Notes under the pieces: generated by a model
The model's input: the letters and a program-made list of their open reading frames with translations, nothing else
The model's database searches: none
What the model was told of the DNA's origin: nothing
Translations under genes and position numbers: made by a program
From: Albidovulum sediminis
GTDB taxonomy: Bacteria > Pseudomonadota > Alphaproteobacteria > Rhodobacterales > Rhodobacteraceae
Reading direction: 5' to 3'
Length of the DNA stretch: 64,000 nt
NCBI RefSeq assembly: GCF_025380365.1
Contig: NZ_JAOCQF010000001.1
Location: 1,662,245-1,726,244 of the forward strand
Shown here: piece by piece, positions 1 to 64,000 of the stretch
How positions within the stretch are numbered: position 1 is the first letter of the stretch
How the letters are laid out: every line of letters starts with the position of its first letter

Positions 1-1239
1 CGTGGCGTAGATGTCGCCCGCGGCGATGAACTGGCTGCCGTAGACGTAGATGCCCGATGCCAGGTCGATACCGCCCTTGGTCAGGATCTGGACATCGCCG
101 CCGTCAGTGCAGTCGTCGTTCTTGCCGAAGCGCACTCCGGAGCGTCCGTAAAACGACTTGTCGTCCAGGTTCGTGTTCAGGAACACCGCATCCTCGAGCG
201 AGGCGCCCTCGCCCAAGTCCGTCCCGAACTGGATGCGGCAGTTGGTGACGATCACCATCTTGCGCAGCCAGTCGCCCTTGACCTGCTTGTGCTGGTTGTC
301 GTTCCTGCAGTCCAGAACGTGGACGCGCCCCTCTTTGAAGTCGCCGGGGTCAAGCATAGTCTTGCCCTGGCCGTTGACCTTCACGGTGACCTTGCTGGTG
401 ATGTAGCTGCGATAGTAGGGCGAATCCGGGTTCATGATCCCGTATTTCGCGTCGCTGGGGTTGAGGATCCCCTGCTCGATCTTGCTCAGGCGGTCGAGGA
501 TGCGGATCGCATAGGACCCGTCGCGCAGGGCCTCGAACAGGCCCTGGTTCTGCTCGTATCCGGAATCCGGGATCACCACGTCCGACTTGTCGGGCATGGA
601 TACGATGACGCCGGTGTTGAAGACGTTGTTGGAGTTGATCTCGACATGGGTCTGCGAGTGGATGCAGTAGCCGGGCTCATAGGTGTTGTTGCTTTGCGTA
701 TCGACACGCTCCTGCGCCACGATGCCTTCGCGGAAGCAGGACGCGTAATAGGTCTCCCAGATCGAGCCGGAGCCGACGTCGAAGGACTCCTGCCCCGCAA
801 GGCGCAGGAACCACGTCCCCAGTTCGTTGTTCTGGGATTCATACCGCCGGGTCGAAACGAAGACCGCATTCTTGGACAGCGAATTGGGCGTGAACTTGCC
901 TGTCGATGCATCCCAGTCGCCGAAGACGATATCCTCGGGCTTCAGCACCGTGCCGTATTTCGAGGCCGGCATCATGTTGGTGGCGACCGTGATCGCCTTG
1001 GTCTTCGCCACGCTTGCCGTATTCCACTCGCGCGACCAGAGCGCGGCATGAGCGGCGGAGTCCGCGGTCGCCTGCAACTGGGTGTAGGCCTGGAAGCCGT
1101 TGCCCACGTCGACGGCGAAACCGCCGATCACGAGGCTCGCGATCAGCATCTGGAGGCTCAGAACGGTGATGCCGCCGCGCTCGGCGGCGGCGCGGCCGGT
1201 CACGGCCCGGGCAAGCGCGGCAAGGCGGGATTTCCTCAT
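1..1239 (-). CDS. TadG-like Flp pilus assembly protein, 3' end cut by window
   Basis: An open frame runs from the ATG at 1239 to the window edge, giving 413 residues with no stop. The N-terminus is basic. A single membrane segment (about residues 24-45) follows a Glu-Arg-Gly-Gly motif, the TadE/TadG pseudopilin layout, and a long polar extracytoplasmic region comes after it. That region has scattered cysteines and Asn/Asp-rich stretches. The start overlaps the stop of the gene upstream (ATGA), so the two are cotranscribed and probably act together. In this family the protein is a minor pilin-like or assembly component of Tad pili at the inner membrane or periplasm. No vWA MIDAS motif is seen in the visible part. 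The C-terminus lies outside the window. Confidence 0.8.
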   Translation of the reverse strand, partial: MRKSRLAALARAVTGRAAAERGGITVLSLQMLIASLVIGGFAVDVGNGFQAYTQLQATADSAAHAALWSREWNTASVAKTKAITVATNMMPASKYGTVLKPEDIVFGDWDASTGKFTPNSLSKNAVFVSTRRYESQNNELGTWFLRLAGQESFDVGSGSIWETYYASCFREGIVAQERVDTQSNNTYEPGYCIHSQTHVEINSNNVFNTGVIVSMPDKSDVVIPDSGYEQNQGLFEALRDGSYAIRILDRLSKIEQGILNPSDAKYGIMNPDSPYYRSYITSKVTVKVNGQGKTMLDPGDFKEGRVHVLDCRNDNQHKQVKGDWLRKMVIVTNCRIQFGTDLGEGASLEDAVFLNTNLDDKSFYGRSGVRFGKNDDCTDGGDVQILTKGGIDLASGIYVYGSQFIAAGDIYAT

Positions 1240-1649
1240 TCGCTGAATCCTTCATCCAGTTGATCCGCCGTGACCCGCCAGTCGTTGTTGAAGGCATAGG
1301 CGATGCCCAACAGGTCCAGATCGGCCAGCGGCACGGTTACGGTGGTCGTGATCAGCCCGGCAACGTTCGTGGTGACCGCACTCGCGTTGGTGCTGATCGG
1401 CGCGATGCGGTTTTCGACATAGGTTTCGGTTTCGGCGTTGGTGGTCAGGCGGCGGATCGAATAGTTGCGGTTGCCGTCCTGGATGATCCGCATGATCCGC
1501 GACTGGTTGTTGAAGATCATCGAGATGTCGACCATCAGCGAAAACAGCCCGAGGAAGAACGGCAGCCACAGGATGACCTCGATCGTCGCGGCCCCGTTCT
1601 CGCGGTGCCAGAACCTGGCGACCCGACGATCAAGACGAAATGGCAACAT
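1236..1649 (-). CDS. TadE-like pseudopilin
   Basis: A 137-residue protein. A short basic leader is followed by Gly19-Ala-Ala-Thr-Ile-Glu24 and one hydrophobic segment (about 23-45), the signature of TadE/TadF minor pseudopilins; TadV-type prepilin peptidases cleave near such a Gly and use the Glu at +5. The rest is polar and predicted periplasmic. The ATG at 1649 is chosen over an upstream in-frame start because GAGGAG sits seven bases before it and the conserved leader begins there. The gene opens a two-gene minus-strand unit with the TadG-like gene, which it overlaps by four bases. Function is inferred from the family architecture. Confidence 0.8.
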   Translation of the reverse strand: MLPFRLDRRVARFWHRENGAATIEVILWLPFFLGLFSLMVDISMIFNNQSRIMRIIQDGNRNYSIRRLTTNAETETYVENRIAPISTNASAVTTNVAGLITTTVTVPLADLDLLGIAYAFNNDWRVTADQLDEGFSE

Positions 1650-1955
1650 CGACGTCTCCTCAAAGCTGCCGTCCTGGCAGCCCCCCACACCCCGTCGATT
1701 TGGCGAAGAAAATCTGGCTAAAATTTGTCTAATCCCGGCCGGAGTGACGGCAAGCACCAGAAGAATCCACATATGCGCGGAGAAATCGGAGGATTTGGGT
1801 GGGATTGGGGCGAAGTAGGCAACAGTGGATGTAAAGGATTTACAACCTGCAGTTGATACTCAACAACTCAGAGTTGCGCACGGCAGTCCGCGGCCGGGGG
1901 CGCGAATCTGGCCCGCCCCCGGCGCCTCTCTCCCCACGATTGAAAAGCGCCCCGA
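1650..1955. other. Intergenic region between gdhA 3' end and the tadE-like gene
   Basis: No credible gene is seen here. The part next to the tadE-like start (about 1700-1760) is AT-rich for this genome and probably carries its promoter. Near the gdhA end there is a GC-rich hairpin (1893-1923). Confidence 0.5.
1893..1923 (-). terminator. GC-rich stem-loop after gdhA
   Basis: A perfect 10-bp inverted repeat (arms 1893-1902 and 1914-1923, loop 11) begins 33 bases past the gdhA stop. There is no T-tract on the minus strand, so it may protect the 3' end or terminate only weakly. Confidence 0.45.
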
Positions 1956-3386
<1,431 letters not shown>

Positions 3387-3708
3387 CGGGCTCTCCTGAC
3401 CTCGGCACGGGGCGTCGCCTTGGCGCGACAGCCCATCTCTAGCACGCCATCGCCGGAACGGACACAGGCCAAAGAAAATGCGACCGGGGAAGAATCGAGA
3501 TGTCGTCACTCGCGGTATCGGGAAGGGCGCGGGGTGAGTCGGGGGGCGAGTCGGGGCCGATTCCGGAAGCGGGCGGTGACATTAGGCGCCAATGCGGCGA
3601 ACCGTTTCCATGCCGACACAAAGCTGCCCTCATGCCACATTTCGGCCTCAATTCGCCGCCCCACTGGCTGCGTGTAGTTTTCCTGTTCACGAGTAACGGC
3701 AGTTCGCC
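3387..3708. other. Divergent promoter region between gdhA and tadG-like gene
   Basis: These 322 bases separate two divergent genes. A short direct repeat, gagtcgggg, occurs twice around 3536-3556. No gene, RNA or clear palindromic operator was recognised. Promoters for both flanking genes must lie here. Confidence 0.5.
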
Positions 3709-5397
3709 ATGTCCGACGCATGCCCCCGTGGCCCCCTGCGGGCCCCGCATTTCCCCCGTCACGACCGCCAGTTTCCGCTCGCCGCGCGACTTGCCCGGCG
3801 CGCCGCTTCCGAACGCGGCAGCCTCGTGGTCTTCTCGCTTTTCTGCTTTCTCTGCATGCTCATCCTCGCCGGTGTCGCGCTCGACGTGATGTATTTCGAG
3901 GAAAAGCGGACGCGGCTTCAGAACACGCTCGACCGCGCGGTTCTGGCGGCGGCAGACCTGAACCAGACCCTGCCGCCCGAGGATGTGGTGAAGGATTACT
4001 TCACCAAGTCGGGCCTGCGCGCCCCGCTCGATAGCGAGATCGAGGCGACGACGGGCGCCTCGGACGAATGGCGCTCGGTCCGGGTGAACCTGCGCGAGGG
4101 CGTACCCACCATGTTCATGCGGCTGGTCGGCACGCCGACGCTGACCGCGCCCGCGCTTGGCGCGGCAGAGGAACGCATCGGCATGGTGGAAATCTCGCTG
4201 GTGCTCGACGTCTCCGGCTCGATGAACTCCAACAGCCGTCTGGTGAACCTCAAGCCCGCGGCCAAGGCCTTTGTAGATCAGGTCTTCGACACGGTCGAAC
4301 CCGGCCACCTGTCGCTCTCGATCATCCCCTATTCGACGCAGGTCAGCCTGGGGACCGGCTTCTCGGGCTATTTCAACCTGACCGACGAACACACCCTGTC
4401 GCACTGCATCGAGTTCGACCGCACCGACTACCAGACCGCCGCCATGGCCCCGAAGACCACGCCCCTTGGCGATGCGGCGGGCGCGGCCGATCGCGTCTAC
4501 CAGCGCAACGGGCATTTCGACCCGTTCAATTCGGTGGTGCCGCCGTCGCTGACGAACTGCGCCGCCATGGCCAACCGCCGCATCCTGCCCTTCTCGGGCG
4601 ACCGCGACGCGCTCAAGACCTACATCGACGCGCTGACCGCCTCGGGGAACACCTCGATCGACATCGGCATGAAGTGGGGCGCGGCTCTGGTCGATCCGTC
4701 GATTCAGTACACCGTCCGGCAGATGATCGCGGGCGGAGAGGCGCCGGCGGCCTTCGACGGACGGCCCGCGGCCTATTCGGACACGACGACGCTGAAGGTC
4801 GTGGTGATCATGACCGACGGCGAGAACACGACCGAATACCGCCTACGCGACGCCTATGACCACGGCCCCAGCCGCCTGTGGCGCAGCAATGACGCGCGCT
4901 GGACGAACGACCCCGCCAACCTGAGCCAGTATTCGCTCTTCGATGCGGGCCGCAACCAGTACTACTCCTTCGCGCTGGCCCAATGGCGGAACCTTCCCTA
5001 CGGCGACGATCCCGCGGACCCCGGCGATGCGGTGCAGATGACCTGGCCCGAGGTCTGGGCGACGATGTCGATCGACTGGTTCGCGAACCGGATCATCTCG
5101 CCCATCTATGGCACCACCGTGCGCAACACCTGGCGGTCCGACAGCGTGGCCTCGCCGGTCGCGAACGAATACATCCGCGACGACAAGGACGCCCGCACGA
5201 TCGAGATCTGCTCGGCCGCGAAGGAACAGGGCATCAAGGTCTTCGCGATCGGGTTCGAGGCGCCGACGCGCGGGCTCAACCTGCTCAGGACCTGCGCGTC
5301 CTCGCCCGCCCATTTCTACTCGGTCACCGGTCTCCAGATCGCCGACGCCTTCGCCGGCATCGCAAGCTCCATCAGCAAGCTGAGGTTGACGGAATGA
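3709..5397 (+). CDS. TadG-like pilus assembly protein with vWA domain
   Basis: A 562-residue protein. A basic N-terminus and Glu-Arg-Gly motif lead into one membrane segment (about 39-60). A von Willebrand A fold follows, with the MIDAS sequence DVSGSMNS at about 167 and a second acidic site, TDGEN, at about 369. TadG proteins of this type anchor in the inner membrane and expose the vWA domain in the periplasm, where they are thought to support Tad pilus assembly. It starts a three-gene plus-strand operon with two TadE-like genes and overlaps the next one by ATGA. The ribosome binding site is weak. Multiple long inserts between the MIDAS and C-terminus make it larger than a minimal vWA domain. 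Confidence 0.85.
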   Translation: MSDACPRGPLRAPHFPRHDRQFPLAARLARRAASERGSLVVFSLFCFLCMLILAGVALDVMYFEEKRTRLQNTLDRAVLAAADLNQTLPPEDVVKDYFTKSGLRAPLDSEIEATTGASDEWRSVRVNLREGVPTMFMRLVGTPTLTAPALGAAEERIGMVEISLVLDVSGSMNSNSRLVNLKPAAKAFVDQVFDTVEPGHLSLSIIPYSTQVSLGTGFSGYFNLTDEHTLSHCIEFDRTDYQTAAMAPKTTPLGDAAGAADRVYQRNGHFDPFNSVVPPSLTNCAAMANRRILPFSGDRDALKTYIDALTASGNTSIDIGMKWGAALVDPSIQYTVRQMIAGGEAPAAFDGRPAAYSDTTTLKVVVIMTDGENTTEYRLRDAYDHGPSRLWRSNDARWTNDPANLSQYSLFDAGRNQYYSFALAQWRNLPYGDDPADPGDAVQMTWPEVWATMSIDWFANRIISPIYGTTVRNTWRSDSVASPVANEYIRDDKDARTIEICSAAKEQGIKVFAIGFEAPTRGLNLLRTCASSPAHFYSVTGLQIADAFAGIASSISKLRLTE

Positions 5398-5951
5398 AAC
5401 GCTTCGCCCTTCGCAGGTTCCGCGCCAGCGCCCGCCGTTTCGCCCGTGCAGAGCGGGGCGCCGTGACCATCCCCTTCGTTCTCTTCGTCCCGGTGTTCAT
5501 GGTCTTCATCCTGTCGTCGATGGAGCTTGGCTTCGTGATGATGCGCCATGTGATGCTGGAACGCGCGCTTGACATGACGGTGCGCGACCTGCGCCTTGGC
5601 CGGGTCGCGAACCCCACGCACGACGCGATCCTGGCCCGGCTTTGCGGCTATTCCGCGTTCCTGGGCGACTGCGAGGATACCGTGCTGCTGGAACTGCGGC
5701 CGATCGCGAAGAACAGCTGGACGCCATTCGACACCGGGCCGACCTGCGTCGACCGCGACGCGCCGGTGCAGCCGGTCACCGAATTCGCCGCCGGCGGCAG
5801 CGACGAGCTGATGCTGGTGCGCGCCTGCGCCAAGGTCAAGCCGCTGATGCCGACCACGGGGCTTGGCCTGCACATCACCACCGATGGCAGCGGCGACTAT
5901 GCCCTGATCGCCTCCACCGCCTTCGTCAACGAACCCAGACCGGGGACATGA
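5394..5951 (+). CDS. TadE-like pseudopilin
   Basis: A 185-residue protein with a strongly basic leader (Arg-rich, residues 2-21), then Arg-Gly-Ala and a single hydrophobic segment (about 24-46). The remainder is predicted periplasmic, with four cysteines that could pair. This is the TadE/TadF layout, but the usual Glu at +5 after the Gly is replaced (AVTIPF), so classical prepilin processing is uncertain. The start codon overlaps the tadG-like stop (ATGA), and the next gene begins two bases after this stop, so all three are translationally linked. Confidence 0.75.
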   Translation: MKRFALRRFRASARRFARAERGAVTIPFVLFVPVFMVFILSSMELGFVMMRHVMLERALDMTVRDLRLGRVANPTHDAILARLCGYSAFLGDCEDTVLLELRPIAKNSWTPFDTGPTCVDRDAPVQPVTEFAAGGSDELMLVRACAKVKPLMPTTGLGLHITTDGSGDYALIASTAFVNEPRPGT

Positions 5952-5952
5952 C

Positions 5953-6552
5953 ATGAACATCCTCAGCCTTCTTCGCCAGACCGGGCAACGTTTCCGCAGC
6001 AGCGAGCGCGGCACCGCGCCGGTCGAGGCCGTGATCGTCACGCCGTTGCTGTTCTGGTGGTATCTCGCCGCCTACCAGTACTTCGATGCCTTCCGCGAGA
6101 AGAACGCCAACCAGAAGGCGGCCTATGCGATCTCCGACATGATCTCGCGCGAGACCGCCGAAATCGACACCGCCTACATCGAGCGGATGGGCGAGGTCTT
6201 CGACTATCTGACGATGTCGCGCCAGCCGGGCTGGATCCGGGTGACCTCGGTCTACTGGGACGATGTCGCGGGCGTCTATCGCACCGCCTGGTCGCACGCC
6301 ACTGACGGGCATGCGCCGCATACCGATGCGACCATCGCGACCGAGACGGCGCGCATCCCGGTGCTACCGGTCGGCGACACGGTCGTCCTGGTGGAAACCT
6401 CGACGACCTATCAGCCGTTCTTCCGCATCGGGCTGGAGGCGACGCAGCTCAACAACTTCGTCACCACGCGCCCGCGCTTTGCCAGCCAGATCGTCTTCGA
6501 GGGACAGCTCGCCCCCGAGGTCGAGCCGGTGCCGGACGTGGGCGGCGCCTGA
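5953..6552 (+). CDS. TadE-like pseudopilin
   Basis: A 199-residue protein. The leader ends in Glu-Arg-Gly20, followed by TAPVEA with Glu25 at the expected +5 position and a hydrophobic segment (about 24-44). The exported part has no cysteine pairs and an acidic Pro-rich tail. It is the last gene of the plus-strand Tad group, directly behind the preceding TadE-like gene. The family acts as minor pseudopilins in Tad/Flp pilus biogenesis at the inner membrane. No secretion ATPase or major Flp pilin is in this window, so the core tad cluster must be elsewhere. Confidence 0.75.
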   Translation: MNILSLLRQTGQRFRSSERGTAPVEAVIVTPLLFWWYLAAYQYFDAFREKNANQKAAYAISDMISRETAEIDTAYIERMGEVFDYLTMSRQPGWIRVTSVYWDDVAGVYRTAWSHATDGHAPHTDATIATETARIPVLPVGDTVVLVETSTTYQPFFRIGLEATQLNNFVTTRPRFASQIVFEGQLAPEVEPVPDVGGA

Positions 6553-6678
6553 GCCGCCCGGTCCCGCATCCGCGGTTGTGCAGCCGCAAACCGACCCTGT
6601 GAGCAACGGCGCCGCGCCCGGGGCTCGCGTTGTCGTGATCGCGGCCTATATTCGAGGCAAGCGAACAGGAGGCTTGCC

Positions 6679-7590
6679 ATGTCCATCCGACCCATCCTCG
6701 AATCCCGCCGCGCCCAGCCCACGATGGAGGGCGCCGGGGTGAAACTGCACCGCGCCTTCGGGTTCCGCGACCCGAGCGAGCTTGACCCCTTCCTGCTTTT
6801 CGACGATTTCCGCAACGAACGGCCCGAGGATTACCTGCGCGGCTTTCCCTGGCACCCGCACCGGGGGATCGAGACGATCACCTATGTTCTGGCCGGCACG
6901 GTCGAACACGGCGACAGCCTTGGCAACAAGGGGCGCCTCGGCGCCGGCGACGTGCAGTGGATGACGGCCGGGTCCGGCATCATGCATCAGGAAATGCCGC
7001 TCGGGAACGCGAAGGGGCAGATGCACGGCTTCCAGCTCTGGGCGAACCTGCCGTCGCGGCTGAAGATGACGGCGCCGCGCTATCAGGACGTGAAGGCGGC
7101 CGACATCCCCGAGGTCATCGATGACGACGGCACGGTGGTGCGCGTGGTGGTCGGCTCCTTCTGGGGCCGGACCGGCCCGGTCGACGGGATTGCCGCCGAT
7201 CCGCAATACCTCGACATCACGGTGCCCGCCGGGGTCAGGAAGACCTTCAAGGTCGACACCTACCGCCGCGCCTTCGCCTATGTGTTCGAGGGGGCGGGCC
7301 GGTTTGCCGACGCCTCGCGCCCCGAGGGGGTGCTGCTCGAGAAGGAGGTGATGGGCGAGGAGGTGAACATCCGCGACCTGTCCGGCGACCGCACGCTGAT
7401 CCGCTTTGGCAGCGGCGACGAGGTGACGGTGCAGGCGGGTGAGCGGGGGATGCGGTTCCTGCTGATCTCCGGCGCCCCGATCGAGGAGCCGGTGGCCTGG
7501 CACGGGCCGATCGTGATGAACACCAAGGCCGAGATCATGCAGGCCATGACCGACCTCCGGAACGGCACCTTCATCCAGCCGGCGCACTGA
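6679..7590 (+). CDS. Pirin family protein (bicupin)
   Basis: A 303-residue two-cupin protein of normal pirin length. The N-terminal cupin carries the metal ligands in HPHRG (His59, His61) and in HQE (His103, Glu105), as in iron-binding pirins; some members oxidise quercetin, others act as redox-sensitive regulators. An AGGAGG sequence directly upstream fixes the start. It is cytosolic and monocistronic by spacing. The C-terminal cupin lacks the ligand set, as usual for the family. The cellular role here cannot be deduced. Confidence 0.9.
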   Translation: MSIRPILESRRAQPTMEGAGVKLHRAFGFRDPSELDPFLLFDDFRNERPEDYLRGFPWHPHRGIETITYVLAGTVEHGDSLGNKGRLGAGDVQWMTAGSGIMHQEMPLGNAKGQMHGFQLWANLPSRLKMTAPRYQDVKAADIPEVIDDDGTVVRVVVGSFWGRTGPVDGIAADPQYLDITVPAGVRKTFKVDTYRRAFAYVFEGAGRFADASRPEGVLLEKEVMGEEVNIRDLSGDRTLIRFGSGDEVTVQAGERGMRFLLISGAPIEEPVAWHGPIVMNTKAEIMQAMTDLRNGTFIQPAH

Positions 7591-7697
7591 GGGGACGACG
7601 CCCCCCCGTGATCCGGGACGAAGGCGATGAAGATATCCGAAAGCCCCGGAATCGGGTAAGCTCCGCCGCAAAAGCATGGGGGCTTGGGGGTCATCGG

Positions 7698-8537
7698 ATG
7701 GCCAACGTGGATGAAAGCGCCGTTGCGGTCCACTACGGCGGCAATGAGCTCAGGTCCCGGCTCTTCGCGGCGATTGCGCGTTCCGGTCTGGACCTGAGCC
7801 GCCTTCGGCCTGTCGACCTTGCGCCGGTGGACGAGTTTCACATGGGCGGGCGCGCGGCCACGGCAGAGATTGTCGCGCGTGCCGGCCTGACCCCCGGCGA
7901 CCGGGTTCTGGACATCGGCAGCGGACTTGGCGGTCTGGTCCGGTATCTGGCCAGCGAAGTCGGCTGCCGTGCCACGGGCCTTGACCTGACGCCGGAATAC
8001 GTGGCCATCGCGCGGGAGTTCACGGACCTCACCGGACTGTCGGACAAGGCGGACTTCGTCGTCGGAAGCGCGCTAGCCCTGCCGTTCGACGACGCCACAT
8101 TCACCGCCGCGCTGACGTTTCATGTGGGGATGAACATCGCCGACCGGGAAACGAAGTATCGCGAGGCCTTCCGGGTACTGCGCCCCGGCGCGAAGTTCGT
8201 GATCTATGACGTGCTGAAGGGCCCCGAGCCGGGGATGCGCTTTCCGGTCCCGTGGGCACAAACGCAGGAGACGAGCCATCTGGTTTCCGCCGAGGAGATG
8301 GGCCGCCTGCTGACGTCCGCCGGATTCTTGATCCTGCATGAGGAAGATCGAACGCCCGTGGTCCTGAAACACCACCGGGCACGGGTGGCGGAGATGTCGG
8401 CCGGAACCCCTCCGCCGCCGCTCGGGCTGCATCTCTTGCAGGGGGACACCGCGAAGGTGAAATCCCAGAACATGATCGAGATGGCCGAGGCCGGACAGAT
8501 CGCGCTTGGGGCGTTCCTTGCCCGGAAGGCCGATTGA
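7698..8537 (+). CDS. Class I SAM-dependent methyltransferase
   Basis: A 279-residue protein with a Methyltransf_11-type fold. Motif I, VLDIGSGLGG, is at 70-79, an acidic residue for the ribose hydroxyls (GLDLTPE) follows, and the post-motif GSALALPFDDATF is typical. Before motif I lies DEFHMGGRAAT, a stretch seen in ubiE-like and amino-acid N-methyltransferases. The start at 7698 is preferred because GGGGG precedes it and the earlier in-frame start lacks a site. The acceptor substrate is unknown. It runs convergent with the hydrolase gene downstream. Confidence 0.82.
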   Translation: MANVDESAVAVHYGGNELRSRLFAAIARSGLDLSRLRPVDLAPVDEFHMGGRAATAEIVARAGLTPGDRVLDIGSGLGGLVRYLASEVGCRATGLDLTPEYVAIAREFTDLTGLSDKADFVVGSALALPFDDATFTAALTFHVGMNIADRETKYREAFRVLRPGAKFVIYDVLKGPEPGMRFPVPWAQTQETSHLVSAEEMGRLLTSAGFLILHEEDRTPVVLKHHRARVAEMSAGTPPPPLGLHLLQGDTAKVKSQNMIEMAEAGQIALGAFLARKAD

Positions 8538-8558
8538 AGGACGCGTGCCGTCGGCCAC

Positions 8559-8668
8559 CCCGCCGCCACGATACCTGGTGTTGACGCCGTTTGGCATGGC
8601 GATGGCTGCAAGCGCCACCGGCTTGGTGTCGGGCATAGGGGAAGGACCCGCGTCCTGCCCGGCCCGAA
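8559..8668 (-). pseudogene. Decayed fragment of a tetR 3' region
   Basis: On the minus strand this stretch encodes 35 residues that align without gaps to the C-terminal part of the TetR protein encoded at 9638-10225: 24 of 35 positions are identical, including AGQDAG, PDTK and NGVNT. It has no start, no HTH and no matching flanks, so it is a remnant. It lies immediately past the hydrolase stop, leaving the hydrolase gene bracketed by an intact tetR and a tetR scrap. This points to an old duplication or recombination here. Confidence 0.75.
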
Positions 8669-8674
8669 AGGCGA

Positions 8675-9559
8675 TCAGGGAAACCGGCGCTCCAGGAAGT
8701 TCCGGACGGCGCCCAGAAAGGCGGGTTCGTCCTCGATGAACGACAGGTGCGCGACCTCGGGTAGCTCGACGACGGCGGCATCCTGCATGCGGCCCGCGAA
8801 TTCCCGCAGCGTCGCGGGTCGGGCCTCGTCGTGCTCGCCGCAGACGTAAAGGACCGGTGCCGACACTTCCGCGAGCCGGGGCGAGCCGTCGTAGTCGCGG
8901 ATGGTGCCGCGCGCGGTGAACTCGCTCGGCCCCCAGATGTGGGTGTAGAGGGACTGGTTGAACAACTCGCCCGACCTGACGTGATGCGGGGGACGTCCCC
9001 CCTTCCGGCGGAGATGCCGTGCCATGAACAGTTCGTTGGCGTGCTGATAGCCGGGGTTGGCGAAGTCGTCGCTGGCCTCGCATTCCCGGATGAGCCGCTG
9101 CGCGTAGTCGGGCAGCCCCGCGATCAGGGCGCGCGCATCCTCGGACCAGCGGGCGGCGTCGAGGCACGGGCTGACAAGGATCAGCCCCGCCGTGCTGCCG
9201 GGGTGCCTGAGCGCGTATTCATAGGCCAGAAGCCCGCCCCAGGAGTGCCCGGCCAGGATCAGCGCCCCGTGGCCAAGCGCCAGGCGCACCCTCTCGATCT
9301 CCTCGACGAAATAGCCGATCGTCCAGTTCGCCGGGTCGCCGGGCCGGTCGGAGTTCCCGGTGTCGAGCTGGTCGTAGAGCACGACCGGGTGACGGTCGCA
9401 GAGCGCCGTCAGCGGCATCAGGTAATGATGCGACATTCCCGGCCCGCCGGTAATGCCCACAATCGCCGGCCTTGACTGAGCCAGGCCGTTCTGCCGGAAC
9501 CATGTGCGCCCGCCGGGGCCATCGACGTATCCGGCAATTTCCGGATCGGTCCAGCTCAT
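8675..9559 (-). CDS. Alpha/beta hydrolase, proline iminopeptidase-like (S33)
   Basis: A 294-residue hydrolase. The oxyanion-hole motif GGPG is at 38-41, the nucleophile elbow GHSWGG has Ser106, and the remaining triad candidates are the Asp in GEHDEAR and the His in EVAHLSF near the C-terminus. DQLDTGNS after strand 4 is typical of the proline iminopeptidase/tricorn-interacting group. It probably cleaves small peptides or amides in the cytosol. The gene lies 78 bases downstream of a TetR gene on the same strand and may be its target. The C-terminus abuts a tetR remnant, so the end of this gene may have been reshaped by that event. Confidence 0.85.
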   Translation of the reverse strand: MSWTDPEIAGYVDGPGGRTWFRQNGLAQSRPAIVGITGGPGMSHHYLMPLTALCDRHPVVLYDQLDTGNSDRPGDPANWTIGYFVEEIERVRLALGHGALILAGHSWGGLLAYEYALRHPGSTAGLILVSPCLDAARWSEDARALIAGLPDYAQRLIRECEASDDFANPGYQHANELFMARHLRRKGGRPPHHVRSGELFNQSLYTHIWGPSEFTARGTIRDYDGSPRLAEVSAPVLYVCGEHDEARPATLREFAGRMQDAAVVELPEVAHLSFIEDEPAFLGAVRNFLERRFP

Positions 9560-9637
9560 CAGACCTCCGCGGCGCTTGGGTGTTCCCTGACAGGTGACAC
9601 CCGATCGTCCGATGGGTCAACGCAATTCGGCGCGGCG

Positions 9638-10225
9638 TCACGCCGCGACGGCCTTCCGGGCCATGTCCCAGTAGATATCGCCGATGGCGGCGCGGCCCAG
9701 CCGCCCGCCCTCGCGATACCAGGTGTTGACGCCGTTCAGCATGGCGATGATTGCCAGCGTCGCCAGCTTGGTGTCGGGCACGGCGAAGTGGCCCGCGTCC
9801 TGCCCCGCCCGCAGGATCGCTTCCAGCCGGTTCTCGTAGTCGCGCCTCAGCCCCTCGATCACCGCGAAATTCTCCGGCCCGAGGTTCCGCAGTTCCATGT
9901 AGGACAGGAACACCGCCTCGGCGTGGTCGAGGTTGAAGGCGATGTGGAAGCGCACGAAGGCCTCCAGCCGTTCGACCGGGTCAGCGGAGGGTTCGGCGGC
10001 GTCCCAGGCGGCGATCAGTTCGTCCATGTGGTCGCGCAGCAGATCGACCAGCATCGTCTCCTTGTCGGGAGTGTAGAGGTAAAGTGCGCCGGCCTGCACG
10101 CCCACCTCGGCCGCGATCTGGCGCATGGAAACGGCAGCGAAGCCGTGACGCGCGAACAGATGCCGCGCCGCCGCGCGGATGCGCGGGCCGGTGATGTCGG
10201 AACGGGAGCCGGGTTTGCGTGCCAT
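9638..10225 (-). CDS. TetR/AcrR family transcriptional regulator
   Basis: A 195-residue regulator. The N-terminal HTH (about 12-55) contains AARHLFARHGFAAVSMRQIA, the standard TetR pattern, and a helical ligand-binding domain follows. A perfect palindrome lies 15 bases upstream of the start, suggesting autorepression. The likely target is itself plus the same-strand hydrolase downstream, and possibly the divergent lipoprotein gene. The inducer is unknown. A decayed copy of its C-terminal coding region is found at 8559-8668. Confidence 0.88.
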   Translation of the reverse strand: MARKPGSRSDITGPRIRAAARHLFARHGFAAVSMRQIAAEVGVQAGALYLYTPDKETMLVDLLRDHMDELIAAWDAAEPSADPVERLEAFVRFHIAFNLDHAEAVFLSYMELRNLGPENFAVIEGLRRDYENRLEAILRAGQDAGHFAVPDTKLATLAIIAMLNGVNTWYREGGRLGRAAIGDIYWDMARKAVAA

Positions 10226-10239
10226 GGCGGCAGAGTATC

Positions 10240-10253
10240 TGAACGCCCGTTCA
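10240..10253. promoter_or_regulatory. Operator-like palindrome upstream of tetR
   Basis: TGAACGCCCGTTCA is a perfect inverted repeat with 6-base arms and a 2-base centre, 15 bases before the tetR start. Size, symmetry and position fit a TetR-family operator for autoregulation. The divergent lipoprotein gene begins about 95 bases away. Confidence 0.65.
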
Positions 10254-10347
10254 ATACAATCCCCCCCGCTTGCCCCCCCGCTTGCGATCCCTCCGCTTGC
10301 GAACCCCCGCGGCGCCCCCTATCCTTGCCGCGCAGTCCGGAGGCAGC

Positions 10348-10575
10348 ATGCGCGTCTTCCCGTTTTTCCTTGCGCTCGCCACCCTTTCGGCCTGCGCGCC
10401 CGGCGGTGACAGGCCGGCGCCGGCCGAGCGCGCGCCCTACCCCGCTCTTCTGCCGCTGTCCTCCCTCCAGGCGCCTGCGCCGACGCTCGACCCGGAGGCG
10501 ACCGCCGCGGGCCTTCAGGCCGAAGCCGCGGCCCTTCGGGCCACCGCCGCCAGCCTTGCGGCGGACGGCGGCTGA
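10348..10575 (+). CDS. Small alanine-rich lipoprotein
   Basis: A 75-residue protein with a lipoprotein signal: MRVF, a hydrophobic core, then the lipobox Leu-Ser-Ala-Cys16. The mature part is Pro/Ala-rich and ends in a short helical Ala/Glu stretch (about 47-72). A GGAGG site seven bases upstream supports the ATG at 10348. It precedes hom by 104 bases on the same strand. No known domain is recognised; it would sit on the periplasmic face of a membrane. Confidence 0.7.
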   Translation: MRVFPFFLALATLSACAPGGDRPAPAERAPYPALLPLSSLQAPAPTLDPEATAAGLQAEAAALRATAASLAADGG

Positions 10576-10679
10576 TGCCCCCGCCGCATCGGAAGGGTCC
10601 GGCCGGTCGCGGGTGCGTTGCAAGCCCTGCCGCAAACGGCTAACACCCGGCAAAACGCCTCATTCGCAAGGAGCCCCTC

Positions 10680-11966
10680 ATGTCCCAACCGCTGCGTCTT
10701 GGCATCGCGGGCCTTGGCACCGTGGGCATGGGGGTGGTCAAGATCGTGCAGGCGCACGGCGACCTTCTGGCGCTGAGGGCCGGGCGGCCGATCGCCATCA
10801 CCGCCGTCTCGGCGCGCGACCGCACGAAGAACCGGGACGCGGACCTGTCGGGCTATGCCTGGGAAACCGACCCGGTGGCGCTGGCCCGGCGCCCGGACGT
10901 CGATATCCTGATCGAGGTGATGGGGGGCGAAAACGGCCCTGCCAAGGCCGCGACCGAGGCGGCGATCGCGGCGGGCAAGGACATCGTCACGGCGAACAAG
11001 GCGCTTCTTGCCCACCACGGGCAGGCGCTGGCCGAGGCGGCCGAGGCCGCGGGCCGCGTGATCCGCTTCGAGGCCGCCGTCGCGGGCGGCATCCCGGTGA
11101 TCAAGGCGCTGACCGAAGGGCTTGCCGGCAACGCCATCCGCCGCGTCATGGGCGTCATGAACGGCACCTGCAACTACATCCTGACGCGGATGGAAAGCGC
11201 GGGCCTGCCCTACGACCATGTGTTCGAGGAGGCGCGCCAGCTTGGCTATCTGGAGGCCGACCCGAACCTCGACGTGGGCGGGATCGACGCGGGCCACAAG
11301 CTGAGCCTCCTGGCCGCGATCGGCTTTGGCACCAGGGTGTCGTTCGGCGCGGTGGAACTGGAAGGCATCGGCCGCATCTCGATCGACGACATCCGCCGCG
11401 CCGCCGACATGGGCTATCGCATCAAGCTTCTGGGCGTGGCGCAGATGACCGGACGCGGGCTGGAACAGCGCATGTCGCCCTGCCTTGTGCCTGCCGACAG
11501 CCCGCTGGGCCAGTTGCAGGGCGGCACCAACATGGTCGTGCTCGAGGGCGACAGCGTCGGCCAGATCGTGCTGCGCGGGCCGGGCGCGGGCCAGGGCCCG
11601 ACGGCCAGCGCGGTCATGTCCGACGTCATCGACATCGCCCGCGGCATTCGCCTGCCGACCTTCGGCCAGCCCGCCACGACGCTGGCCGAGCCGATCCCGG
11701 CCAAGGCGGCAGCACCTGCGCCCTTCTACCTGCGCATGGCGCTGGCCGACAAGCCGGGCGCGCTGGCCAAGGTCGCCACCGTGCTGGGCGAGGCCGGGAT
11801 CTCGATCGACCGGATGCGCCAGTACGGCCACCAGGATCCGACCGCGCCGGTCCTGATCGTGACCCACCGCACCACCCGCGACGCGGTCGATCACGCGCTC
11901 TCGCGCCTACCCGCGACCGGCGTCGTGGTGGGCGATCCGGTGGCGATCCGCATCGAAAGCGTCTGA
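10680..11966 (+). CDS. hom: Homoserine dehydrogenase
   Basis: A 428-residue cytosolic enzyme reducing aspartate semialdehyde to homoserine with NAD(P)H, on the path to threonine and methionine. The nucleotide-binding motif GLGTVG is at 11-16. MNGTCNYILTRM and the later GxDAGHKL-type catalytic stretch (GGIDAGHKLSLLAAIGFG) mark the catalytic domain. A C-terminal ACT domain (about 350-428, FYLRMALADKPGALAKVA) is the usual site for threonine feedback. AAGGAG precedes the start. The order hom, glpX, recJ is common in Rhodobacteraceae. Confidence 0.95.
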   Translation: MSQPLRLGIAGLGTVGMGVVKIVQAHGDLLALRAGRPIAITAVSARDRTKNRDADLSGYAWETDPVALARRPDVDILIEVMGGENGPAKAATEAAIAAGKDIVTANKALLAHHGQALAEAAEAAGRVIRFEAAVAGGIPVIKALTEGLAGNAIRRVMGVMNGTCNYILTRMESAGLPYDHVFEEARQLGYLEADPNLDVGGIDAGHKLSLLAAIGFGTRVSFGAVELEGIGRISIDDIRRAADMGYRIKLLGVAQMTGRGLEQRMSPCLVPADSPLGQLQGGTNMVVLEGDSVGQIVLRGPGAGQGPTASAVMSDVIDIARGIRLPTFGQPATTLAEPIPAKAAAPAPFYLRMALADKPGALAKVATVLGEAGISIDRMRQYGHQDPTAPVLIVTHRTTRDAVDHALSRLPATGVVVGDPVAIRIESV

Positions 11967-12058
11967 TCCCGCGCGGGCGATCGACAGGCATCGCCCTTGC
12001 GGCCCCGGCGGCTGAAAGGCTATGCCGGAGGAAGACAGCAGAACCCCGGGGACCGATC

Positions 12059-13024
12059 ATGGCCGACGTCAAGGATTTCAAGGACCGCATGCTCTCGCTC
12101 GGGCTTGCGCGCGTGAGCGAGGCGGCGGCGCATGCCTCGGCCCGCCTGATCGGGCGGGGCGACGAGAAGGCCGCCGACCAGGCCGCCGTCAACGCCATGC
12201 GCGAGCAGCTCAACATGCTCGACATCGCCGGGACCGTGGTCATCGGCGAGGGCGAGCGCGACGAGGCGCCGATGCTTTACATCGGCGAGGAGGTGGGCAC
12301 CGGCCACGGGCCGGAGGTCGACATCGCGCTCGATCCCCTCGAAGGCACGACGCTGACCGCCAAGGACATGCCGAACGCGCTGACCGTCATCGCCATGGCC
12401 CCGCGAGGCACGCTCCTGCATGCGCCCGACGTCTACATGGACAAGCTGGCCATCGGGCCGGGCCTGCCGAAGGACGCGATCGGCCTTGAGATGAGCCCGA
12501 CGGAGCGGGTGGTGGAACTGGCGCGCGCGAAGAAGTGCAAGCCCACCGACATCACCGTCTGCATCCTCGAGCGGCCCCGGCATGAGGCGATGATCGCCGA
12601 GGTGCGCGCGACGGGCGCGGCGATCCGGCTGATCACCGATGGCGACGTCGCGGGCGTGATCCATTGCGCCGAGAGCGAGATCACCGGCATCGACATGTAC
12701 ATGGGTATCGGCGGTGCGCCCGAGGGGGTTCTGGCGGCCTCCGCGCTCAAGTGCATGGGCGGGCAGATGTGGGGCCGGCTTCTCTTCCGCAACGACGACG
12801 AGCGCGCCCGTGCCGCGCGCGCGAGCATCACCGATCTCAACCGGATCTATTCCCGCGACGACATGGTGACGGCCGACGTGATCTTCGCGGCGACCGGGGT
12901 GACGAACGGTTCGATCCTGCAGGGGGTCCGGCGCGAGCCGCACTACATCCAGACCGAAACCATCCTGATGCGGTCGAAGACCGGCTCCGTGCGCCGGATG
13001 ATCTACCGCAACCCGGTGAAGTGA
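12059..13024 (+). CDS. glpX: Class II fructose-1,6-bisphosphatase
   Basis: A 321-residue GlpX-type phosphatase of gluconeogenesis. Metal and phosphate-binding motifs are GEGERDEAP (63-71) and DPLEGTT (92-98). The start at 12059 begins the conserved N-terminus; the frame is open far upstream but that part overlaps hom and is not coding. The ribosome binding site is weak (GGGGACC). It lies between hom and recJ on the same strand, and its stop is adjacent to a GC-rich palindromic stretch that precedes recJ. Confidence 0.93.
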   Translation: MADVKDFKDRMLSLGLARVSEAAAHASARLIGRGDEKAADQAAVNAMREQLNMLDIAGTVVIGEGERDEAPMLYIGEEVGTGHGPEVDIALDPLEGTTLTAKDMPNALTVIAMAPRGTLLHAPDVYMDKLAIGPGLPKDAIGLEMSPTERVVELARAKKCKPTDITVCILERPRHEAMIAEVRATGAAIRLITDGDVAGVIHCAESEITGIDMYMGIGGAPEGVLAASALKCMGGQMWGRLLFRNDDERARAARASITDLNRIYSRDDMVTADVIFAATGVTNGSILQGVRREPHYIQTETILMRSKTGSVRRMIYRNPVK

Positions 13025-13077
13025 GCGCCGCCGGAAGCGGCGGGAGCGGGGGCGCCGCCCCCGCACCCCCGGAGTAT

Positions 13078-14856
13078 TTGGGCCAGACTGAAAGAGGGGC
13101 CGGAACGGAAGGCGGGCGTGCTTTCCTGGGCGTCGAGCGGTCGGTGACGGGGCGGCGTTGGGCCGGCCCCTCTGCCGAGGCCGACCGGCAGGCGGAGCGG
13201 CTGGTGCAGGACACCGGCCTGCCGCTGGCGCTGGCGCGCATCCTGGCCGCGCGCGGGGTGACCGCGGCGGAGGCGGCGGGCTTTCTGGAGCCGCAGTTGC
13301 GCGACCTCCTGCCCGATCCGCGGTCGCTGAAGGACATGGAGGTGGCCGCCGCACGGTTCCTGGCGGCGGTAAAGGCGGGCCAGCGCATCGCCATCTTCGC
13401 TGACTACGACGTCGATGGCGGCGCCTCGGCGGCGCTGCTGATCACCTGGCTGAGGGCGCTGGGCCGGGCGGCGACGCTCTACATCCCCGACCGCATCGAC
13501 GAGGGCTACGGGCCGAACGTGCCGGCGATGCAGGCGCTGGCCGCAGCGCACGACCTGATCGTCTGCGTCGACTGCGGCACGCTGAGCCATGAGCCGGTGG
13601 CGGCGGCACAGGGCGCCGATGTCGTCATCCTCGACCACCACCTGGGTGGCGAAACCCTGCCCCCGGCGGTGGCGGTGGTGAACCCGAACCGGCAGGACGA
13701 GACCGGCGCGCTGTCGCATCTGTGCGCGGCCTCGGTCGTGTTCCTGATGCTGGTCGAGGTGAACCGGCGGATGCGCGAGGAGGGCGCGCGCGGCCCCGAC
13801 CTGATGGCGCTTCTGGACCTCGTGGCGCTGGCGACGGTCGCGGATGTGGCCCCGCTTGTCGGGGTCAACCGCGCCTTTGTGCGTCAGGGGCTGAAGGTGC
13901 TGGCCCGGCGCGAGCGCATCGGCCTGAGGATGCTGGCCGACATCGCGCGGATGGACCAGGCGCCGACGCCCTATCACCTCGGCTTCCTCCTTGGCCCGCG
14001 GATCAACGCCGGGGGCCGGATCGGCGCGGCGGACCTGGGCGCGCGGCTTCTGGCAACCGAGGACGCGGCCGAGGCGAAGGCGCTGGCCGCGCGTCTGGAC
14101 GCGCTCAACACCGAGCGGCGCGAGATCGAGGCGCGGGTGCGCGACGCCGCGCTGGCGCAGGCCGAGGCGCGCGGGCTCGACGCGCCGCTGGTCTGGGCGG
14201 CCGGCGAAGGCTGGCACCCCGGTGTCGTCGGCATCGTCGCGGCGCGGCTGAAGGAGGCGACGAACCGGCCTGCCATCGTCATCGGCCTCGCCGGGGACGA
14301 GGGCAAGGGCTCGGGCCGGTCGGTCGCCGGCGTGGACCTGGGCGCGGCGGTGCACCGCGTGGCGGCGGAGGGGTTGCTGCTTCGGGGCGGCGGGCATCCG
14401 ATGGCAGCGGGCCTGACGGTCGCGCGCGACCGGATCGAGGCGGCGATGGCGCGGCTTGGCGAGTTGCTCGCCCGCCAGGGCGCGGGGGCGCAGGGCCCCG
14501 GCACGCTCCGCATCGACGGGCTGATCATGCCGGGCGCGGTCGGTGTGGAACTGGCCGAGGCGCTCGAACAGGCCGGTCCTTTCGGGCAGGGCGCGCCGGC
14601 GCCGCGCTTTGCGCTGCCGTCCGTCGAGATCGGCCACGGCCGCCGCATGGGCGAGACGCACCTGCGGCTGTCGCTGTCGGACGGGCTTTCGGCGCGGCTC
14701 GAGGCGGTTGCCTTCGGCGCTTTCGACGGCCCGCTTGGCCCCTTCCTCGAGGGGATGCGGGGCCGGCGCGCCCACCTGGCGGGGCGGATCGAGATCAACC
14801 ACTGGCAGGGCCGCAGGACGGTGCAACTGCGCATCGAGGACGCCGCCGAGACCTGA
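13078..14856 (+). CDS. recJ: Single-stranded-DNA-specific exonuclease RecJ
   Basis: A roughly 592-residue 5'-3' ssDNA exonuclease for recombination and mismatch repair. DHH-phosphoesterase motifs are intact: DYDVDG (109-114), VDCG, DHH (186-188), and GGGHPMAAG (about 437-445) of the DHHA1 part, with an OB-type C-terminal region. The start is uncertain: no ATG lies before the conserved FLGVERS stretch, so a TTG at 13078 is used here, while a GTG at 13021 overlapping the glpX stop is possible but would translate an intergenic palindrome. Confidence 0.88.
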   Translation: MGQTERGAGTEGGRAFLGVERSVTGRRWAGPSAEADRQAERLVQDTGLPLALARILAARGVTAAEAAGFLEPQLRDLLPDPRSLKDMEVAAARFLAAVKAGQRIAIFADYDVDGGASAALLITWLRALGRAATLYIPDRIDEGYGPNVPAMQALAAAHDLIVCVDCGTLSHEPVAAAQGADVVILDHHLGGETLPPAVAVVNPNRQDETGALSHLCAASVVFLMLVEVNRRMREEGARGPDLMALLDLVALATVADVAPLVGVNRAFVRQGLKVLARRERIGLRMLADIARMDQAPTPYHLGFLLGPRINAGGRIGAADLGARLLATEDAAEAKALAARLDALNTERREIEARVRDAALAQAEARGLDAPLVWAAGEGWHPGVVGIVAARLKEATNRPAIVIGLAGDEGKGSGRSVAGVDLGAAVHRVAAEGLLLRGGGHPMAAGLTVARDRIEAAMARLGELLARQGAGAQGPGTLRIDGLIMPGAVGVELAEALEQAGPFGQGAPAPRFALPSVEIGHGRRMGETHLRLSLSDGLSARLEAVAFGAFDGPLGPFLEGMRGRRAHLAGRIEINHWQGRRTVQLRIEDAAET

Positions 14857-14936
14857 GCCAAGCCCCGCGAGAAAATCGCAAAAAACCCCTTGCGAGTCAC
14901 CCGCGCCTGGCCTAAACACCGCCCCACGCCAAACGT

Positions 14937-15011
14937 GGCCCGTTCGTCTATCGGTTAGGACACCAGGTTTTCAACCTGGGAAGAGGGGTTCGACTCCCCT
15001 ACGGGCTGCCA
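14937..15011 (+). tRNA. tRNA-Glu (anticodon TTC)
   Basis: A full cloverleaf is seen: acceptor arms GGCCCGT and ACGGGCT, anticodon stem CCAGG/CCTGG with loop TTTTCAA (anticodon TTC at 14970-14972), T-arm AGGGG-TTCGACT-CCCCT, discriminator G and an encoded CCA. A low-GC segment begins directly after it, so it may be the insertion point of a small island. Confidence 0.95.
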
Positions 15012-15212
15012 GTTTTCATCACAATGCGTTGATTTCGCTAGGAAATTTCGGAAGGTAATTCCTCTGCCTAAGAAATACCTAGAGTTTTGCGGGGCACATT
15101 TCGACCCACAGCACCCCCGGAACCGCTCACGAAAACGTGAAGCGCTTAGCGCATGAAGCCGTACGAAAACAGCATGTTCACGAAAAATCTAGCCTCGCAC
15201 GTCTGACGTGCA

Positions 15213-15240
15213 TTGACTGTTAATACGCATAGCGTATATA
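15213..15240 (+). promoter_or_regulatory. Sigma-70-type promoter with operator in the spacer
   Basis: TTGACT (15213-15218) and TATATA (15235-15240) are separated by 16 bases. The palindrome ATACGC-ATA-GCGTAT (15223-15237) occupies the spacer and touches the -10, the usual position of a repressor site. It would drive the NYN gene with a leader of roughly 105 bases. Confidence 0.6.
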
Positions 15241-15309
15241 TGGCCGCATTAAGACCCGTCGGAAACCTGCCCGCCTTGTCGGTCACAGGGGACCGAACCT
15301 AATGACCCC

Positions 15310-15329
15310 GGGGGCGCGAGAGCGTCCCC
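15310..15329 (+). promoter_or_regulatory. GNRA-tetraloop hairpin in the NYN leader
   Basis: GGGGGCGC, loop GAGA, GCGTCCCC: an 8-bp RNA stem with one G-U pair closed by a GNRA tetraloop. It ends 13 bases before the GGAG site of the NYN gene, so it could affect translation or be a binding site for the encoded RNA-binding nuclease. Confidence 0.5.
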
Positions 15330-15350
15330 GTATTCGTTTGTGGAGTACCT

Positions 15351-15983
15351 ATGACGGCAACCCCGGCGCAGCCTGCTAAACCGCTTAGAGTACGCATCTT
15401 CGTAGACTTCTGGAACTTTAGCTTGTCGCTACGTCGTGCGGACAACGGCTTCATGGTCGATTGGCGACCCGTAGGCCCGTTGTTCGCAGCCGAAGCAGGC
15501 AAGCTTGTAGACCCTACCGCGCAAGCGGTGTTTGAGGCCATGCACGTCTATGGGTCGTTTGACCCGAACAAGCCGCAGGACGCAAAGCTAAAGAACTGGT
15601 TCACCAACACCTTGGACCGGATGCCCGGAACCCATGTGGTGCTTGTTGAGCGTCAACAGAAGATGGGCTATCCGAAGTGCCCACAGTGCCAGAGCGAAGT
15701 CACCCATTGTGGATCCTGCAACGCAGACATGCGCGGCACCGAAGAAAAAGGTGTAGATACGCGAATTGTGGCCGACATGATTAGCCTTGCTTGGGCTAAC
15801 GCGTACGACGTAGCCGTACTCGTATCTTCTGACCGCGACTTCGTACCCGTGGCCGACTTCCTACAGACCAAAGGAATCAAGGTCGTACATGGCGCGTTCC
15901 CGCCGAAGGGTAGCAATCTATCTCAAAAGTGCTGGGCCAATTTCAGCATCATCGGGCTAATGCCGCAAATTAAGCGACCGTAG
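15351..15983 (+). CDS. NYN domain (LabA/DUF88-like) protein with zinc-ribbon insert
   Basis: A 210-residue protein of the NYN/PIN-like nuclease fold. Acidic residues typical of the active site are in VDFWN (Asp19), EEKGVD (131-136) and SSDRDF (Asp161, Asp163). Between strands lies CPQC-x6-CGSC (Cys110, 113, 120, 123), a probable zinc ribbon. NYN proteins are metal-dependent RNases, often in RNA processing or phage defence. Codon use and base composition (visibly lower GC) differ from all neighbours and the gene sits next to tRNA-Glu, which suggests transfer. GGAG precedes the ATG. No integrase or partner gene is present, so its role is open. Confidence 0.85.
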   Translation: MTATPAQPAKPLRVRIFVDFWNFSLSLRRADNGFMVDWRPVGPLFAAEAGKLVDPTAQAVFEAMHVYGSFDPNKPQDAKLKNWFTNTLDRMPGTHVVLVERQQKMGYPKCPQCQSEVTHCGSCNADMRGTEEKGVDTRIVADMISLAWANAYDVAVLVSSDRDFVPVADFLQTKGIKVVHGAFPPKGSNLSQKCWANFSIIGLMPQIKRP

Positions 15984-16004
15984 CAATCGTTGCTGCGTTC
16001 GGCA

Positions 16005-16042
16005 TGAAAAAGCCCCGACCCGGTTTGGCGACGGGCCGGGGC
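16005..16042 (-). terminator. Rho-independent terminator after the AtuA/DUF4387 genes
   Basis: Arms 16012-16022 and 16032-16042 pair over 11 bp with one mismatch, 9-base loop. On the minus strand the stem is followed by TTTTT, a classical terminator. It lies about 175 bases beyond the DUF4387 stop and also just past the convergent NYN gene, for which it could act in reverse. Confidence 0.75.
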
Positions 16043-16217
16043 GAGTAGCCGCACGGAACCCCCGCAACGCACGGCAACGCAAGCAAGGCGAATGAGGGTG
16101 CAGAATCCGGGCGGCACCCGCGCCCGCGCTGCACGAACGTCATTGCGGCAGGCGCGGTTGCACCTTCCGGCAACTCCGCGCCACCGGGAACCGGCAGGCA
16201 ACCCCAAGCTCGCCGCC

Positions 16218-16547
16218 TTACGCGGATATGTCCACCTCGACGTCGAGAAACGGCGCGTATTGCTGGGCGCCGAAGATGTCTCCGTCGCCGGCGCTGCCCG
16301 AGGGGCGGTTGCGCAGGATGGTGAACTTGATCGCGTAGGCCGGGTCGTATTCGACGAAATCGGTCAGCCGCGCCGGATCGACGTTCAGGATGCGGCAGAC
16401 GCTGTCGCGCGTCAGCACGCCCGCGCGCTTGACCATCTCGTAGGTGTCACGCTCGCGGAAGATGATGTCGAAGGTGATCTTGTCGGTGCCGGCGTTCTTC
16501 GACCGGATGGTCTTGGCCAGATCGGAAAGTTTCTTGCGGGTGTTCAT
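16218..16547 (-). CDS. DUF4387 family protein (AtuA partner)
   Basis: A 109-residue protein. The sequence begins MNTRKKLSDLAKTIRSKNAG and contains DIIFRERDTYEMVK, the recognisable DUF4387 pattern. In many genomes this family is encoded next to, or fused with, AtuA/DUF1446 proteins, and here it starts eight bases after the AtuA-like stop. The biochemical role is not established. It is the last gene of a minus-strand unit that starts from a sigma-54 promoter at 17951-17966 and ends at the terminator at 16005-16042. Confidence 0.8.
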   Translation of the reverse strand: MNTRKKLSDLAKTIRSKNAGTDKITFDIIFRERDTYEMVKRAGVLTRDSVCRILNVDPARLTDFVEYDPAYAIKFTILRNRPSGSAGDGDIFGAQQYAPFLDVEVDISA

Positions 16548-16555
16548 CGCGCGCC

Positions 16556-17914
16556 TCAGCCGACAACGGCGGTATGGGTGGGGAAAAGCTCCAGCGGGTC
16601 GCTGACCGCCATCGTGTGGTTCAGCGTCCAGCGGTAGGCGGGGCTGGCCTGCATCACCTCGTCGAGCACGAAGGAGACGCCGCCCGCGGTGCCCTTCACG
16701 TCGGGCAGGCGCGCGTAGAACATCTGCCGCGTGCCGGTCATGCAGACCTCCTCGGCCATCTCGCGGGTGGGCGCGACGCCCTGCACCACGACGCACAGTT
16801 CGTGCCCCGGCTTGTCCTTCAGGGGCTCCATCTCGCCCATCACGCCGTTGCGGCCGAAGACGCTGTAGTGCAGTTCCCAGCCGTCGGGGCCGAAGCGTTC
16901 CTCGGTCTGCCGGCGCGCCCAGTCGATCACCGCGTCGACATTGGCGATCGTGTAGGGGTCGCGGATGCCGGCCATGCCGACGAAACGTTCGCCCACCTTG
17001 CCGGAGCCTTCCAGCTTGACCCGGAAATCCTCGGCCGGGACGAAGGCCATGCCGGTCACGCGGGTGGTCTTGTCGCTGACCTGTTCGTAGCGGCAGTCGG
17101 TCATGTCCAGTAGGCCGCCCGCGACATATTCGTGGAACGGGTTGGAGCGTTCGTACATCGCGTGCCCCGCGACCGAGGCGACGGTGCAGCGCTGCCAGGG
17201 TGCCATGGCGGTGACCGACACCGCCTCGGGCGTGATCTCGCCCATGACGGTTTCCTTGGCGCCGTAGGGTTCGGCGCAGAAGGAGGCGCATTCGAGGACC
17301 TTGCCGAGGTAGTAGCTCTGCGCCTCGGGAAACCCCTTGTGGAGCGCGCAGGCCGCGAAGATCGCGCTGTCGGACGACCGGCCGCCGATGATGACGTCGC
17401 AGCCCTCTTCCAGGAGCTTGACGAAGGGATGGACCCCCGCCATCGCGACGACGCGCGAGGTGGCGTCCAGTTCCGCCTCGATCAGGTCCTCGCGCGCGTC
17501 GAGGCCGCGGATGGGAGAGCCGCCGCGGATCTTCGCGCGGACAAGTTCGCGGTCCACCTCGGAATAGAACCAGCCGAGCTTGAAGGGCGCCAGGCCATGC
17601 TTCGCGGCGATGTCGCGGATGATCTGCACATACATGTCGACGCGGCTGTTGCTGCCGGTATCGCCGGCAGACCCGATCAGCATCGGCACACCGATGCGAC
17701 GCGCGGCCAGCAGCATCTCCTCAAGGTCGTGTTCCTGCCAGGCCCGCGGGCTTGCGCAGCTGTCGTTGCCCAGCGGAACCGGGCCGATGTCGTCGCTGCC
17801 GCTGTCGGCGGCGATGAAGTCGGGGCGGGTTTCCACCGCAAGTCGGAAACTTTCGGTCTTGAGGGGCGCAAAGCCCAGGTGCCCGTTCGGGCAGATGATC
17901 CTGATGGACGACAT
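16556..17914 (-). CDS. AtuA family (DUF1446) acyclic terpene utilization-like protein
   Basis: A 452-residue cytosolic protein of the AtuA/DUF1446 family, first linked to acyclic terpene (citronellol) catabolism but found in many other degradation operons. Recognisable blocks are DSGSDDIGP near 37-45, GSAGDTGSN (about 81-89) and GGRSSDSA. No catalytic mechanism is agreed. AtuC/AtuF-type carboxylase genes are absent, so terpene breakdown is unlikely; its pairing with DUF4387 behind a sigma-54 promoter suggests an acid or amide degradation step downstream of the neighbouring importer. AGGAAGA precedes the ATG. Confidence 0.82.
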   Translation of the reverse strand: MSSIRIICPNGHLGFAPLKTESFRLAVETRPDFIAADSGSDDIGPVPLGNDSCASPRAWQEHDLEEMLLAARRIGVPMLIGSAGDTGSNSRVDMYVQIIRDIAAKHGLAPFKLGWFYSEVDRELVRAKIRGGSPIRGLDAREDLIEAELDATSRVVAMAGVHPFVKLLEEGCDVIIGGRSSDSAIFAACALHKGFPEAQSYYLGKVLECASFCAEPYGAKETVMGEITPEAVSVTAMAPWQRCTVASVAGHAMYERSNPFHEYVAGGLLDMTDCRYEQVSDKTTRVTGMAFVPAEDFRVKLEGSGKVGERFVGMAGIRDPYTIANVDAVIDWARRQTEERFGPDGWELHYSVFGRNGVMGEMEPLKDKPGHELCVVVQGVAPTREMAEEVCMTGTRQMFYARLPDVKGTAGGVSFVLDEVMQASPAYRWTLNHTMAVSDPLELFPTHTAVVG

Positions 17915-17950
17915 GTCTTCCTCTCGCGCAGGGCGTGGTACCCTTTCCTA

Positions 17951-17966
17951 TGCGCAAACCGTGCCA
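17951..17966 (-). promoter_or_regulatory. Sigma-54 promoter of the AtuA/DUF4387 unit
   Basis: On the minus strand the sequence is TGGCACGGTTTGCGCA: the -24 GG and -12 GC are at the required spacing, and the seven bases TGGCACG match the consensus. The two Ts before GC are replaced. It ends 37 bases before the AtuA ATG, giving an inferred start near 17940. Confidence 0.7.
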
Positions 17967-18042
17967 GTACCGCGCCAGATTTGCGGCGCCTGCGCAGGAC
18001 GGCCGGGGCGCGCGCGCGCGAGACTCGCGCAGAGGTGTGGGG

Positions 18043-18053
18043 ATCACGCGGCG
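18043..18053. promoter_or_regulatory. Candidate enhancer site for the sigma-54 activator
   Basis: CACGC-G-GCGTG is a perfect palindrome centred about 108 bases upstream of the inferred AtuA transcription start. The same half-sites form a palindrome at a similar distance from the importer promoter (25748-25759). It lies in the gap past the activator gene stop. Confidence 0.55.
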
Positions 18054-18075
18054 TGGTGCCTGCGGAGGGTGCAGA

Positions 18076-19053
18076 TCAGCCCTTCATGAGACCGAGCTTG
18101 ATCATCTGGTGGCGCAGCGCATGGCGGGACAGGCCAAGCAGCCGCGCGGCCTCCTGCGGGTTGCCCGACGCGGCGGAGAGCGCCCGTCCGATCAGGTCGC
18201 GCTGGAACGCCTCGGTGGCAGCGTGATAGTCGGCGGGGCCTTCGGCCGGCGGCGCGGCGGTCTGGCCCGCCCCGCCGGTCACGCTGCGCAGGATGCGGTC
18301 CGGCAGGTGGCGCGGCAGGATCTCGTTCTCGTCCTCGAGGATGAAGATGCGCTCCAGCAGGTTCTCCAGCTCGCGGACATTGCCGGGCCAGCGGTAGCGC
18401 TGGAGGATGTCCTCGGCTTCCGGGGTGAGCCCGCGCACCGACCGGCCGTAAGCCCGGTTGAAGCGCGCGATGAAGTGCCGCGCCAGCGTCAGCACGTCGT
18501 CGCCGCGGTCCCGCAGCGCGGGCAGGTTCACCGCGACCACCTGAAGCCGGTAATAAAGATCCTCGCGGAACCGCCCCGAGGTCACTTCGGACAGCAGCAC
18601 CTTGTTGGTGGCGGCGATGAAGCGGACGTCGACCTTCACCGGCTTGACCGCGCCCACCCGGCGGAACTGCTGCGTGTCGAGGAGCGTCAGCAGCTTGGCC
18701 TGCAGCGTCAGGTCCATCTCGCGGATCTCGTCGAGGAAGACGGTGCCCTGGTTGGCGGCCTCCACCAGCCCCAGCTTGCGGTCCACGGCGCCGGTGAAGG
18801 CACCCTTCTCATGCCCGAAAAGCTCGGACTCGAGAAGGCTCGCCGGCAGGGCCGCGCAGTTGATGTCGACAAAGTCGCGCGCCGCGCGGCTGGACACCTG
18901 ATGGATCATCCGTGCCACAAGGCCCTTGCCGGTGCCGGTCTCGCCGTAGATCAGGACGGTGCGCGTGGGGCTGCGGCCGATCCGGGCCACCAGCCTGCGC
19001 AGGGACTCGATGGCCGGAGAGGTGCCGACCAGTTCATTGCTGTAATCCGCCAT
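18076..19053 (-). CDS. Sigma-54-dependent activator without sensory domain
   Basis: A 325-residue AAA+ enhancer-binding protein. Walker A GETGTGKG is at 37-44, the sigma-54 contact loop GAFTGA at 84-89 is intact, Walker B is VFLDEI (105-110), and a Fis-type HTH lies at about 290-322. It starts almost directly with the AAA+ domain, so there is no receiver, GAF or PAS module; PspF-like activators of this type are controlled by a separate protein or by expression. The usual DEIGE after Walker B reads DEIRE. The gene follows the C45 gene by 39 bases in the importer operon, so it may amplify its own expression. Confidence 0.92.
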   Translation of the reverse strand: MADYSNELVGTSPAIESLRRLVARIGRSPTRTVLIYGETGTGKGLVARMIHQVSSRAARDFVDINCAALPASLLESELFGHEKGAFTGAVDRKLGLVEAANQGTVFLDEIREMDLTLQAKLLTLLDTQQFRRVGAVKPVKVDVRFIAATNKVLLSEVTSGRFREDLYYRLQVVAVNLPALRDRGDDVLTLARHFIARFNRAYGRSVRGLTPEAEDILQRYRWPGNVRELENLLERIFILEDENEILPRHLPDRILRSVTGGAGQTAAPPAEGPADYHAATEAFQRDLIGRALSAASGNPQEAARLLGLSRHALRHQMIKLGLMKG

Positions 19054-19092
19054 TCCGCCTTCCGGGTGCCTGCCCTGCCAGCGCCCGGCCCG

Positions 19093-20154
19093 TCAGCGGC
19101 AGGGCGCCATCGCCTGCCACCGGCCAAGGCAGGGCGTGCCTTCGCTGATCTCCATTTCGCCCAGCCTACACGAATACACGACCGAGGAAATGGTCTCGGC
19201 GCCGTCGTCGCCCGCGCCGTGCTGGCAGATCGGCGCGCCGTCGGGGCCGGGGTGGGTGGACATCAGGCGCTTCGCATCGGCGCGGGTCCAGTCACGGCCG
19301 GGCAGGACGCGGGCGAGGTGATCGAACCGGCTGTGAGAGTTTCCAGCGATCCGGTCGCCGTCGGCACCCAGCGTCTCGTCCCGGCAGGCGGCGGCGGTGT
19401 AGTGGTTGGTGCGCCATTGCAGGCCGCCCTCGGCAATCATCGGACCGCGCGCCGAAAGCTCGACCGAGGCGGTCGCGCCGGAGCGGTCAGCCAGCACCAG
19501 CGTGCCGCCGCCCGCATGGGGCAGGCTGCGGATCATCGCCAGCGCCTCGCCGACCGTCCGCGCCCGCGCCAGAAGGCGCGGCAGCAGGAAGTAGCGCAGC
19601 CAGCCGACGCGGTGGCGGTTGACCGCGACCTGCGTGTCGGCGACCGCCAGCCCCGCGGCATTGATCCCCGAGGACCAGGCCGACAGGCTGCCCAGGCTGC
19701 CAAGGCTCAGCACCTGCCCCGTCGCGATGTCCGGCCCCGCGTGGCGCAGCACGCATTGGATGCCGAGGTGCAGGCCCGAGAAATCGCGGTTCTTGAACAC
19801 CAGCGGGCCCTCGGGGCCCTGCCCCACGGCCACCGCGCTGCATCCCTCGATCAGCGCCGTGCCGCCCTTCATGTCGCGCAGCGTGCCGAGGTGCAGATGC
19901 GCGAAAAGATCGGCCTCGGGCAGGCCGAAGGCATCGGCCACGCCCCGCAACTCCTCAAGCCCCTCGGGGTCGTGCGCGGCGTGAAAGCTCCGCTGCTGCG
20001 CCAGGTAGGCCTCGGCCGCGGCGTCGATCAGGCCGTCGGCCCGGGCCCCATCAACACGCGCCACCGTCGCGCGGCGCACGGTGTCCACCGGGGCCGCGCC
20101 CTGCTGCGCGCGCCCGCGCTCATAGGCGGTTCCGATGGCGGTGACCTCAATCAT
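19093..20154 (-). CDS. C45 family peptidase/acyltransferase (isopenicillin-N acyltransferase-like)
   Basis: A 353-residue Ntn-hydrolase. EGCSAVAV places the nucleophile Cys105 after Gly104, where this family self-cleaves to free an N-terminal cysteine; FKNRDF (120-125) follows at the expected spacing, and TNHY is further downstream. C45 enzymes act on amide bonds of acyl-amino acids, acyl-CoA:6-APA, or related compounds. There is no signal peptide, so it is cytosolic. It overlaps the ABC ATPase gene by ATGA and is thus coupled to the importer, which suggests that it hydrolyses the imported amide or peptide-like substrate. Confidence 0.85.
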   Translation of the reverse strand: MIEVTAIGTAYERGRAQQGAAPVDTVRRATVARVDGARADGLIDAAAEAYLAQQRSFHAAHDPEGLEELRGVADAFGLPEADLFAHLHLGTLRDMKGGTALIEGCSAVAVGQGPEGPLVFKNRDFSGLHLGIQCVLRHAGPDIATGQVLSLGSLGSLSAWSSGINAAGLAVADTQVAVNRHRVGWLRYFLLPRLLARARTVGEALAMIRSLPHAGGGTLVLADRSGATASVELSARGPMIAEGGLQWRTNHYTAAACRDETLGADGDRIAGNSHSRFDHLARVLPGRDWTRADAKRLMSTHPGPDGAPICQHGAGDDGAETISSVVYSCRLGEMEISEGTPCLGRWQAMAPCR

Positions 20155-21155
20155 CGCGCGGCGTCCAGCAGGCTCAGATTCTCGTCCAGCCGGTAGCAGG
20201 CCGCGACATGGCCCGGCCCGACCACCCGGTTTTCGGGGGCTCGCGTCTGGCAGAGCGGGATGGCCAGCGGGCAGCGGGTGTGGAACTTGCAGCCCTTCGG
20301 CGGGTTCAGGGGCGACGGCAGGTCGCCCTGCAGACGCACCCGCGCGCGGTCGCGCCGGGGGCCGACCTCGGGCACCGCCGACAGCAGGCTTTGCGTGTAG
20401 GGGTGGCGCGGGTTGTCCAGAACCTCGGCCACAGGGCCGGTCTCGACGATCTCGCCCAGATACATCACCGCGACCCGGTCGGCGAGATAGCCGATCACCG
20501 AGATGTCGTGGCTGATGAACAGGTAGGTCAGCCCCAGTTCGCGCTTCAACTCCAGCAGGAGCGCGATGATCTGCGCCTGGATCGAGACGTCGAGCGCCGA
20601 GACCGGTTCGTCGCAGACGATGAATTCGGGGTTGGAGACCAGCGCGCGGGCGATCCCGATCCGCTGGCGCTGCCCGCCGGAGAACTGGTGGGGGTAGCGG
20701 TCAAGCTGGTTCGCGCGCAGGCCCACCCGCTCCAGCACGCGGGCGGTGATCTCCCGCGCCTCCTCGCCCGTGGCGATGCCGTGAAGCGCCAGCGGAAGCC
20801 CGACGATCTCGGCCACGGTGCGGCGGGGGTTCAGGCTGGCGTAGGGGTCCTGAAAGATGATCTGCATCCGCCGCCGCATCGCCTTCAGGTCCGGCGGGGC
20901 AAGTGCGGTGACATCGGTTCCGTCAAAGACGACGCGGCCGGCGGTGGGTTCGTGCAGCCGCAGGATGGCGCGGCCGAGCGTGGTCTTGCCGCAGCCGGAT
21001 TCCCCGATCAGGCCCAGCACCTCTCCCCGCTCGACCCGCAGCGACACGTCGTTGACCGCCCGCACGACGCTTTGCCGCGTGCCGGTCAGGCGCTGCGCGA
21101 GCGACCGGCGCCCCTCGTATTGCTTGGTCAGGCCATCCACCTGCAACAGGGTCAT
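20151..21155 (-). CDS. Oligopeptide-type ABC transporter ATPase (DppF/OppF-like)
   Basis: A 334-residue ATPase. Walker A GESGCGKTT, signature FSGGQRQR, Walker B FIVCDEP and the H-loop SHD are all present. The C-terminal oligopeptide extension contains the cysteine cluster CKFHTRCPLAIPLC typical of OppF/DppF, which can hold an iron-sulfur centre in some members. The start at 21155 overlaps the stop of the companion ATPase (ATGA). It drives import by the peptide-type permeases encoded upstream in the same operon. Confidence 0.92.
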   Translation of the reverse strand: MTLLQVDGLTKQYEGRRSLAQRLTGTRQSVVRAVNDVSLRVERGEVLGLIGESGCGKTTLGRAILRLHEPTAGRVVFDGTDVTALAPPDLKAMRRRMQIIFQDPYASLNPRRTVAEIVGLPLALHGIATGEEAREITARVLERVGLRANQLDRYPHQFSGGQRQRIGIARALVSNPEFIVCDEPVSALDVSIQAQIIALLLELKRELGLTYLFISHDISVIGYLADRVAVMYLGEIVETGPVAEVLDNPRHPYTQSLLSAVPEVGPRRDRARVRLQGDLPSPLNPPKGCKFHTRCPLAIPLCQTRAPENRVVGPGHVAACYRLDENLSLLDAAR

Positions 21156-22141
21156 GCCATCTCCTCCAGCCGCAGGCAGCGGGCGCGACGACCCGGCCCG
21201 GCATCCAGCATCGGCACCTCGACCAGGCATTCCGGCCGCGCCAGCGGGCAGCGGGAATGGAACCGGCACTGCGGCGGCAGGCCGACAAGGTCGGGCACCT
21301 GCCCGCGGATCGGGGTCAGCGGCTGCCCCCGGAGCGCCGGGCGCGGGATCGAGGCCAGAAGGCCGCGCGTGTAGGGATGGCGGGGCTGGCCGATCACCTG
21401 GCCTGTCGGCCCCTCCTCGACCACCTGGCCCGCGTACATCACCATGACGCGGTCGCAATGTTCGGCCACCACGCCCAGGTCATGGGTGATGAGGACGACC
21501 GCCATGCCAAGCCGGGCGCGGATATCGGTGATCAGTTCCAGCACCTGCGCCTGGATCGTCACGTCGAGCGCGGTGGTCGGTTCGTCGGCGATCAGAAGCT
21601 TGGGCCGGCAGGCCAGCGCGATGGCGATCATGATGCGCTGCCGCATGCCGCCGGAAAACTCGTGCGGATACTGCCGGAGCCGCGTGTCGGGCGACGGGAT
21701 GCCGACAAGACCCAGCATCTCGACCGACCGTTCCCGGATAGCGGCGCGCCGCGCAAGGCGCCCGGCGGGCAGGGTTTCGTCATGCGCCACAAGCACTTCG
21801 GCTAGTTGTTCGCCCACCGTCAGCGCCGGGTTCAGCGCGGTCAGCGCGTCCTGCATCGTCATCGCGATGTCGCGGCCGCGGATCGCGCGCATCTCCTCTG
21901 GCGAGAGGTCGCGCAGGTTGCGGCCGTCGAAGAAGATCGACCCCTGGGTGACACGTCCCGGCGCGCGCACAAGCCCCATGACGCTGGAAAACGTCACCGA
22001 CTTGCCGGAACCGCTTTCGCCCACGACGCCCAGGCATTCGCCCCGCGACACCCGGAGGTTCACACCGTCCACGGCACGGACCAGACCCGCGCGGGCGGTG
22101 AACTCGGTTTGCAGGTTGGTGACTTCCAGCAGCACACTCAT
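21152..22141 (-). CDS. Oligopeptide-type ABC transporter ATPase (DppD/OppD-like)
   Basis: A 329-residue ATPase with Walker A GESGSGKS, signature FSGGMRQR, Walker B LLIADEP and HD in the switch region. The C-terminal extension again has the Cys pattern CRFHSRCPLARPEC. It pairs with the DppF-like protein as the ATPase heterodimer at the inner face of the membrane. The ATG at 22141 overlaps the DppC-like stop, which makes the operon tightly coupled. Confidence 0.92.
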   Translation of the reverse strand: MSVLLEVTNLQTEFTARAGLVRAVDGVNLRVSRGECLGVVGESGSGKSVTFSSVMGLVRAPGRVTQGSIFFDGRNLRDLSPEEMRAIRGRDIAMTMQDALTALNPALTVGEQLAEVLVAHDETLPAGRLARRAAIRERSVEMLGLVGIPSPDTRLRQYPHEFSGGMRQRIMIAIALACRPKLLIADEPTTALDVTIQAQVLELITDIRARLGMAVVLITHDLGVVAEHCDRVMVMYAGQVVEEGPTGQVIGQPRHPYTRGLLASIPRPALRGQPLTPIRGQVPDLVGLPPQCRFHSRCPLARPECLVEVPMLDAGPGRRARCLRLEEMA

Positions 22142-23031
22142 TCGCTGAACCTCGGGTCGAAGGCATCGCGCAGGCCCTGGCTGGCCACGTTGATGGCCAG
22201 CACCAGAAGCAGGATCGCAAGGCCGGGGAAGGTCGAGACCCACCACGCCTCGAGGATGAAGGCGCGCCCGTCCGACACCATGCTGCCCCAGCTTGCGGTG
22301 GGCGGCTGCACGCCGAGGCCAAGGAAGGACAGCGAGGCCTCGAGGATGATGACGTTGGCCATGCGGATGGTGGAAACCACGATGACCGGCGACAGGATGT
22401 TCGGCAGGATCTCGCGCCACATGATGTGGCGGGGGCCGGCGCCAAGGGCGCGCGCGGCCTCGACGTATTCCAGTTCGCGCACGGCCAGCGTCTCGCCTCG
22501 CACGACGCGGCAGGGGATCACCCATTCCTTGTAGGCGAGCGCCAGGACGATGTTCATCAACCCCGGCCCCATCATCGCCATCAGGCCGATCGCGAAGATG
22601 AGGTAGGGAAAGCCCAGCAGGATGTCGACCACGCGCCCGATCACCACGTCCACCCAGCCGCGGAAATAGCCCGCGGCGAGCCCCGCGAGGATGCCGACGC
22701 CGGTGGCCAGCAAGATCACGGCAACGCCGATGAAGATCGAGATGCGCGCGCCGTAGACGATGCGGGAAAGGATGTCGCGGCCCAGCCCGTCGCAGCCGAG
22801 GGGAAAGGCCCAGTCGCCGCCCTGCACCCAGGCGGGCGGTTGCAGGCGCCGGAACAGGTCGGTGGCATTGGGGTCCTGCGGTGCGATCAGGGGTGCGGCG
22901 ACCGCCATCACCACGAAGGTCAGCACAACGAGGACCGAGGCCATCGCCAGCCGGTTGCGGCGGAAGTCGCGCAGGTTCCGGCGGAACAGGGAATCGGCGC
23001 GGGCGGGCATGGCAAGGGTCGCGTCGGTCAC
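22138..23031 (-). CDS. Oligopeptide-type ABC permease (DppC-like)
   Basis: A 297-residue inner-membrane protein with about six membrane segments: one near the N-terminus (about 30-52), then the binding-protein-dependent transport domain. The EAA loop reads EAARALGAGPRHIMWREILPN, which contacts the ATPases. The N-terminal RNRLAMAS before the first segment is typical of the OppC N-terminal domain. It overlaps both neighbours by four bases and forms the channel with the DppB-like subunit. Confidence 0.92.
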   Translation of the reverse strand: MTDATLAMPARADSLFRRNLRDFRRNRLAMASVLVVLTFVVMAVAAPLIAPQDPNATDLFRRLQPPAWVQGGDWAFPLGCDGLGRDILSRIVYGARISIFIGVAVILLATGVGILAGLAAGYFRGWVDVVIGRVVDILLGFPYLIFAIGLMAMMGPGLMNIVLALAYKEWVIPCRVVRGETLAVRELEYVEAARALGAGPRHIMWREILPNILSPVIVVSTIRMANVIILEASLSFLGLGVQPPTASWGSMVSDGRAFILEAWWVSTFPGLAILLLVLAINVASQGLRDAFDPRFSE

Positions 23032-24035
23032 AGCTTCACCCTCGGATTGAGCACGGTGTAGAGGATGTCGGCGATGAAGTTCAGCAGGACATAGGTCACC
23101 GCGTAGAGCAGCACCGCCGCCTGAACGAGCGGGAAGTTGCGCAGGAAGATGCTTTCCACCACCAGCCGCCCCAGCCCGGGCCAGCCGAACACCGTCTCCA
23201 CGATCATGTTGCCGCCGAGCAGGCTGCCGGTCTCGATCGCCGCGACCGAGACGGTCGGGATCAGCGCGTTCTTCAGCGCGTGGCGGTAAAGGACGCGGCG
23301 GCGCGGCAGGCCCTTGGCCTCGGCGAAGGTGATGTAGTCCTGCCGCATCACCTCAAGCATGGAGGTGCGGGTGACGCGCATCAGGATCGCCGTCATCGGC
23401 AGGCCAAGCGTGATCGCGGGCAGGACAAGATAGCGCAGCGCCTCGCCGAAGGCGCCTATGTCGCCGGCAAGGAGCGTGTCGATCAAGAGGAACCCGGTGA
23501 TCGCGGGCACCTCGCTGGCATAGCCGATCCGGCCCGAGACCGGCAGGATCTGCAGGTGCACGGCAAACAGCATGATCAGCAGGATGCCGAACCAGAACCC
23601 CGGCAACGACACCCCCAGAAGCGAACCGACCGTCGCCATCCGGTCGAAGATGGAGTTCTTGCGGATCGCCGCCAGCACGCCCAGCGGGATCGCCGTGGCC
23701 AGCGCCACGATCAGCGCGACAAGGCTCAGCTCGATCGTCGCGGGCAGGCGTTCGGCGATCACCTCGGCCACCGGGCGGCCGTGATAGAAGCTCTGGCCGA
23801 AGTCGAAGCGCACCGCGTTGGCCACGAACAGGAAGAAACGCTCCACCATCGGACGGTCAAGGCCCAGGTTGTGGCGCAACTCGGCTTCCTGCTCGGGGGT
23901 GATCGCCTGTTCGCCGACCATGATCTGCACCGGGTCGCCCGGGGTCAGCGCCAGCATCACGAAGACGATGAGGCTGACCCCGAGAAGGACGGGGACAAGC
24001 TGGATCAGGCGCTCCAGCAGCTTTCCGAGGCTCAT
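23028..24035 (-). CDS. Oligopeptide-type ABC permease (DppB-like)
   Basis: A 335-residue inner-membrane protein. The first helix (about 10-32) is followed by the periplasmic segment with LTPGDPVQIMVGEQA and GLDRPM, which is a hallmark of DppB/OppB. The EAA-type loop is FAEAKGLPRRRVLYRHALKN. It follows the binding protein gene by 21 bases. Substrate class cannot be read from this subunit; the pairing with a C45 amidase argues for an amide or peptide-like ligand. Confidence 0.92.
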   Translation of the reverse strand: MSLGKLLERLIQLVPVLLGVSLIVFVMLALTPGDPVQIMVGEQAITPEQEAELRHNLGLDRPMVERFFLFVANAVRFDFGQSFYHGRPVAEVIAERLPATIELSLVALIVALATAIPLGVLAAIRKNSIFDRMATVGSLLGVSLPGFWFGILLIMLFAVHLQILPVSGRIGYASEVPAITGFLLIDTLLAGDIGAFGEALRYLVLPAITLGLPMTAILMRVTRTSMLEVMRQDYITFAEAKGLPRRRVLYRHALKNALIPTVSVAAIETGSLLGGNMIVETVFGWPGLGRLVVESIFLRNFPLVQAAVLLYAVTYVLLNFIADILYTVLNPRVKL

Positions 24036-24056
24036 CCCCGCTCCTCCCGGTTCAGG

Positions 24057-25598
24057 TCAGTTCAGGCAGGCGTCGTGCAGGTTGATGCGGCTGTCGGCGC
24101 TGGGCTGCCAGCCGGTCACGCGCCTGGAAACACCGTAGATGTCCTTCGGAACCCAGAGGTAGACATAGGGCTGATCGGCGTTGATCATCATCTCGGCGTC
24201 ACGATACATCGCGCGGCGCTTGTCCACGTCCAGTTCCACCGCCGCCGCATCGAGAAGCGCGTCAAGCGCGGGGTTGGCGTAGCCGGCCGAGTTGCCGCGG
24301 TCGTTGGTCCGGTGCGTGGGCGTGAAGATGTCGAACGGATCGAGCGAGCCGTTGCCCCAGCTGGTGAAGTACATGTCGCCCGACTTCGGCGCGCCCTTGG
24401 TGCGCCACTTGTCGGACAGCTGCGCCCCCTCGCCCACCGCGACGGTGGTGCGGATGCCGGCGTTCGTCAGCATCGAGGCGATCGCCTCGGCGGTGTCCTT
24501 GAACGCCCCTTCGGTGTCCATCGTCACGTCGATCCCGTCGGGAAAGCCCGCCTCGGCCAGAAGCGCCTTGGCTTGTTCCGGATTGTAGCCGACCGAGGGC
24601 AGTTCGCTGGCGCCGAAGGCGGCGGGCGACAGGATGCCGTCGATGGGGGCTGCATTACCGCCCAGGATCTTGTCGATGATCAGGTTCTTGTCGATCGCCA
24701 TCGCGGCGGCCTGGCGCACCTTCACGTCGTCGAAGTATTCGCCTTCCATGTTCATCGCGATGAAGAAGCTGCGGGTGCCGTTTACGGTCATCACCTGCGT
24801 GCCCTCGTTCGCCTCGACCTGCGCGATCGAGAAGGCGGGCAGTTCGTTGATGATGTGCACCTCGCCCGCCAGCAGAGCGGCGACGCGGCTGGCGCTTTCG
24901 GGAATGATCTTGAACACCACGCGGTCGACGCAGGCAGGGCCCACCGGCGGGATGTCGGCGGCGCCGCCATAGTAGTCGTCGAACCGCTCCAGGATCACCG
25001 CGTCACCCTTGCGCCATTCCACCAGCTTGAAGGGGCCGGTGCCGTTTTCGGCCGTGGCCACGCCCTCGTTGCCCATCGCCTCGACCCAGGCCTTCGAAAC
25101 GATCTGCTGGTTGGGCAGCATCGCCGGCAGGATCGGCCAGGGCTCCTTCAGCGTGATCCGCACCGTATCCGGCGCCGTCACCTCGACCGAGGCGATGGGG
25201 CCCATCAGGCCCTGGCGCGGGCTGGTCACGCCCTCGCCCATGCCGTTGTCGAGGACCACGCGGTCAAGGGTGAACTTGACGTCCTCAGCGGTCATCTCGC
25301 TGCCGTCGTGGAACTTGATCCCCGGCCGCAGCTTGAAATCGTATTCGGTGGCCGAAACCTGGGTCATCGATTCCGCGATCTCGGGCACCACCAGCATGTT
25401 CGCGTCCCGCGTCAGCAGGCCGTCGTACATGTTCCGGATGATCGTTTCCGTCTCGCGCTTGCGATGGTTCGCCGGGTCGAGCGTGTCGGCGTCAAGGGTG
25501 AAGCCGACGATCAGATCCTCGGCGGCGACGGCGGCGGGAAAGAGGGTGGGCGTGGCGGCCAGCGCAGTGGCCATCAAGAGACGCGGAAGTGCCTTCAT
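24057..25598 (-). CDS. ABC transporter substrate-binding protein, SBP family 5
   Basis: A 513-residue periplasmic protein with a Sec signal peptide (about 1-25, ending near AVAAEDL). The pattern LDPANHRKRETETIIRNMYD and LRPGIKFHDGSEMTAEDVKF is typical of the DppA/OppA/nickel-binding family 5. It is the first gene of the importer operon, directly behind a sigma-54 promoter, with GGGAGAAAT before the ATG. Family-5 proteins bind di- and oligopeptides, glutathione, opines or acylated compounds; the ligand here is unknown. Confidence 0.92.
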   Translation of the reverse strand: MKALPRLLMATALAATPTLFPAAVAAEDLIVGFTLDADTLDPANHRKRETETIIRNMYDGLLTRDANMLVVPEIAESMTQVSATEYDFKLRPGIKFHDGSEMTAEDVKFTLDRVVLDNGMGEGVTSPRQGLMGPIASVEVTAPDTVRITLKEPWPILPAMLPNQQIVSKAWVEAMGNEGVATAENGTGPFKLVEWRKGDAVILERFDDYYGGAADIPPVGPACVDRVVFKIIPESASRVAALLAGEVHIINELPAFSIAQVEANEGTQVMTVNGTRSFFIAMNMEGEYFDDVKVRQAAAMAIDKNLIIDKILGGNAAPIDGILSPAAFGASELPSVGYNPEQAKALLAEAGFPDGIDVTMDTEGAFKDTAEAIASMLTNAGIRTTVAVGEGAQLSDKWRTKGAPKSGDMYFTSWGNGSLDPFDIFTPTHRTNDRGNSAGYANPALDALLDAAAVELDVDKRRAMYRDAEMMINADQPYVYLWVPKDIYGVSRRVTGWQPSADSRINLHDACLN

Positions 25599-25671
25599 CT
25601 GATTTCTCCCATGTGATCATGCCCCGCTTTCTGGGTGCGTTGGTCCGGTTGGGGCGGACACCCGATGGGGA

Positions 25672-25687
25672 TGCACAATGCGTGCCA
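25672..25687 (-). promoter_or_regulatory. Sigma-54 promoter of the importer operon
   Basis: On the minus strand the sequence is TGGCACGCATTGTGCA. The -24 element TGGCACG is perfect and the -12 GC (in TGTGCA, one base off TTGCA) is at the exact spacing. The inferred transcription start is near 25661, about 62 bases before the binding-protein ATG. Confidence 0.82.
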
Positions 25688-25737
25688 CACCCGGGATGCC
25701 CCCTGACCCCCGTTCGGCCGATGTCCGCAGCCGGCTC

Positions 25738-25759
25738 GCGTGATATTCACGCCGGCGTG
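25738..25759. promoter_or_regulatory. Candidate enhancer cluster for the sigma-54 activator
   Basis: Two overlapping perfect palindromes: GCGTGA-TAT-TCACGC (25738-25752) and CACGC-CG-GCGTG (25748-25759), with one more CACGC at 25769-25773. Centres are about 84 and 92 bases upstream of the inferred start, the normal zone for enhancer-binding proteins. The same half-site is repeated at 18043-18053. Confidence 0.6.
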
Positions 25760-25767
25760 TTTGACCC

Positions 25768-27090
25768 TCACGCCCCGCGACGGCGCTTCGCGCGCGGCGG
25801 GATTCCGGCAAGCGTCCGGTACTTCGCGACCGTGCGCCGCGCCAGGGCCGCCCCCTCGGGCAGGAGCCGTGCGGCAATCGCGCTGTCCGACAAGGGGCGC
25901 GCGGGATCTTCGGCGGCCACCATGGCGCGCATGCGTTCCAGCACCGCCTGAAGCGACAGCGGGTCTTCCTGTTGTCGTGCCAGCGGGACCGGCGCGCACA
26001 TCAGGTCGCGCAGGCACATCGTGTGCCGCGGGGTCCTGAGGAACAGCGCCGCCGTCACCCGGCTGACGGTGCTCCGGTGCAGCCCCGTCGCGGTGGCGAG
26101 GTCGTTGATCGTCAGCGCCGCCAGCGGGCCCTGCCCGCGCAGGTGCGCATCCTGCCGGGACACAATTTCGGCGGTGATCGCCAGCACCGTCGCGTGACGA
26201 CGTTCCAGCGCTTGAACCAGCGCCTTCGCCTCGCGCAGGGCCCCGGGAGCGACCCCTGACTGGGCCGGCCCGGCCGCCAGCCTCAGCTGCGGGGTTGTCC
26301 CGGCGTTCAGCTCGACCAGCCAGCCTTCCCCGTCGCGGCGCAGGATCAGGTCCGGGGCGCGCGCCACGGCAGGGGCCTGGCTGAAGGCGGCGCCGGGCTT
26401 GGGGTTCATCCGCCTGAGCGACCGCGCCATGTCCTGAACCGTGTCGGCATCGCAGCCGCAGGCCAGGGCCAGTGCGTCGATGTCGCCCGTGGCAAGAAGG
26501 CGCAGATTGTCCAGCAGGCGGTCGAAGGCGGGGGTCAGCAGCCCCTGCTCCTCGGCCTGAAGCCGAAGGCATTCGGCCAGCGAGCGGGCAAAAAGCCCGG
26601 TCGGCTCAGCGCCCTGCAACTGCCGCAGCACCCTTTCGGCGCGATCCGGCGTCACCCGCGCCTCCGCGGCGATCTCCGACAGGTCGGCACCCAGCCAGCC
26701 GGACGGCTCCAGCGCGCGCAGGAACGCCTGGGCGATCTGCCGGTCCCCCGGATCGCGCACCAGAAGCGGCAGTTGTGCCGCGACATGGGCAATCAGGCCG
26801 GGGTCCCCGTCGGCCACGCGCTCCGCCTCCAGGCCGCTGATGCCGGCCTGCGGCACCAGGGGCGGGCGCGATCTGCGCTCCGGCGGGGGGGCGACCTGCC
26901 GCATCAGCCCAAGCCAGGCTTCAGGTTCGGCGCCAGTTGCCGGGGCCAGCAGGCCGACTTCGGCCTGAAGGTCCGCGAGACGGGCCGAAAGCTCTGTATT
27001 GGACAGGGACAGAAAGCCGATCGCTTGCCGCAGCACCGGTGTCATGGCCAGTTGGCCGCGTTGCTTCAGCCCCAGGCCCAGTTCAAGCAC
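25768..27090 (-). CDS. rpoN: RNA polymerase sigma-54 factor (additional paralog likely)
   Basis: A 440-residue sigma-54. Region I (1-45) has the Gln/Leu-rich pattern GLGLKQRGQLAMTPVLRQAI that contacts the activator. The core-binding domain follows, then the HTH with TGLHRSTVSRV, and the RpoN box ARRTVAKYRT at 417-426 (the canonical final Glu is Thr). It lies immediately upstream of the importer operon on the same strand, away from the lptB-rpoN-hpf setting of the housekeeping gene. Rhodobacter species carry several specialised rpoN copies, so this is probably a dedicated one. Confidence 0.92.
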   Translation of the reverse strand: MLELGLGLKQRGQLAMTPVLRQAIGFLSLSNTELSARLADLQAEVGLLAPATGAEPEAWLGLMRQVAPPPERRSRPPLVPQAGISGLEAERVADGDPGLIAHVAAQLPLLVRDPGDRQIAQAFLRALEPSGWLGADLSEIAAEARVTPDRAERVLRQLQGAEPTGLFARSLAECLRLQAEEQGLLTPAFDRLLDNLRLLATGDIDALALACGCDADTVQDMARSLRRMNPKPGAAFSQAPAVARAPDLILRRDGEGWLVELNAGTTPQLRLAAGPAQSGVAPGALREAKALVQALERRHATVLAITAEIVSRQDAHLRGQGPLAALTINDLATATGLHRSTVSRVTAALFLRTPRHTMCLRDLMCAPVPLARQQEDPLSLQAVLERMRAMVAAEDPARPLSDSAIAARLLPEGAALARRTVAKYRTLAGIPPRAKRRRGA

Positions 27091-27105
27091 GGTACTCTCC
27101 CCTTG

Positions 27106-27120
27106 CCCCCGTCACGGGGG
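27106..27120. promoter_or_regulatory. Perfect palindrome in the rpoN upstream region
   Basis: CCCCCGT-C-ACGGGGG is a perfect inverted repeat with 7-base arms, 16 bases before the rpoN start. It could be an operator or a leader hairpin close to the ribosome binding site (AAGGGGAGAG). No matching site was seen elsewhere. Confidence 0.35.
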
Positions 27121-27262
27121 TGCGCGGCCGCCGCAATGGCGCGGGCCGCCCATGGCGCCCGCATCGGCGCCCGGATCATGGCGTCACCCGATCACGGCCC
27201 GTCTGCCACCAGCATGATCGTCATTCGGCCGGCGGGCAACCCTTGACCGCGCCCGCGCGGGA

Positions 27263-28834
27263 TCAGTACCACATGTCCGGCATCGCGGCCTTGCGGCGTG
27301 CCATGAAGTCGAGAAGCGCCTCGTCCGTGGCCTCGTCGAGCGGCGGGGCCACATACTCGCGCAGGAGCTTCTTCCAGCGGGCATTGGCGCGCTGGGCATG
27401 GTCGATACCGCCCTGTTCGTCCCAGGTTTCCCACGGCTGGTTGTCGTCCAGCGCGCTGTCCCAATAGGCGGTTTCGTAGTGCCGCAGCGTGTGCTGGGTG
27501 CTGAACAGGTGCTGGCCGGGCCCAAGCTCTGCCAGCGCATCGAAGCCCAGCGTGTCCTCGTTCACCGCCATCCCGTCGAGATAGGCATGGAGCGCGCCGC
27601 ACATGTCGGTGTCCATCACCAGCTTCTCGTAGGACATCGACAGGAGCCCGTCGAGGAATCCCGCCGAGTGGAGCACATAGTTCGCGCCGCCCTGCACCGC
27701 AGACATCATCGACATCATGCTTTGCTGCATCGCCTGCCCGTCGGGCAGCTTCGACGTGCTGAAGTTCCCCGCGCAACGCAGCGGCAGGTTCAGGCGGCGG
27801 GCAAGCTGGCCCATCGCCAGCGATCCGATCGCCGGTTCCGGCGTGCCGAAGGTGGGCGAGCCGGAGCGGAGCGACATCGAGGAGAAGAACGAGGCGAGGA
27901 TCGCGGGCGCGCCGGGGCGGACAAGTTGGGTCAGCGCACAGGAGGCCATGCTTTCCGCCAGACCCTGCGCCACCATACCGGCGGTGGTCAGCGGCGCAAC
28001 CGCCCCACCAAGGAGGAATGGGAGGTGGATCGAGCCCTGATTAGCCGCCGCATAGGCGCGGATGCCCGCAGTGGTGACGCCATCGAGGACCAGCGGCGAG
28101 GTGGTGTTGAAGTTGCCCATCACCACGCAGTTGCGGTCGGTGAACTCCGTCCCGAAGACGATCCGCGCCATCTCCACGCTGTCCTCCGCCCGTTCGGCGG
28201 CGGTGATCGAGCCGAGGAAGGCGCGGTCGGAATAGCGGATGTGGGAATAGACCATGTCCAGATGGCGCTTGTTCACCGGCACGTCGGTCGGCTCGCAAAC
28301 CGTGCCGCCGGAATGGTGCAGCCAGGGCGATGACTGGGAAAGCTTCACGAAGTTGCGGAAGTCCTCGATCGTGCCGTAGCGGCGCCCGCGGTCGAGGTCC
28401 ATGACGAAGGGCGACCCGTAGGAGGGGGCGAAGACCACGTTCCGGCCGCCGATCCGAACGTTGTTGGCGGGATTGCGGGCGTGCTGGGTGAACTCGGCCG
28501 GGGCGATCTTCAGGATCTCGCGCAGCATGCCGGGCTCGAACCGGATCCGCCAGACATCGGCGGATTGTGCGGTCACCTCGGCCCCGGCCTGCCGGTAAAG
28601 GCGCATCGCCTCGGCGTCGTCGCGCAGCTCGATGCCGATCTCGGCGAGGATGCGGTCCGCCGTCGCCTCGATGGCGGTCAGGCTTTCGTCCGACAGGATG
28701 TCGTAGGTCGGGATGTTCCGCACGATGTAGGGGCGGTGGATGCCCGGTTCGACGCCGGCACGGGCGTCGCGGCGCTGCTGGCGCCCTCCGCGCTGGCGCC
28801 GCGCCTCGTCCCGCATGGTGTCGCCGTCTGCCAT
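27263..28834 (-). CDS. Trimethylamine methyltransferase family (MttB-like), no pyrrolysine
   Basis: A 523-residue cytosolic protein of the MttB/DUF superfamily of TIM-barrel methyltransferases. The frame is open throughout, so the amber codon for pyrrolysine found in true TMA methyltransferase is absent. Such non-Pyl members demethylate quaternary amines such as glycine betaine, proline betaine or carnitine, passing the methyl group to a corrinoid protein. No corrinoid protein, MtrH-type or reactivase gene lies in this window. The gene is divergent from a LysR gene 92 bases away, which probably controls it, and is followed by rpoN. Confidence 0.85.
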   Translation of the reverse strand: MADGDTMRDEARRQRGGRQQRRDARAGVEPGIHRPYIVRNIPTYDILSDESLTAIEATADRILAEIGIELRDDAEAMRLYRQAGAEVTAQSADVWRIRFEPGMLREILKIAPAEFTQHARNPANNVRIGGRNVVFAPSYGSPFVMDLDRGRRYGTIEDFRNFVKLSQSSPWLHHSGGTVCEPTDVPVNKRHLDMVYSHIRYSDRAFLGSITAAERAEDSVEMARIVFGTEFTDRNCVVMGNFNTTSPLVLDGVTTAGIRAYAAANQGSIHLPFLLGGAVAPLTTAGMVAQGLAESMASCALTQLVRPGAPAILASFFSSMSLRSGSPTFGTPEPAIGSLAMGQLARRLNLPLRCAGNFSTSKLPDGQAMQQSMMSMMSAVQGGANYVLHSAGFLDGLLSMSYEKLVMDTDMCGALHAYLDGMAVNEDTLGFDALAELGPGQHLFSTQHTLRHYETAYWDSALDDNQPWETWDEQGGIDHAQRANARWKKLLREYVAPPLDEATDEALLDFMARRKAAMPDMWY

Positions 28835-28926
28835 GATCCCGCCTTTCGATAAGCCGAAATCAGGCTAGTTTCTCGTTTCTGCGCTGTAATGCTGGAAAAT
28901 TCTCACAAACTTGATAAGCATGATTT

Positions 28927-29838
28927 ATGGACAATCTGCGCCGCCTGCTGCCTTCGATCAACAGCCTTGTCGTTTTCGAGGCAGCCGGGCGCCTGTCGAG
29001 CTTCACCGCCGCCGCGCGCGAACTGCAGATGACGCAGGCCGCGGTTTCCTACGCGATCAACCGGCTTGAGGATCACCTCGGCGCCGCGCTGTTCCTGCGC
29101 GAACACCGCCGCGTGCGGCTGAGCGAGGCGGGTGAGCGGTTTCATGCCGACGTCTCGATCGGGCTGTCGCACATCCATCGGTCGGCGCAGGACCTGCGCG
29201 CGGTCGCGACGGGCGGGCATGTGACGCTGTCCTGTTCCACCGCCTTCGCGGCCTTCTGGATGGTGCCGCGCATGGCACAGTTCCGAGAGGCGTTGCCGCA
29301 CATCGACCTCAGGATCCAGACGGCGGATCGCGACCTCGACCTTGTGGGCGAAGGCATCCTCCTTGCCGTCCGCGGCGGCGATCCGGACGACTGGCCGCAG
29401 TACAACGCCGAACCGCTGGCGGCCGAGGAAATCTTTCCGGTCTGCGGGGCGGGCTACCTGGCCAACCGCCAAGCCCCCGAAGATGCGGCCGACCTTCTGG
29501 CGCACCACCTGATCCACCTGGAGGAGCCGTTCCGGTCGGCCGCGACGTGGCGCGACTGGTTCGCCGCGGCGGGGATCGAGGGGCGGCGCGTGCCGAAGGG
29601 CCTGCAGATCAACGACTACGTGCTGGTCGTGCAGTCGGTGATCGCCGGTCAGGGGGTGGCGCTTGGCTGGCGCCACCTGGTCGAGGACCTGGTGAGCACG
29701 GGCGTCTTGGTGCGCCTGACCGGGCACATGCTCTCCACCGGCATGAACTTCCACGTCATCTGGCCGCGCGAGGCGGCACTGACGCGTGCGGCGCAGGAGG
29801 TGCGCGACTGGCTTCTGGAGCAGCGGGACGCGCCGTGA
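28927..29838 (+). CDS. LysR family transcriptional regulator
   Basis: A 303-residue regulator. The N-terminal winged HTH (about 8-66) reads FEAAGRLSSFTAAARELQMT followed by QAAVSYAINRLEDHLG, close to the GcvA-type pattern. A periplasmic-binding-like effector domain follows. It is transcribed divergently from the MttB-family gene over a 92-base gap, the classic LysR arrangement, so the methyltransferase is the likely target and a methylated amine the likely inducer. AT-rich sequence just before the start could hold the shared operator. Confidence 0.9.
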   Translation: MDNLRRLLPSINSLVVFEAAGRLSSFTAAARELQMTQAAVSYAINRLEDHLGAALFLREHRRVRLSEAGERFHADVSIGLSHIHRSAQDLRAVATGGHVTLSCSTAFAAFWMVPRMAQFREALPHIDLRIQTADRDLDLVGEGILLAVRGGDPDDWPQYNAEPLAAEEIFPVCGAGYLANRQAPEDAADLLAHHLIHLEEPFRSAATWRDWFAAAGIEGRRVPKGLQINDYVLVVQSVIAGQGVALGWRHLVEDLVSTGVLVRLTGHMLSTGMNFHVIWPREAALTRAAQEVRDWLLEQRDAP

Positions 29839-29867
29839 TCGCGCCGCCGGGGACCGGCCCGGCGGCC

Positions 29868-31499
29868 TCAGGCGGTGTCGATGGCGACCAGACGCTCGAA
29901 CAGCCGCGCGACCGCCTCGGCGCCGGGGTCGTTGTTGCCTTCGAGCTTCGCGGCGCTGATGTAGCTGGCCCGCCCCGCCTTCGCCTTGGTGATCGTGGCG
30001 GTGAAGTCCGCCCCCCTGCGCGCGGCGGCGGCGGCGGCCGCAAGGCCCTGCGGCAGGGCCTCGATCGCGGGCAGCAGCGCGTCGATCATGGTCCGGTCGC
30101 CCTGCCGCGCGCCGCCCACCTCCTGTATGCGGTCGAGACCGGACCGCAGCGCGCCGAACGCGTCCTCTCCGCCGGACGAGGCATCGCCGGCGGCGGCGAA
30201 GAAGATCGCGAGCAGCACGCCCGACGACCCGCCCATGGTCTGGCTCAGTTCCAGCCCCACCGCGCGATAAAGCTGGGTCAGGTCGGCCAGCGGCATCCGG
30301 TCGAGCGCGTCGATGAGCGCACGCGACGCCGTGGCCAGCGTCGTGCCGGTGTCGCCGTCGCCGGATTTCGCGTCGAGCGCGTTCAGGTCGGCCTCCGCCT
30401 CGATAAGGATGCGGCAGCAGCGCTCGATGAAGCGGCGTGTCGCGTCGTTCCGCGAGGGCATCGGCAGGATCGGCGTCAGCCCGTCCGGTAGCGGCAATAC
30501 CTCCACGGGGCCGACCGGCAGGCATCCGGGCCAGGCCGAAGGCGCCACCGGCGCCGACAGCGCGGCCTCGTCGGCCTTGGTGACCGGGAGGAGCGAGACC
30601 GAGAACCCCTGCATGTCGAGCGAGGTCATCAGGGGCGCAGGCCCGACCAGCCAGCGGACCTGATCGCCGATGCGCGACTGCACCAGTTCCTCCGCCAGCA
30701 CCGCCATCTCCAGGGGCGTCGCGCCCCCGAGGTTGTTCAGAAGCGCCACATGCGGCCCCGGCCCGACATGCGGGGCCAGCCGGTCCACCACCATCGCCAT
30801 CGCGTTGCGCGCATTGACGAAATCGACCTGCTCGATCCCCGCCTCGCCGTGGATGCCAAGGCCAAGCTCGGCCTTGCCCGGCCCGATCCGGTCCACCTTG
30901 GGCGAGCCCGGCACCGTGCAGGTGTCTAGCGACATGCCGATCGAGACGACACCCGAGATCACGCGTTCCGCCGCCTCGGTGACCGCCTCGAGCGAGGCGC
31001 CCCGGTCCGCCAGCGCGCCGGCGATCTTGTGCACGAACAGCGTCCCCGCCACGCCGCGCGCCTGCGGCAGGTCGGGAAGGGCCACGTCGTCGTCCACGAT
31101 CACCATGTTGACCCGGCGCCCGAAGGCCCGCGCCCGCTCGGCGGCCAGGCCGAAGTTCAGCCGGTCGCCGGTGTAGTTCTTGACGATCAGCAGGCAGCCC
31201 GCCTTGCCCGTCACCGCAAGGATGCCCGCCAGCACCGCGTCGACCGAGGGCGAGGCGAAGACGTCGCCGCAGACCGCCGCCGTCAGCATCCCCTGCCCGA
31301 CGAAGCCCGCGTGCGACGGCTCATGCCCCGAGCCGCCACCAGAGACGAGCGCGACCCTGGACTTGTCCCAGTCGGTCCGGACCACGACCTTGATATGCGG
31401 ATACCCGTCAAGCCGCGCCAGCCGCCCGCCGCCGGTCCTGAGAGTGCCGTCGATCGCCTCGGTGACAAGGTTTTCCTTGGTGTTGATGAACTGCTTCAT
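29868..31499 (-). CDS. Fused DhaK-DhaL dihydroxyacetone-type kinase
   Basis: A 543-residue ATP-dependent kinase. The N-terminal DhaK domain has GGGSGHEP (54-61) and the substrate-binding His217 in LGIHGEAGIE, which forms a hemiaminal with the ketone. The C-terminal DhaL domain (from about 350) has Asp376, Asp381 and Asp383 in LDAKSGDGDTGTT for Mg-ATP. Members phosphorylate dihydroxyacetone, glyceraldehyde or tetruloses. It is the last gene of the ABC operon, 12 bases after the second ATPase, so its substrate is probably the imported compound or its oxidised form. Confidence 0.92.
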   Translation of the reverse strand: MKQFINTKENLVTEAIDGTLRTGGGRLARLDGYPHIKVVVRTDWDKSRVALVSGGGSGHEPSHAGFVGQGMLTAAVCGDVFASPSVDAVLAGILAVTGKAGCLLIVKNYTGDRLNFGLAAERARAFGRRVNMVIVDDDVALPDLPQARGVAGTLFVHKIAGALADRGASLEAVTEAAERVISGVVSIGMSLDTCTVPGSPKVDRIGPGKAELGLGIHGEAGIEQVDFVNARNAMAMVVDRLAPHVGPGPHVALLNNLGGATPLEMAVLAEELVQSRIGDQVRWLVGPAPLMTSLDMQGFSVSLLPVTKADEAALSAPVAPSAWPGCLPVGPVEVLPLPDGLTPILPMPSRNDATRRFIERCCRILIEAEADLNALDAKSGDGDTGTTLATASRALIDALDRMPLADLTQLYRAVGLELSQTMGGSSGVLLAIFFAAAGDASSGGEDAFGALRSGLDRIQEVGGARQGDRTMIDALLPAIEALPQGLAAAAAAARRGADFTATITKAKAGRASYISAAKLEGNNDPGAEAVARLFERLVAIDTA

Positions 31500-31511
31500 G
31501 GCCTGTCCTCC

Positions 31512-32507
31512 TCAGGCGACGCGCCGGCCGGCGGCGTCGAAATAGAGCGGATCGCGCGGAGCGATCAGGATGCGGTCGCCGGATTCGAGACCGCTGTGGG
31601 CGTCGGTCAAGGTCACGATCTCATGCCCGGCAAGCCTGAGATGCAGGCGCGTCTGATCGCCGAGATGCTCCATCCGGATCACTTCGGACGGCTGGCCCGT
31701 GCCTTGCAGGATGTGTTCGGGGCGAAGCCCGATGAAGCGCGCGCCCGACGGCGCGCCGGGGAAGAGGTCCGCCGGCAGGGTATTGATGCGCGGCAGCCCG
31801 AGGCGGGTCGCGACGTAAAGGCTGACGGGGTCCTCGTATATCTCGCGGGGGGGCGCGAACTGGACCAGCCGGCCCTGGTCAAGTACGCCGACATGGGTCG
31901 CCATCGTCATCGCCTCGATCTGGTCGTGGGTCACGTAGAGAAGCGTGGCGCCAAGATCCTCCTGGATCCGCTTCAGCTCGATCCGGAGTTCCGCCCTGAG
32001 CCGCGCGTCGAGCGAGGACAGCGGTTCGTCCATCAGATGGATTGCCGGATCGCGCACCAGCGCCCGCCCGATCGAGACGCGCTGCATCTCGCCGCCCGAA
32101 AGCTGCGTCGCCTTGTTGTCGAGCTTGTGGGAAATGCGCAGCACCTCCGCCACCGCGCCGACCTTGCGGGCGATCGCGTCCTCCGGCGTGCGCAGGATCG
32201 GCGAGCGGAGCGGAAAGGCGAGGTTGTCGCGCACGCTGAGGTGCGGATAGAGTGAATATTGCTGGAAGACCATGGTGACATTGCGCTGCGCGGGCGTCTC
32301 TCGCAGGACCGAGCGGCCGTCGATCAGCACCTCGCCCCGGTCGGGCGCCTCAAGCCCCGAGATCAGACGGAGAGTCGTGGTCTTGCCCGCCCCGGTGGGG
32401 CCGAGAAGGACCACGAAGGCCCCGTTCGGGATCGCCAGGGACAGGTCCGAGACCGCCTGGGTCTTGCCGAAGGATTTCGACACGTCGCGCAGCGTGACAT
32501 CAGCCAT
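31512..32507 (-). CDS. Sugar/polyol ABC transporter ATPase (UgpC/MalK-like)
   Basis: A 331-residue ATPase with Walker A GPTGAGKTT, signature LSGGEMQR, Walker B IHLMDEP and the H-loop THD. A C-terminal TOBE-like regulatory part contains FIGLRPEHI. It overlaps the preceding ATPase gene by eight bases. Having two different MalK-type ATPases in one operon resembles the rhizobial glycerol transporter (GlpS/GlpT) and differs from single-ATPase maltose systems. Confidence 0.9.
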   Translation of the reverse strand: MADVTLRDVSKSFGKTQAVSDLSLAIPNGAFVVLLGPTGAGKTTTLRLISGLEAPDRGEVLIDGRSVLRETPAQRNVTMVFQQYSLYPHLSVRDNLAFPLRSPILRTPEDAIARKVGAVAEVLRISHKLDNKATQLSGGEMQRVSIGRALVRDPAIHLMDEPLSSLDARLRAELRIELKRIQEDLGATLLYVTHDQIEAMTMATHVGVLDQGRLVQFAPPREIYEDPVSLYVATRLGLPRINTLPADLFPGAPSGARFIGLRPEHILQGTGQPSEVIRMEHLGDQTRLHLRLAGHEIVTLTDAHSGLESGDRILIAPRDPLYFDAAGRRVA

Positions 32508-33597
32508 GGGCCAGCACCCCCTCGTTCAGCTCTGACCTGAGCGCGCGCCCCGACTGCGCATCGAAGAGCGTCACGGTCGCCCCCTCGAACGCCAGCCCGA
32601 CCATGTCGCCCGGACGCGCCGGCTGGTCAGACGGGATGCGCGCCTTGGCCTCTCCGTTCGGGGTCTCGATGGTCACGATCTGCGTGGTGCCAAGGTATTC
32701 GGCCGCGCGCACCCTGCCCCTGTAGCCCGCGCTGTCGGACAGCCGGATGAACTCGGGGCGGACACCATAAACGATGTCGCCCTCGAACGCCTCCCGCGCG
32801 GCGGGGATGGGCAGCGCCTGGTGATGGACCGAAACCCGGTCGGCGCCGGGGCGGACCGCACCGTGGAAATGCAGGAAATTCATTGCCGGGGAGCCGATGA
32901 AATCCGCGACGAACATCGTGGCGGGCTTGTCGTAGATGTCGCGCGGCGTCCCGAACTGTTCCACCACACCGTGGTTCATGACCACGATCTTGTCGCCCAT
33001 CTGCATCGCCTCGAGCTGGTCGTGGGTGACATAGACGGTGGTCGCCCCCATGCGGTCGTGCAGCGCGCGCAGTTCCTGGCTCATGTGTTCGCGGAACTCC
33101 GCGTCGAGCGCGCCGAGGGGCTCGTCCATCATGAAGGCCTTGGGGTTGCGGACGATGGCCCGGCCAAGTGCCACGCGCTGACGGTCGCCACCCGAGAGCC
33201 CGCCCACCGGCCGGTCGAGGATGCCCTCGATCCCGAGGATGCGGGCAATCTCCCCCACCCTCGCGCGGACCTGGCTGCGCGGCATCCCCTGGCTGACCAG
33301 CGGGTAGGAAATGTTCCGGCGCACGTTCATGTGCGGGTAAAGCGCGAACATCTGGAACACGAAGGCGATGTCGCGTTCCGATGCCGGTTTCTGGCCCACC
33401 TCCTCGCCGTCGATCCAGATCTCTCCGCTGGTCGGCAATTCCAGCCCGGCGATCATCCGGAGCGTCGTCGTCTTGCCGCACCCCGAGGGGCCGAGGAGCA
33501 TGAAGAACTCCCCGTCCTCGATCTTGAACGAGGACGAGCGGACGGCGGTGAAGGCGCCGAACTGCTTGCAGAGGTTCCTGATGACGATCTCGGCCAT
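32500..33597 (-). CDS. Sugar/polyol ABC transporter ATPase (UgpC/MalK-like)
   Basis: A 365-residue ATPase. Walker [10 protein letters not shown], signature LSGGDRQR, Walker B AFMMDEP and H-loop THD are present, followed by a MalK-type C-terminal domain with YGVRPEFIRL. The start at 33597 begins the conserved MAEIVIRNL; the frame extends upstream without signal. It pairs with the second ATPase downstream as a likely heterodimer. Two bases separate it from the small membrane protein gene. Confidence 0.9.
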   Translation of the reverse strand: MAEIVIRNLCKQFGAFTAVRSSSFKIEDGEFFMLLGPSGCGKTTTLRMIAGLELPTSGEIWIDGEEVGQKPASERDIAFVFQMFALYPHMNVRRNISYPLVSQGMPRSQVRARVGEIARILGIEGILDRPVGGLSGGDRQRVALGRAIVRNPKAFMMDEPLGALDAEFREHMSQELRALHDRMGATTVYVTHDQLEAMQMGDKIVVMNHGVVEQFGTPRDIYDKPATMFVADFIGSPAMNFLHFHGAVRPGADRVSVHHQALPIPAAREAFEGDIVYGVRPEFIRLSDSAGYRGRVRAAEYLGTTQIVTIETPNGEAKARIPSDQPARPGDMVGLAFEGATVTLFDAQSGRALRSELNEGVLAHG

Positions 33598-33599
33598 GG

Positions 33600-33788
33600 C
33601 TATTCCGGGAAATGGCTGACGATGACGAACATCACCGTTCCGGCCAGCGTGACTAGGAAGGACCAGGTGTAGGCCCAGAGCGCGAAGGGCTGCATCAGCA
33701 TCACCACGCCAAGCGCGATGAGGATCGAGGCGACCATCTCCCACGGGCCGCGGCGCAGGCGCAGGAGTGCGGCGACAAAGCTAGCCAT
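33600..33788 (-). CDS. Small two-segment membrane protein of the polyol ABC operon
   Basis: A 62-residue protein with two hydrophobic segments (about 16-34 and 40-58) and a basic N-terminal stretch. It lies between the permease and ATPase genes, two bases before the ATPase start. Rhizobial glycerol ABC operons carry a comparable small membrane gene (glpU/DUF2160) in the same operon type, though this protein is shorter and I do not recognise a DUF2160 signature. It may be an accessory transporter subunit. Confidence 0.7.
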   Translation of the reverse strand: MASFVAALLRLRRGPWEMVASILIALGVVMLMQPFALWAYTWSFLVTLAGTVMFVIVSHFPE

Positions 33789-33836
33789 GGCGGCATTCCT
33801 TTCGTTCGGCGCGCGCCATCCGTTCCGGCCGCCCGC

Positions 33837-34775
33837 TCATTTGCGCACCGCCCCGAAGGTGATCCCGCGCAGGAGATGCTTCCTGAGGAGGATGGTGAAG
33901 ACCATCACCGGCAGCAGGAACAGCGTCGCCCCGGCGGCCACGGCGGGCCAGTCCTTGCCCACCCCGATGATGGTCGGGATGAAGGGCGGCGCGGTCTGCG
34001 CCTGTCCCGAGGTCAGGAGCACGGCGAAGGCGTATTCGTTCCAGGCGAAGATCAGGCAGAAGATCGCGGTCGAGGCGATGCCGGTCGCGGCCTGCGGCAG
34101 CACCACCTTGTAGAACGCCTGAAAGCGGGTGTAGCCGTCGATCAGCGCCGCTTCCTCGTATTCGCGCGGGATCTCGTCGATGAAGCCCTTGAGCAACCAG
34201 ACGGCGAGCGAGATGTTCACCGCAGTGTAGAGCAGGATCATGCCCAGATGCGTGTCCGAAAGCCCGAGCGTGCGGAACATCAGGAAGATCGGGATCGCGA
34301 CCGCGATCGGCGGCATCATCCGCGTGGACAGGATGAAGAACAGGAGGTCGTCCTTCAACGGCACCTTGAACCGCGAGAACGCATAGGCCGCGAGCGTGCC
34401 GAGGAACACCGACAGGAAGGTCGAGCCAAAGCCGATGACGACCGAGTTCAGGAACCGCTCGCCATAACGCGAGGGGCCGGAGATGACCATGCCATACTGC
34501 CGGACGATCCCGTCGTACCAGGTTTCGGGCGGCCCCATCGCCTCCAGCGCCTCGGGCGTGGCGCGCGAACGGGTGGTGAAGAGGTTCACATAGCCTTCGA
34601 GCGTCGGATCGAACACCACCTTCGGCGGATAGGCGATGGCGTCGGCGGGCGACTTGAACCCGGTCGCGATGATCCACAGAAGCGGCAGGATGGTGATCAG
34701 CGCGTAAAGGACGACCAGCGTTCCGGCGATCCATTTCTGCCGGGGCGTGGGTTCGGTGATGGAATAGCCGCTCAT
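33837..34775 (-). CDS. Sugar/polyol ABC permease (MalG-like)
   Basis: A 312-residue inner-membrane protein with about six segments. The EAA loop reads EYEEAALIDGYTRFQAFYKVVLP. The long periplasmic part after the first helix (about 40-110) is unusual for MalG-type subunits but is seen in glycerol/polyol systems. The ATG at 34775 overlaps the stop of the partner permease (ATGA). Confidence 0.9.
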   Translation of the reverse strand: MSGYSITEPTPRQKWIAGTLVVLYALITILPLLWIIATGFKSPADAIAYPPKVVFDPTLEGYVNLFTTRSRATPEALEAMGPPETWYDGIVRQYGMVISGPSRYGERFLNSVVIGFGSTFLSVFLGTLAAYAFSRFKVPLKDDLLFFILSTRMMPPIAVAIPIFLMFRTLGLSDTHLGMILLYTAVNISLAVWLLKGFIDEIPREYEEAALIDGYTRFQAFYKVVLPQAATGIASTAIFCLIFAWNEYAFAVLLTSGQAQTAPPFIPTIIGVGKDWPAVAAGATLFLLPVMVFTILLRKHLLRGITFGAVRK

Positions 34776-35719
34776 CTTTCCTTCACCTTGTTCAGCGCCT
34801 TGACGTAGATCGAGGCGAGGCCGAAGACGGTCACGAAAAGGATGATCGCATAGGCCGAGGCATAGCCCGTGCGCCACTTCTCGAACGCCTCGCGCTTGAG
34901 GTTGATCGAGGTCAGCTCGGTCGTGGACCCAGGCCCACCGCCGGTCAGCTGCACCACGAGGTCGAACATCTTGAAGTTCTCGATCCCGCGGAACAGCACC
35001 GCCAGCATCAGGAAGGGCAGCACCATCGGCAGCGTGATGGTCCAGAACTGCCGCCAGGGCGAGGCGCGGTCGATGGCGGCGGCTTCGTAGATGTAGTCGG
35101 GGATCGAACGCAGCCCGGCCAGGCAGATCAGCATCACGAAGGGCGTCCACATCCAGGTGTCGACGATGACGATGGCCCAGGGCGCCAGTTCGACCGAACC
35201 GATCATCGAGAAGGACGACGGGTCGATACCCGTCACGAACGAGACCGCGTAGTTGAAAAGCCCGATCTGCGGCTGGTAGAGGAAGGTCCAGAAATTGCCG
35301 ACCACGGCGGGCGAAAGCATCATCGGCAGCACGATGATCGTGGTCCAGAGGTCGTTGCCGCGGAACTTGCGGTTGATGAGCCAGGCCAGCGTGAAGCCGA
35401 TCAGCACCTGGAGCAGGATGGTCCAGATCAGGAAATGCGCGGTCGCCTGCATCGTCTGCCAGATGTCCGGGTCGGTCAGGATGCGGGTGTAGTTGCGCAG
35501 GCCCACCCATTCGAGTTCCGCCCCCGCGCGGTTGGCGCGGTAGTTGGTCAGGCTCAGCCGGATCGTCCAGACAAGCGGGAAGATGTTGACGGCGAGCAGC
35601 AGGAAGATGGTCGGCGCCACGAAGATCCAGGCCAGGGTCCGGTCCGACAACCCCCTGACGCGGGATGCGATGGCCGGCGGCGTGGAGGCGGCAACACGCT
35701 CGATCGGGGTGTGGGACAT
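34772..35719 (-). CDS. Sugar/polyol ABC permease (MalF-like)
   Basis: A 315-residue inner-membrane protein. The first helix (about 32-54) contains WIFVAPTIFLLLAVNIFPLV, and the EAA loop is IYEAAAIDRASPWRQFWTITLP. The start at 35719 follows AGAGAGAT. It forms the channel with the MalG-like subunit. A strong stem-loop lies between it and the binding-protein gene upstream, as is common where the binding protein must be made in excess. Confidence 0.9.
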   Translation of the reverse strand: MSHTPIERVAASTPPAIASRVRGLSDRTLAWIFVAPTIFLLLAVNIFPLVWTIRLSLTNYRANRAGAELEWVGLRNYTRILTDPDIWQTMQATAHFLIWTILLQVLIGFTLAWLINRKFRGNDLWTTIIVLPMMLSPAVVGNFWTFLYQPQIGLFNYAVSFVTGIDPSSFSMIGSVELAPWAIVIVDTWMWTPFVMLICLAGLRSIPDYIYEAAAIDRASPWRQFWTITLPMVLPFLMLAVLFRGIENFKMFDLVVQLTGGGPGSTTELTSINLKREAFEKWRTGYASAYAIILFVTVFGLASIYVKALNKVKER

Positions 35720-35740
35720 GATGATCTCTCTGGCCGGGGT

Positions 35741-35768
35741 CGTCGGGGCCACGCGGGCGGCCCCGACG
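35741..35768 (-). other. Intra-operon stem-loop after the binding-protein gene
   Basis: A perfect 10-bp inverted repeat (arms 35741-35750 and 35759-35768, loop 8) directly past the binding-protein stop. Such structures stabilise the upstream mRNA part or partly stop transcription so the binding protein exceeds the permeases. Confidence 0.6.
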
Positions 35769-35783
35769 GCGAGGATAGGCGCT

Positions 35784-37109
35784 TTACAGCTTGCCGTCGT
35801 CCTCGAAGGTTTCGGTCCAGTCCTGGACAAGACCGTCCAGCGCCTCCTGCGCGGTGCCCTGCCCCGCGACCACATAGTCGTGGAAGCGCTTCTGCGTGTC
35901 CTGGAGGAGCGTCGCATAGGACGGCTCGGCCCAGAAGTCCTTCACGATGGCCATGGAATCGAGGAAGGTCTGCGCATAGGGCTGGCTGGCCGGGAAGTCG
36001 GGGGCGAGCGTCACCGCCTTCAGGCAGGAGAAGCCGCCCATCTGCCACCATTTCGCCTGCACGTCCGGCTGGGCGAACCACTTGATGTATTCGAGCGCGG
36101 CATCCTGCTTGGTCGAGTAGGACACGACCGAGATCCCCTGCCCGCCCAGCTGGGCGAACTGTTCGCCGTCCGGGCCGGCCGGGTTGGCGAAGTAGCCGGT
36201 CTTGCCGCCGCCCACGTTGGCATCGCTTTCAAAGCCGGGCCAGGTGAACGCGAAGTTCATCTGCATCGCCACCTGCCCCGACTTGAAGGCGTCGATCCCC
36301 TCGCTCATGTAGCCGTTGGACGACCCCGGCGGCACGCAGCAATCGTAAAGCGCCTTGTAGTATTCGAGGCCGGCAACCGCGCCGGGCGAGTTCACGAAGC
36401 CTTCCATATCGTAGGGCTTGTCCGGGTTCTCGTACTTGAAGCCGAAGGAATAGAGCACGTCCATCGCGCCCATGGTGATGCCTTCGGACCCCCGCTCGGT
36501 GTAGATCGAGGCGCCGTAGACGGTCTTGCCGTCGATGTCGCGGTTCTGGAAGAATTCGGCGATGTCCTTGAGTTCCGCGAAGGTCTTCGGCGCGGCGAGG
36601 TCGTAGCCGTACTTGCCCTTGAACTCCTCCATCAGCTCCGGCCGCTCGAACCAGTCCTTGCGGTAGGTCCAGCCGACCACGTCGCCGAAGGCCGGCAGCG
36701 CCCAGTAGTTCGGGGTGTTCTTCGGCCATTCCGAGTAGCCGGTCACGGTGGCATCGATGAAATCGTCCATCTTGATGCCGTTGGCATCGAAGAAGTCGTT
36801 GAGCTTGATGTAATGGCCGTTCTCGGCCGAGCCGCCGATCCACTGGCTGTCCCCTATCATCAGGTCGCAGAGCTGCCCGCCGGAGTTCAGCTCGTTCAGC
36901 ATCCGGTCGGCGAAGTTGGGCCAGGGCACGAATTCGAAGTGCATCGTGTGGCCGGACTGGGCCTCGAAATCCTTGCTGAGCTCGACGAGCGCGTTGGCCG
37001 GGTCCCACGCGGCCCAGCAAAGTGTCAGATCCTCGGCCTGAGCCCCCGTCGCCGCGAAGCCCGCCACGGCCGCCATGCCGGTGACCGCCAAGAGTCCCTT
37101 GGTCTTCAT
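35784..37109 (-). CDS. Sugar/polyol ABC substrate-binding protein (family 1)
   Basis: A 441-residue periplasmic protein with a Sec signal peptide (about 1-25, cleavage near GAQAED). The extracellular solute-binding family 1 pattern is seen in LNELNSGGQLCDLMIGDS and YKALYDCCVPPGSSNGYMSEG. It is the first gene of the operon, with GGGAGGAAC before the ATG at 37109. Two LacI-like operators lie 74-119 bases upstream. The operon make-up (two ATPases, a kinase of the DhaK type) points to a small polyol or ketose rather than a disaccharide. Confidence 0.9.
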   Translation of the reverse strand: MKTKGLLAVTGMAAVAGFAATGAQAEDLTLCWAAWDPANALVELSKDFEAQSGHTMHFEFVPWPNFADRMLNELNSGGQLCDLMIGDSQWIGGSAENGHYIKLNDFFDANGIKMDDFIDATVTGYSEWPKNTPNYWALPAFGDVVGWTYRKDWFERPELMEEFKGKYGYDLAAPKTFAELKDIAEFFQNRDIDGKTVYGASIYTERGSEGITMGAMDVLYSFGFKYENPDKPYDMEGFVNSPGAVAGLEYYKALYDCCVPPGSSNGYMSEGIDAFKSGQVAMQMNFAFTWPGFESDANVGGGKTGYFANPAGPDGEQFAQLGGQGISVVSYSTKQDAALEYIKWFAQPDVQAKWWQMGGFSCLKAVTLAPDFPASQPYAQTFLDSMAIVKDFWAEPSYATLLQDTQKRFHDYVVAGQGTAQEALDGLVQDWTETFEDDGKL

Positions 37110-37182
37110 TCCCTGTTCCTCCCGTTGTGAGGCCGGTCGGCGCACGGACAGCGGCGACTTCCGGTCATGGCAAGACGGTAAA

Positions 37183-37228
37183 TGAGGTGCGTGCCTTCCG
37201 TAAAGGGATTTTTGAGGTGCGTACCTCA
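37183..37228. promoter_or_regulatory. Pair of LacI-family operator sites
   Basis: Site 2 (37213-37228) is TGAGGTGCGTACCTCA, a near-perfect 16-base palindrome with the central CG typical of LacI-family sites. Site 1 (37183-37198) starts with the same TGAGGTGCGT and has a weaker second half. The centres are 30 bases apart, about three helical turns on one face. A LacI gene is adjacent. Confidence 0.72.
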
Positions 37229-37291
37229 TTTTGAGAATCCCCCGTCGCGACGCACAGGACGTGAATTCATATGTCTGATATTGAAAGACAA

Positions 37292-37307
37292 TTCAGGGCG
37301 CCCTGAA
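37292..37307 (-). terminator. Palindrome after the lacI-type gene, possible terminator
   Basis: TTCAGGGCGCCCTGAA is perfectly self-complementary. On the minus strand it is followed by TTGTCTTTC, a loose T-rich tail, so it could end the LacI transcript. It could instead be an operator, since stems without a loop fold poorly. Confidence 0.4.
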
Positions 37308-37483
37308 CCAGGCCAGACCCGCCCCTCCCTCGGCAGGATGTTACAGCCGGCCCGCCCTCCGGTCGCGATCGGGCTTGCGCGGGACGGATCGCAGCCCGGC
37401 CACGATCACGCGACAAAGGGATGATTCGCGGCAAACCTCCCGCGTCGACCGGCCGGCGCCCTGCCCCGCCGCGCCGCTGACGC

Positions 37484-38512
37484 TCAGGGCAGGTTTTCCT
37501 TCAGGACGATGTCGATGCGGATGCGTTCCTGCGCCTCGAAGATGGGCACGCCGTCGCACTTGGCGCGCAGGACGCGCAGTGCGCTGCGGACAAGGTGGCC
37601 GACGTTCTGGGTGATGACCGCATCGACCTCGTCCTCCAGAAGTGCCCGGTGGGTGACCGGGGTCAGTTCATGCGCGATGACGACCAGTCCCTTCAGGCGA
37701 CCCGAGGCGCGCAGCGCCTGAAGCAGCGGCCGGTTGCCGGGCCCCATGGAATAGACGCCGACCAGATCGGGATGCGCCGCCGCGGCGCGGGCCACCACCA
37801 TCTCCATCCGCGCCGGGTCGTCGCGGCTTTCGATCGAGGGAAGGATGGTGAGTTGCGGAAAGCTTTCCGCCATGACGGCATCGAAACCCAGACGCCGTTC
37901 GATACTGTCGCGCGCCAGCATGGAATTGGTTACAATCAATATCTTGCCCGGTCTGGCGCCGACGAAACGCCCCATCAGGACGCCCGCCGTGCGGCCCGCC
38001 GAAAGGCTGTTGATGCCGACGAAGTGATCCCGCCCCGAGGTGGGCAGGTCGGCCACCAGCGCCACCACCGAAAGCCCCGCCTGCTTCAACCGCGCCACCG
38101 CGTCGCGGACCTGCGGCGTCTCCGGCGCCATGATCGCGACACCGTCGAAATGGTCCGCGGACAGCGAGTTCAGCGCGCGCACGACCGAGTGCGGGTCCTG
38201 CGCCTGCACCGGGACGATGCGGACGATGACCCGGTCTGCCAGCTGCGCGGCCATCGCCTCGTGCAGCGCGGCCTTCAGCGTGCCGACGAACTGGCTGTCG
38301 CCCTCGGGCAGGACGAAGGCGAAGCGGTACTGCGTCTTGCGGGCAAGATTGGCGGCATAGGTGTCGCGCACGTAGCCAAGGCTGCGAACGGCCTCGTTCA
38401 CCCGCTCGATGGTCTTTTCCCGCACCCCGGGGCGGGCGTTCAGCACCCGGTCCACGGTCGCCAGGCTGACCCCCGCCTGCCTTGCGATATCGTGCACCGT
38501 GGGCTTCGACAT
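37484..38512 (-). CDS. LacI family transcriptional regulator
   Basis: A 342-residue repressor. The HTH and hinge (about 2-60) read SKPTVHDIARQAGVSLATV and VLNARPGVREKT, the LacI pattern; a periplasmic-binding-like sugar-sensing domain follows. Two adjacent ATG codons exist (38515, 38512); the second is favoured because GGAGG is then five bases away. It lies upstream of the polyol ABC-kinase operon on the same strand and is the obvious candidate for the operator pair at 37183-37228. The inducer is probably the transported compound. Confidence 0.9.
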   Translation of the reverse strand: MSKPTVHDIARQAGVSLATVDRVLNARPGVREKTIERVNEAVRSLGYVRDTYAANLARKTQYRFAFVLPEGDSQFVGTLKAALHEAMAAQLADRVIVRIVPVQAQDPHSVVRALNSLSADHFDGVAIMAPETPQVRDAVARLKQAGLSVVALVADLPTSGRDHFVGINSLSAGRTAGVLMGRFVGARPGKILIVTNSMLARDSIERRLGFDAVMAESFPQLTILPSIESRDDPARMEMVVARAAAAHPDLVGVYSMGPGNRPLLQALRASGRLKGLVVIAHELTPVTHRALLEDEVDAVITQNVGHLVRSALRVLRAKCDGVPIFEAQERIRIDIVLKENLP

Positions 38513-38788
38513 CATGTCCTCCGTCCAGGCAGGCTAAGGCAGAAGGCTGATGTACGTCAATCATTGCAGCGGCAGGTCCGGACGCAGGCCGGGGCCCGCC
38601 GCGGCACGCGCCACCGCGCCGGACCCGCATGCAGACGGCACCCCGACCGGGCGGCGCGCGCCGGTTCTGCCGAAAAATTGTGCATTCCCGCGAAGCGGCG
38701 GGCGATATTGCAACGATTTCGGGCGCCCCTGCCCGTCTGCCGCATTGAGCCATGGCCCTTTTCGTCAGGGCGCCGCTAGGATGCAGCC

Positions 38789-40210
38789 ATGGGAAACGGT
38801 AGTGTCTTCGACGAGATGTGGGGCAGCGACGGCCAGCTGCGGTCGTCTTACGCGGGCGTCCGGGACTGGCTGGACAGCGAAACCCCCGCCCGGCTGCGCG
38901 CCAAGAGCCGCGAGGCGGAGGACCTCTTCCGCCTGACCGGCATCACCTTCAACGTCTACGGCCGGGCCGAGGCGGAAGAACGGCTGATCCCCTTCGACAT
39001 CGTGCCGCGCGTGATCTCCGCGCGCGAATGGCAGCGCCTCAGCCGCGGGATCGAGCAGCGGGTGCGCGCGATCAACGCCTTCCTGCACGACATCTACCAC
39101 CGGCAGGAGATCATCCGCGCCGGGCGCATCCCGGTCGAGATGATCGCGCGGAACGAGGCGTTCCTGCCGCAGATGATCGGGGTCACGCCGCCGGGCGGGG
39201 TCTACACCCATATCGTCGGCATCGACCTCGTCAGGACCGGCGACGACCAGTTCCACGTGCTCGAGGACAACGCCCGCACCCCCTCGGGCGTCAGCTACAT
39301 GCTCGAGAACCGGGAAACCATGCTGCAGATGTTCCCCGAGCTTTTCGCCCGCAACCGGGTGCAGCCCGTGCAGACCTATCCGGCGAACCTGCGCCGGTCG
39401 CTGGCGGCTTGCGCGCCGCAGGCCAACGGCACGCCCACAGTCGCCGTGCTGACGCCGGGGATCTACAATTCGGCCTATTTCGAACACGCCTTCCTCGCCG
39501 ACGAGATGGGCGTGGAACTGGTCGAGGGGCACGACCTGCGCGTGGTCGACGGCCGCGTGGCGATGCGCACGACCGAGGGCTACAAGCCGATCGACGTCCT
39601 CTACCGGCGGGTGGACGACGCCTTTCTCGACCCGCTCAACTTCAACCCGGAAAGCACGCTCGGCGTTCCCGGCATCATGGACGTCTACCGCGCGGGCGGC
39701 ATCACCATCGCCAACGCGCCGGGCACCGGGATCGCCGACGACAAGGCCATCTACAGCTACATGCCCGAGATCGTGGAGTTCTACACCGGCGAACGCCCGC
39801 TGCTTGAAAACGTGCCGACCTGGCGCTGCCAGGATCCGGAGGCACTGGCCTATGTGCTCGACAACCTCGCCGACCTGGTGGTGAAGGAGGTTCACGGGTC
39901 GGGCGGCTACGGCATGCTGATCGGTCCGACCGCCAGCCGGAAGGAAATCGCCGCCTTCCGCGAAAAGCTGAAGGCGCGGCCCGGCAACTACATCGCGCAG
40001 CCGACGCTGTCCTTGTCCACCGTGCCGATCTTCACCCGCGCGGGCCTGGCGCCGCGCCACGTCGACCTGCGCCCCTTCGTGCTGGTCAGCCCCGGCAACA
40101 TTCACATCACGCCGGGCGGGCTGACGCGGGTGGCGCTGAAGAAGGGCTCGCTGGTGGTGAACTCGTCGCAGGGCGGCGGCACCAAGGACACCTGGGTGCT
40201 GGAGGACTGA
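38789..40210 (+). CDS. Circularly permuted ATP-grasp protein (DUF404/407 type)
   Basis: A 473-residue cytosolic protein of the circularly permuted ATP-grasp type 2 family. Recognisable stretches are HVLEDNARTPSGVSYMLENR and VVKEVHGSGGYGMLIGP, the latter providing nucleotide-binding lysine and Gly-loop residues. The family is predicted to form amide bonds in a peptide-tagging or small peptide synthesis system together with alpha-E and transglutaminase-like proteins, the two genes that follow here. The substrate has not been established. Five bases separate it from the next gene. Confidence 0.9.
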   Translation: MGNGSVFDEMWGSDGQLRSSYAGVRDWLDSETPARLRAKSREAEDLFRLTGITFNVYGRAEAEERLIPFDIVPRVISAREWQRLSRGIEQRVRAINAFLHDIYHRQEIIRAGRIPVEMIARNEAFLPQMIGVTPPGGVYTHIVGIDLVRTGDDQFHVLEDNARTPSGVSYMLENRETMLQMFPELFARNRVQPVQTYPANLRRSLAACAPQANGTPTVAVLTPGIYNSAYFEHAFLADEMGVELVEGHDLRVVDGRVAMRTTEGYKPIDVLYRRVDDAFLDPLNFNPESTLGVPGIMDVYRAGGITIANAPGTGIADDKAIYSYMPEIVEFYTGERPLLENVPTWRCQDPEALAYVLDNLADLVVKEVHGSGGYGMLIGPTASRKEIAAFREKLKARPGNYIAQPTLSLSTVPIFTRAGLAPRHVDLRPFVLVSPGNIHITPGGLTRVALKKGSLVVNSSQGGGTKDTWVLED

Positions 40211-40215
40211 CCGCG

Positions 40216-41154
40216 GTGCTGGGCAAGACGGCGAACGGGCTCTTCTGGATGTACCGCTACCTCGAACGGGCGGAGAACACCGCGCGGCTGATCGAGACAG
40301 GCCAGCGCATCGCGCTGACCCGGACGGGGGCGGGCGACGGGGAATGGCGGTCGGTCCTGCAGACCGCGGGCGTCTCGTCAAGCTACGATGCCGGCCACGG
40401 CAGCCTGACCAAGGATCAGGCGATCGACTGGATGCTGCGGTCCAAGGACAACCCCTCCTCCGTCCTCTCGTCGCTGGAAGCGGCGCGGCAGAACGCGCGC
40501 ATGGTGCGCACCGCGCTGACCCATGACGTCTGGGAGGCGACGAACGGCACCTGGATGTGGGCGCGCGACCTGCTGTCGCGCAAGGTGGCCGAGCGTGACC
40601 TGCCCAAGGTGCTGCACGGGGTGCGCGAACGCGCGGCCCTTGTCCGCGGCGCCACCGACGGCACGATGCTGCGCAACGACATCTACGATTTCCTCCGCCT
40701 CGGCACCTTCCTCGAACGCGCTGACAACACCGCCCGCATCCTCGACGTGAAGTATTACGTCCTTCTGCCCTCGGTCGCGGCGGTGGGCAGTTCGATCGAC
40801 AACGTGCAGTGGGAAACGATCCTCCTGTCGGTCTCCGCGCGCGGCGGCTTCCGTATGGAATACGGATCGAACGCCACCCCGCGCGACATCGCGCAGTTCC
40901 TCATCCTCGACCGGCGGATGCCGCGCAGCCTGCGCTTCTGCATCGGCAAGATGTGTGACAACCTCGGCTACCTCGTCACCAGTTACGGCAGCCGGCCGCC
41001 GTCGCACGACAGGATCGACGACCTGCGGGCCTGCCTTGAGGTCGACATCGAGACGATCTTCGACTCCGGCCTGCACGAGTTCATCCAGAAGCTGCTGCGC
41101 CGTCTCGGCGACCTCGGCCGCCAGATCGAGATCGACTACAGGTTCACCGAATAG
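40216..41154 (+). CDS. Alpha-E domain protein (DUF403)
   Basis: A 312-residue all-helical protein. The start is a GTG at 40216, five bases after the ATP-grasp stop, beginning VLGKTANGLFWMYRYLERAE, the conserved N-terminus of the alpha-E family. ERAENTAR near the N-terminus and ERADNTARILDVKYY near the middle are internal repeats of the motif. It is a constant partner of the permuted ATP-grasp enzyme and transglutaminase, but its chemistry is unknown. Confidence 0.9.
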   Translation: MLGKTANGLFWMYRYLERAENTARLIETGQRIALTRTGAGDGEWRSVLQTAGVSSSYDAGHGSLTKDQAIDWMLRSKDNPSSVLSSLEAARQNARMVRTALTHDVWEATNGTWMWARDLLSRKVAERDLPKVLHGVRERAALVRGATDGTMLRNDIYDFLRLGTFLERADNTARILDVKYYVLLPSVAAVGSSIDNVQWETILLSVSARGGFRMEYGSNATPRDIAQFLILDRRMPRSLRFCIGKMCDNLGYLVTSYGSRPPSHDRIDDLRACLEVDIETIFDSGLHEFIQKLLRRLGDLGRQIEIDYRFTE

Positions 41155-41157
41155 ACC

Positions 41158-41955
41158 ATGCGCCTCAGGATCAGCCACACCACCCGCTACCGCTTCGACG
41201 AACCCGTGGGCTTCGGCCTGCAGCAACTGCGCAAGACACCGAAATCCAGCCACAACCAGCAGGTCGAGGCTTGGGCGACCACGATTTCTGGCGGCCGGAA
41301 GGAGCTTTCCTTCACCGACCACCACAACAACGTGGTCGAACTGATCGGCCTCGACCGCGGCGCCACCACGCTCGAGGTGACGAGCGAGGGCATCGTCGAG
41401 GTCGCCCAGACGCATGGCGTGGTCGGCCCCCATGCCGGGCCCGCGCCGCTCTGGCTTTACCGCACGGTCACGCCCCGGACCGAGGCGAAGGCGGGTGTCC
41501 GGGCGCTGCTGCGCCGGGTCGAGGGCGGGAACGATCTGGCCCGTCTGCACGGCCTGATGCAGGTGGTCCACGATGCCGTCGTCTACGAGACCGGCGCATC
41601 GCAGCCGGACTGGAGCGCGGAGGACGCGCTTTCGGCGGGCCGCGGGGTCTGCCAGGACCACAGCCACGTCTTCCTCGCCGCCGCGCGCGAGATGGGGTTC
41701 CCCGCGCGCTATGTGTCGGGCTACCTGATGCTCGACGACCGGGTCGCGCAGGACGCGATGCACGCCTGGGCCGAGGCGCATGTCGACGGGCTGGGCTGGG
41801 TGTCCTTCGATGCAGCCAACTGCGTTTCGGCAGACACGCGCTATGTCCGCGTCGCGACCGGGCTCGACTATGCGCAGGCCGCGCCCGTCATCGGCATGCG
41901 CACCGGCGGCGCGGGCGAGGCGCTGTCGGTCCAGATCGAAGTGGCCCAGCAATAG
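41158..41955 (+). CDS. Transglutaminase-like cysteine protease family protein
   Basis: A 265-residue protein with the transglutaminase-like triad: Cys165 in GRGVCQDHSH, His202 in MHAWAEAHV and Asp218 in SFDAAN. An N-terminal beta domain starts RLRISHTTRYRFDEPV. In this gene set it is expected to hydrolyse or transfer amide bonds in the product of the ATP-grasp enzyme. It begins three bases after the alpha-E stop. The proteasome-type peptidase that often follows in other genomes is not present here; the next gene is convergent. Confidence 0.9.
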   Translation: MRLRISHTTRYRFDEPVGFGLQQLRKTPKSSHNQQVEAWATTISGGRKELSFTDHHNNVVELIGLDRGATTLEVTSEGIVEVAQTHGVVGPHAGPAPLWLYRTVTPRTEAKAGVRALLRRVEGGNDLARLHGLMQVVHDAVVYETGASQPDWSAEDALSAGRGVCQDHSHVFLAAAREMGFPARYVSGYLMLDDRVAQDAMHAWAEAHVDGLGWVSFDAANCVSADTRYVRVATGLDYAQAAPVIGMRTGGAGEALSVQIEVAQQ

Positions 41956-41989
41956 GGGCGGCGGCGCGGCGTCCGACCCCTTCGGCGCG

Positions 41990-44533
41990 TCACCGCGCCC
42001 TCGGCTTGCGGCCGCGCAGGATATAGGCGATCGCCTCCAGCACGATGCCGTTGGTGTTCACATCGGCATAGCCCGGCATGCCCAGCCCGCTTGCGGCGAA
42101 GACACCGGGCGCAAAGCCCAACCCCTCCAGCCGGGCGCGGTCGCGAACGTGGCGCACCAGCCGCGTCGCATAGGCGCCGGGCCGCGCCGCCGACCAGAGA
42201 TAGGCCGCCTTGGTATTGACCAGCAGCGTCTCGCGCCGGAACTCCGGCGTGGCAAACCGGGGATCGTCCGAGGTGGCATTGATCAGCCAGCGTTCCCCGT
42301 CCGGGGCAAAGCCGAGGCCCTGATAGGTGAACCAGGGCGCGCGATTCAGGGGCGCCTCCGACAGGCAGTAAAGCGTGCCCGTGCCGTCGTATTCCCGCCG
42401 CTGCGCGCCGTCGAGCACATCGGCCAGAAGATCGGTCGCGTCCGTGGGACCCATCTCCAGCGCCTCCAGCAGCAAGGGTTCCGCCCCCAGGGGATCAAGC
42501 CCGGACAGCGATTCCAGTAGCCGCATCGCGCGGTCGGTCCAGGGCCCCTCGCCCGTCCCCTCATAGGGGGACAGGGCCTGAACGCCCCGGTCGCGGAAGG
42601 CGCGCGCGGTGTAATGGGCGCAGTGCGATCCGAAGCGGTCCACCAGCCGGCCACCGGACACGGAATGCACGTGCCCCGCGACCACCACGCCGGCCAGATC
42701 CCAGGCCGCGACCTTTTCCGCGGCGATCCCGGCGGTCAGCGGATGGGCGTCCAGCATGCGAAGGACGCTGAGTAGCCGGCCGGTGTCGCAGGCGTTGAAA
42801 TCGCGCGACAGGACCGCCCCCGTGTCCGAGGAGATGACCGCCCCCGGCAACATCATGCCCCCGATCCGCGTGACCGGAAGCGCATCCACGACCAGCGCCG
42901 CCCGCGCGGTGAAATCCGCATCCCCGATCAGGCCCAGTTCATGCGCCGCCATCACCCCGGCCAGGACGCTGCCGATATCCCACATCGTCATTTCCCGGTG
43001 CAGCCAGGTTTCGTTTTCCTGCACGTCGACGGTGTCGATGGTCAGCCCCGTCCGGGCGACCGTGAACCGCTCGAAGAAGGCCCAGGCCTGGCGGGCATCC
43101 GACATGAGGTCATCGGCCGACAGCGGCTCCGGGTCCGGCCCCTCGGGCCCCTCCCGTCGCGTCTCGCGCAGAAGGGCGAAGACCGGATCGGGCGCGACCG
43201 TCGCCGCGTGGAACCCGGCCACGTCGACAAGCCGTGTCCCGTCCTCCTCGCGCAGCCGCGCGAGCGTGGCCAGCAGCGCCTGCCGGTCCGTCTCGGTCGC
43301 CACGTCCTCGGGCCCGAGGACAAGGATCGCGTCGCGCATGAGCCCCGCGTCGGACAGCAGGCCCGGCGCCTCAGAAAGGCGGGTTTCGCCGCGCACAAGG
43401 ACACCCCGCCCGTCGAAGGCCGGATCGGCACCGGGCCAGAGCATCAGGTCGACCCTGTCCGCCTCCTCTGCCTCCAGTCCCGCGCCCGGCGCGTCCGCCG
43501 CAAGGCAGGACAGGCCGCGCGGCGGGGCGGCGGCGGCGATCCCGCCTGCCCCCTCCCCCTGCGGCGCGAGGGTTGCGCAGGCCGCGTCCGGCCAGGTCTC
43601 CCCCGTTCCGCGCGGCAGCGGAACGGAGCGAGTGTAGGGCAGGCCCAGGCTCTCCAGGTCGGACGCCAGCCGTGCCATGACCGCCTCCGACCCGGCCGGG
43701 GCGGAGCGCAGGCGGATCGCCACCTGCCGCAACTGGTCCGCGCCGAACCAGCGCGCGTGGTCGCGCGGCAGCGCCGCAAAGCGGCGGCCCGATTCGAGTT
43801 CGCGCGAGATCGCATCGACGGCCCGCAGCGCCCAGAGCCGCGCCTCCTGCGGCGAAAGCGCCGCGATCCCTTCCATCGAGAAGGTCAGCCGCGCCCATCC
43901 CGGCTCGGCAAGGGCGCGCTCGATCCAGGGTGTCGGGTCGGGCGTGTCGGCGAACGCCACCCGGCGCCCCCCGCTCAGGCAAACCGTCATCAGCGCGCAG
44001 CCCCCCGAAGACAGCGCGGACGCCTCGGGCAGCGCCAGAAGGCTGCGGATGCCCAGCGCGCGCAAGCCGTCGAAGTTCACCGTCTCGGCCCCCTCGGTCG
44101 CGATGCTCAGGGCCGCGGCACCGCCGGTCCCGCCAAGGACGCCGCGCAGGCGCCCGATCGCGTCGCTGACCGCCCGGCGCTGGAAATAGGGCGAAAGCCC
44201 GGCCAGTCCGGGGGCCTGAACGACCGGCTCGATTCGGGCGGGATCGGCCGCGAAGAGGCTTCGCAACTCGCCCGCCAGCGCCGGGTCCATCGCCGGCGCC
44301 GGCGGCAGGCCCGCAATCACGCCCACCGGAATGCGCGCGGCGAGGAAGGGGGCCGCGAAGGCCCTGAGCCGGTCCGCGGGTGTTTCCGGCCCGATTCCGT
44401 CCCACAGGACGAACAGCGCCTCGCCCGCACCCTCTGTGCGGGCCGGGCGGATCGGGAACGGCGCGAGCAGGGCCGACACCATCAGCCGCAGAACGGTTCT
44501 CCGGTCGATCGTCACGCGCGCCCCCTGCCCCAT
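41990..44533 (-). CDS. DUF3131 domain protein with Tat-like signal
   Basis: An 847-residue exported protein. The N-terminus DRRTVLRLMVSALLAPF resembles a twin-arginine signal. The C-terminal half (about 480-840) carries the DUF3131 pattern, with NETWLHREMTMWDIGSVLAG, SRDFNACDTGRLLSVLRM and WFTYQGLGF, probably an alpha/alpha toroid related to glucoamylase-like folds. The N-terminal half (about 40-400) looks like a degenerate polysaccharide-deacetylase-like or TIM-barrel domain. It is transcribed divergently from the large deacetylase/glycosyltransferase fusion, so both probably serve one envelope polysaccharide. A later GTG start at VTIDRR is possible. Confidence 0.75.
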   Translation of the reverse strand: MGQGARVTIDRRTVLRLMVSALLAPFPIRPARTEGAGEALFVLWDGIGPETPADRLRAFAAPFLAARIPVGVIAGLPPAPAMDPALAGELRSLFAADPARIEPVVQAPGLAGLSPYFQRRAVSDAIGRLRGVLGGTGGAAALSIATEGAETVNFDGLRALGIRSLLALPEASALSSGGCALMTVCLSGGRRVAFADTPDPTPWIERALAEPGWARLTFSMEGIAALSPQEARLWALRAVDAISRELESGRRFAALPRDHARWFGADQLRQVAIRLRSAPAGSEAVMARLASDLESLGLPYTRSVPLPRGTGETWPDAACATLAPQGEGAGGIAAAAPPRGLSCLAADAPGAGLEAEEADRVDLMLWPGADPAFDGRGVLVRGETRLSEAPGLLSDAGLMRDAILVLGPEDVATETDRQALLATLARLREEDGTRLVDVAGFHAATVAPDPVFALLRETRREGPEGPDPEPLSADDLMSDARQAWAFFERFTVARTGLTIDTVDVQENETWLHREMTMWDIGSVLAGVMAAHELGLIGDADFTARAALVVDALPVTRIGGMMLPGAVISSDTGAVLSRDFNACDTGRLLSVLRMLDAHPLTAGIAAEKVAAWDLAGVVVAGHVHSVSGGRLVDRFGSHCAHYTARAFRDRGVQALSPYEGTGEGPWTDRAMRLLESLSGLDPLGAEPLLLEALEMGPTDATDLLADVLDGAQRREYDGTGTLYCLSEAPLNRAPWFTYQGLGFAPDGERWLINATSDDPRFATPEFRRETLLVNTKAAYLWSAARPGAYATRLVRHVRDRARLEGLGFAPGVFAASGLGMPGYADVNTNGIVLEAIAYILRGRKPRAR

Positions 44534-44687
44534 TCACCCTGACCTGCCCGCGAAGGGCCCCCGCGTCTCGCGATCCGCGCCGGCGCGCTGCAATTCTTCG
44601 GGTTGCCTTCCGTCCCGAACTCTATAGCAGTCGGTGAAGGAGGCGGACAGGCGACAATCGCGCGCGCCGAAGGCGACTGAAACACCG

Positions 44688-47600
44688 ATGCCGGAACGAT
44701 CGAACCACGGGACGATGCGAAGACGGTCGCACCAGCGCCATCCCGTCTTCCAGGACGCGCGCCACCGCCGCGCGCGGGTGCTGAAGATCCTCGCGACGCT
44801 GTCGGCCTTCACGCTCCTGACCTGGGTCACGGCCTTCGCCACTGGCATCTATTACATTGATATTCTTCCGGAAAATGCCAAGCTCGACCACATCCGGCTG
44901 GGCACCGCGACGGTCGAGGCGCCCGCGGCCCCCGGGCCCGCGCCGGAGTGCGTGGGCGACCCGCTGGCGGCAACCGACCTTCTGGCGGCGGGCGCCCGGG
45001 CACCGGTTTCGGCCTATCTCCGGGTCGTTCCGCCCGGCGCGCTGACCGCGCTTGCGGGGCATTGCCAGGACATTGACGGCGTGCTGGCCGAATGGCTCAG
45101 GATCGACGCGGCGACGCAGACGGCCGAATGGCTGGGCGAGACGGAGCCCGCGGCCGCGCTGTCGGAGGTGCGACAAAACGCACCCGACATCGGCATCGAA
45201 CTCGTGGCCGTGCTGGCGTTTCCCGCGGTCGACGATGGCGGAACCGCGGTGCTGGACCAGCCCGCGGCACGGGCCCGCATCGCCACCGAACTGGCCGCGC
45301 GTGTCGCGGGCGGCGCCTATGCGGGCGCCTGCCTTTACCCCGCGCCGGGGCAGTATCGCGACCTGACGGGCCTGCGCGCGCTTCTGGCCGAGGTGGGGAA
45401 GGCCCTGCCGGACGGGGTGACAAGCTGTCTGGTCACCGATGCAGACGGCACGCTATGGCGCGATGCGGGCCTTGTGGCCGCGGTGGACACGCTGGTCCTG
45501 CGCGGCTTCAGCCCGCCCGGACCCGACACTCCGCCCGGCCCGCTGGCGCCGCAAGCCTGGTTCGAGGCGCTTCTGGCCGACGCGCTTGCGGCGGTGGGCC
45601 CGGACAAGCTGCGCCTTGCCCTTGGCTCGCTTGCCTATCGCTGGACCGATGGCGTGCCCGACCCGGCCCCGCTGTCCTTCGCCGAGGCGATGCGCCTGGC
45701 CCACCAGCACCAGGCGGTTATCGAGACCGACCCCGCCACGCTCAACACCCGCATCGCCTTCACCGACGCGGATGGCCGCAGGTCCGAAATCTGGGCGCTG
45801 GACGCCGTTTCCATCCATAACCAATTGCAGGCGCTTGGCGGGCAGGCGTTGGCCGGCATCGCGCTCTGGGGCGTCGGGCAGGAGGATCCGGGCGTCTGGA
45901 CGCTCCTGCGGCGGGCGCCCGCGCTTCCGCCCGTATCGGCGATCGAGACGGTCTCCTTCGCCGATCAGGTCGTCTATGCGGGCGATGGCCCCTTCCGCCG
46001 CATCGCCGAAACCGCGGCCCCCGGCCAGCGCCGCTTCTTCCACGATCCAGCGACCGGCCTGATCACCGGCCAGGCCTGGGACATCCTGCCCCGCCCGGTC
46101 ACGGTCGAACGCTATGGCGCGCGGACGGACCGGACGGTGGCGCTGACCTTCGACGACGGGCCCGACCCTGTCTTTACCGCCGACATCCTCGACATCCTGC
46201 ACCGTTCCGGCGTTCCGGCCACGTTCTTCGTGGTCGGCGGCAACATGGCCGGCAATCCCGACATCGTCCGGCGGATGGTGGCGGAGGGGCACGAGGTCGG
46301 CTCCCACACCTTCCTCCACCCGGAGGGGGAGGATCTGTGGCTGATCCGGGCCCAGATCGAACTCAACGCCTTCCAGCGCCTGCTTGCGGGCGTGACCGGG
46401 CGCACCACCTATCTGTTCCGCACGCCCTACGGCCGCAGCGAGGGCCCCGTCACCGAGGCCGAGGCCACCCAGCAGGCCATCTACGAGACCGAGGGCTACG
46501 TCGTCGCCGGTGCCGATGTCGTGCCGCGCGACTGGGAAGGGATGACGGCGGGGGAGATCGCAGGCTATGTCCTGGCCGAGGTCCGCGACGACCGGGGCCA
46601 GGTGATCATCCTGCACGACGCCGGCGGCGACCGCTCCTCGACGGTGGCGGCGCTGCCTCTGATCATCGACGGCCTGCGCGAGCGCGGCTTCCGCTTCGTT
46701 CCCCTCTCGGCCTTCCTGGGGCTGACGCGGGACGAGGTGATGCCCATCGCCGCCGACCCGCTCACGCCGCTCGACCGCGCGTCCTTCGCCACCGCGGCGG
46801 GGATCGGCCATGCGCTGGTCTGGGTGTTCTGGGTCGCGGTCGTCGTCGGCGCCGCGCGCTCCTCGCTCGTCCTGCTGCTGGCGCTTCTCCGGCGCAGGCA
46901 CCCTGCCCGCCTCTCCGACCCGCCGCCGGGGGTCACCGTCGCCATCCCCGCCTACAACGAGGAACTGGTGATCGCCGAGGCGGTCGGCGCGGCGCTGGCC
47001 TCCGGCTACCCCGGCCTCAGGGTGATCGTCGTCGACGACGGATCGACCGACGACACCGCGGGGGCGGTCCTGCGCGGTTACGGGCAGGACCGGCGCGTGC
47101 GCCTGATCCGGCAGAAGAATGGCGGCAAGTGGAGCGCGCTGAACGCGGCCCTCGCCGTGGCCGAGACCGAGATCATCGTCGCGGTCGACGCCGATACGCT
47201 TCTCGATGCAGGCGCGGTGGCCGCACTCGCGGCCCATTTCGCCGACCCGCGCATCGGCGCGGTCGCGGGCAACGTCAAGGTCGCGAACCGGCGCGGGTTG
47301 CTGCCGCGCTTCCAGGCGCTCGAATACATCACCGCGCAGAACATTGACCGCCGCGCCGCCGAACGGCTGAACGCGATCATGGTCGTCCCCGGCGCGATCG
47401 GCGCCTGGCGCACCGCTGCCCTGCGCAAGGTCGGGGGCTATTCGCCCGACACCATCACCGAGGACGCGGACCTGACGGTGTCGGTCCTGCGCGCCGGCTA
47501 CCGGGTGGCGTTCGAGGAACGCGCGCTGTCGCTGACCGACGCGCCCGAAACCCTGCCCGCCTTCATGAAGCAGCGCCTGCGCTGGAGCTTCGGGATGATG

Positions 47601-48038
47601 CAGACCGCCTGGAAGCACCGCCGCGCGGCGCGCACCGCGCGCGGCGTGGGTCTTTTCACCCTGCCCGACCTCTGGCTGACGGGAATCGGGATGGGGCTGC
47701 TGGCCCCGCTGGCGGACGCCGTCCTGATCGCCGCCATCGCGGGCGCGGCGCTGGACGCGCTGCAGGGGCAGCCGCCCGCGCCGGGCGACGGCAGGCTTGC
47801 CATGATCCTCGGCTGGGCGATCCTGCCGCTGCTTGACCTTGCCGTCGCGCTGACAGCCTTCCGGTTCGAACGCAGGGAGCGGCTGTCGCTTCTCTTGCTC
47901 TTGCCGGTGCAGCGGGTGCTTTACCGGCCGCTCCTCTACATCACCGTCTACCGCGCGGTCGGCCATGCGCTGGCGGGTCGCATCGCCGCCTGGGGCAAGC
48001 TTGCGCGCAGCGGCGGCGTGGGAACCACCGCGCGCTGA
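44688..48038 (+). CDS. GH18-like / polysaccharide deacetylase / GT2 fusion protein
   Basis: A roughly 1116-residue membrane protein. After one membrane segment come a GH18-like domain (to about residue 460), a NodB deacetylase with TFDDGPDP, HTFLHP, RTPYG and ILHDAG, a second membrane segment, then a cytosolic GT2 domain with PAYNEE, DDGSTDD, DADT, TEDADL and QRLRW, and about three C-terminal segments. This order lets one protein polymerise a sugar chain inside and deacetylate it outside. The GH18 catalytic DxxDxDxE is not found, so that domain is probably non-catalytic. The start is uncertain: the frame opens at a GTG (44634) that overlaps its own AAGGAGG. Confidence 0.85.
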   Translation: MPERSNHGTMRRRSHQRHPVFQDARHRRARVLKILATLSAFTLLTWVTAFATGIYYIDILPENAKLDHIRLGTATVEAPAAPGPAPECVGDPLAATDLLAAGARAPVSAYLRVVPPGALTALAGHCQDIDGVLAEWLRIDAATQTAEWLGETEPAAALSEVRQNAPDIGIELVAVLAFPAVDDGGTAVLDQPAARARIATELAARVAGGAYAGACLYPAPGQYRDLTGLRALLAEVGKALPDGVTSCLVTDADGTLWRDAGLVAAVDTLVLRGFSPPGPDTPPGPLAPQAWFEALLADALAAVGPDKLRLALGSLAYRWTDGVPDPAPLSFAEAMRLAHQHQAVIETDPATLNTRIAFTDADGRRSEIWALDAVSIHNQLQALGGQALAGIALWGVGQEDPGVWTLLRRAPALPPVSAIETVSFADQVVYAGDGPFRRIAETAAPGQRRFFHDPATGLITGQAWDILPRPVTVERYGARTDRTVALTFDDGPDPVFTADILDILHRSGVPATFFVVGGNMAGNPDIVRRMVAEGHEVGSHTFLHPEGEDLWLIRAQIELNAFQRLLAGVTGRTTYLFRTPYGRSEGPVTEAEATQQAIYETEGYVVAGADVVPRDWEGMTAGEIAGYVLAEVRDDRGQVIILHDAGGDRSSTVAALPLIIDGLRERGFRFVPLSAFLGLTRDEVMPIAADPLTPLDRASFATAAGIGHALVWVFWVAVVVGAARSSLVLLLALLRRRHPARLSDPPPGVTVAIPAYNEELVIAEAVGAALASGYPGLRVIVVDDGSTDDTAGAVLRGYGQDRRVRLIRQKNGGKWSALNAALAVAETEIIVAVDADTLLDAGAVAALAAHFADPRIGAVAGNVKVANRRGLLPRFQALEYITAQNIDRRAAERLNAIMVVPGAIGAWRTAALRKVGGYSPDTITEDADLTVSVLRAGYRVAFEERALSLTDAPETLPAFMKQRLRWSFGMMQTAWKHRRAARTARGVGLFTLPDLWLTGIGMGLLAPLADAVLIAAIAGAALDALQGQPPAPGDGRLAMILGWAILPLLDLAVALTAFRFERRERLSLLLLLPVQRVLYRPLLYITVYRAVGHALAGRIAAWGKLARSGGVGTTAR

Positions 48039-48044
48039 GCGGGA

Positions 48045-48653
48045 TCAGAGAAATACCTTGCAGCCTTCCGTCGCGATCTCTCCCTCGTGGACAGGCAGAT
48101 CGCGCGGCGGGTTGATGATCGCCGACTGCACCGCGGTGATCCGGCGCGCGCAGGCGTCTGAGGCCGCGGGCGACACGCCCTTGCCGCCGATCCAGATGTC
48201 GAGCCAGGGATGCCCGTTGTGCCCGGTGTGGCAGGGGCCGCCCTGCGGGGTCGGGCCGTCGCCACAGACATCCTCGACGATGGCGTACTTGCGCAGGCGC
48301 GGCAGGTAGAACCGGGTGCCGGCCGGGTAGTCGAGCGTCTGGCGCCCGCCCACGATGCTGTGGCCGACCGCGATGGTGATCGGGCTTTGCCACGTCCCGT
48401 CGCCGCCGGCCCGCTGGCGAAGCACCGGCCGCGCGATGGCGGATGACCCCGGCGGGGTGTTGTCCCAATAGGTGTAGCCGGTGAGATAGATCGGGAACTG
48501 GCGCGATACATCGGCCGATCCGGATGCGGCCGGGGCCGGCGCGGCGGGGTCGATGCCAAGGCCCTTGGCCCGGGTGACCGGTGCGTCGGCACAGGCCGTA
48601 AGCGACAGGCAAGCCGCCGCCGTGAGAAGAAGACTGCTCAGATTGGGTCGCAT
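48045..48653 (-). CDS. Putative lipoprotein of unknown function
   Basis: A 202-residue protein with a lipoprotein signal and lipobox Leu-Thr-Ala-Cys (Cys22). The mature part contains LTGYTYWDNTPPGS, VGHSIVGG, PAGTRFYLPRL and VEDVCGDG followed by HNGHPWLDIWIGG, a pattern that suggests a small beta-barrel of the double-psi type as in RlpA or 3D domains; this is inferred by eye. Four cysteines could form disulfides. AAGGA precedes the ATG at 48653. It converges with the GT2 fusion gene seven bases away. Confidence 0.65.
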   Translation of the reverse strand: MRPNLSSLLLTAAACLSLTACADAPVTRAKGLGIDPAAPAPAASGSADVSRQFPIYLTGYTYWDNTPPGSSAIARPVLRQRAGGDGTWQSPITIAVGHSIVGGRQTLDYPAGTRFYLPRLRKYAIVEDVCGDGPTPQGGPCHTGHNGHPWLDIWIGGKGVSPAASDACARRITAVQSAIINPPRDLPVHEGEIATEGCKVFL

Positions 48654-48672
48654 CGCTCGGTCCTTTTTGCCT

Positions 48673-48824
48673 GTATTGCAGAAAAATCTTTTCTGTACCT
48701 GAACTGCCACATGCCAAGCCGGCATATGACTTTGCAACCATGGAAATTCTGTGGCGAAAATCTGGCAAAGTCCGCGAACCCCGGCCTCCGCATCGGCTAC
48801 GATGTGCATGGTATTGCAGAAAAA
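48673..48824. repeat. 14-base direct repeat upstream of the lipoprotein gene
   Basis: GTATTGCAGAAAAA occurs at 48673-48686 and 48811-48824. The first copy is part of a perfect inverted repeat CAGAAAA-ATC-TTTTCTG (48679-48695) located 26 bases before the lipoprotein start. It may be a control site shared by duplicated promoters. Confidence 0.5.
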
Positions 48825-48941
48825 GGAGAACTTTGCCGCGCCGCGCCCCTCGACCGGCCCCAAGGGGGTCGGCGAGTTTCCGCCACCGGCCTTTGCAAAC
48901 CCCTTTCTGCGGGTGTCGGTGGGTGCAGGGCGCTCTGGCGA

Positions 48942-49583
48942 TCAGATCCGGAAGTAGCGCTGCACCAGCCGCGGCAGCCATGCGCGGAATCGCAGCGGCG
49001 CGTCTGTGGCGGCCAGGCAGATGCAGGGCATCCCCGCCCCCGCGACCGGCGTATGTTCAAGGCTGCCATCGGCAACCTCCAGATCGCCGACACCGAAGCG
49101 GCCGGTCTCGTCGTCGAAGCTGCCCTGCAGCACAAGCGTCAGCTCGGTCCCGCCGTGGCTGTGTTCCGGCACCGCCTGCTCAGGTGGTATCGAGAGGAGC
49201 CGCACGCTGCCTGCCGTCCCCTCGTGCAGGATGCACTGGCGCACACCGCCGCCCATCGTCTGCCAGCGCGGCCCCGCGGCCCCCAGCGCGGCGGCGACCG
49301 GGCCGGGATAGATCCCCGACCTGCGATGGACGGGCCGGGGCTCCGCCCGAACCGGCCGGTCAAGAGCCGCCAGCGTGCGCGCCTTCAGGTCGCCCGAAAC
49401 GGGCGCGGCCGCCGCCACCTCGAGCACGACACCACCGGCCGCCTCGTGCGCGGCCAGAAGCGCGCGGCATTCGTCGCACATCGACACATGCGCGGCGACG
49501 ACAAGCTCGAACGGATAGCCGAGCGTTCCTGCGGCATAGGCCGCGATCATCCCATCGGGAACATGATGCGAGATGGCAGTCAT
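48942..49583 (-). CDS. chrR: Anti-sigma factor ChrR (zinc ZAS domain plus cupin)
   Basis: A 213-residue anti-sigma factor. The N-terminal ZAS domain has an N-terminal His (6/7), His32, Cys36 and Cys39 in HVSMCDEC for structural zinc. The C-terminal cupin carries His141, His143, Glu147 and His177, the same ligand set and numbering as Rhodobacter sphaeroides ChrR, which is needed to sense singlet oxygen. It binds and silences RpoE until the signal arrives. The ATG overlaps the rpoE stop (ATGA). Confidence 0.94.
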   Translation of the reverse strand: MTAISHHVPDGMIAAYAAGTLGYPFELVVAAHVSMCDECRALLAAHEAAGGVVLEVAAAAPVSGDLKARTLAALDRPVRAEPRPVHRRSGIYPGPVAAALGAAGPRWQTMGGGVRQCILHEGTAGSVRLLSIPPEQAVPEHSHGGTELTLVLQGSFDDETGRFGVGDLEVADGSLEHTPVAGAGMPCICLAATDAPLRFRAWLPRLVQRYFRI

Positions 49584-50146
49584 GTCTCACGCAGTCCTTT
49601 CAGTTCGTGGCGCAGGCGGTCCAGCCCCAGCCGGATGCGCGACTTGATCGTGCCGAGCGGCAGACCCGTCTCTGCCCTGATCTCGGAATGGCTTAACTCC
49701 CCCAGATATGCCCGCTCGATCATCCCGAACTGTTCGGGCTTGAGCCGGCCCAGCGCGTCGCGCAACTGCCGCACCTCCTGGTCCAGCGCCAGGATCTGCG
49801 CCGGGTCCTCGCCGTGGCCCTCCTCGGTCTCGATCTCCTCGGGCAGGGGCTGGGCGGGGCGGCGCGACAGGTCGATCTGGCGGTTGCGCGCGATGCGGTA
49901 GATCCAGCCCGACACCTGCGACCGCGTCGGATCGAACTGCCCGGCCTTCTGCCAGACCGTCAGCATCGTGTCCTGCACGATGTCCTCGGCCTGCTGGGAC
50001 CCCGCACCGGAGCGCACCGCCATCGCCTTCAGCCTCGGCGCGTAGAAATCGAACAGCCGCGCAAAGGCCGCGCGGTCGCGACGGTCGCGCACCGCCAGCA
50101 TCCACACCGTCTGCTCGCTCGGCAGGGCATCGGTCGGGTCGGTCAA
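49580..50146 (-). CDS. rpoE: ECF sigma factor RpoE (singlet-oxygen response)
   Basis: A 188-residue ECF sigma factor of group ECF11. Region 2 has DFYAPRLKAMAV and AEDIVQDTMLTVW; region 4 has YLGELSHSEIRAETGLPLGTIKSRIRLGLDRL. A TTG start at 50146 is chosen because GGAGGAG sits four bases upstream and the length then matches the family. An in-frame ATG at 50233 would be almost leaderless from the promoter at 50238-50267. It forms an operon with chrR and is divergent from a seven-gene cluster it probably activates. Confidence 0.93.
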   Translation of the reverse strand: MTDPTDALPSEQTVWMLAVRDRRDRAAFARLFDFYAPRLKAMAVRSGAGSQQAEDIVQDTMLTVWQKAGQFDPTRSQVSGWIYRIARNRQIDLSRRPAQPLPEEIETEEGHGEDPAQILALDQEVRQLRDALGRLKPEQFGMIERAYLGELSHSEIRAETGLPLGTIKSRIRLGLDRLRHELKGLRET

Positions 50147-50237
50147 AGCTCCTCCGCCGCTCGCACGCAGGCGCGCCGCAAGGGGCGGGCGCACCGGGGC
50201 GAGAGTTGCAGGTTTGTCGGCAAGCTTCAACATGACC

Positions 50238-50267
50238 CGAATACGCACGATCTGCATGATCGGATCA
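50238..50267 (-). promoter_or_regulatory. RpoE-type promoter of rpoE-chrR
   Basis: On the minus strand TGATCC is followed after 18 bases by TATTCG. TGATCC is the known -35 for RpoE of this group, so the operon is probably autoregulated. The leader to the TTG start would be about 85 bases. Confidence 0.65.
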
Positions 50268-50274
50268 AAAAAAG

Positions 50275-50304
50275 TGATCCACGCGCGGCGCTGGCCCGTA
50301 TCCC
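50275..50304 (+). promoter_or_regulatory. RpoE-type promoter of the lipid-modification operon
   Basis: TGATCC (50275-50280), an 18-base spacer and TATCCC (50299-50304). It is the mirror of the rpoE promoter eight bases away, with the same -35 and spacing. The transcript would start about 16 bases before the flavoprotein ATG. Confidence 0.68.
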
Positions 50305-50326
50305 TTGCAAAACAGGGGGTGACAGC

Positions 50327-51607
50327 ATGTCCTTCGACCACGGGCCCGCGCGTCCGCAACGTATCGCGGTGATCGGCGCCGGCATTTCGGGGCTTGCCTC
50401 CGCCTATCTCCTCAGCCCGCTGAACCGCGTCACGGTCTACGAGGCCGAACCCCGGCTGGGCGGCCACGCGCGCACCGTGCTGGCGGGGCTGAGGGGCGAT
50501 CAGCCCGTCGATACCGGCTTCATCGTCTTCAACTACTGCAACTATCCGCACCTGACGCGAATGTTCCGCGACCTCGACGTGCCGGTAGTGAAAAGCGACA
50601 TGAGCTTCGGCGTCACCGTCGACGGCGGCCGGGTGGAATACGGCTTTCGCGACCTCGCCGCGATGCTGGGGCAGAAACGCAACGCGCTGCGCCCGCATTT
50701 CTTCCGCATGCTGCGCGACATCGTCCGCTTCAACGGGCGCGCCGAGGCGGCGGCGCAGACCGACGCCATGACCATCGCCGACCTGGTCGAGGAACTGCGC
50801 CTGGGCCGCTGGTTTCGCGACTACTACCTGATGCCGATCTGCGGCGCGATCTGGTCCACCCCCCCGACCGAGATCGGCGCCTTCCCCGCCCGAACTCTGG
50901 TCCGCTTCTTCCGCAACCACGCGCTGCTGGGGATCGCGGGCCAGCACCAGTGGTGGACGGTCGACGGCGGCAGCATCGAATACGTCCGGCGGCTGGAACG
51001 GCACCTGCGGCTGATGGGCTGCGACCTCAGGCCGGGAACGCCGGTCCGCTCCGTCCGGCGCGGCACCTCGGGCGTCACCGTCCAGGCCGCCGGCGGCGAG
51101 GCGGAGACCTATGACGAGGTCATCTTCGCCTGCCATTCCGATCAGGCGCTGCGGCTTCTGGCCGACCCCACGCCCGGCGAGCGGTCGGCCCTGTCGCGCC
51201 TGCGCTACCAGGACAACCGCGTGGTCCTTCACCGCGATATCGCCCAGATGCCGCGCCGGCGCGCCTGCTGGTCAAGCTGGGTCTACCGCGCCGACACCTC
51301 CGCGCAGCAGACCCGGCTGGGCGTGACCTACTGGATGAACCGCCTCCAGAACATCCCCGAAAACGATCCGCTGTTCGTCACGCTGAACCCCGCCACCGAC
51401 ATTCCCGACCGGCTTGTCTATGACGACACGGTGTTCCGCCATCCCGTCTTCGACGGCCCCGCGCTTGAGGCGCAGGCGGCGCTGCGGGCGCTGCAGGGGC
51501 AGAACCGGACATGGTTCGCCGGCGCCTACACCCGCCACGGCTTTCACGAGGACGGCTTTGCCTCTGCCGCGCGGATCGCGCGCGAACTTGAACGGCAGGA
51601 CGCATGA
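50327..51607 (+). CDS. FAD-dependent amine-oxidase-like flavoprotein
   Basis: A 426-residue flavoprotein. An N-terminal dinucleotide motif VIGAGISGLASAYLL (about 13-27) and YEAEPRLGGHARTV are typical of the amine oxidase/desaturase-like superfamily. PVDTGFIVFNYCNYPHL is characteristic of the subgroup encoded next to cyclopropane-fatty-acid synthase homologs. In Rhodobacter sphaeroides the equivalent first gene of this RpoE-dependent cluster is linked to furan fatty acid formation. It overlaps the DUF1365 gene by ATGA. Confidence 0.88.
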   Translation: MSFDHGPARPQRIAVIGAGISGLASAYLLSPLNRVTVYEAEPRLGGHARTVLAGLRGDQPVDTGFIVFNYCNYPHLTRMFRDLDVPVVKSDMSFGVTVDGGRVEYGFRDLAAMLGQKRNALRPHFFRMLRDIVRFNGRAEAAAQTDAMTIADLVEELRLGRWFRDYYLMPICGAIWSTPPTEIGAFPARTLVRFFRNHALLGIAGQHQWWTVDGGSIEYVRRLERHLRLMGCDLRPGTPVRSVRRGTSGVTVQAAGGEAETYDEVIFACHSDQALRLLADPTPGERSALSRLRYQDNRVVLHRDIAQMPRRRACWSSWVYRADTSAQQTRLGVTYWMNRLQNIPENDPLFVTLNPATDIPDRLVYDDTVFRHPVFDGPALEAQAALRALQGQNRTWFAGAYTRHGFHEDGFASAARIARELERQDA

Positions 51608-52359
51608 CGTTCTGGCCCGACCACATCAGCGGAGCCACCACCCATTCGCGGACGGGCAGGGTCAGCCATGTCTTCCGCTACGGGGTCGACTATGTCCTGA
51701 TCGACCCGGCGTCGGCGAAGGGGCCGCTCCTGTTCTCGCGCAACCGCTGGAACCTCCTCTCCGTGAACGACCGCGACCATGGCGGCCAGCGGCGGCTGGG
51801 CCGTGGCGTCGACTGGGCGCGCGACATCCTTTCGGCCCGCGGACTGGCCCTTGGCATGACCGACCGCATCCTGCTGCTGACGCAGCCGGGATTTCTGGGT
51901 TACGTCTTCAACCCCGTCAGCTTCTGGCTCGCCTTCAGGGGCGAGGAACTCGTGGCCGTCATCGCCGAGGTCAACAACACCTTCGGCGACCGCCACAGCT
52001 ATCTCTGCGCCCTGCCCGGCTTCGCGCCGATCGGCCCCTCGGACCGGATCGAGGCGACCAAGGTCTTTCACGTCTCGCCGTTTCAGGACATCGCGGGCAA
52101 GTACCGCTTCGCCTTCGATATCCGGCCCGATCGGATCAACATCCTGATCGCCTACCGCAACGGCGACGAGGGGGTGTTCGCCACCCTGTCGGGCCAGCGG
52201 CGGCCGCTTTCCAACCGTTCCGCCCTCGGCGCGCTCCTGCGCCGTCCGGCGGGTGCGCTCAGGACGATCCTGCTCATCCACTGGCAGGCGCTCCGTCTGG
52301 TTCTCAAACGCGCCGTCTACCGCCCCCGGCCCCTGCCACCGACCGAGGAGGTCAGCTGA
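51604..52359 (+). CDS. DUF1365 family protein
   Basis: A 251-residue cytosolic protein. GRVSHVFRYGVDYVLID and GFLGYVFNPVSFWLAF are the hallmark blocks of DUF1365. The family is found almost always between an amine-oxidase-like flavoprotein and a CFA-synthase homolog, as here, and is assumed to help modify membrane lipids. Its reaction is unknown. Both ends overlap neighbouring genes by one to four bases. Confidence 0.9.
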   Translation: MTFWPDHISGATTHSRTGRVSHVFRYGVDYVLIDPASAKGPLLFSRNRWNLLSVNDRDHGGQRRLGRGVDWARDILSARGLALGMTDRILLLTQPGFLGYVFNPVSFWLAFRGEELVAVIAEVNNTFGDRHSYLCALPGFAPIGPSDRIEATKVFHVSPFQDIAGKYRFAFDIRPDRINILIAYRNGDEGVFATLSGQRRPLSNRSALGALLRRPAGALRTILLIHWQALRLVLKRAVYRPRPLPPTEEVS

Positions 52360-53504
52360 TGTTCACCCCCACACATCGCCGCCAGGCGGCCTTCCTGGCC
52401 GGTTGCGACCGGATCGCCCTGGGCTCGCTCCGCCTGCGCACGCCGGAAGGGGCGTGGCACGACTTCGGCCACGGCGACCCGGCGGCAGAGCTTGTCCTGC
52501 ACGACTGGGTCGCGGTCACCGCTACGCTTTCCCGCGGAGCCGCGGGGCTTGCCGAAACCTATGCGGCCGGGCTTTGGGACACGCCGTCGGTCGAAAGCCT
52601 GGCCGCCCTCGCCTGCCTCAACCGCGACCGGCTTCGCGGCGCGCATCCGGCGGGGTTCTGGCAGGCGCTGCGCAGCCGGACGATGGGCTGGTTCACGCGC
52701 CGCGATGCGCGCGGGGCGCGCTTCACGCCCTCGGATGCGGGCAACGAGTTCTTCCAGCTCTGGCTCGATCCGGGGATGAGCTATTCCGCCGCGCTCTTCG
52801 CCCCCGGCGACGGCGACCTTCTGCGCGCGCAGAACCGCAAGCACGACCGCATCCTCGACCGTCTTGCCGCAGGGGGCGAGCGTCTGCTGGATCTTGGCTG
52901 CGGCTGGGGCGCGCTCGCCGAGCGCGCCGCCGACCGCGGCCATCGGGTCACCGGCTTCACCGCCCTGCCCGGCCAGCGCGGCTTTGCCGATGCGCGTCTC
53001 GACGGGCGGGCCGACATCCGGCTGGGCGGCCCGCACCACGCCTCGGGAACCTGGGACGCCATCGTGGCCGTCGAGATCGACACCTCCCTGCCCGGTGCCG
53101 ACCGGCCCGCCCTGCTTGCCACCCTCAAGGCGTGCCTGGCCGAGGGCGGGCGGGCCGTGCTCCAGACCACCACCACGCGCGCCACGCGCGCCGGGGCCGG
53201 GCCGGGCGCCGGGCTTGCCGGCCTGCCGTTCCCCGCCTGGGCGCCACCGGCCGCAGAGGACGACATCCTGCGCGCGGCGGCGGCGGCCGGGCTTGCCTGC
53301 CGCGACCGCTTCGCCTTCGGCGCCGACTATGCGCGGACGTGCCGCCTCTGGTCCGAACGGCTTGACACGCAGGCCGGGCGCGCGCTCCGGCACGGCTATG
53401 ACCAGCCGTTCCTGCGCCGCTGGCGGCTCGCGCTGGGCGCTGCCGCCGCCGCCTTCGCGACCGGAGAGGCCGACGTCGTGCAACTGGAGTTCACCCATGC
53501 CTAG
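52359..53504 (+). CDS. CFA-synthase-like SAM-dependent fatty acyl methylase
   Basis: A 381-residue protein related to cyclopropane fatty acid synthase. The SAM motif LLDLGCGWGALAE (176-188) and FGADYARTCRLW (320-331) are kept. Residues that build the bicarbonate/active site in E. coli Cfa are not: the Cys of YSCGY is Ala (YSAAL, 142-146), the FEHVG Glu region reads EIDTSLPG, and LHTIG reads LQTTT (His to Gln). This fits a methylase that makes a methylated unsaturated acyl chain rather than a ring, as described for the Rhodobacter furan fatty acid pathway. Confidence 0.85.
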   Translation: MFTPTHRRQAAFLAGCDRIALGSLRLRTPEGAWHDFGHGDPAAELVLHDWVAVTATLSRGAAGLAETYAAGLWDTPSVESLAALACLNRDRLRGAHPAGFWQALRSRTMGWFTRRDARGARFTPSDAGNEFFQLWLDPGMSYSAALFAPGDGDLLRAQNRKHDRILDRLAAGGERLLDLGCGWGALAERAADRGHRVTGFTALPGQRGFADARLDGRADIRLGGPHHASGTWDAIVAVEIDTSLPGADRPALLATLKACLAEGGRAVLQTTTTRATRAGAGPGAGLAGLPFPAWAPPAAEDDILRAAAAAGLACRDRFAFGADYARTCRLWSERLDTQAGRALRHGYDQPFLRRWRLALGAAAAAFATGEADVVQLEFTHA

Positions 53505-54015
53505 AGCCGCCGTCCTCCTCCTGTCGCTGCTCCCGGCGCTTCCGCTTGCCGCCGAAACCGCCCCGTCCGAGGTCCACGCGCACCTCGGCGCGCCGCAGCC
53601 GCTGGGCCGGGCGGAATATCGCTTTCTCGGTGCCCGGCTTTACGAGGCGACGCTCTTCACCGCCGGCACCCCGCGCTTCGACTGGAACGCGCCGCTTGCG
53701 CTGCAACTGGTCTACGCCCGCAGCCTGAGCGGTCAGACCCTTGTCGACGCGACCATGGCGGAACTGGACCGGATCGAGGGGGCGGCCCCCGACCACGCCG
53801 ATATCCGCGAAAAGCTGATGGCCTGCTTTCGCGACGTTGGCGACGGCGACCGTTATGTCGCGGTGGCCGAGGATGCCGACACCGTCGATTTCTGGCTGAA
53901 CGGGCGCAAGACCTGCGGCCTTGCCCATGCCGAGGCCAAGCGGCGGCTTCTGGGGATCTGGCTCTCTGCCGAAAGCCGGTCGGAGCGGCTGGCGCGACAG
54001 CTCAGGGGCGAATGA
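53497..54015 (+). CDS. Chalcone isomerase-like exported protein
   Basis: A 172-residue protein with a signal peptide (about 1-19, cleavage near LAAET). The body fits the chalcone-isomerase-like Chalcone_3 family: LGRAEYRFLGARLYEATLF, LVYARSLSGQTLVDAT and DFWLNGRKTC. Bacterial members bind fatty acids or other small ligands and rarely have isomerase activity. It overlaps the methylase gene by eight bases and the MFS gene by ATGA, so it belongs to the lipid-modification operon and probably acts in the periplasm. Confidence 0.82.
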   Translation: MPRAAVLLLSLLPALPLAAETAPSEVHAHLGAPQPLGRAEYRFLGARLYEATLFTAGTPRFDWNAPLALQLVYARSLSGQTLVDATMAELDRIEGAAPDHADIREKLMACFRDVGDGDRYVAVAEDADTVDFWLNGRKTCGLAHAEAKRRLLGIWLSAESRSERLARQLRGE

Positions 54016-55235
54016 TGCTGGCGGGAAAGACCGCGCTCTTCGCCGCCCTGATCGCGGCGGCGGGCTTGCCTCTTTACATCCACCTGCCGCGCTTCGCGAC
54101 GGCGGAACTCGGCCTGTCGCTCAGCGCAGTCGGAACCATCCTGATCGCGCTGCGCATCGTCGACTTCGTCCAGGACCCGGCACTTGGCTGGCTGGTGGAT
54201 CGCCTGCCCCGGTGGCGCGCCGCGCTGGCCGCGGCAGCCGCCTTCGGGCTCTCCACCGGCTTCCTGCTTCTCTTCGTGGTCGCGCCGCCCGTCCGCGCCG
54301 ACCTCTGGATGGCGCTCGCCCTGCTCCTGCTCTTCACCGCCTACAGCCTGGCCACCATCCTGCTTTACGGACAGGGGATCGCGCTGGCCGAGGCCACGGG
54401 CGGCTCCGGCCATCTGCGGATCGCCGCCTACCGCGAGTCGGGCATCATCGCCGGGGTGGTCCTGGCCGCGGCAGCCCCGTCGCTGCTGGCCCTGACGGCA
54501 GTCGACCCTTACCGCAGCTTCGGCCTGCTTCTTGCCGGGGCGGCGGCTCTGGTCTGGGCGGCGACGCGGGACCTGTGGTCGCTGCCGCGCGCTGTTTCCC
54601 CCGGCACCGGCCTTGCCCGGCTGCACGCAGCCGGCGCGGCCCCGCTTCTGCTCCTTGCGCTCGTCAACGCCCTGCCGGTCGCGCTGACCTCGACGCTTTT
54701 CCTCTTCTTCGTCGAGGATCGCCTTGCGCTGGCCGGAAGTGCCGGGCTGTTCCTGATCCTGTTCTTCGCCAGCGCCGGGCTTTCGGCCCCGTTCTGGGCG
54801 CGGGCGGCCGGCCGTCACGGTGCGCGCACGATCCTGCTGGCGGGAATGTCGCTGTCGGTCGCCGCCTTCATCGGCGCGGCGGGCGTTCCCGCAGGCGCGG
54901 CGGCGGCCTTCGCGGCGATCTGCATCGCCTCGGGCGCGGCCCTGGGCGCCGAGATGGTGGTGCTGCCCGCGCTCTTCTCCGCCCGACTGTCTGCCGCCGC
55001 GCTTCCCGGAGGGCAGGCCTTCGGTCTCTGGGCCTTCGTCGCCAAGGCCGCGCTTGCGCTGGCGGCGGTCACCTCGCTGCCCTTTCTCGAGGTCAGTGGC
55101 TACCGTCCCGGCGGGCCGAACCCTGCCGAGGCGCTCGCGGCGCTGACCTTCGCCTACGCCATCCTTCCCTGCATTCTGAAACTCGCCGCCATCGCACTGG
55201 TCGTGCGGCTTCCCGAAAGGGCCATAAAGACATGA
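54012..55235 (+). CDS. MFS transporter
   Basis: A 407-residue inner-membrane protein with about 12 hydrophobic segments, of the glycoside-pentoside-hexuronide/MFS_2 type (ALRIVDFVQDPALGWLVDRLPRWR matches the loop between segments 2 and 3). Homologs of this gene are found with CFA-synthase-like clusters, so it may move a lipid-linked or oxidised product. The gene has two successive ATG codons at the start and overlaps both neighbours by ATGA. Confidence 0.85.
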   Translation: MMLAGKTALFAALIAAAGLPLYIHLPRFATAELGLSLSAVGTILIALRIVDFVQDPALGWLVDRLPRWRAALAAAAAFGLSTGFLLLFVVAPPVRADLWMALALLLLFTAYSLATILLYGQGIALAEATGGSGHLRIAAYRESGIIAGVVLAAAAPSLLALTAVDPYRSFGLLLAGAAALVWAATRDLWSLPRAVSPGTGLARLHAAGAAPLLLLALVNALPVALTSTLFLFFVEDRLALAGSAGLFLILFFASAGLSAPFWARAAGRHGARTILLAGMSLSVAAFIGAAGVPAGAAAAFAAICIASGAALGAEMVVLPALFSARLSAAALPGGQAFGLWAFVAKAALALAAVTSLPFLEVSGYRPGGPNPAEALAALTFAYAILPCILKLAAIALVVRLPERAIKT

Positions 55236-55780
55236 AAACGCTTCTCGTCCTCCTGCTGCTGGCTCTGGCGATCCTGGCCGGGCAGCGCCTTTTCTTCAGC
55301 TTCGCCGCCCAGCGCGCAAGCGACTACGCCCGCACCGGCCCCGCGTTCGACCTGCGCCGGCACCTCGCGGGGCCGATCCTGTCCGAAGGGGTCATCTTCG
55401 GCCCCGACGGCCGCGTCGCCTCGCGCTTCGTGGCCGAGATGCAGGGCGACTGGGACGGCGACACCGGCACGCTTTCGGAACGCTTCCGCTACGCCGACGG
55501 CGGCGTGCAGGACCGGAAATGGAACCTCACCATCGGCACGGACGGCCGCTTCACCGCCACCGCCGACGACATCATCGGCACCGGCACGGGCGAACAGTCC
55601 GGCGCCACCGCCCGCATCACCTACCGGCTGAGGCTGCCCGAGGCGGCGGGGGGCCACGTCCTTGACGTCACCGACTGGCTTTACCTGATGGAGAACGGCA
55701 CGATCATGAACCGCTCCGAGATGCGCAAGTTCGGCGTAAAGGTGGCCGAACTGATCGCGACGATGCGGCCTGCGCCGTGA
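55232..55780 (+). CDS. DUF3833 family protein
   Basis: A 182-residue protein with an N-terminal membrane anchor or signal (about 3-22). FDLRRHLAGPILSEGVIFGP, FVAEMQGDWDGDTGTLSERF and WLYLMENGTIMNRSEMRKFG are the conserved DUF3833 blocks, probably a lipocalin-like beta-barrel. The family is confined largely to this lipid gene cluster. It starts four bases inside the MFS gene and overlaps the SDR gene. Confidence 0.85.
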   Translation: MKTLLVLLLLALAILAGQRLFFSFAAQRASDYARTGPAFDLRRHLAGPILSEGVIFGPDGRVASRFVAEMQGDWDGDTGTLSERFRYADGGVQDRKWNLTIGTDGRFTATADDIIGTGTGEQSGATARITYRLRLPEAAGGHVLDVTDWLYLMENGTIMNRSEMRKFGVKVAELIATMRPAP

Positions 55781-56511
55781 CGCGGAAGTTCCGCGGCAAG
55801 ACCTACTGGATCGTCGGCGCGAGCGAGGGGCTGGGCCGGGCGATTGCCGCGGCCCTTGCCGCCGAGGGCGCGGACCTGATCCTGTCCTCGCGCAACCGCG
55901 ACAGGCTCGCGGCGCTGGCCCGCGACCTCGGGACCGGGCGCGCCCTGCCGATGGACGTGACCGACAGCGCCTCGGTCAGGCAGGCCGTGGCCGAGGCAGG
56001 CGAGGTGGACGGCGTCATCTTCAGCGCGGGGCTTTATGACCCGATGTCCGCCGCCACATGGGACACCGAGGCCGCCCTGCGCATGTGCGACGCGAATTTC
56101 CTCGGCGCGATGCGGCTTCTGGGCGGGGTCGTGCCTGCGATGATCGCACGCGGCCAGGGCCATGTGGTTCTGATCGGCTCGCTCGCCGGGTATCGCGGCC
56201 TGCCCGGCGCGATCGGCTACGGCGCCAGCAAGGCCGCGCTGATGCACTTGGCCGAGGGCCTGCGGGGCGAGACGCTGGGGACCGGCGTGACGGTGCAACT
56301 GGCCAATCCGGGCTTCATCCGCACGCGCCTGACCGCCAAGAACACGTTCCACATGCCCTCGCTGATGACGCCCGAGGGGGCAGCGGCCGAGGTCCTGCGG
56401 CTGATGCGCGGCGGCCGCTTCCGGCGCGACTTCCCGCGCCCCTTCGCCTGGCTCTTCACCCTCGGCCGCTTCCTGCCGGAGCGGCTGTTCTACCGGCTGT
56501 TCCGGGGGTAG
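55777..56511 (+). CDS. SDR family oxidoreductase
   Basis: A 244-residue short-chain dehydrogenase with GTG start. The NAD(P) motif is VGASEGLGRA (about 11-20), the active-site Tyr-Lys is YGASK (about 148-152) after Ser in LIGSLAGYRG. It ends the seven-gene operon that starts at 50327 and likely reduces or oxidises a lipid intermediate. Nine bases separate its stop from that of the convergent gene. Confidence 0.88.
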   Translation: MTRKFRGKTYWIVGASEGLGRAIAAALAAEGADLILSSRNRDRLAALARDLGTGRALPMDVTDSASVRQAVAEAGEVDGVIFSAGLYDPMSAATWDTEAALRMCDANFLGAMRLLGGVVPAMIARGQGHVVLIGSLAGYRGLPGAIGYGASKAALMHLAEGLRGETLGTGVTVQLANPGFIRTRLTAKNTFHMPSLMTPEGAAAEVLRLMRGGRFRRDFPRPFAWLFTLGRFLPERLFYRLFRG

Positions 56512-56519
56512 GCCAGGCC

Positions 56520-58601
56520 TCAGGGCGTGCGGGGATCGTGCGGCAGCAACTCCGCGATCTCGCGCCGGAATGGCAGGTCGTCGCCACGGTCGGGCGCGTC
56601 CAGTTCCTCCGCCCAGGTCCGCCCGGCATAGGTCGCCCAGGCGATCGGCCCCGGCGCCGCCGCATCCCCGATCAGCTTCAGCGACCGGATGCCGGCGCCC
56701 TGCCAGTCAAGCGCGCGGGTGGCGTGGTATAGCCCGTCGTCCGGGGTGCGCGACGTCACCATGACCACCGCTTCGGCCGCCAGCGCCGACTGCCGCCCCG
56801 TCCAGGTGCATCCCAGGATAACCTCTTGCGCGCCAATGACTTCCGGCGCCTTGCTCAGGTGAATCTCTACCCCGATCTCCAGCAGCCGCCGCATGATCGT
56901 GCCCTGCTCGAGCGTGTTGTCGGTCCACTCGGCCACCTTGACCGCGGGGGTGACGAAATCAACCTTGCAGCCCTTCGCGACCAGCAGTTCCGCCAGCACA
57001 GATCCCATGTAGAAATGATCGTCGTCATAAAGGGTTACGCGGCGATCTTCGGGCGCGTTCCCGGCCATCAGGTCGTCGGGTGTGTAAAGGGCCATCGCCG
57101 GGTCGGTCGGGATCGGGTGCAGGTGCAGACGCGCCACCGCATCGCGCCGCCAGCGGCTTCCGGTCGCGATGGCGACGTGTTCGGCGCCCATCGACAGGAT
57201 ATCCTCGGCCGTCAGGCGGCTGTCGCGGTAGATCTCCACGTTCGGCATCGGCGCCATCTGGCCGGTGCGGTAGTCCGCCACCCGACCCCAGGCCGACAGG
57301 CCCGGCAGCGCGCGTTCCCGCGCCACCCGCCCGCCCAGCGTTGTCGAGGCCTCCGCCAGCGTGACCTGGTAGCCGCGCCGCGCGGCCTGCAACGCGGCCT
57401 CAAGCCCCGTCGGCCCCGCACCGACGATCAGGACGCTTTCCGACGCGCCTTTCGGCCGGGCGCGGTCCGGGTGCCAGCCCTTGCGCCATTCCTCCATGAA
57501 GGCGGTGTTCTGGGTACAGCGACTGAGGCCCTGAGTCAGGTCTCCGCTGACGCAGATGTTGCAGCCGATGCACTCGCGGATCTCCTCGTAGCGCCCTTCC
57601 TCCACCTTCACAGGCAGGAACGGGTCGGCGATCGAGGGACGGGCGGCACCAATGAAGTCGAGGATGCCCGACCTGATCTGGCGGACCATCGCATCGGGCG
57701 AGGTAAAGCGGCCGACGCCGACGACCGGCTTCGGGGTCAGCGCCTTGATCCCCTTGACCAGATCCTCCTGCGCGCCCTCGGGCTTGAAACGCGAGGTGCC
57801 GGAACAGTTTTCCCAGGTTCCGTGCGCCAGGTCCCAGATGTCGGGCAGGTCCCCGTGCATCTCGATGAAGTCGCGCAACTCGGCGTTGGAAAAACCGTAG
57901 GCGCCCGCCTCGTGCAGCGACATGCGCAGGGAAACGGCCACTTCCCCCCTGGTTTCTTCCCTTGCTTCCTCAACCACTTCGCGCAGGAACCTCGCGCGGT
58001 TCTCAAGGCTGCCGCCGTATTCGTCGGTGCGGTGGTTGGTGGCGCGGGAAAGGAAATGCTGAAGGATGCCGAAGCCATGGGCGCCGTACAGGCAGACCAG
58101 GTCGAACCCCGCCTGCTGACTGCGGCGGAAGGCGTTGCGGAACCAGCGGCGGAGATCGCGGATATCCTCCCGGTCCATGGTGCGGGCCTGCACCGGGTCG
58201 GAGGTGAAGGTCAGGATCGGCCCGCCGGAGACCGCCAGCGGCACCTCGCGCGAGTAGAGGTTCGGCCCGTTGATGCCTGAATAGGCAAGCTGAATCCCGG
58301 CGAGCGCGCCGTGGCTCTTCATCGCCTCGGCCATGCGGGCGAGTGCGGGAATGTCGCGGTCGTCCCAGAGGTGCTGTTCGATGAAGGGGGTGATCTCCGA
58401 GGTCGGGTGAATCTCGGTCTGTTCGGTGAAGATCACGCCCCAGCCGCCCTCGGCCTTGGTGCGGCGCATCTCGACCACGGCGGAGGGGTCGCGGTAACCG
58501 CCGCCGTTGCAGTGCGGCACCTGGTAGAAGCGGTTCTTCGCCGTCTTGGGGCCGATCTGCATCGGCGTGAAGAGGATGTCGTGGGCGGGCAGACGGGTCA
58601 T
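56520..58601 (-). CDS. Trimethylamine/dimethylamine dehydrogenase-like flavoprotein
   Basis: A 693-residue enzyme with an FMN TIM barrel (1-about 340), a 4Fe-4S site CIGCNIC-x11-C (Cys344, 347, 350, 362) and an ADP/FAD-type C-terminal half (VLIVGAGPTGLEAAL, about 390). Cys31 in VPHCNGGG aligns with the cysteine that covalently holds FMN in TMA dehydrogenase. The first aromatic-bowl residue of that enzyme (Tyr60) falls on Gln61 here, so the substrate is probably another N-methylated amine such as dimethylglycine or a methylated imino acid. The ATG at 58601 overlaps the hydrolase stop. Confidence 0.86.
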   Translation of the reverse strand: MTRLPAHDILFTPMQIGPKTAKNRFYQVPHCNGGGYRDPSAVVEMRRTKAEGGWGVIFTEQTEIHPTSEITPFIEQHLWDDRDIPALARMAEAMKSHGALAGIQLAYSGINGPNLYSREVPLAVSGGPILTFTSDPVQARTMDREDIRDLRRWFRNAFRRSQQAGFDLVCLYGAHGFGILQHFLSRATNHRTDEYGGSLENRARFLREVVEEAREETRGEVAVSLRMSLHEAGAYGFSNAELRDFIEMHGDLPDIWDLAHGTWENCSGTSRFKPEGAQEDLVKGIKALTPKPVVGVGRFTSPDAMVRQIRSGILDFIGAARPSIADPFLPVKVEEGRYEEIRECIGCNICVSGDLTQGLSRCTQNTAFMEEWRKGWHPDRARPKGASESVLIVGAGPTGLEAALQAARRGYQVTLAEASTTLGGRVARERALPGLSAWGRVADYRTGQMAPMPNVEIYRDSRLTAEDILSMGAEHVAIATGSRWRRDAVARLHLHPIPTDPAMALYTPDDLMAGNAPEDRRVTLYDDDHFYMGSVLAELLVAKGCKVDFVTPAVKVAEWTDNTLEQGTIMRRLLEIGVEIHLSKAPEVIGAQEVILGCTWTGRQSALAAEAVVMVTSRTPDDGLYHATRALDWQGAGIRSLKLIGDAAAPGPIAWATYAGRTWAEELDAPDRGDDLPFRREIAELLPHDPRTP

Positions 58602-59356
58602 GGCAGAAGCCTCAGGTCGGCGGACTGGGTGGAAAGCCGCGCGGGGTCGCGCGGGGGGATGTCGGCGATCAGGAGCGCGGGATGGTCCCCGGCCTGGGCC
58701 AGCACCTCGCCATGCGGCCCGGCGATGAGCGAGCCGCCGACGTAAGCCAGGTCGCCCTCCGCCCCGCAGTAGTTCGCGTAGACGATGGAAAGGCCATGGT
58801 TTGCGGCCATCGCGGGGACGGTGTGACGCACGACATGGGTGAACGGTGCCATGTTCGCGGTCGGGTTCAGGATCACCGTCACCCCGCGGTCGGCCAGCGC
58901 CTTGACATGGGGCGCGAACTCCACGTCGTAGCAGATGAGGAGAGCGGCGGTCTTCCCCGCCAGCGGAAAGGTGACGTAGGCGTCGCCAGGCGTGTAGATC
59001 GCGCGTTCGCGCGGACCGTAAAGCTGGATCTTGCGGTAGTTGGCAAGAACCGCCCCGTCCGGCCCGAAACAGACGGCGGAGTTGAAGACGCGGGTGCCAT
59101 CGCGTTCGGCGTAGCCCACCACCAGCGCGCAGCCGGCGGCGGCAGCCGCCCGCGCCAGCCGGCGCATCGGCGCGCTGTCGGGCGCCAGCGCCTTGCCGGG
59201 GATGCCGTCCTGATTGTAGCCGGGCAGCCAGACCTCGGGCAGCACCAGCGCCGCCGCGCCCATCGCCGCGGCCGCGGCCAGCGCCGTCTCGGCCGCGGTC
59301 AGGCCGGCTTCCAGATCGGATGCGGGCGAGGTGCCCTGCCAGAGTGCCAGTCGCAT
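58598..59356 (-). CDS. Carbon-nitrogen hydrolase (nitrilase superfamily)
   Basis: A 252-residue amidase-type enzyme. The triad Glu41 (LPEVWLPGY), Lys109 (NYRKIQLYGP) and Cys142 (LICYDVEF) is complete. LYGPRE resembles N-carbamoylputrescine amidase and aliphatic amidase relatives. It is cytosolic and would release ammonia from an amide or carbamoyl compound. It lies between the Pot-type binding-protein gene and the TMADH-like gene and overlaps the latter by ATGA, so the two enzymes probably act on one substrate. Confidence 0.9.
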   Translation of the reverse strand: MRLALWQGTSPASDLEAGLTAAETALAAAAAMGAAALVLPEVWLPGYNQDGIPGKALAPDSAPMRRLARAAAAAGCALVVGYAERDGTRVFNSAVCFGPDGAVLANYRKIQLYGPRERAIYTPGDAYVTFPLAGKTAALLICYDVEFAPHVKALADRGVTVILNPTANMAPFTHVVRHTVPAMAANHGLSIVYANYCGAEGDLAYVGGSLIAGPHGEVLAQAGDHPALLIADIPPRDPARLSTQSADLRLLP

Positions 59357-59367
59357 GCGTCACACGT

Positions 59368-59387
59368 CCGGACCGTCGCCGGTCCGG
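59368..59387 (-). other. Stem-loop before the carbon-nitrogen hydrolase gene
   Basis: CCGGACCG-TCGC-CGGTCCGG, perfect 8-bp arms and a 4-base loop, 12 bases before the hydrolase start. Together with the stem at 59414-59438 it may limit read-through from the importer genes. Confidence 0.5.
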
Positions 59388-59413
59388 CTTCCCTGAATGA
59401 ACGGGTGGAGGGT

Positions 59414-59438
59414 CGGGGGCAGGCCTGTCCCGCCCCCG
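59414..59438 (-). other. Stem-loop after the Pot-type binding-protein gene
   Basis: CGGGGGC and GCCCCCG form perfect 7-bp arms around an 11-base loop, eight bases past the binding-protein stop. No T-tract follows, so mRNA protection or partial termination is more likely than full termination. Confidence 0.5.
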
Positions 59439-59445
59439 GGCCGGA

Positions 59446-60462
59446 TCACTTCTTGAGGTTGGTCCAGATCGCGTCGTAAAGCTTTTGCGTTTCCTCGTCG
59501 CAGGCCTCGATGAAGAAGCCCTTCTGGTCCGCCGGCGGGTTGTTTTCCGGGCTGTTCTTGATCTCGTCGGCCAGGAAGGGATCGACGCCGGTGACGCCCG
59601 AGGTATAGGCGGCGTAGTTGGTGACGGCGGCCGAGTTTTCGGGGTCGAGCAGGAAGTTCATGAACTTCAGCGCGTTGTCGCGGTTCGGCGCGTCCTTCAG
59701 CAGGACGACGTTGTCCATCCAGACGACATAGCCTTCCTTCGGGAAGGCGTATTCGACATTCGCGCCCTCGGCCCGCGCCTTGGCGGAGAAGCCGTTGTAG
59801 ATCATGCCCGCCGCCGCGTCGCCCGAGACAAGCACGTCCTTGGCGGTGTCCGACCCGAACGAGGCCCAGTGCGCCTTCGCCGCGACGAGCATGTCGCTGA
59901 GCGCCTTGAGCTGTTCGCGGTCCTGCGAGCACTGCGGGATGCCGAGGTAGATCGAGCCAAGGGCCAGAACCTCGCCCTGGCTGTCGAGGACGTTGATCTT
60001 GCCCTGAAGCTCCGCCGGCGGGTTGAAGAGGATGGCAAGGCTGTCGATGTCGCCCTGATAGACGTCGCGGTTCACGCTGAACGCGGTGGAGCCCCACTGG
60101 TAGGGGATGGAGGACTTGCGGCCCGGATCGAAGGGCACGTCGAGCCACTGCGGCGCGATGTTGCCGAAGTTCGGCAGGTCTTCGGGCGCGAACGTGTCCA
60201 GAAGCCCCTCGTCGCCCATGATCTTGACCATGTAGTCGCCGGGGACGGCCACGTCGTACTGGCCGATCTTGCCGGCCTTGAGCGCGGCCAGCATCGCCTC
60301 GTTGCTGTCGTAGGTGTCGATGGTCACGTCGATGCCGGTCTCGGTCTCGAATTTCTGGACCAGCTCCTCGGGGATGTATTCGAACCAGTGGTAGACCTTC
60401 AGTTCCCCTTCCGCGAAGGCCGGGGTGGCCAGAAGGCAGGTGCCGAGCAACAGTTTCTTCAT
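59446..60462 (-). CDS. Polyamine-type ABC substrate-binding protein (PotD/PotF-like)
   Basis: A 338-residue periplasmic protein with a short signal peptide (1-about 18, ending TPAFAEGE). LKVYHWFEYIPEELVQKFE and YDVAVPGDYMVKIM are typical of PotD/PotF. In these proteins a Trp/Asp/Glu set binds diamines; YHWFEY near the N-terminus fits. It follows the permease genes in an ABCD order, with AAGGAG before its ATG. Quaternary amines or other cationic compounds are alternatives to polyamines. Confidence 0.9.
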   Translation of the reverse strand: MKKLLLGTCLLATPAFAEGELKVYHWFEYIPEELVQKFETETGIDVTIDTYDSNEAMLAALKAGKIGQYDVAVPGDYMVKIMGDEGLLDTFAPEDLPNFGNIAPQWLDVPFDPGRKSSIPYQWGSTAFSVNRDVYQGDIDSLAILFNPPAELQGKINVLDSQGEVLALGSIYLGIPQCSQDREQLKALSDMLVAAKAHWASFGSDTAKDVLVSGDAAAGMIYNGFSAKARAEGANVEYAFPKEGYVVWMDNVVLLKDAPNRDNALKFMNFLLDPENSAAVTNYAAYTSGVTGVDPFLADEIKNSPENNPPADQKGFFIEACDEETQKLYDAIWTNLKK

Positions 60463-60481
60463 CGTGGTCTCCTTGTCGGGA

Positions 60482-61282
60482 TCAGGGGATCTTCTGCCCC
60501 TTGCGGTTGACGAGATAGGCGGCGGTGACGAAAAGGACGCTGACGCCCAGCATCAGCGTGGAAATGGCCATGATGTTGGGCTTGATGCCCTGCTTGACGC
60601 TGCCGAAGATCGCCGTGGGCAGAGTCTCCATCCCGGCGCCCTTGACGAAGTTCGTGATGATGAAGTCGTCGAGCGAGATGATGAAGGCCAGGAGCCAGCC
60701 CGAGACCACGCCCGGCATCATCAGGGGCAGCAGGATCAGCCGGAACGCCTGCGCGCGGGTGGCGTAGAGGTCGCGGGCGGCCTGTTCGTAGGTGCCCTCA
60801 ATCCCTTCGAGCCGGGCGGCGATGGGCAGGTAGGCGAAGGGGATGCAGAAGGTGATATGGGCCAGAAGGATCGTCAGGTAGCCGGTGGTCAGGCCGACGG
60901 TCGAGAAGAAGATGAGCGTCGAGACGGCGATGACGATCTCGGGCACCATCAGCGGAAGGTTGATCAGGGCGAAACTGGCCTGGCGGCCATGGAAAGCGCC
61001 GCCTCGGATCATCGCCAGCGCGGCGGCGGTGGCGATGGCCGCCGCCGTGGTCGAGGCGATGAGCGCTATGGTGAGCGAGTTCCATGCCGCCTGACCGAAG
61101 CGCCCGGCCTCGGGCCCGGTGAAGACATCGCCGTACCAGCGCAGCGAGAAACCGCCCCATTGCGTGATCGAGGTCGAGCCGTTGAAGGAATAGACCGCGA
61201 CGACCGCGAGCGGCGCGTAGAGCACCAGAAGACAGGCCAGCGTCATCGCCAGAAAGCCGGGATAGTGGCGCACGCCCTTCAT
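60482..61282 (-). CDS. Polyamine-type ABC permease (PotC/PotI-like)
   Basis: A 266-residue inner-membrane protein with about six segments. The EAA loop is [22 protein letters not shown], and [13 protein letters not shown] is a Pot-family hallmark. The start at 61282 overlaps the PotB-like stop by four bases. It forms the channel with that subunit. Confidence 0.92.
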
Positions 61283-62196
61283 CGCCCCGCCCTCCCCTGT
61301 GCGCGGGCATAGGCCAGCAGCACCACCATGACCATGCTCATCAGGATCATGCTGACCGCCGCGCCGAAGGGCCAGTTGCCCTGGCTGCCCTTGAACTGTT
61401 CGTCGATCAGGCTGCCGATCATGAAGGTCTTGGCCCCGCCCAGAAGGTCGGGCGCGAGGAAGGCGCCAAGCGAGGGCACGAAGACGAGGATCATGCCGGC
61501 GACGATCCCCGGCCTGACCACTGGCAGCACGATCTCGCGCAGCGTCGCCCAGCGGCTGGCGTAGAGGTCGGCGGCGGCCTCGGAGAGCGCGAAGTTGTAG
61601 CGCTCGACCGCGGCGTAGATCGGCAGCACCATGAACGGCAGGTAGCTGTAGAACAGCCCGAGTTGCACGGCGAGGTTGGTATTGACCAGCGGCAGCGGGC
61701 TGTCGATCAGGCCGATCGCCATCAGGCTTTCGTTCAAGGGCCCGGTCTCGCGGATCAGGAACTTGAGCGAGACGGTGCGGATCAGCAGGTTGACCCAGTA
61801 GGGGATGGTGATCAGGAACAGCCACACCCCGCGCGTCCGTGCCGGCCGGGTGGCGATGAACCAGGCGGTCGGGAAGCCGATCAGAAGGCAAAGCCCGGTC
61901 GCGAGCGCGGCCTGCCAGATGGACCGGGCGAAGATCGTGATGTAGGTCCATTCGATCTGCGCAGGCTCGTCCCCGAAGAGGCCGCGGGTGACGAAGAACT
62001 GGTCATAGGCGGCCAGCGTGAAGTCCCATTCGACGCCGCCGCGGAATTCCTTCGTCAGGAAGGAGTAGACCGCCATGAGCGCCACCGGCACCACCATCAG
62101 GATGCCGATCACGACCCAGGTGGGCAGCAGCAGCGGACGGACAAGGCCCGCATAGGCCGCATCGGCCGGTCCGCGCGAGGGGCCTGGGCCAGCCAT
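61279..62196 (-). CDS. Polyamine-type ABC permease (PotB/PotH-like)
   Basis: A 305-residue inner-membrane protein with about six segments. The EAA loop reads [22 protein letters not shown], and [16 protein letters not shown] is typical of PotB. Its ATG shares one base with the ATPase gene stop (62196). Substrate specificity is set by the binding protein. Confidence 0.92.
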
Positions 62197-63263
62197 CAGT
62201 CGGCCAGAAGGCGCGCGGCGCCTTCCTCCAGGTGAAGGCCGACGCGGGCGCCGGGTTCGGGGGCGGCGACGCGGGCCGCGTTCTGCAGGCGCAGGGTGAA
62301 GGGCGTGCCGCCGTCAAGCCGGGCGATGACCTGAAGATCGGTGCCGAGGTAGACCACGCGTTCGACCGTCGCGGTCAGGTCGGCGTCCTGCGACAGGGTC
62401 AGCCGCTCGGGCCGGATCGACAGGTGGTGGCGGCCGGTGGCCGAGGTGGCCGAGGGGCAGGTCAGGCGGTGGCCGCCGGGAAGGGCGACGGTGGCGACCC
62501 CGCCGGCCACGGCCTCCACCTCGACCTCCAGCAGGTTGGTCTCGCCGATGAAATCGGCCACGAAGCGGTTCACCGGCGCCTCGTAGATGTCGCGCGCCGT
62601 GCCCACCTGCTGCACCCGGCCCTCGGACATGACCGCGATGCGGTCCGACATGGTCAGCGCCTCTTCCTGGTCGTGGGTGACGAAGATGAAGGTGATGCCG
62701 GTGTCTTCCTGCAATTGCTTGAGTTCCACGCGCATCGCCTGCCGGAGCTTGAGGTCCAGCGCCGAGAGCGGTTCGTCGAGCAGGAGCACCTTGGGGTCAG
62801 GCGCCAGCGCCCGGGCCAGCGCGACGCGCTGCTGCTGGCCGCCCGACAGTTGCGCGGGGCTGCGATCGGCGAAGGCAGAGAGATGCACCATCTCCAGCAT
62901 CCTGCCCGCGCGGTCGCGGCGGGTGGCGGCGTCCACCCCTTTCATCTTCAGCCCGAAGGCCACGTTGTCGATCACGCTCATGTGCGGAAAAAGCGCGTAG
63001 TGCTGGAAGACGGTGTTGACCGGGCGGTGGTTCGGTTCGAGCCGCGCGATGTCGTCGCCGAAAAGCCGGATCTCACCCTCGGTCACGTCCTCGAACCCGG
63101 CGATCATGCGCAGGAGCGTTGTCTTGCCGCATCCGGACGGGCCGAGGAGCGTGAAGAACTCGTTGTCCGCGATCGACAGGTCGACCCGGTGCAAGGCTGT
63201 CACGCTGCCATAGCGCTTGACGGCACGGCGGATTTCCACGGCTGCGGTCATTGTTGCGTTCAT
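62196..63263 (-). CDS. Polyamine-type ABC ATPase (PotA/PotG-like)
   Basis: A 355-residue ATPase. Walker [10 protein letters not shown], signature LSGGQQQR, Walker B VLLLDEP and H-loop THD are present, then a TOBE domain with SIRPERLTL. The ATG at 63263 is used; a TTG nine bases earlier and an ATG twelve bases later are alternatives, since GGGGGG lies just before. It is the first gene of the minus-strand unit that continues through the permeases, binding protein, hydrolase and TMADH-like gene. Confidence 0.92.
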
Positions 63264-63308
63264 ACCCCCCAACTGGCAGAGACAAGGCTAGAACCAAGCG
63301 TTCCGGGT

Positions 63309-63318
63309 GGTATATACC
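63309..63318. promoter_or_regulatory. Palindrome between the Pot operon and luxR-type gene
   Basis: GGTATATACC is a perfect 10-base palindrome in the 69-base gap between divergent genes. It could be the operator of the LuxR-type regulator or overlap the -10 of either promoter. Confidence 0.45.
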
Positions 63319-63332
63319 CCTAGAGAGGTATC

Positions 63333-64000
63333 ATGGCCGGCCTGCCGAACATCGCCGAATCCCAGTTGGCCGAAACCATCCGCCGGATGGGCCGGCCGGG
63401 CTTCGAAAGCGCGCTTCTCGCGTTCTTCCGAAGGATCGTCGCGCCCGACAACCTGATCATCCTGGCCTACCGCGACGCCGGCCCGCCGCAGGTCCTGTTC
63501 CGCCAGACCGAACTGCCGCAGGTCTTCGCCCAGCTTGACGACACCTATCTGGGCGGGGCCTATCTGCTTGATCCCTATCACGATCTGCATGTGAGCCGGG
63601 TCGCGGCCGGGGTCTACCGGCTGACCGACATCGCGCCGGACGCGTTCCAGCGCAGCCGCTACTTCACCGAATACTACCGCCAGACGACGCTGATCGACGA
63701 GCTGACCTTCATCGCCTATCCGGTCGCGGGCGTGTCGCTGAACATCTGCATCGGCCGCGACGCCGCCTCGGGCCGGGTGTTCTCTGCGACCGAGGCCGCG
63801 ACCTGCCAGCGCATCGCGCCCGTGGTCGTGGCGCTGGCCGAACAGCACTGGGCGGGGCTTGCCGCCGAAACCGGGCCCGCCGACGACGTGGCGGGCGACC
63901 TGATCGCCGCGCTGAGAGAGCACGGCATCGACATCACGCCGCGGCAGGCGGAGGTGGCGCTCCTGATCCTGCGGGGGCATTCCACCGCCTCGATCGGGCT
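63333..64000 (+). CDS. LuxR-type regulator, 3' end cut by window
   Basis: At least 222 residues are visible. The N-terminal part (1-about 190) is an uncharacterised sensory domain with FFRRIVAPDNLIILAYRD and YLGGAYLLDPYHDL. The C-terminal HTH begins with ITPRQAEVALLILRGHSTASI, the LuxR/GerE pattern, and runs past the window. No receiver Asp or AHL-binding signature is evident. AGAGAGG precedes the ATG. It is divergent from the Pot-type operon and probably controls it. Confidence 0.85.
   Translation, partial: MAGLPNIAESQLAETIRRMGRPGFESALLAFFRRIVAPDNLIILAYRDAGPPQVLFRQTELPQVFAQLDDTYLGGAYLLDPYHDLHVSRVAAGVYRLTDIAPDAFQRSRYFTEYYRQTTLIDELTFIAYPVAGVSLNICIGRDAASGRVFSATEAATCQRIAPVVVALAEQHWAGLAAETGPADDVAGDLIAALREHGIDITPRQAEVALLILRGHSTASIG

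Follow-up and report, generated by a model that had tools for sequence, protein, structure and literature searches.

Sigma-54 (RpoN), a protein that starts the reading of genes, is normally a general factor common to many activators. Dedicated pairs of RpoN and enhancer-binding protein (bEBP) have been described in Cereibacter sphaeroides, namely RpoN1-NifA, RpoN2-FleQ and RpoN3-AprX, of which the last pair drives xrpA (PMC11999139). The likeness to the locus reported here is that more than one RpoN is present and that every copy so far studied works with an activator and a gene set of its own; however, AprX has a receiver domain whereas the cassette activator is sensorless, and the available portion of that paper describes no operon uniting rpoN, activator and targets (PMC11999139). 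The preliminary description of this DNA considered dedicated sigma-54 copies rare outside nif and flagellar genes, a statement to be qualified by the RpoN3-AprX pair, which is already described outside both (PMC11999139). A dedicated RpoN-activator pair for a catabolic operon was not found described in the literature searched. The genome that we take to be C. sphaeroides (G051) carries four RpoN proteins, none of them in the cassette group, and has no match to the C45 amidase.

We further liken the cassette activator to the PspF-type sensorless bEBPs, with which it shares an AAA+ domain with GAFTGA plus HTH and the absence of an N-terminal sensor. It reaches, however, 267 bits on the pspF model against a cut-off of 444, and no PspA-like gene is present among the ten cassette genes.

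Composition of the cassette and its putative substrate

In the window, the whole stretch of 64,000 nucleotides analysed here, ten genes on the minus strand form one unit in the order rpoN, peptide-type importer, C45 amidase, sensorless AAA+ activator, AtuA and DUF4387 (Table 1). The Pfam domain scan confirmed the gene positions and the strand that had been given for the unit, as well as its own sigma factor, whose AID, CBD and DBD domains score 29, 137 and 130 bits, each above the Pfam cut-off. The protein stays below the NCBIfam rpoN equivalog cut-off (TIGR02395, 259.3 bits vs 277.35); since the three Pfam domains decide, it is regarded as a divergent member of sigma-54 despite this score. 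The activator was likewise correctly recognised as sensorless from Pfam and its GAFTGA loop: the AAA+ domain starts at residue 8, a Fis-type HTH is present and a regulatory domain is absent. Gene order and promoter position also agree with the earlier placing of its gene inside the operon that the importer promoter opens. The flanking genes, considered as a clue to the substrate, have no common Pfam family (ten scanned, of which three had no Pfam match to compare).

Table 1. Genes, promoters and predicted activator sites of the cassette (positions in the window)
Feature	Position	Strand	Evidence
Cassette sigma-54 (RpoN), 440 aa	25768..27090	-	Pfam AID, CBD, DBD; NCBIfam; linkage to importer
Family-5 solute-binding protein (SBP)	24057..25598	-	Pfam SBP_bac_5 1.4e-84; 68-91% identity to those of other cassettes
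Importer permease, BPD_transp_1 + N-terminal domain of B type	23028..24035	-	Pfam; order conserved
Importer permease, BPD_transp_1 + OppC_N	22138..23031	-	Pfam; order conserved
Importer ATPase, OppD/DppD-like	21152..22141	-	Pfam ABC_tran, oligo_HPY; NCBIfam OppD/DppD models below cut-offs
Importer ATPase, DppF/OppF-like	20151..21155	-	Pfam ABC_tran, oligo_HPY; NCBIfam DppF/OppF models below cut-offs
C45 autoproteolytic Ntn amidase/acyltransferase	19093..20154	-	Pfam AAT/C45; NCBIfam C45_proenzyme; alignment
Sensorless AAA+ enhancer-binding protein, GAFTGA loop, Fis-type HTH (helix SRHALRHQ)	18076..19053	-	Pfam; alignment
AtuA-family protein, homologue of citramalate lyase subunit CmlA	16556..17914	-	Pfam; PDB 9erq chain A
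DUF4387 protein, homologue of citramalate lyase subunit CmlB	16218..16547	-	Pfam DUF4387; PDB 9erq chain B
-24/-12 promoter of importer/C45/activator operon, TGGCACGCATTGTGCA	25687-25672	-	11/12 consensus positions; conservation
-24/-12 promoter of atuA-DUF4387, TGGCACGGTTTGCGCA	17966-17951	-	10/12 consensus positions; conservation
Predicted activator site before importer promoter, GGCGTGAATATCACGCG	25753-25737	-	EM motif; 16.5 bits, own locus left out
Predicted activator site before atuA promoter, TGCGCGAGTCTCGCGCG	18031-18015	-	16.6 bits, own locus left out

The C45 protein resembles the C45 acyltransferases/hydrolases, scoring 149 bits on NCBIfam C45_proenzyme against a cut-off of 85; among 21 aligned relatives the nucleophile Cys105 is invariant, and Gly104 in front of it is kept in at least 90%. 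A sequence search at E 0.01 returned no solved relative of this protein. The AtuA protein aligns with chain A of PDB 9erq over residues 4-442 (E 1.1e-74) and the DUF4387 protein with chain B over residues 5-106 (E 1e-22), and both are thus homologous, near full length, to the subunits CmlA and CmlB (PDB 9erq, 9evf). "Citramalate lyase" is the depositors' name for the crystallised relatives, to which the cassette pair is tied by sequence homology; the initial picture of AtuA/DUF4387 has to be changed in this respect. No mention of DUF4387 was found in the literature search. Judged from these homologies, an amide-linked compound is likely imported and then hydrolysed by the C45 enzyme, and the freed hydroxy-acid would undergo aldol-type cleavage by the CmlA/CmlB-like lyase. 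By linking AtuA/DUF4387 with an importer of the peptide type and a C45 amidase, the cassette narrows the search for their substrate.

Promoters and candidate activator sites

Two sigma-54 promoters had been proposed to open the importer unit and the AtuA unit, with their conservation in orthologous loci as the check. Equivalent -24/-12 sites occur at fixed places before the SBP gene in 16/16 genomes and before atuA in 16/16, and this conservation of 32/32 promoters across 16 genomes excludes chance and upholds the proposal; related sequences do not, however, make independent cases. Before atuA, an overlapping alternative -24/-12 site 11 bp upstream also fits 10/12 positions, and the promoter was picked over it by conservation. 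The strict -24/-12 pattern overlooks weaker true sites, including the atuA promoter of the window itself. A -24/-12 score of at least 9 was reached before SBP or atuA in none of 8 loci with the same metabolic core but no activator, of which one does not extend far enough to include SBP. Locus L088 is a counter-example, with a GAFTGA activator and one RpoN in the genome, in which neither promoter nor palindrome was found before SBP or atuA.

One palindrome, YGCGYGAAWTTCRCGCR, derived by EM and trained on cassette sites, lies upstream of both promoters in helical register. The T of TGGCAC follows the centre of the importer site GGCGTGAATATCACGCG by 58 bp and that of the atuA site TGCGCGAGTCTCGCGCG by 57 bp. 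When each locus was omitted from the model that scored it, but its near relatives were kept, the palindrome reached at least 9.6 bits in 34/34 promoters, 19 of which have a second site. Outside the training set, promoter and palindrome were found together in 38/39 rpoN-linked promoters and in 50/61 unlinked or cut ones (the 11 failures include both promoters of L229 and both of L245), and at 43 of 7,900 random anchors of the same loci, the anchors including true sites. The phase vector between site and promoter was 0.61 at 11 bp (n=88), and none of 2,000 uniform draws was as high.

The enhancer palindromes of the preliminary description fared unevenly. The -84 element at the importer, GGCGTGAATATCACGCG, is conserved, whereas the CACGC/GCGTG pairs at about -92 and -108 were rejected as enhancers for want of conservation: CACGCCGGCGTG (25748-25759) and CACGCGGCGTG (18045-18055) are present in the window, and comparison by eye shows no exact copy of either in the two nearest relatives. 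The conserved palindrome before atuA, TGCGCGAGTCTCGCGCG, is another one, unnamed at that time. The check on orthologous loci was passed by a palindrome all the same, namely YGCGYGAAWTTCRCGCR.

The palindromes could alternatively be sites of a repressor or other regulator, in line with a GC-rich motif that has three sites of at least 14 bits elsewhere within the 64-kb window and with the activator-less locus L097, which reaches 10.7 bits 263 bp before atuA. The remaining activator-less loci, however, do not exceed 7.7 bits before SBP or atuA, and promoters without a seen activator carry both elements in 1/6 cases, at L248, where the contig breaks off short of the expected activator position. 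In the presence of the activator, the sites are found again in distant orders, in phase with the promoter, and we therefore consider another regulator the least probable of the alternatives, with hardly any chance of being right. Among 36 strict -24/-12 sites in six genomes, 30 were inspected; the 10 belonging to cassettes have a palindrome of at least 12 bits, and the other 20, outside cassettes, have none above 5.3 bits. The candidate reader of the palindrome, the recognition helix [ST]RHALRHQ, is almost invariant across the aligned activators.

The GAFTGA loop of the activator is missing in L086, L236, L237, L241 and L251, and L253 reads GTFTGA. In the group with C45 and activator first, a -24/-12 score of 9 was reached in 0/7 promoters (five loci), nor was it in L086. 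The genomes of L086 and L236 lack RpoN, and those of L237, L241, L251 and L253 have it; loss of the loop following loss of RpoN accordingly held only in part, as L237, L241 and L251 keep RpoN.

The linked sigma-54 and its distribution

The synteny of rpoN, SBP-5 importer, C45 gene and activator that had been anticipated for the family is indeed found: besides the window, gene order and strand are kept in 15/40 RpoN loci fetched, 14 of them whole and one cut by its contig after the first permease. C45 is present in 19/394 family genomes, and the 16 at no less than 49% identity, the window included, are exactly the rpoN-linked set. No sigma-54 match was obtained in 253/394 family genomes. The core, activator, promoters and palindrome were also found in other orders without linked rpoN, and the linked rpoN is a feature of the Rhodobacterales rather than part of the unit everywhere. 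In L215 rpoN is divergent from the unit, and in L222 it is cut by the contig end; in Paenochrobactrum gallinarii the sole RpoN adjoins the unit divergently. A single origin of the cassette RpoN was not rejected (p-AU 0.108).

In the window's genome a second sigma-54 on contig C14, with 35% identity to the cassette RpoN over the aligned part, agrees with the initial view of the latter as an extra copy. This leaves room for a reading in which another, general RpoN of the genome drives the operon, with the linked copy as a passenger: besides the window's genome, 6 carriers have a second RpoN, and 17 genomes in which the unit lacks a same-strand rpoN have matching promoters and activator with one RpoN each. 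We hold it to be very unlikely, since the cassette RpoN is the sole sigma-54 found in 9/16 carriers, mostly drafts in which a second rpoN may have been overlooked, and a passenger would be expected to lose its linkage or integrity over so many genera.

The linked RpoN might instead be a general sigma-54 encoded next to the operon, with further targets among nitrogen, flagellar or other genes. With bEBPs at E 1e-25 or better all read in seven of the nine sole-copy carriers and only partly in G012 and G114, one further GAFTGA protein each was found in G315 and G074, as such a general role would predict, whereas in G152, G353, G168, G129 and G279 the cassette activator is the only protein with G[AS]FTGA. 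Moreover, rpoN is linked to the importer in 29/31 usable Rhodobacterales loci though RpoN identity among cassettes falls to 40-76%, and nifH exceeded its cut-off in only 1/16 carriers, a genome with three RpoN. A sole rpoN clearly serving nitrogen genes, named beforehand as the finding that would speak against a private regulon, was not seen as far as nif is concerned, and the carriers give little sign of being nif users. Taken together, we judge a general role of the linked copy to be unlikely. Private use is not evident in the window's own genome because, besides the cassette pair, it encodes two GAFTGA activators and the second RpoN, and exclusivity in general is only putative because the strict promoter pattern overlooks weaker true sites.

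A sigma-54 promoter on rpoN itself was rejected, as no conserved -24/-12 site lies upstream of it in the cassette loci; a palindrome of at least 12 bits precedes rpoN in only 4/48 loci, duplicates included. The rpoN gene hence seems to stand outside the putative feedback loop.

A probable self-contained regulon and its possible history

Linked RpoN, activator, palindromes and two promoters very probably make the region a self-contained sigma-54 regulon devoted to one nutrient. The linked RpoN would load RNA polymerase on the two -24/-12 promoters, and the activator would bind the palindrome before each of them via its Fis-type HTH, reach RpoN through its GAFTGA loop by DNA looping from sites in approximately 11-bp phase, and open the promoter with ATP. 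The importer promoter would then yield the importer, the C45 amidase and the activator itself, which may give positive feedback, and the atuA promoter the AtuA/DUF4387 enzyme. Outside the Rhodobacterales, where activator, sites and promoters occur without linked rpoN, the host's general RpoN is presumably used; in the Rhodobacterales, many of which have no sigma-54 seen, rpoN may have become fixed beside the unit. We give an even chance to the view that sigma-54 was here reduced to an operon-specific factor, in that a catabolic unit with its own activator captured rpoN, that in some species the sole sigma-54 serves two promoters, and that P. gallinarii represents a second, independent capture.

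Such a cassette would constitute a naturally minimal system of one sigma-54, one sensorless activator and two promoters, with no other sigma-54 use yet seen in some genomes. It may therefore offer a clean test of the retention versus loss of sigma-54, of the co-evolution of RpoN and its activator, and of what a sensorless bEBP responds to.

Gene content and conservation of the unit

In transcription order, rpoN is followed by the genes of an importer (family-5 solute-binding protein, SBP; two permeases; two ATPases), those of a C45 amidase/acyltransferase and a sensorless AAA+ activator, and the AtuA/DUF4387 pair. Neighbouring genes from SBP to the activator overlap or are separated by gaps of at most 40 bp. 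AtuA and DUF4387 match, nearly at full length, both chains of PDB 9erq/9evf, which were deposited as the citramalate lyase subunits CmlA and CmlB. The C45 nucleophile Cys105 was kept in 21/21 relatives, and the SBP was closest to GsiB-, AgaA- and peptide-type proteins at scores under the family cut-offs. In the putative pathway suggested by these sequence matches, the importer would take up an amide-linked compound, hydrolysis of which may release a hydroxy-acid for aldol-type cleavage into small acids, e.g., pyruvate and acetate. The ten flanking genes scanned for a clue to signal or substrate had no common family.

Upstream of rpoN lie a trimethylamine methyltransferase (MTTB) family gene, unmatched among the 40 fetched RpoN loci, and a divergent LysR regulator. 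A GC-poor stretch (0.61-0.62 vs 0.75 and 0.68 on the two flanks) around a tRNA and a NYN-domain gene resembles a short foreign insertion at the tRNA.

Coordinates of the features in the window and in two fetched loci
Feature	Location	Strand	Remark
Ten-gene unit	16218-27090	minus	rpoN first in transcription order
rpoN	25768-27090	minus	first gene of unit
-24/-12 site before SBP	25672-25687	minus	
-24/-12 site before atuA	17951-17966	minus	
MTTB family gene and LysR regulator	27263-29838		LysR divergent
GC-poor stretch	14500-16499		
tRNA	14937-15008		
NYN-domain gene	15351-15983		
Paenochrobactrum gallinarii RpoN (454 aa)	L215:1123-2484	minus	divergent to importer unit
Second RpoN of the window's genome	L272:6888-8102	minus	

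With the RpoN protein as query, 125 of the 394 genomes of the family gave matches at E 1e-20. Of 40 of the best loci that were fetched, 14 held the whole unit, one further contig ended inside it with the remainder on another contig, and the other 25 lacked it. The C45 protein revealed 19 carriers in the same 394 genomes, and the 16 with at least 49% identity were exactly the rpoN-linked set, the window's genome included; two of the remaining three (L086, L088) had the activator without linked rpoN and the third (L087) had neither. Out of 385 genomes sampled at class level, 11 carried C45, including the window's; nine of the other ten loci were fetched, of which L089 and L090 held the metabolic core and activator without linked rpoN, and no activator was seen in the other seven.

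Identity to the window's copy across linked units was 68-91% for SBP and 40-76% for RpoN, the lowest of the ten genes; RpoN is the fastest-evolving gene of the unit, yet its position is retained. The 16 RpoN copies of the unit formed one group of 14 and one pair in the protein tree, and their union in a single clade was not rejected (p-AU 0.108). None of the four RpoN copies of G051, which we take to be C. sphaeroides, was among them.

Promoters, predicted activator sites and possible exclusivity of the sigma factor

Promoters were scored by matches out of 12 to TGGCACGNNNNTTGCA, with GG and GC obligatory. All 16 genomes carried a site before SBP (9-12/12, 79-104 bp from the start codon) and before atuA (10-12/12, 47-57 bp), and no site scoring at least 9 was found in eight loci having the metabolic genes but no activator. 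A palindromic motif search of upstream sequences yielded YGCGYGAAWTTCRCGCR, a predicted activator site; the best palindrome reached 9.6-24.6 bits in 34/34 promoters, the tested locus being left out and near relatives still in the model. A second palindrome of at least 6 bits, 19-23 bp farther upstream, occurred in 19 of the 34, the window's promoters not among them. For sites outside the training set, the centre was mostly about 47, 58, 70, 80, 102 or 114 bp upstream of the promoter, a spacing that places the sites on one face of the helix; the phase vector at 11 bp was 0.61 for 88 sites, as high in 0 of 2,000 uniform sets, with relatives counted as independent.

The preliminary description had proposed a self-contained sigma-54 regulon. 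The linked rpoN was the only sigma-54 found in 9 of the 16 carriers, most genomes being drafts. All activators reaching E 1e-25 were read in seven of these nine, and a part of them in G012 and G114. The G[AS]FTGA loop, by which an activator would reach RpoN, was confined to the unit's own activator in five genomes (G152, G353, G168, G129 and G279; 13 proteins), and G315 and G074 had one additional such protein each. A strict promoter pattern found 36 sites in six genomes vs 35 for the reversed control, hence no genome-wide excess. Thirty of the 36 were inspected: ten had an upstream palindrome of at least 12 bits and were the sites of the unit, and the other 20 had at most 5.3 bits. Weaker promoters escape the strict pattern, as the atuA promoter of the window does, so a two-promoter regulon is supported, not proven.

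Besides two further GAFTGA proteins, the window's genome itself has a second RpoN, in which the activator-interacting domain was not seen at E 1e-8 and which has a Branch/DUF5927 glycosyltransferase gene some 2.5 kb away. Above the cut-off, nifH was found in one of the 16 carriers, which has three RpoN.

Units without linked rpoN and relation to known systems

A C45 alignment, used to scan named genomes, picked up 79 loci, of which 59 were kept and 20 set aside because the contig was too short upstream. Same-strand rpoN was present in 29/31 kept loci of Rhodobacterales and in 3/28 of other or unplaced lineages, these three being a Hoeflea MAG, whose unit groups among Pseudotabrizicola, and two unplaced alphaproteobacterial MAGs. 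The Rhodobacterales exceptions were L211 (a MAG whose unit groups among Stappia) and L236 (a Boseongicola MAG with rearranged genes). The unit was also seen on a 1.38-Mb plasmid of Ciceribacter thiooxidans (L085) and in two MAGs placed in Gammaproteobacteria, Saccharospirillum (L225) and Arenimonas (L240), a distribution suggestive of transfer or, in the case of the MAGs, of misbinning.

Activator, promoters and palindromes are likewise present in unlinked units, which occur in Rhizobiaceae, Stappia, Microvirga, Acetobacterales, Rhodoferax, Polaromonas and other lineages. Counting loci on cut contigs, 56 of their 61 promoters had a -24/-12 site and 50 had the palindrome as well; for rpoN-linked loci not used in training, the figures were 39/39 and 38/39. 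Among the failing promoters are both of L229, both of L245 and those before atuA in L215, L250 and L255. L088, in which neither promoter nor palindrome was found despite a GAFTGA activator and one RpoN in the genome, is a clear counter-example to the association of activator, site and promoter. Six units with C45 and activator first (L086, L236, L237, L241, L251, L253) had no -24/-12 sites, and five of them have lost GAFTGA and retained the recognition helix [ST]RHALRHQ, making these units a candidate shift away from sigma-54.

Each of the 17 checked genomes with an unlinked unit had one RpoN, with Pfam DNA-binding domain scores of 203-240 bits vs 131-179 in the 16 linked copies. In P. gallinarii, one of the 17, the sole RpoN found lies divergently just upstream of SBP, possibly an independent linkage; visual inspection showed a reading frame resembling a transposase after this gene. 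A sigma-54 match was present in 141 of the 394 family genomes (130 above cut-off). Read most simply, these results would mean that the unit predates the linkage and that rpoN was attached in a lineage often missing sigma-54.

In the excerpts available of PMC11999139, every studied RpoN copy of C. sphaeroides is paired with its own activator (RpoN1-NifA, RpoN2-FleQ and RpoN3-AprX), and no role is given there for RpoN4. Among the matches listed in the open literature, with subscription journals mostly outside its scope, no description of such a catabolic unit was found. The unit described here would be of one kind with these RpoN-activator pairs, though new in form, as sigma factor, activator and targets are combined in a catabolic operon.
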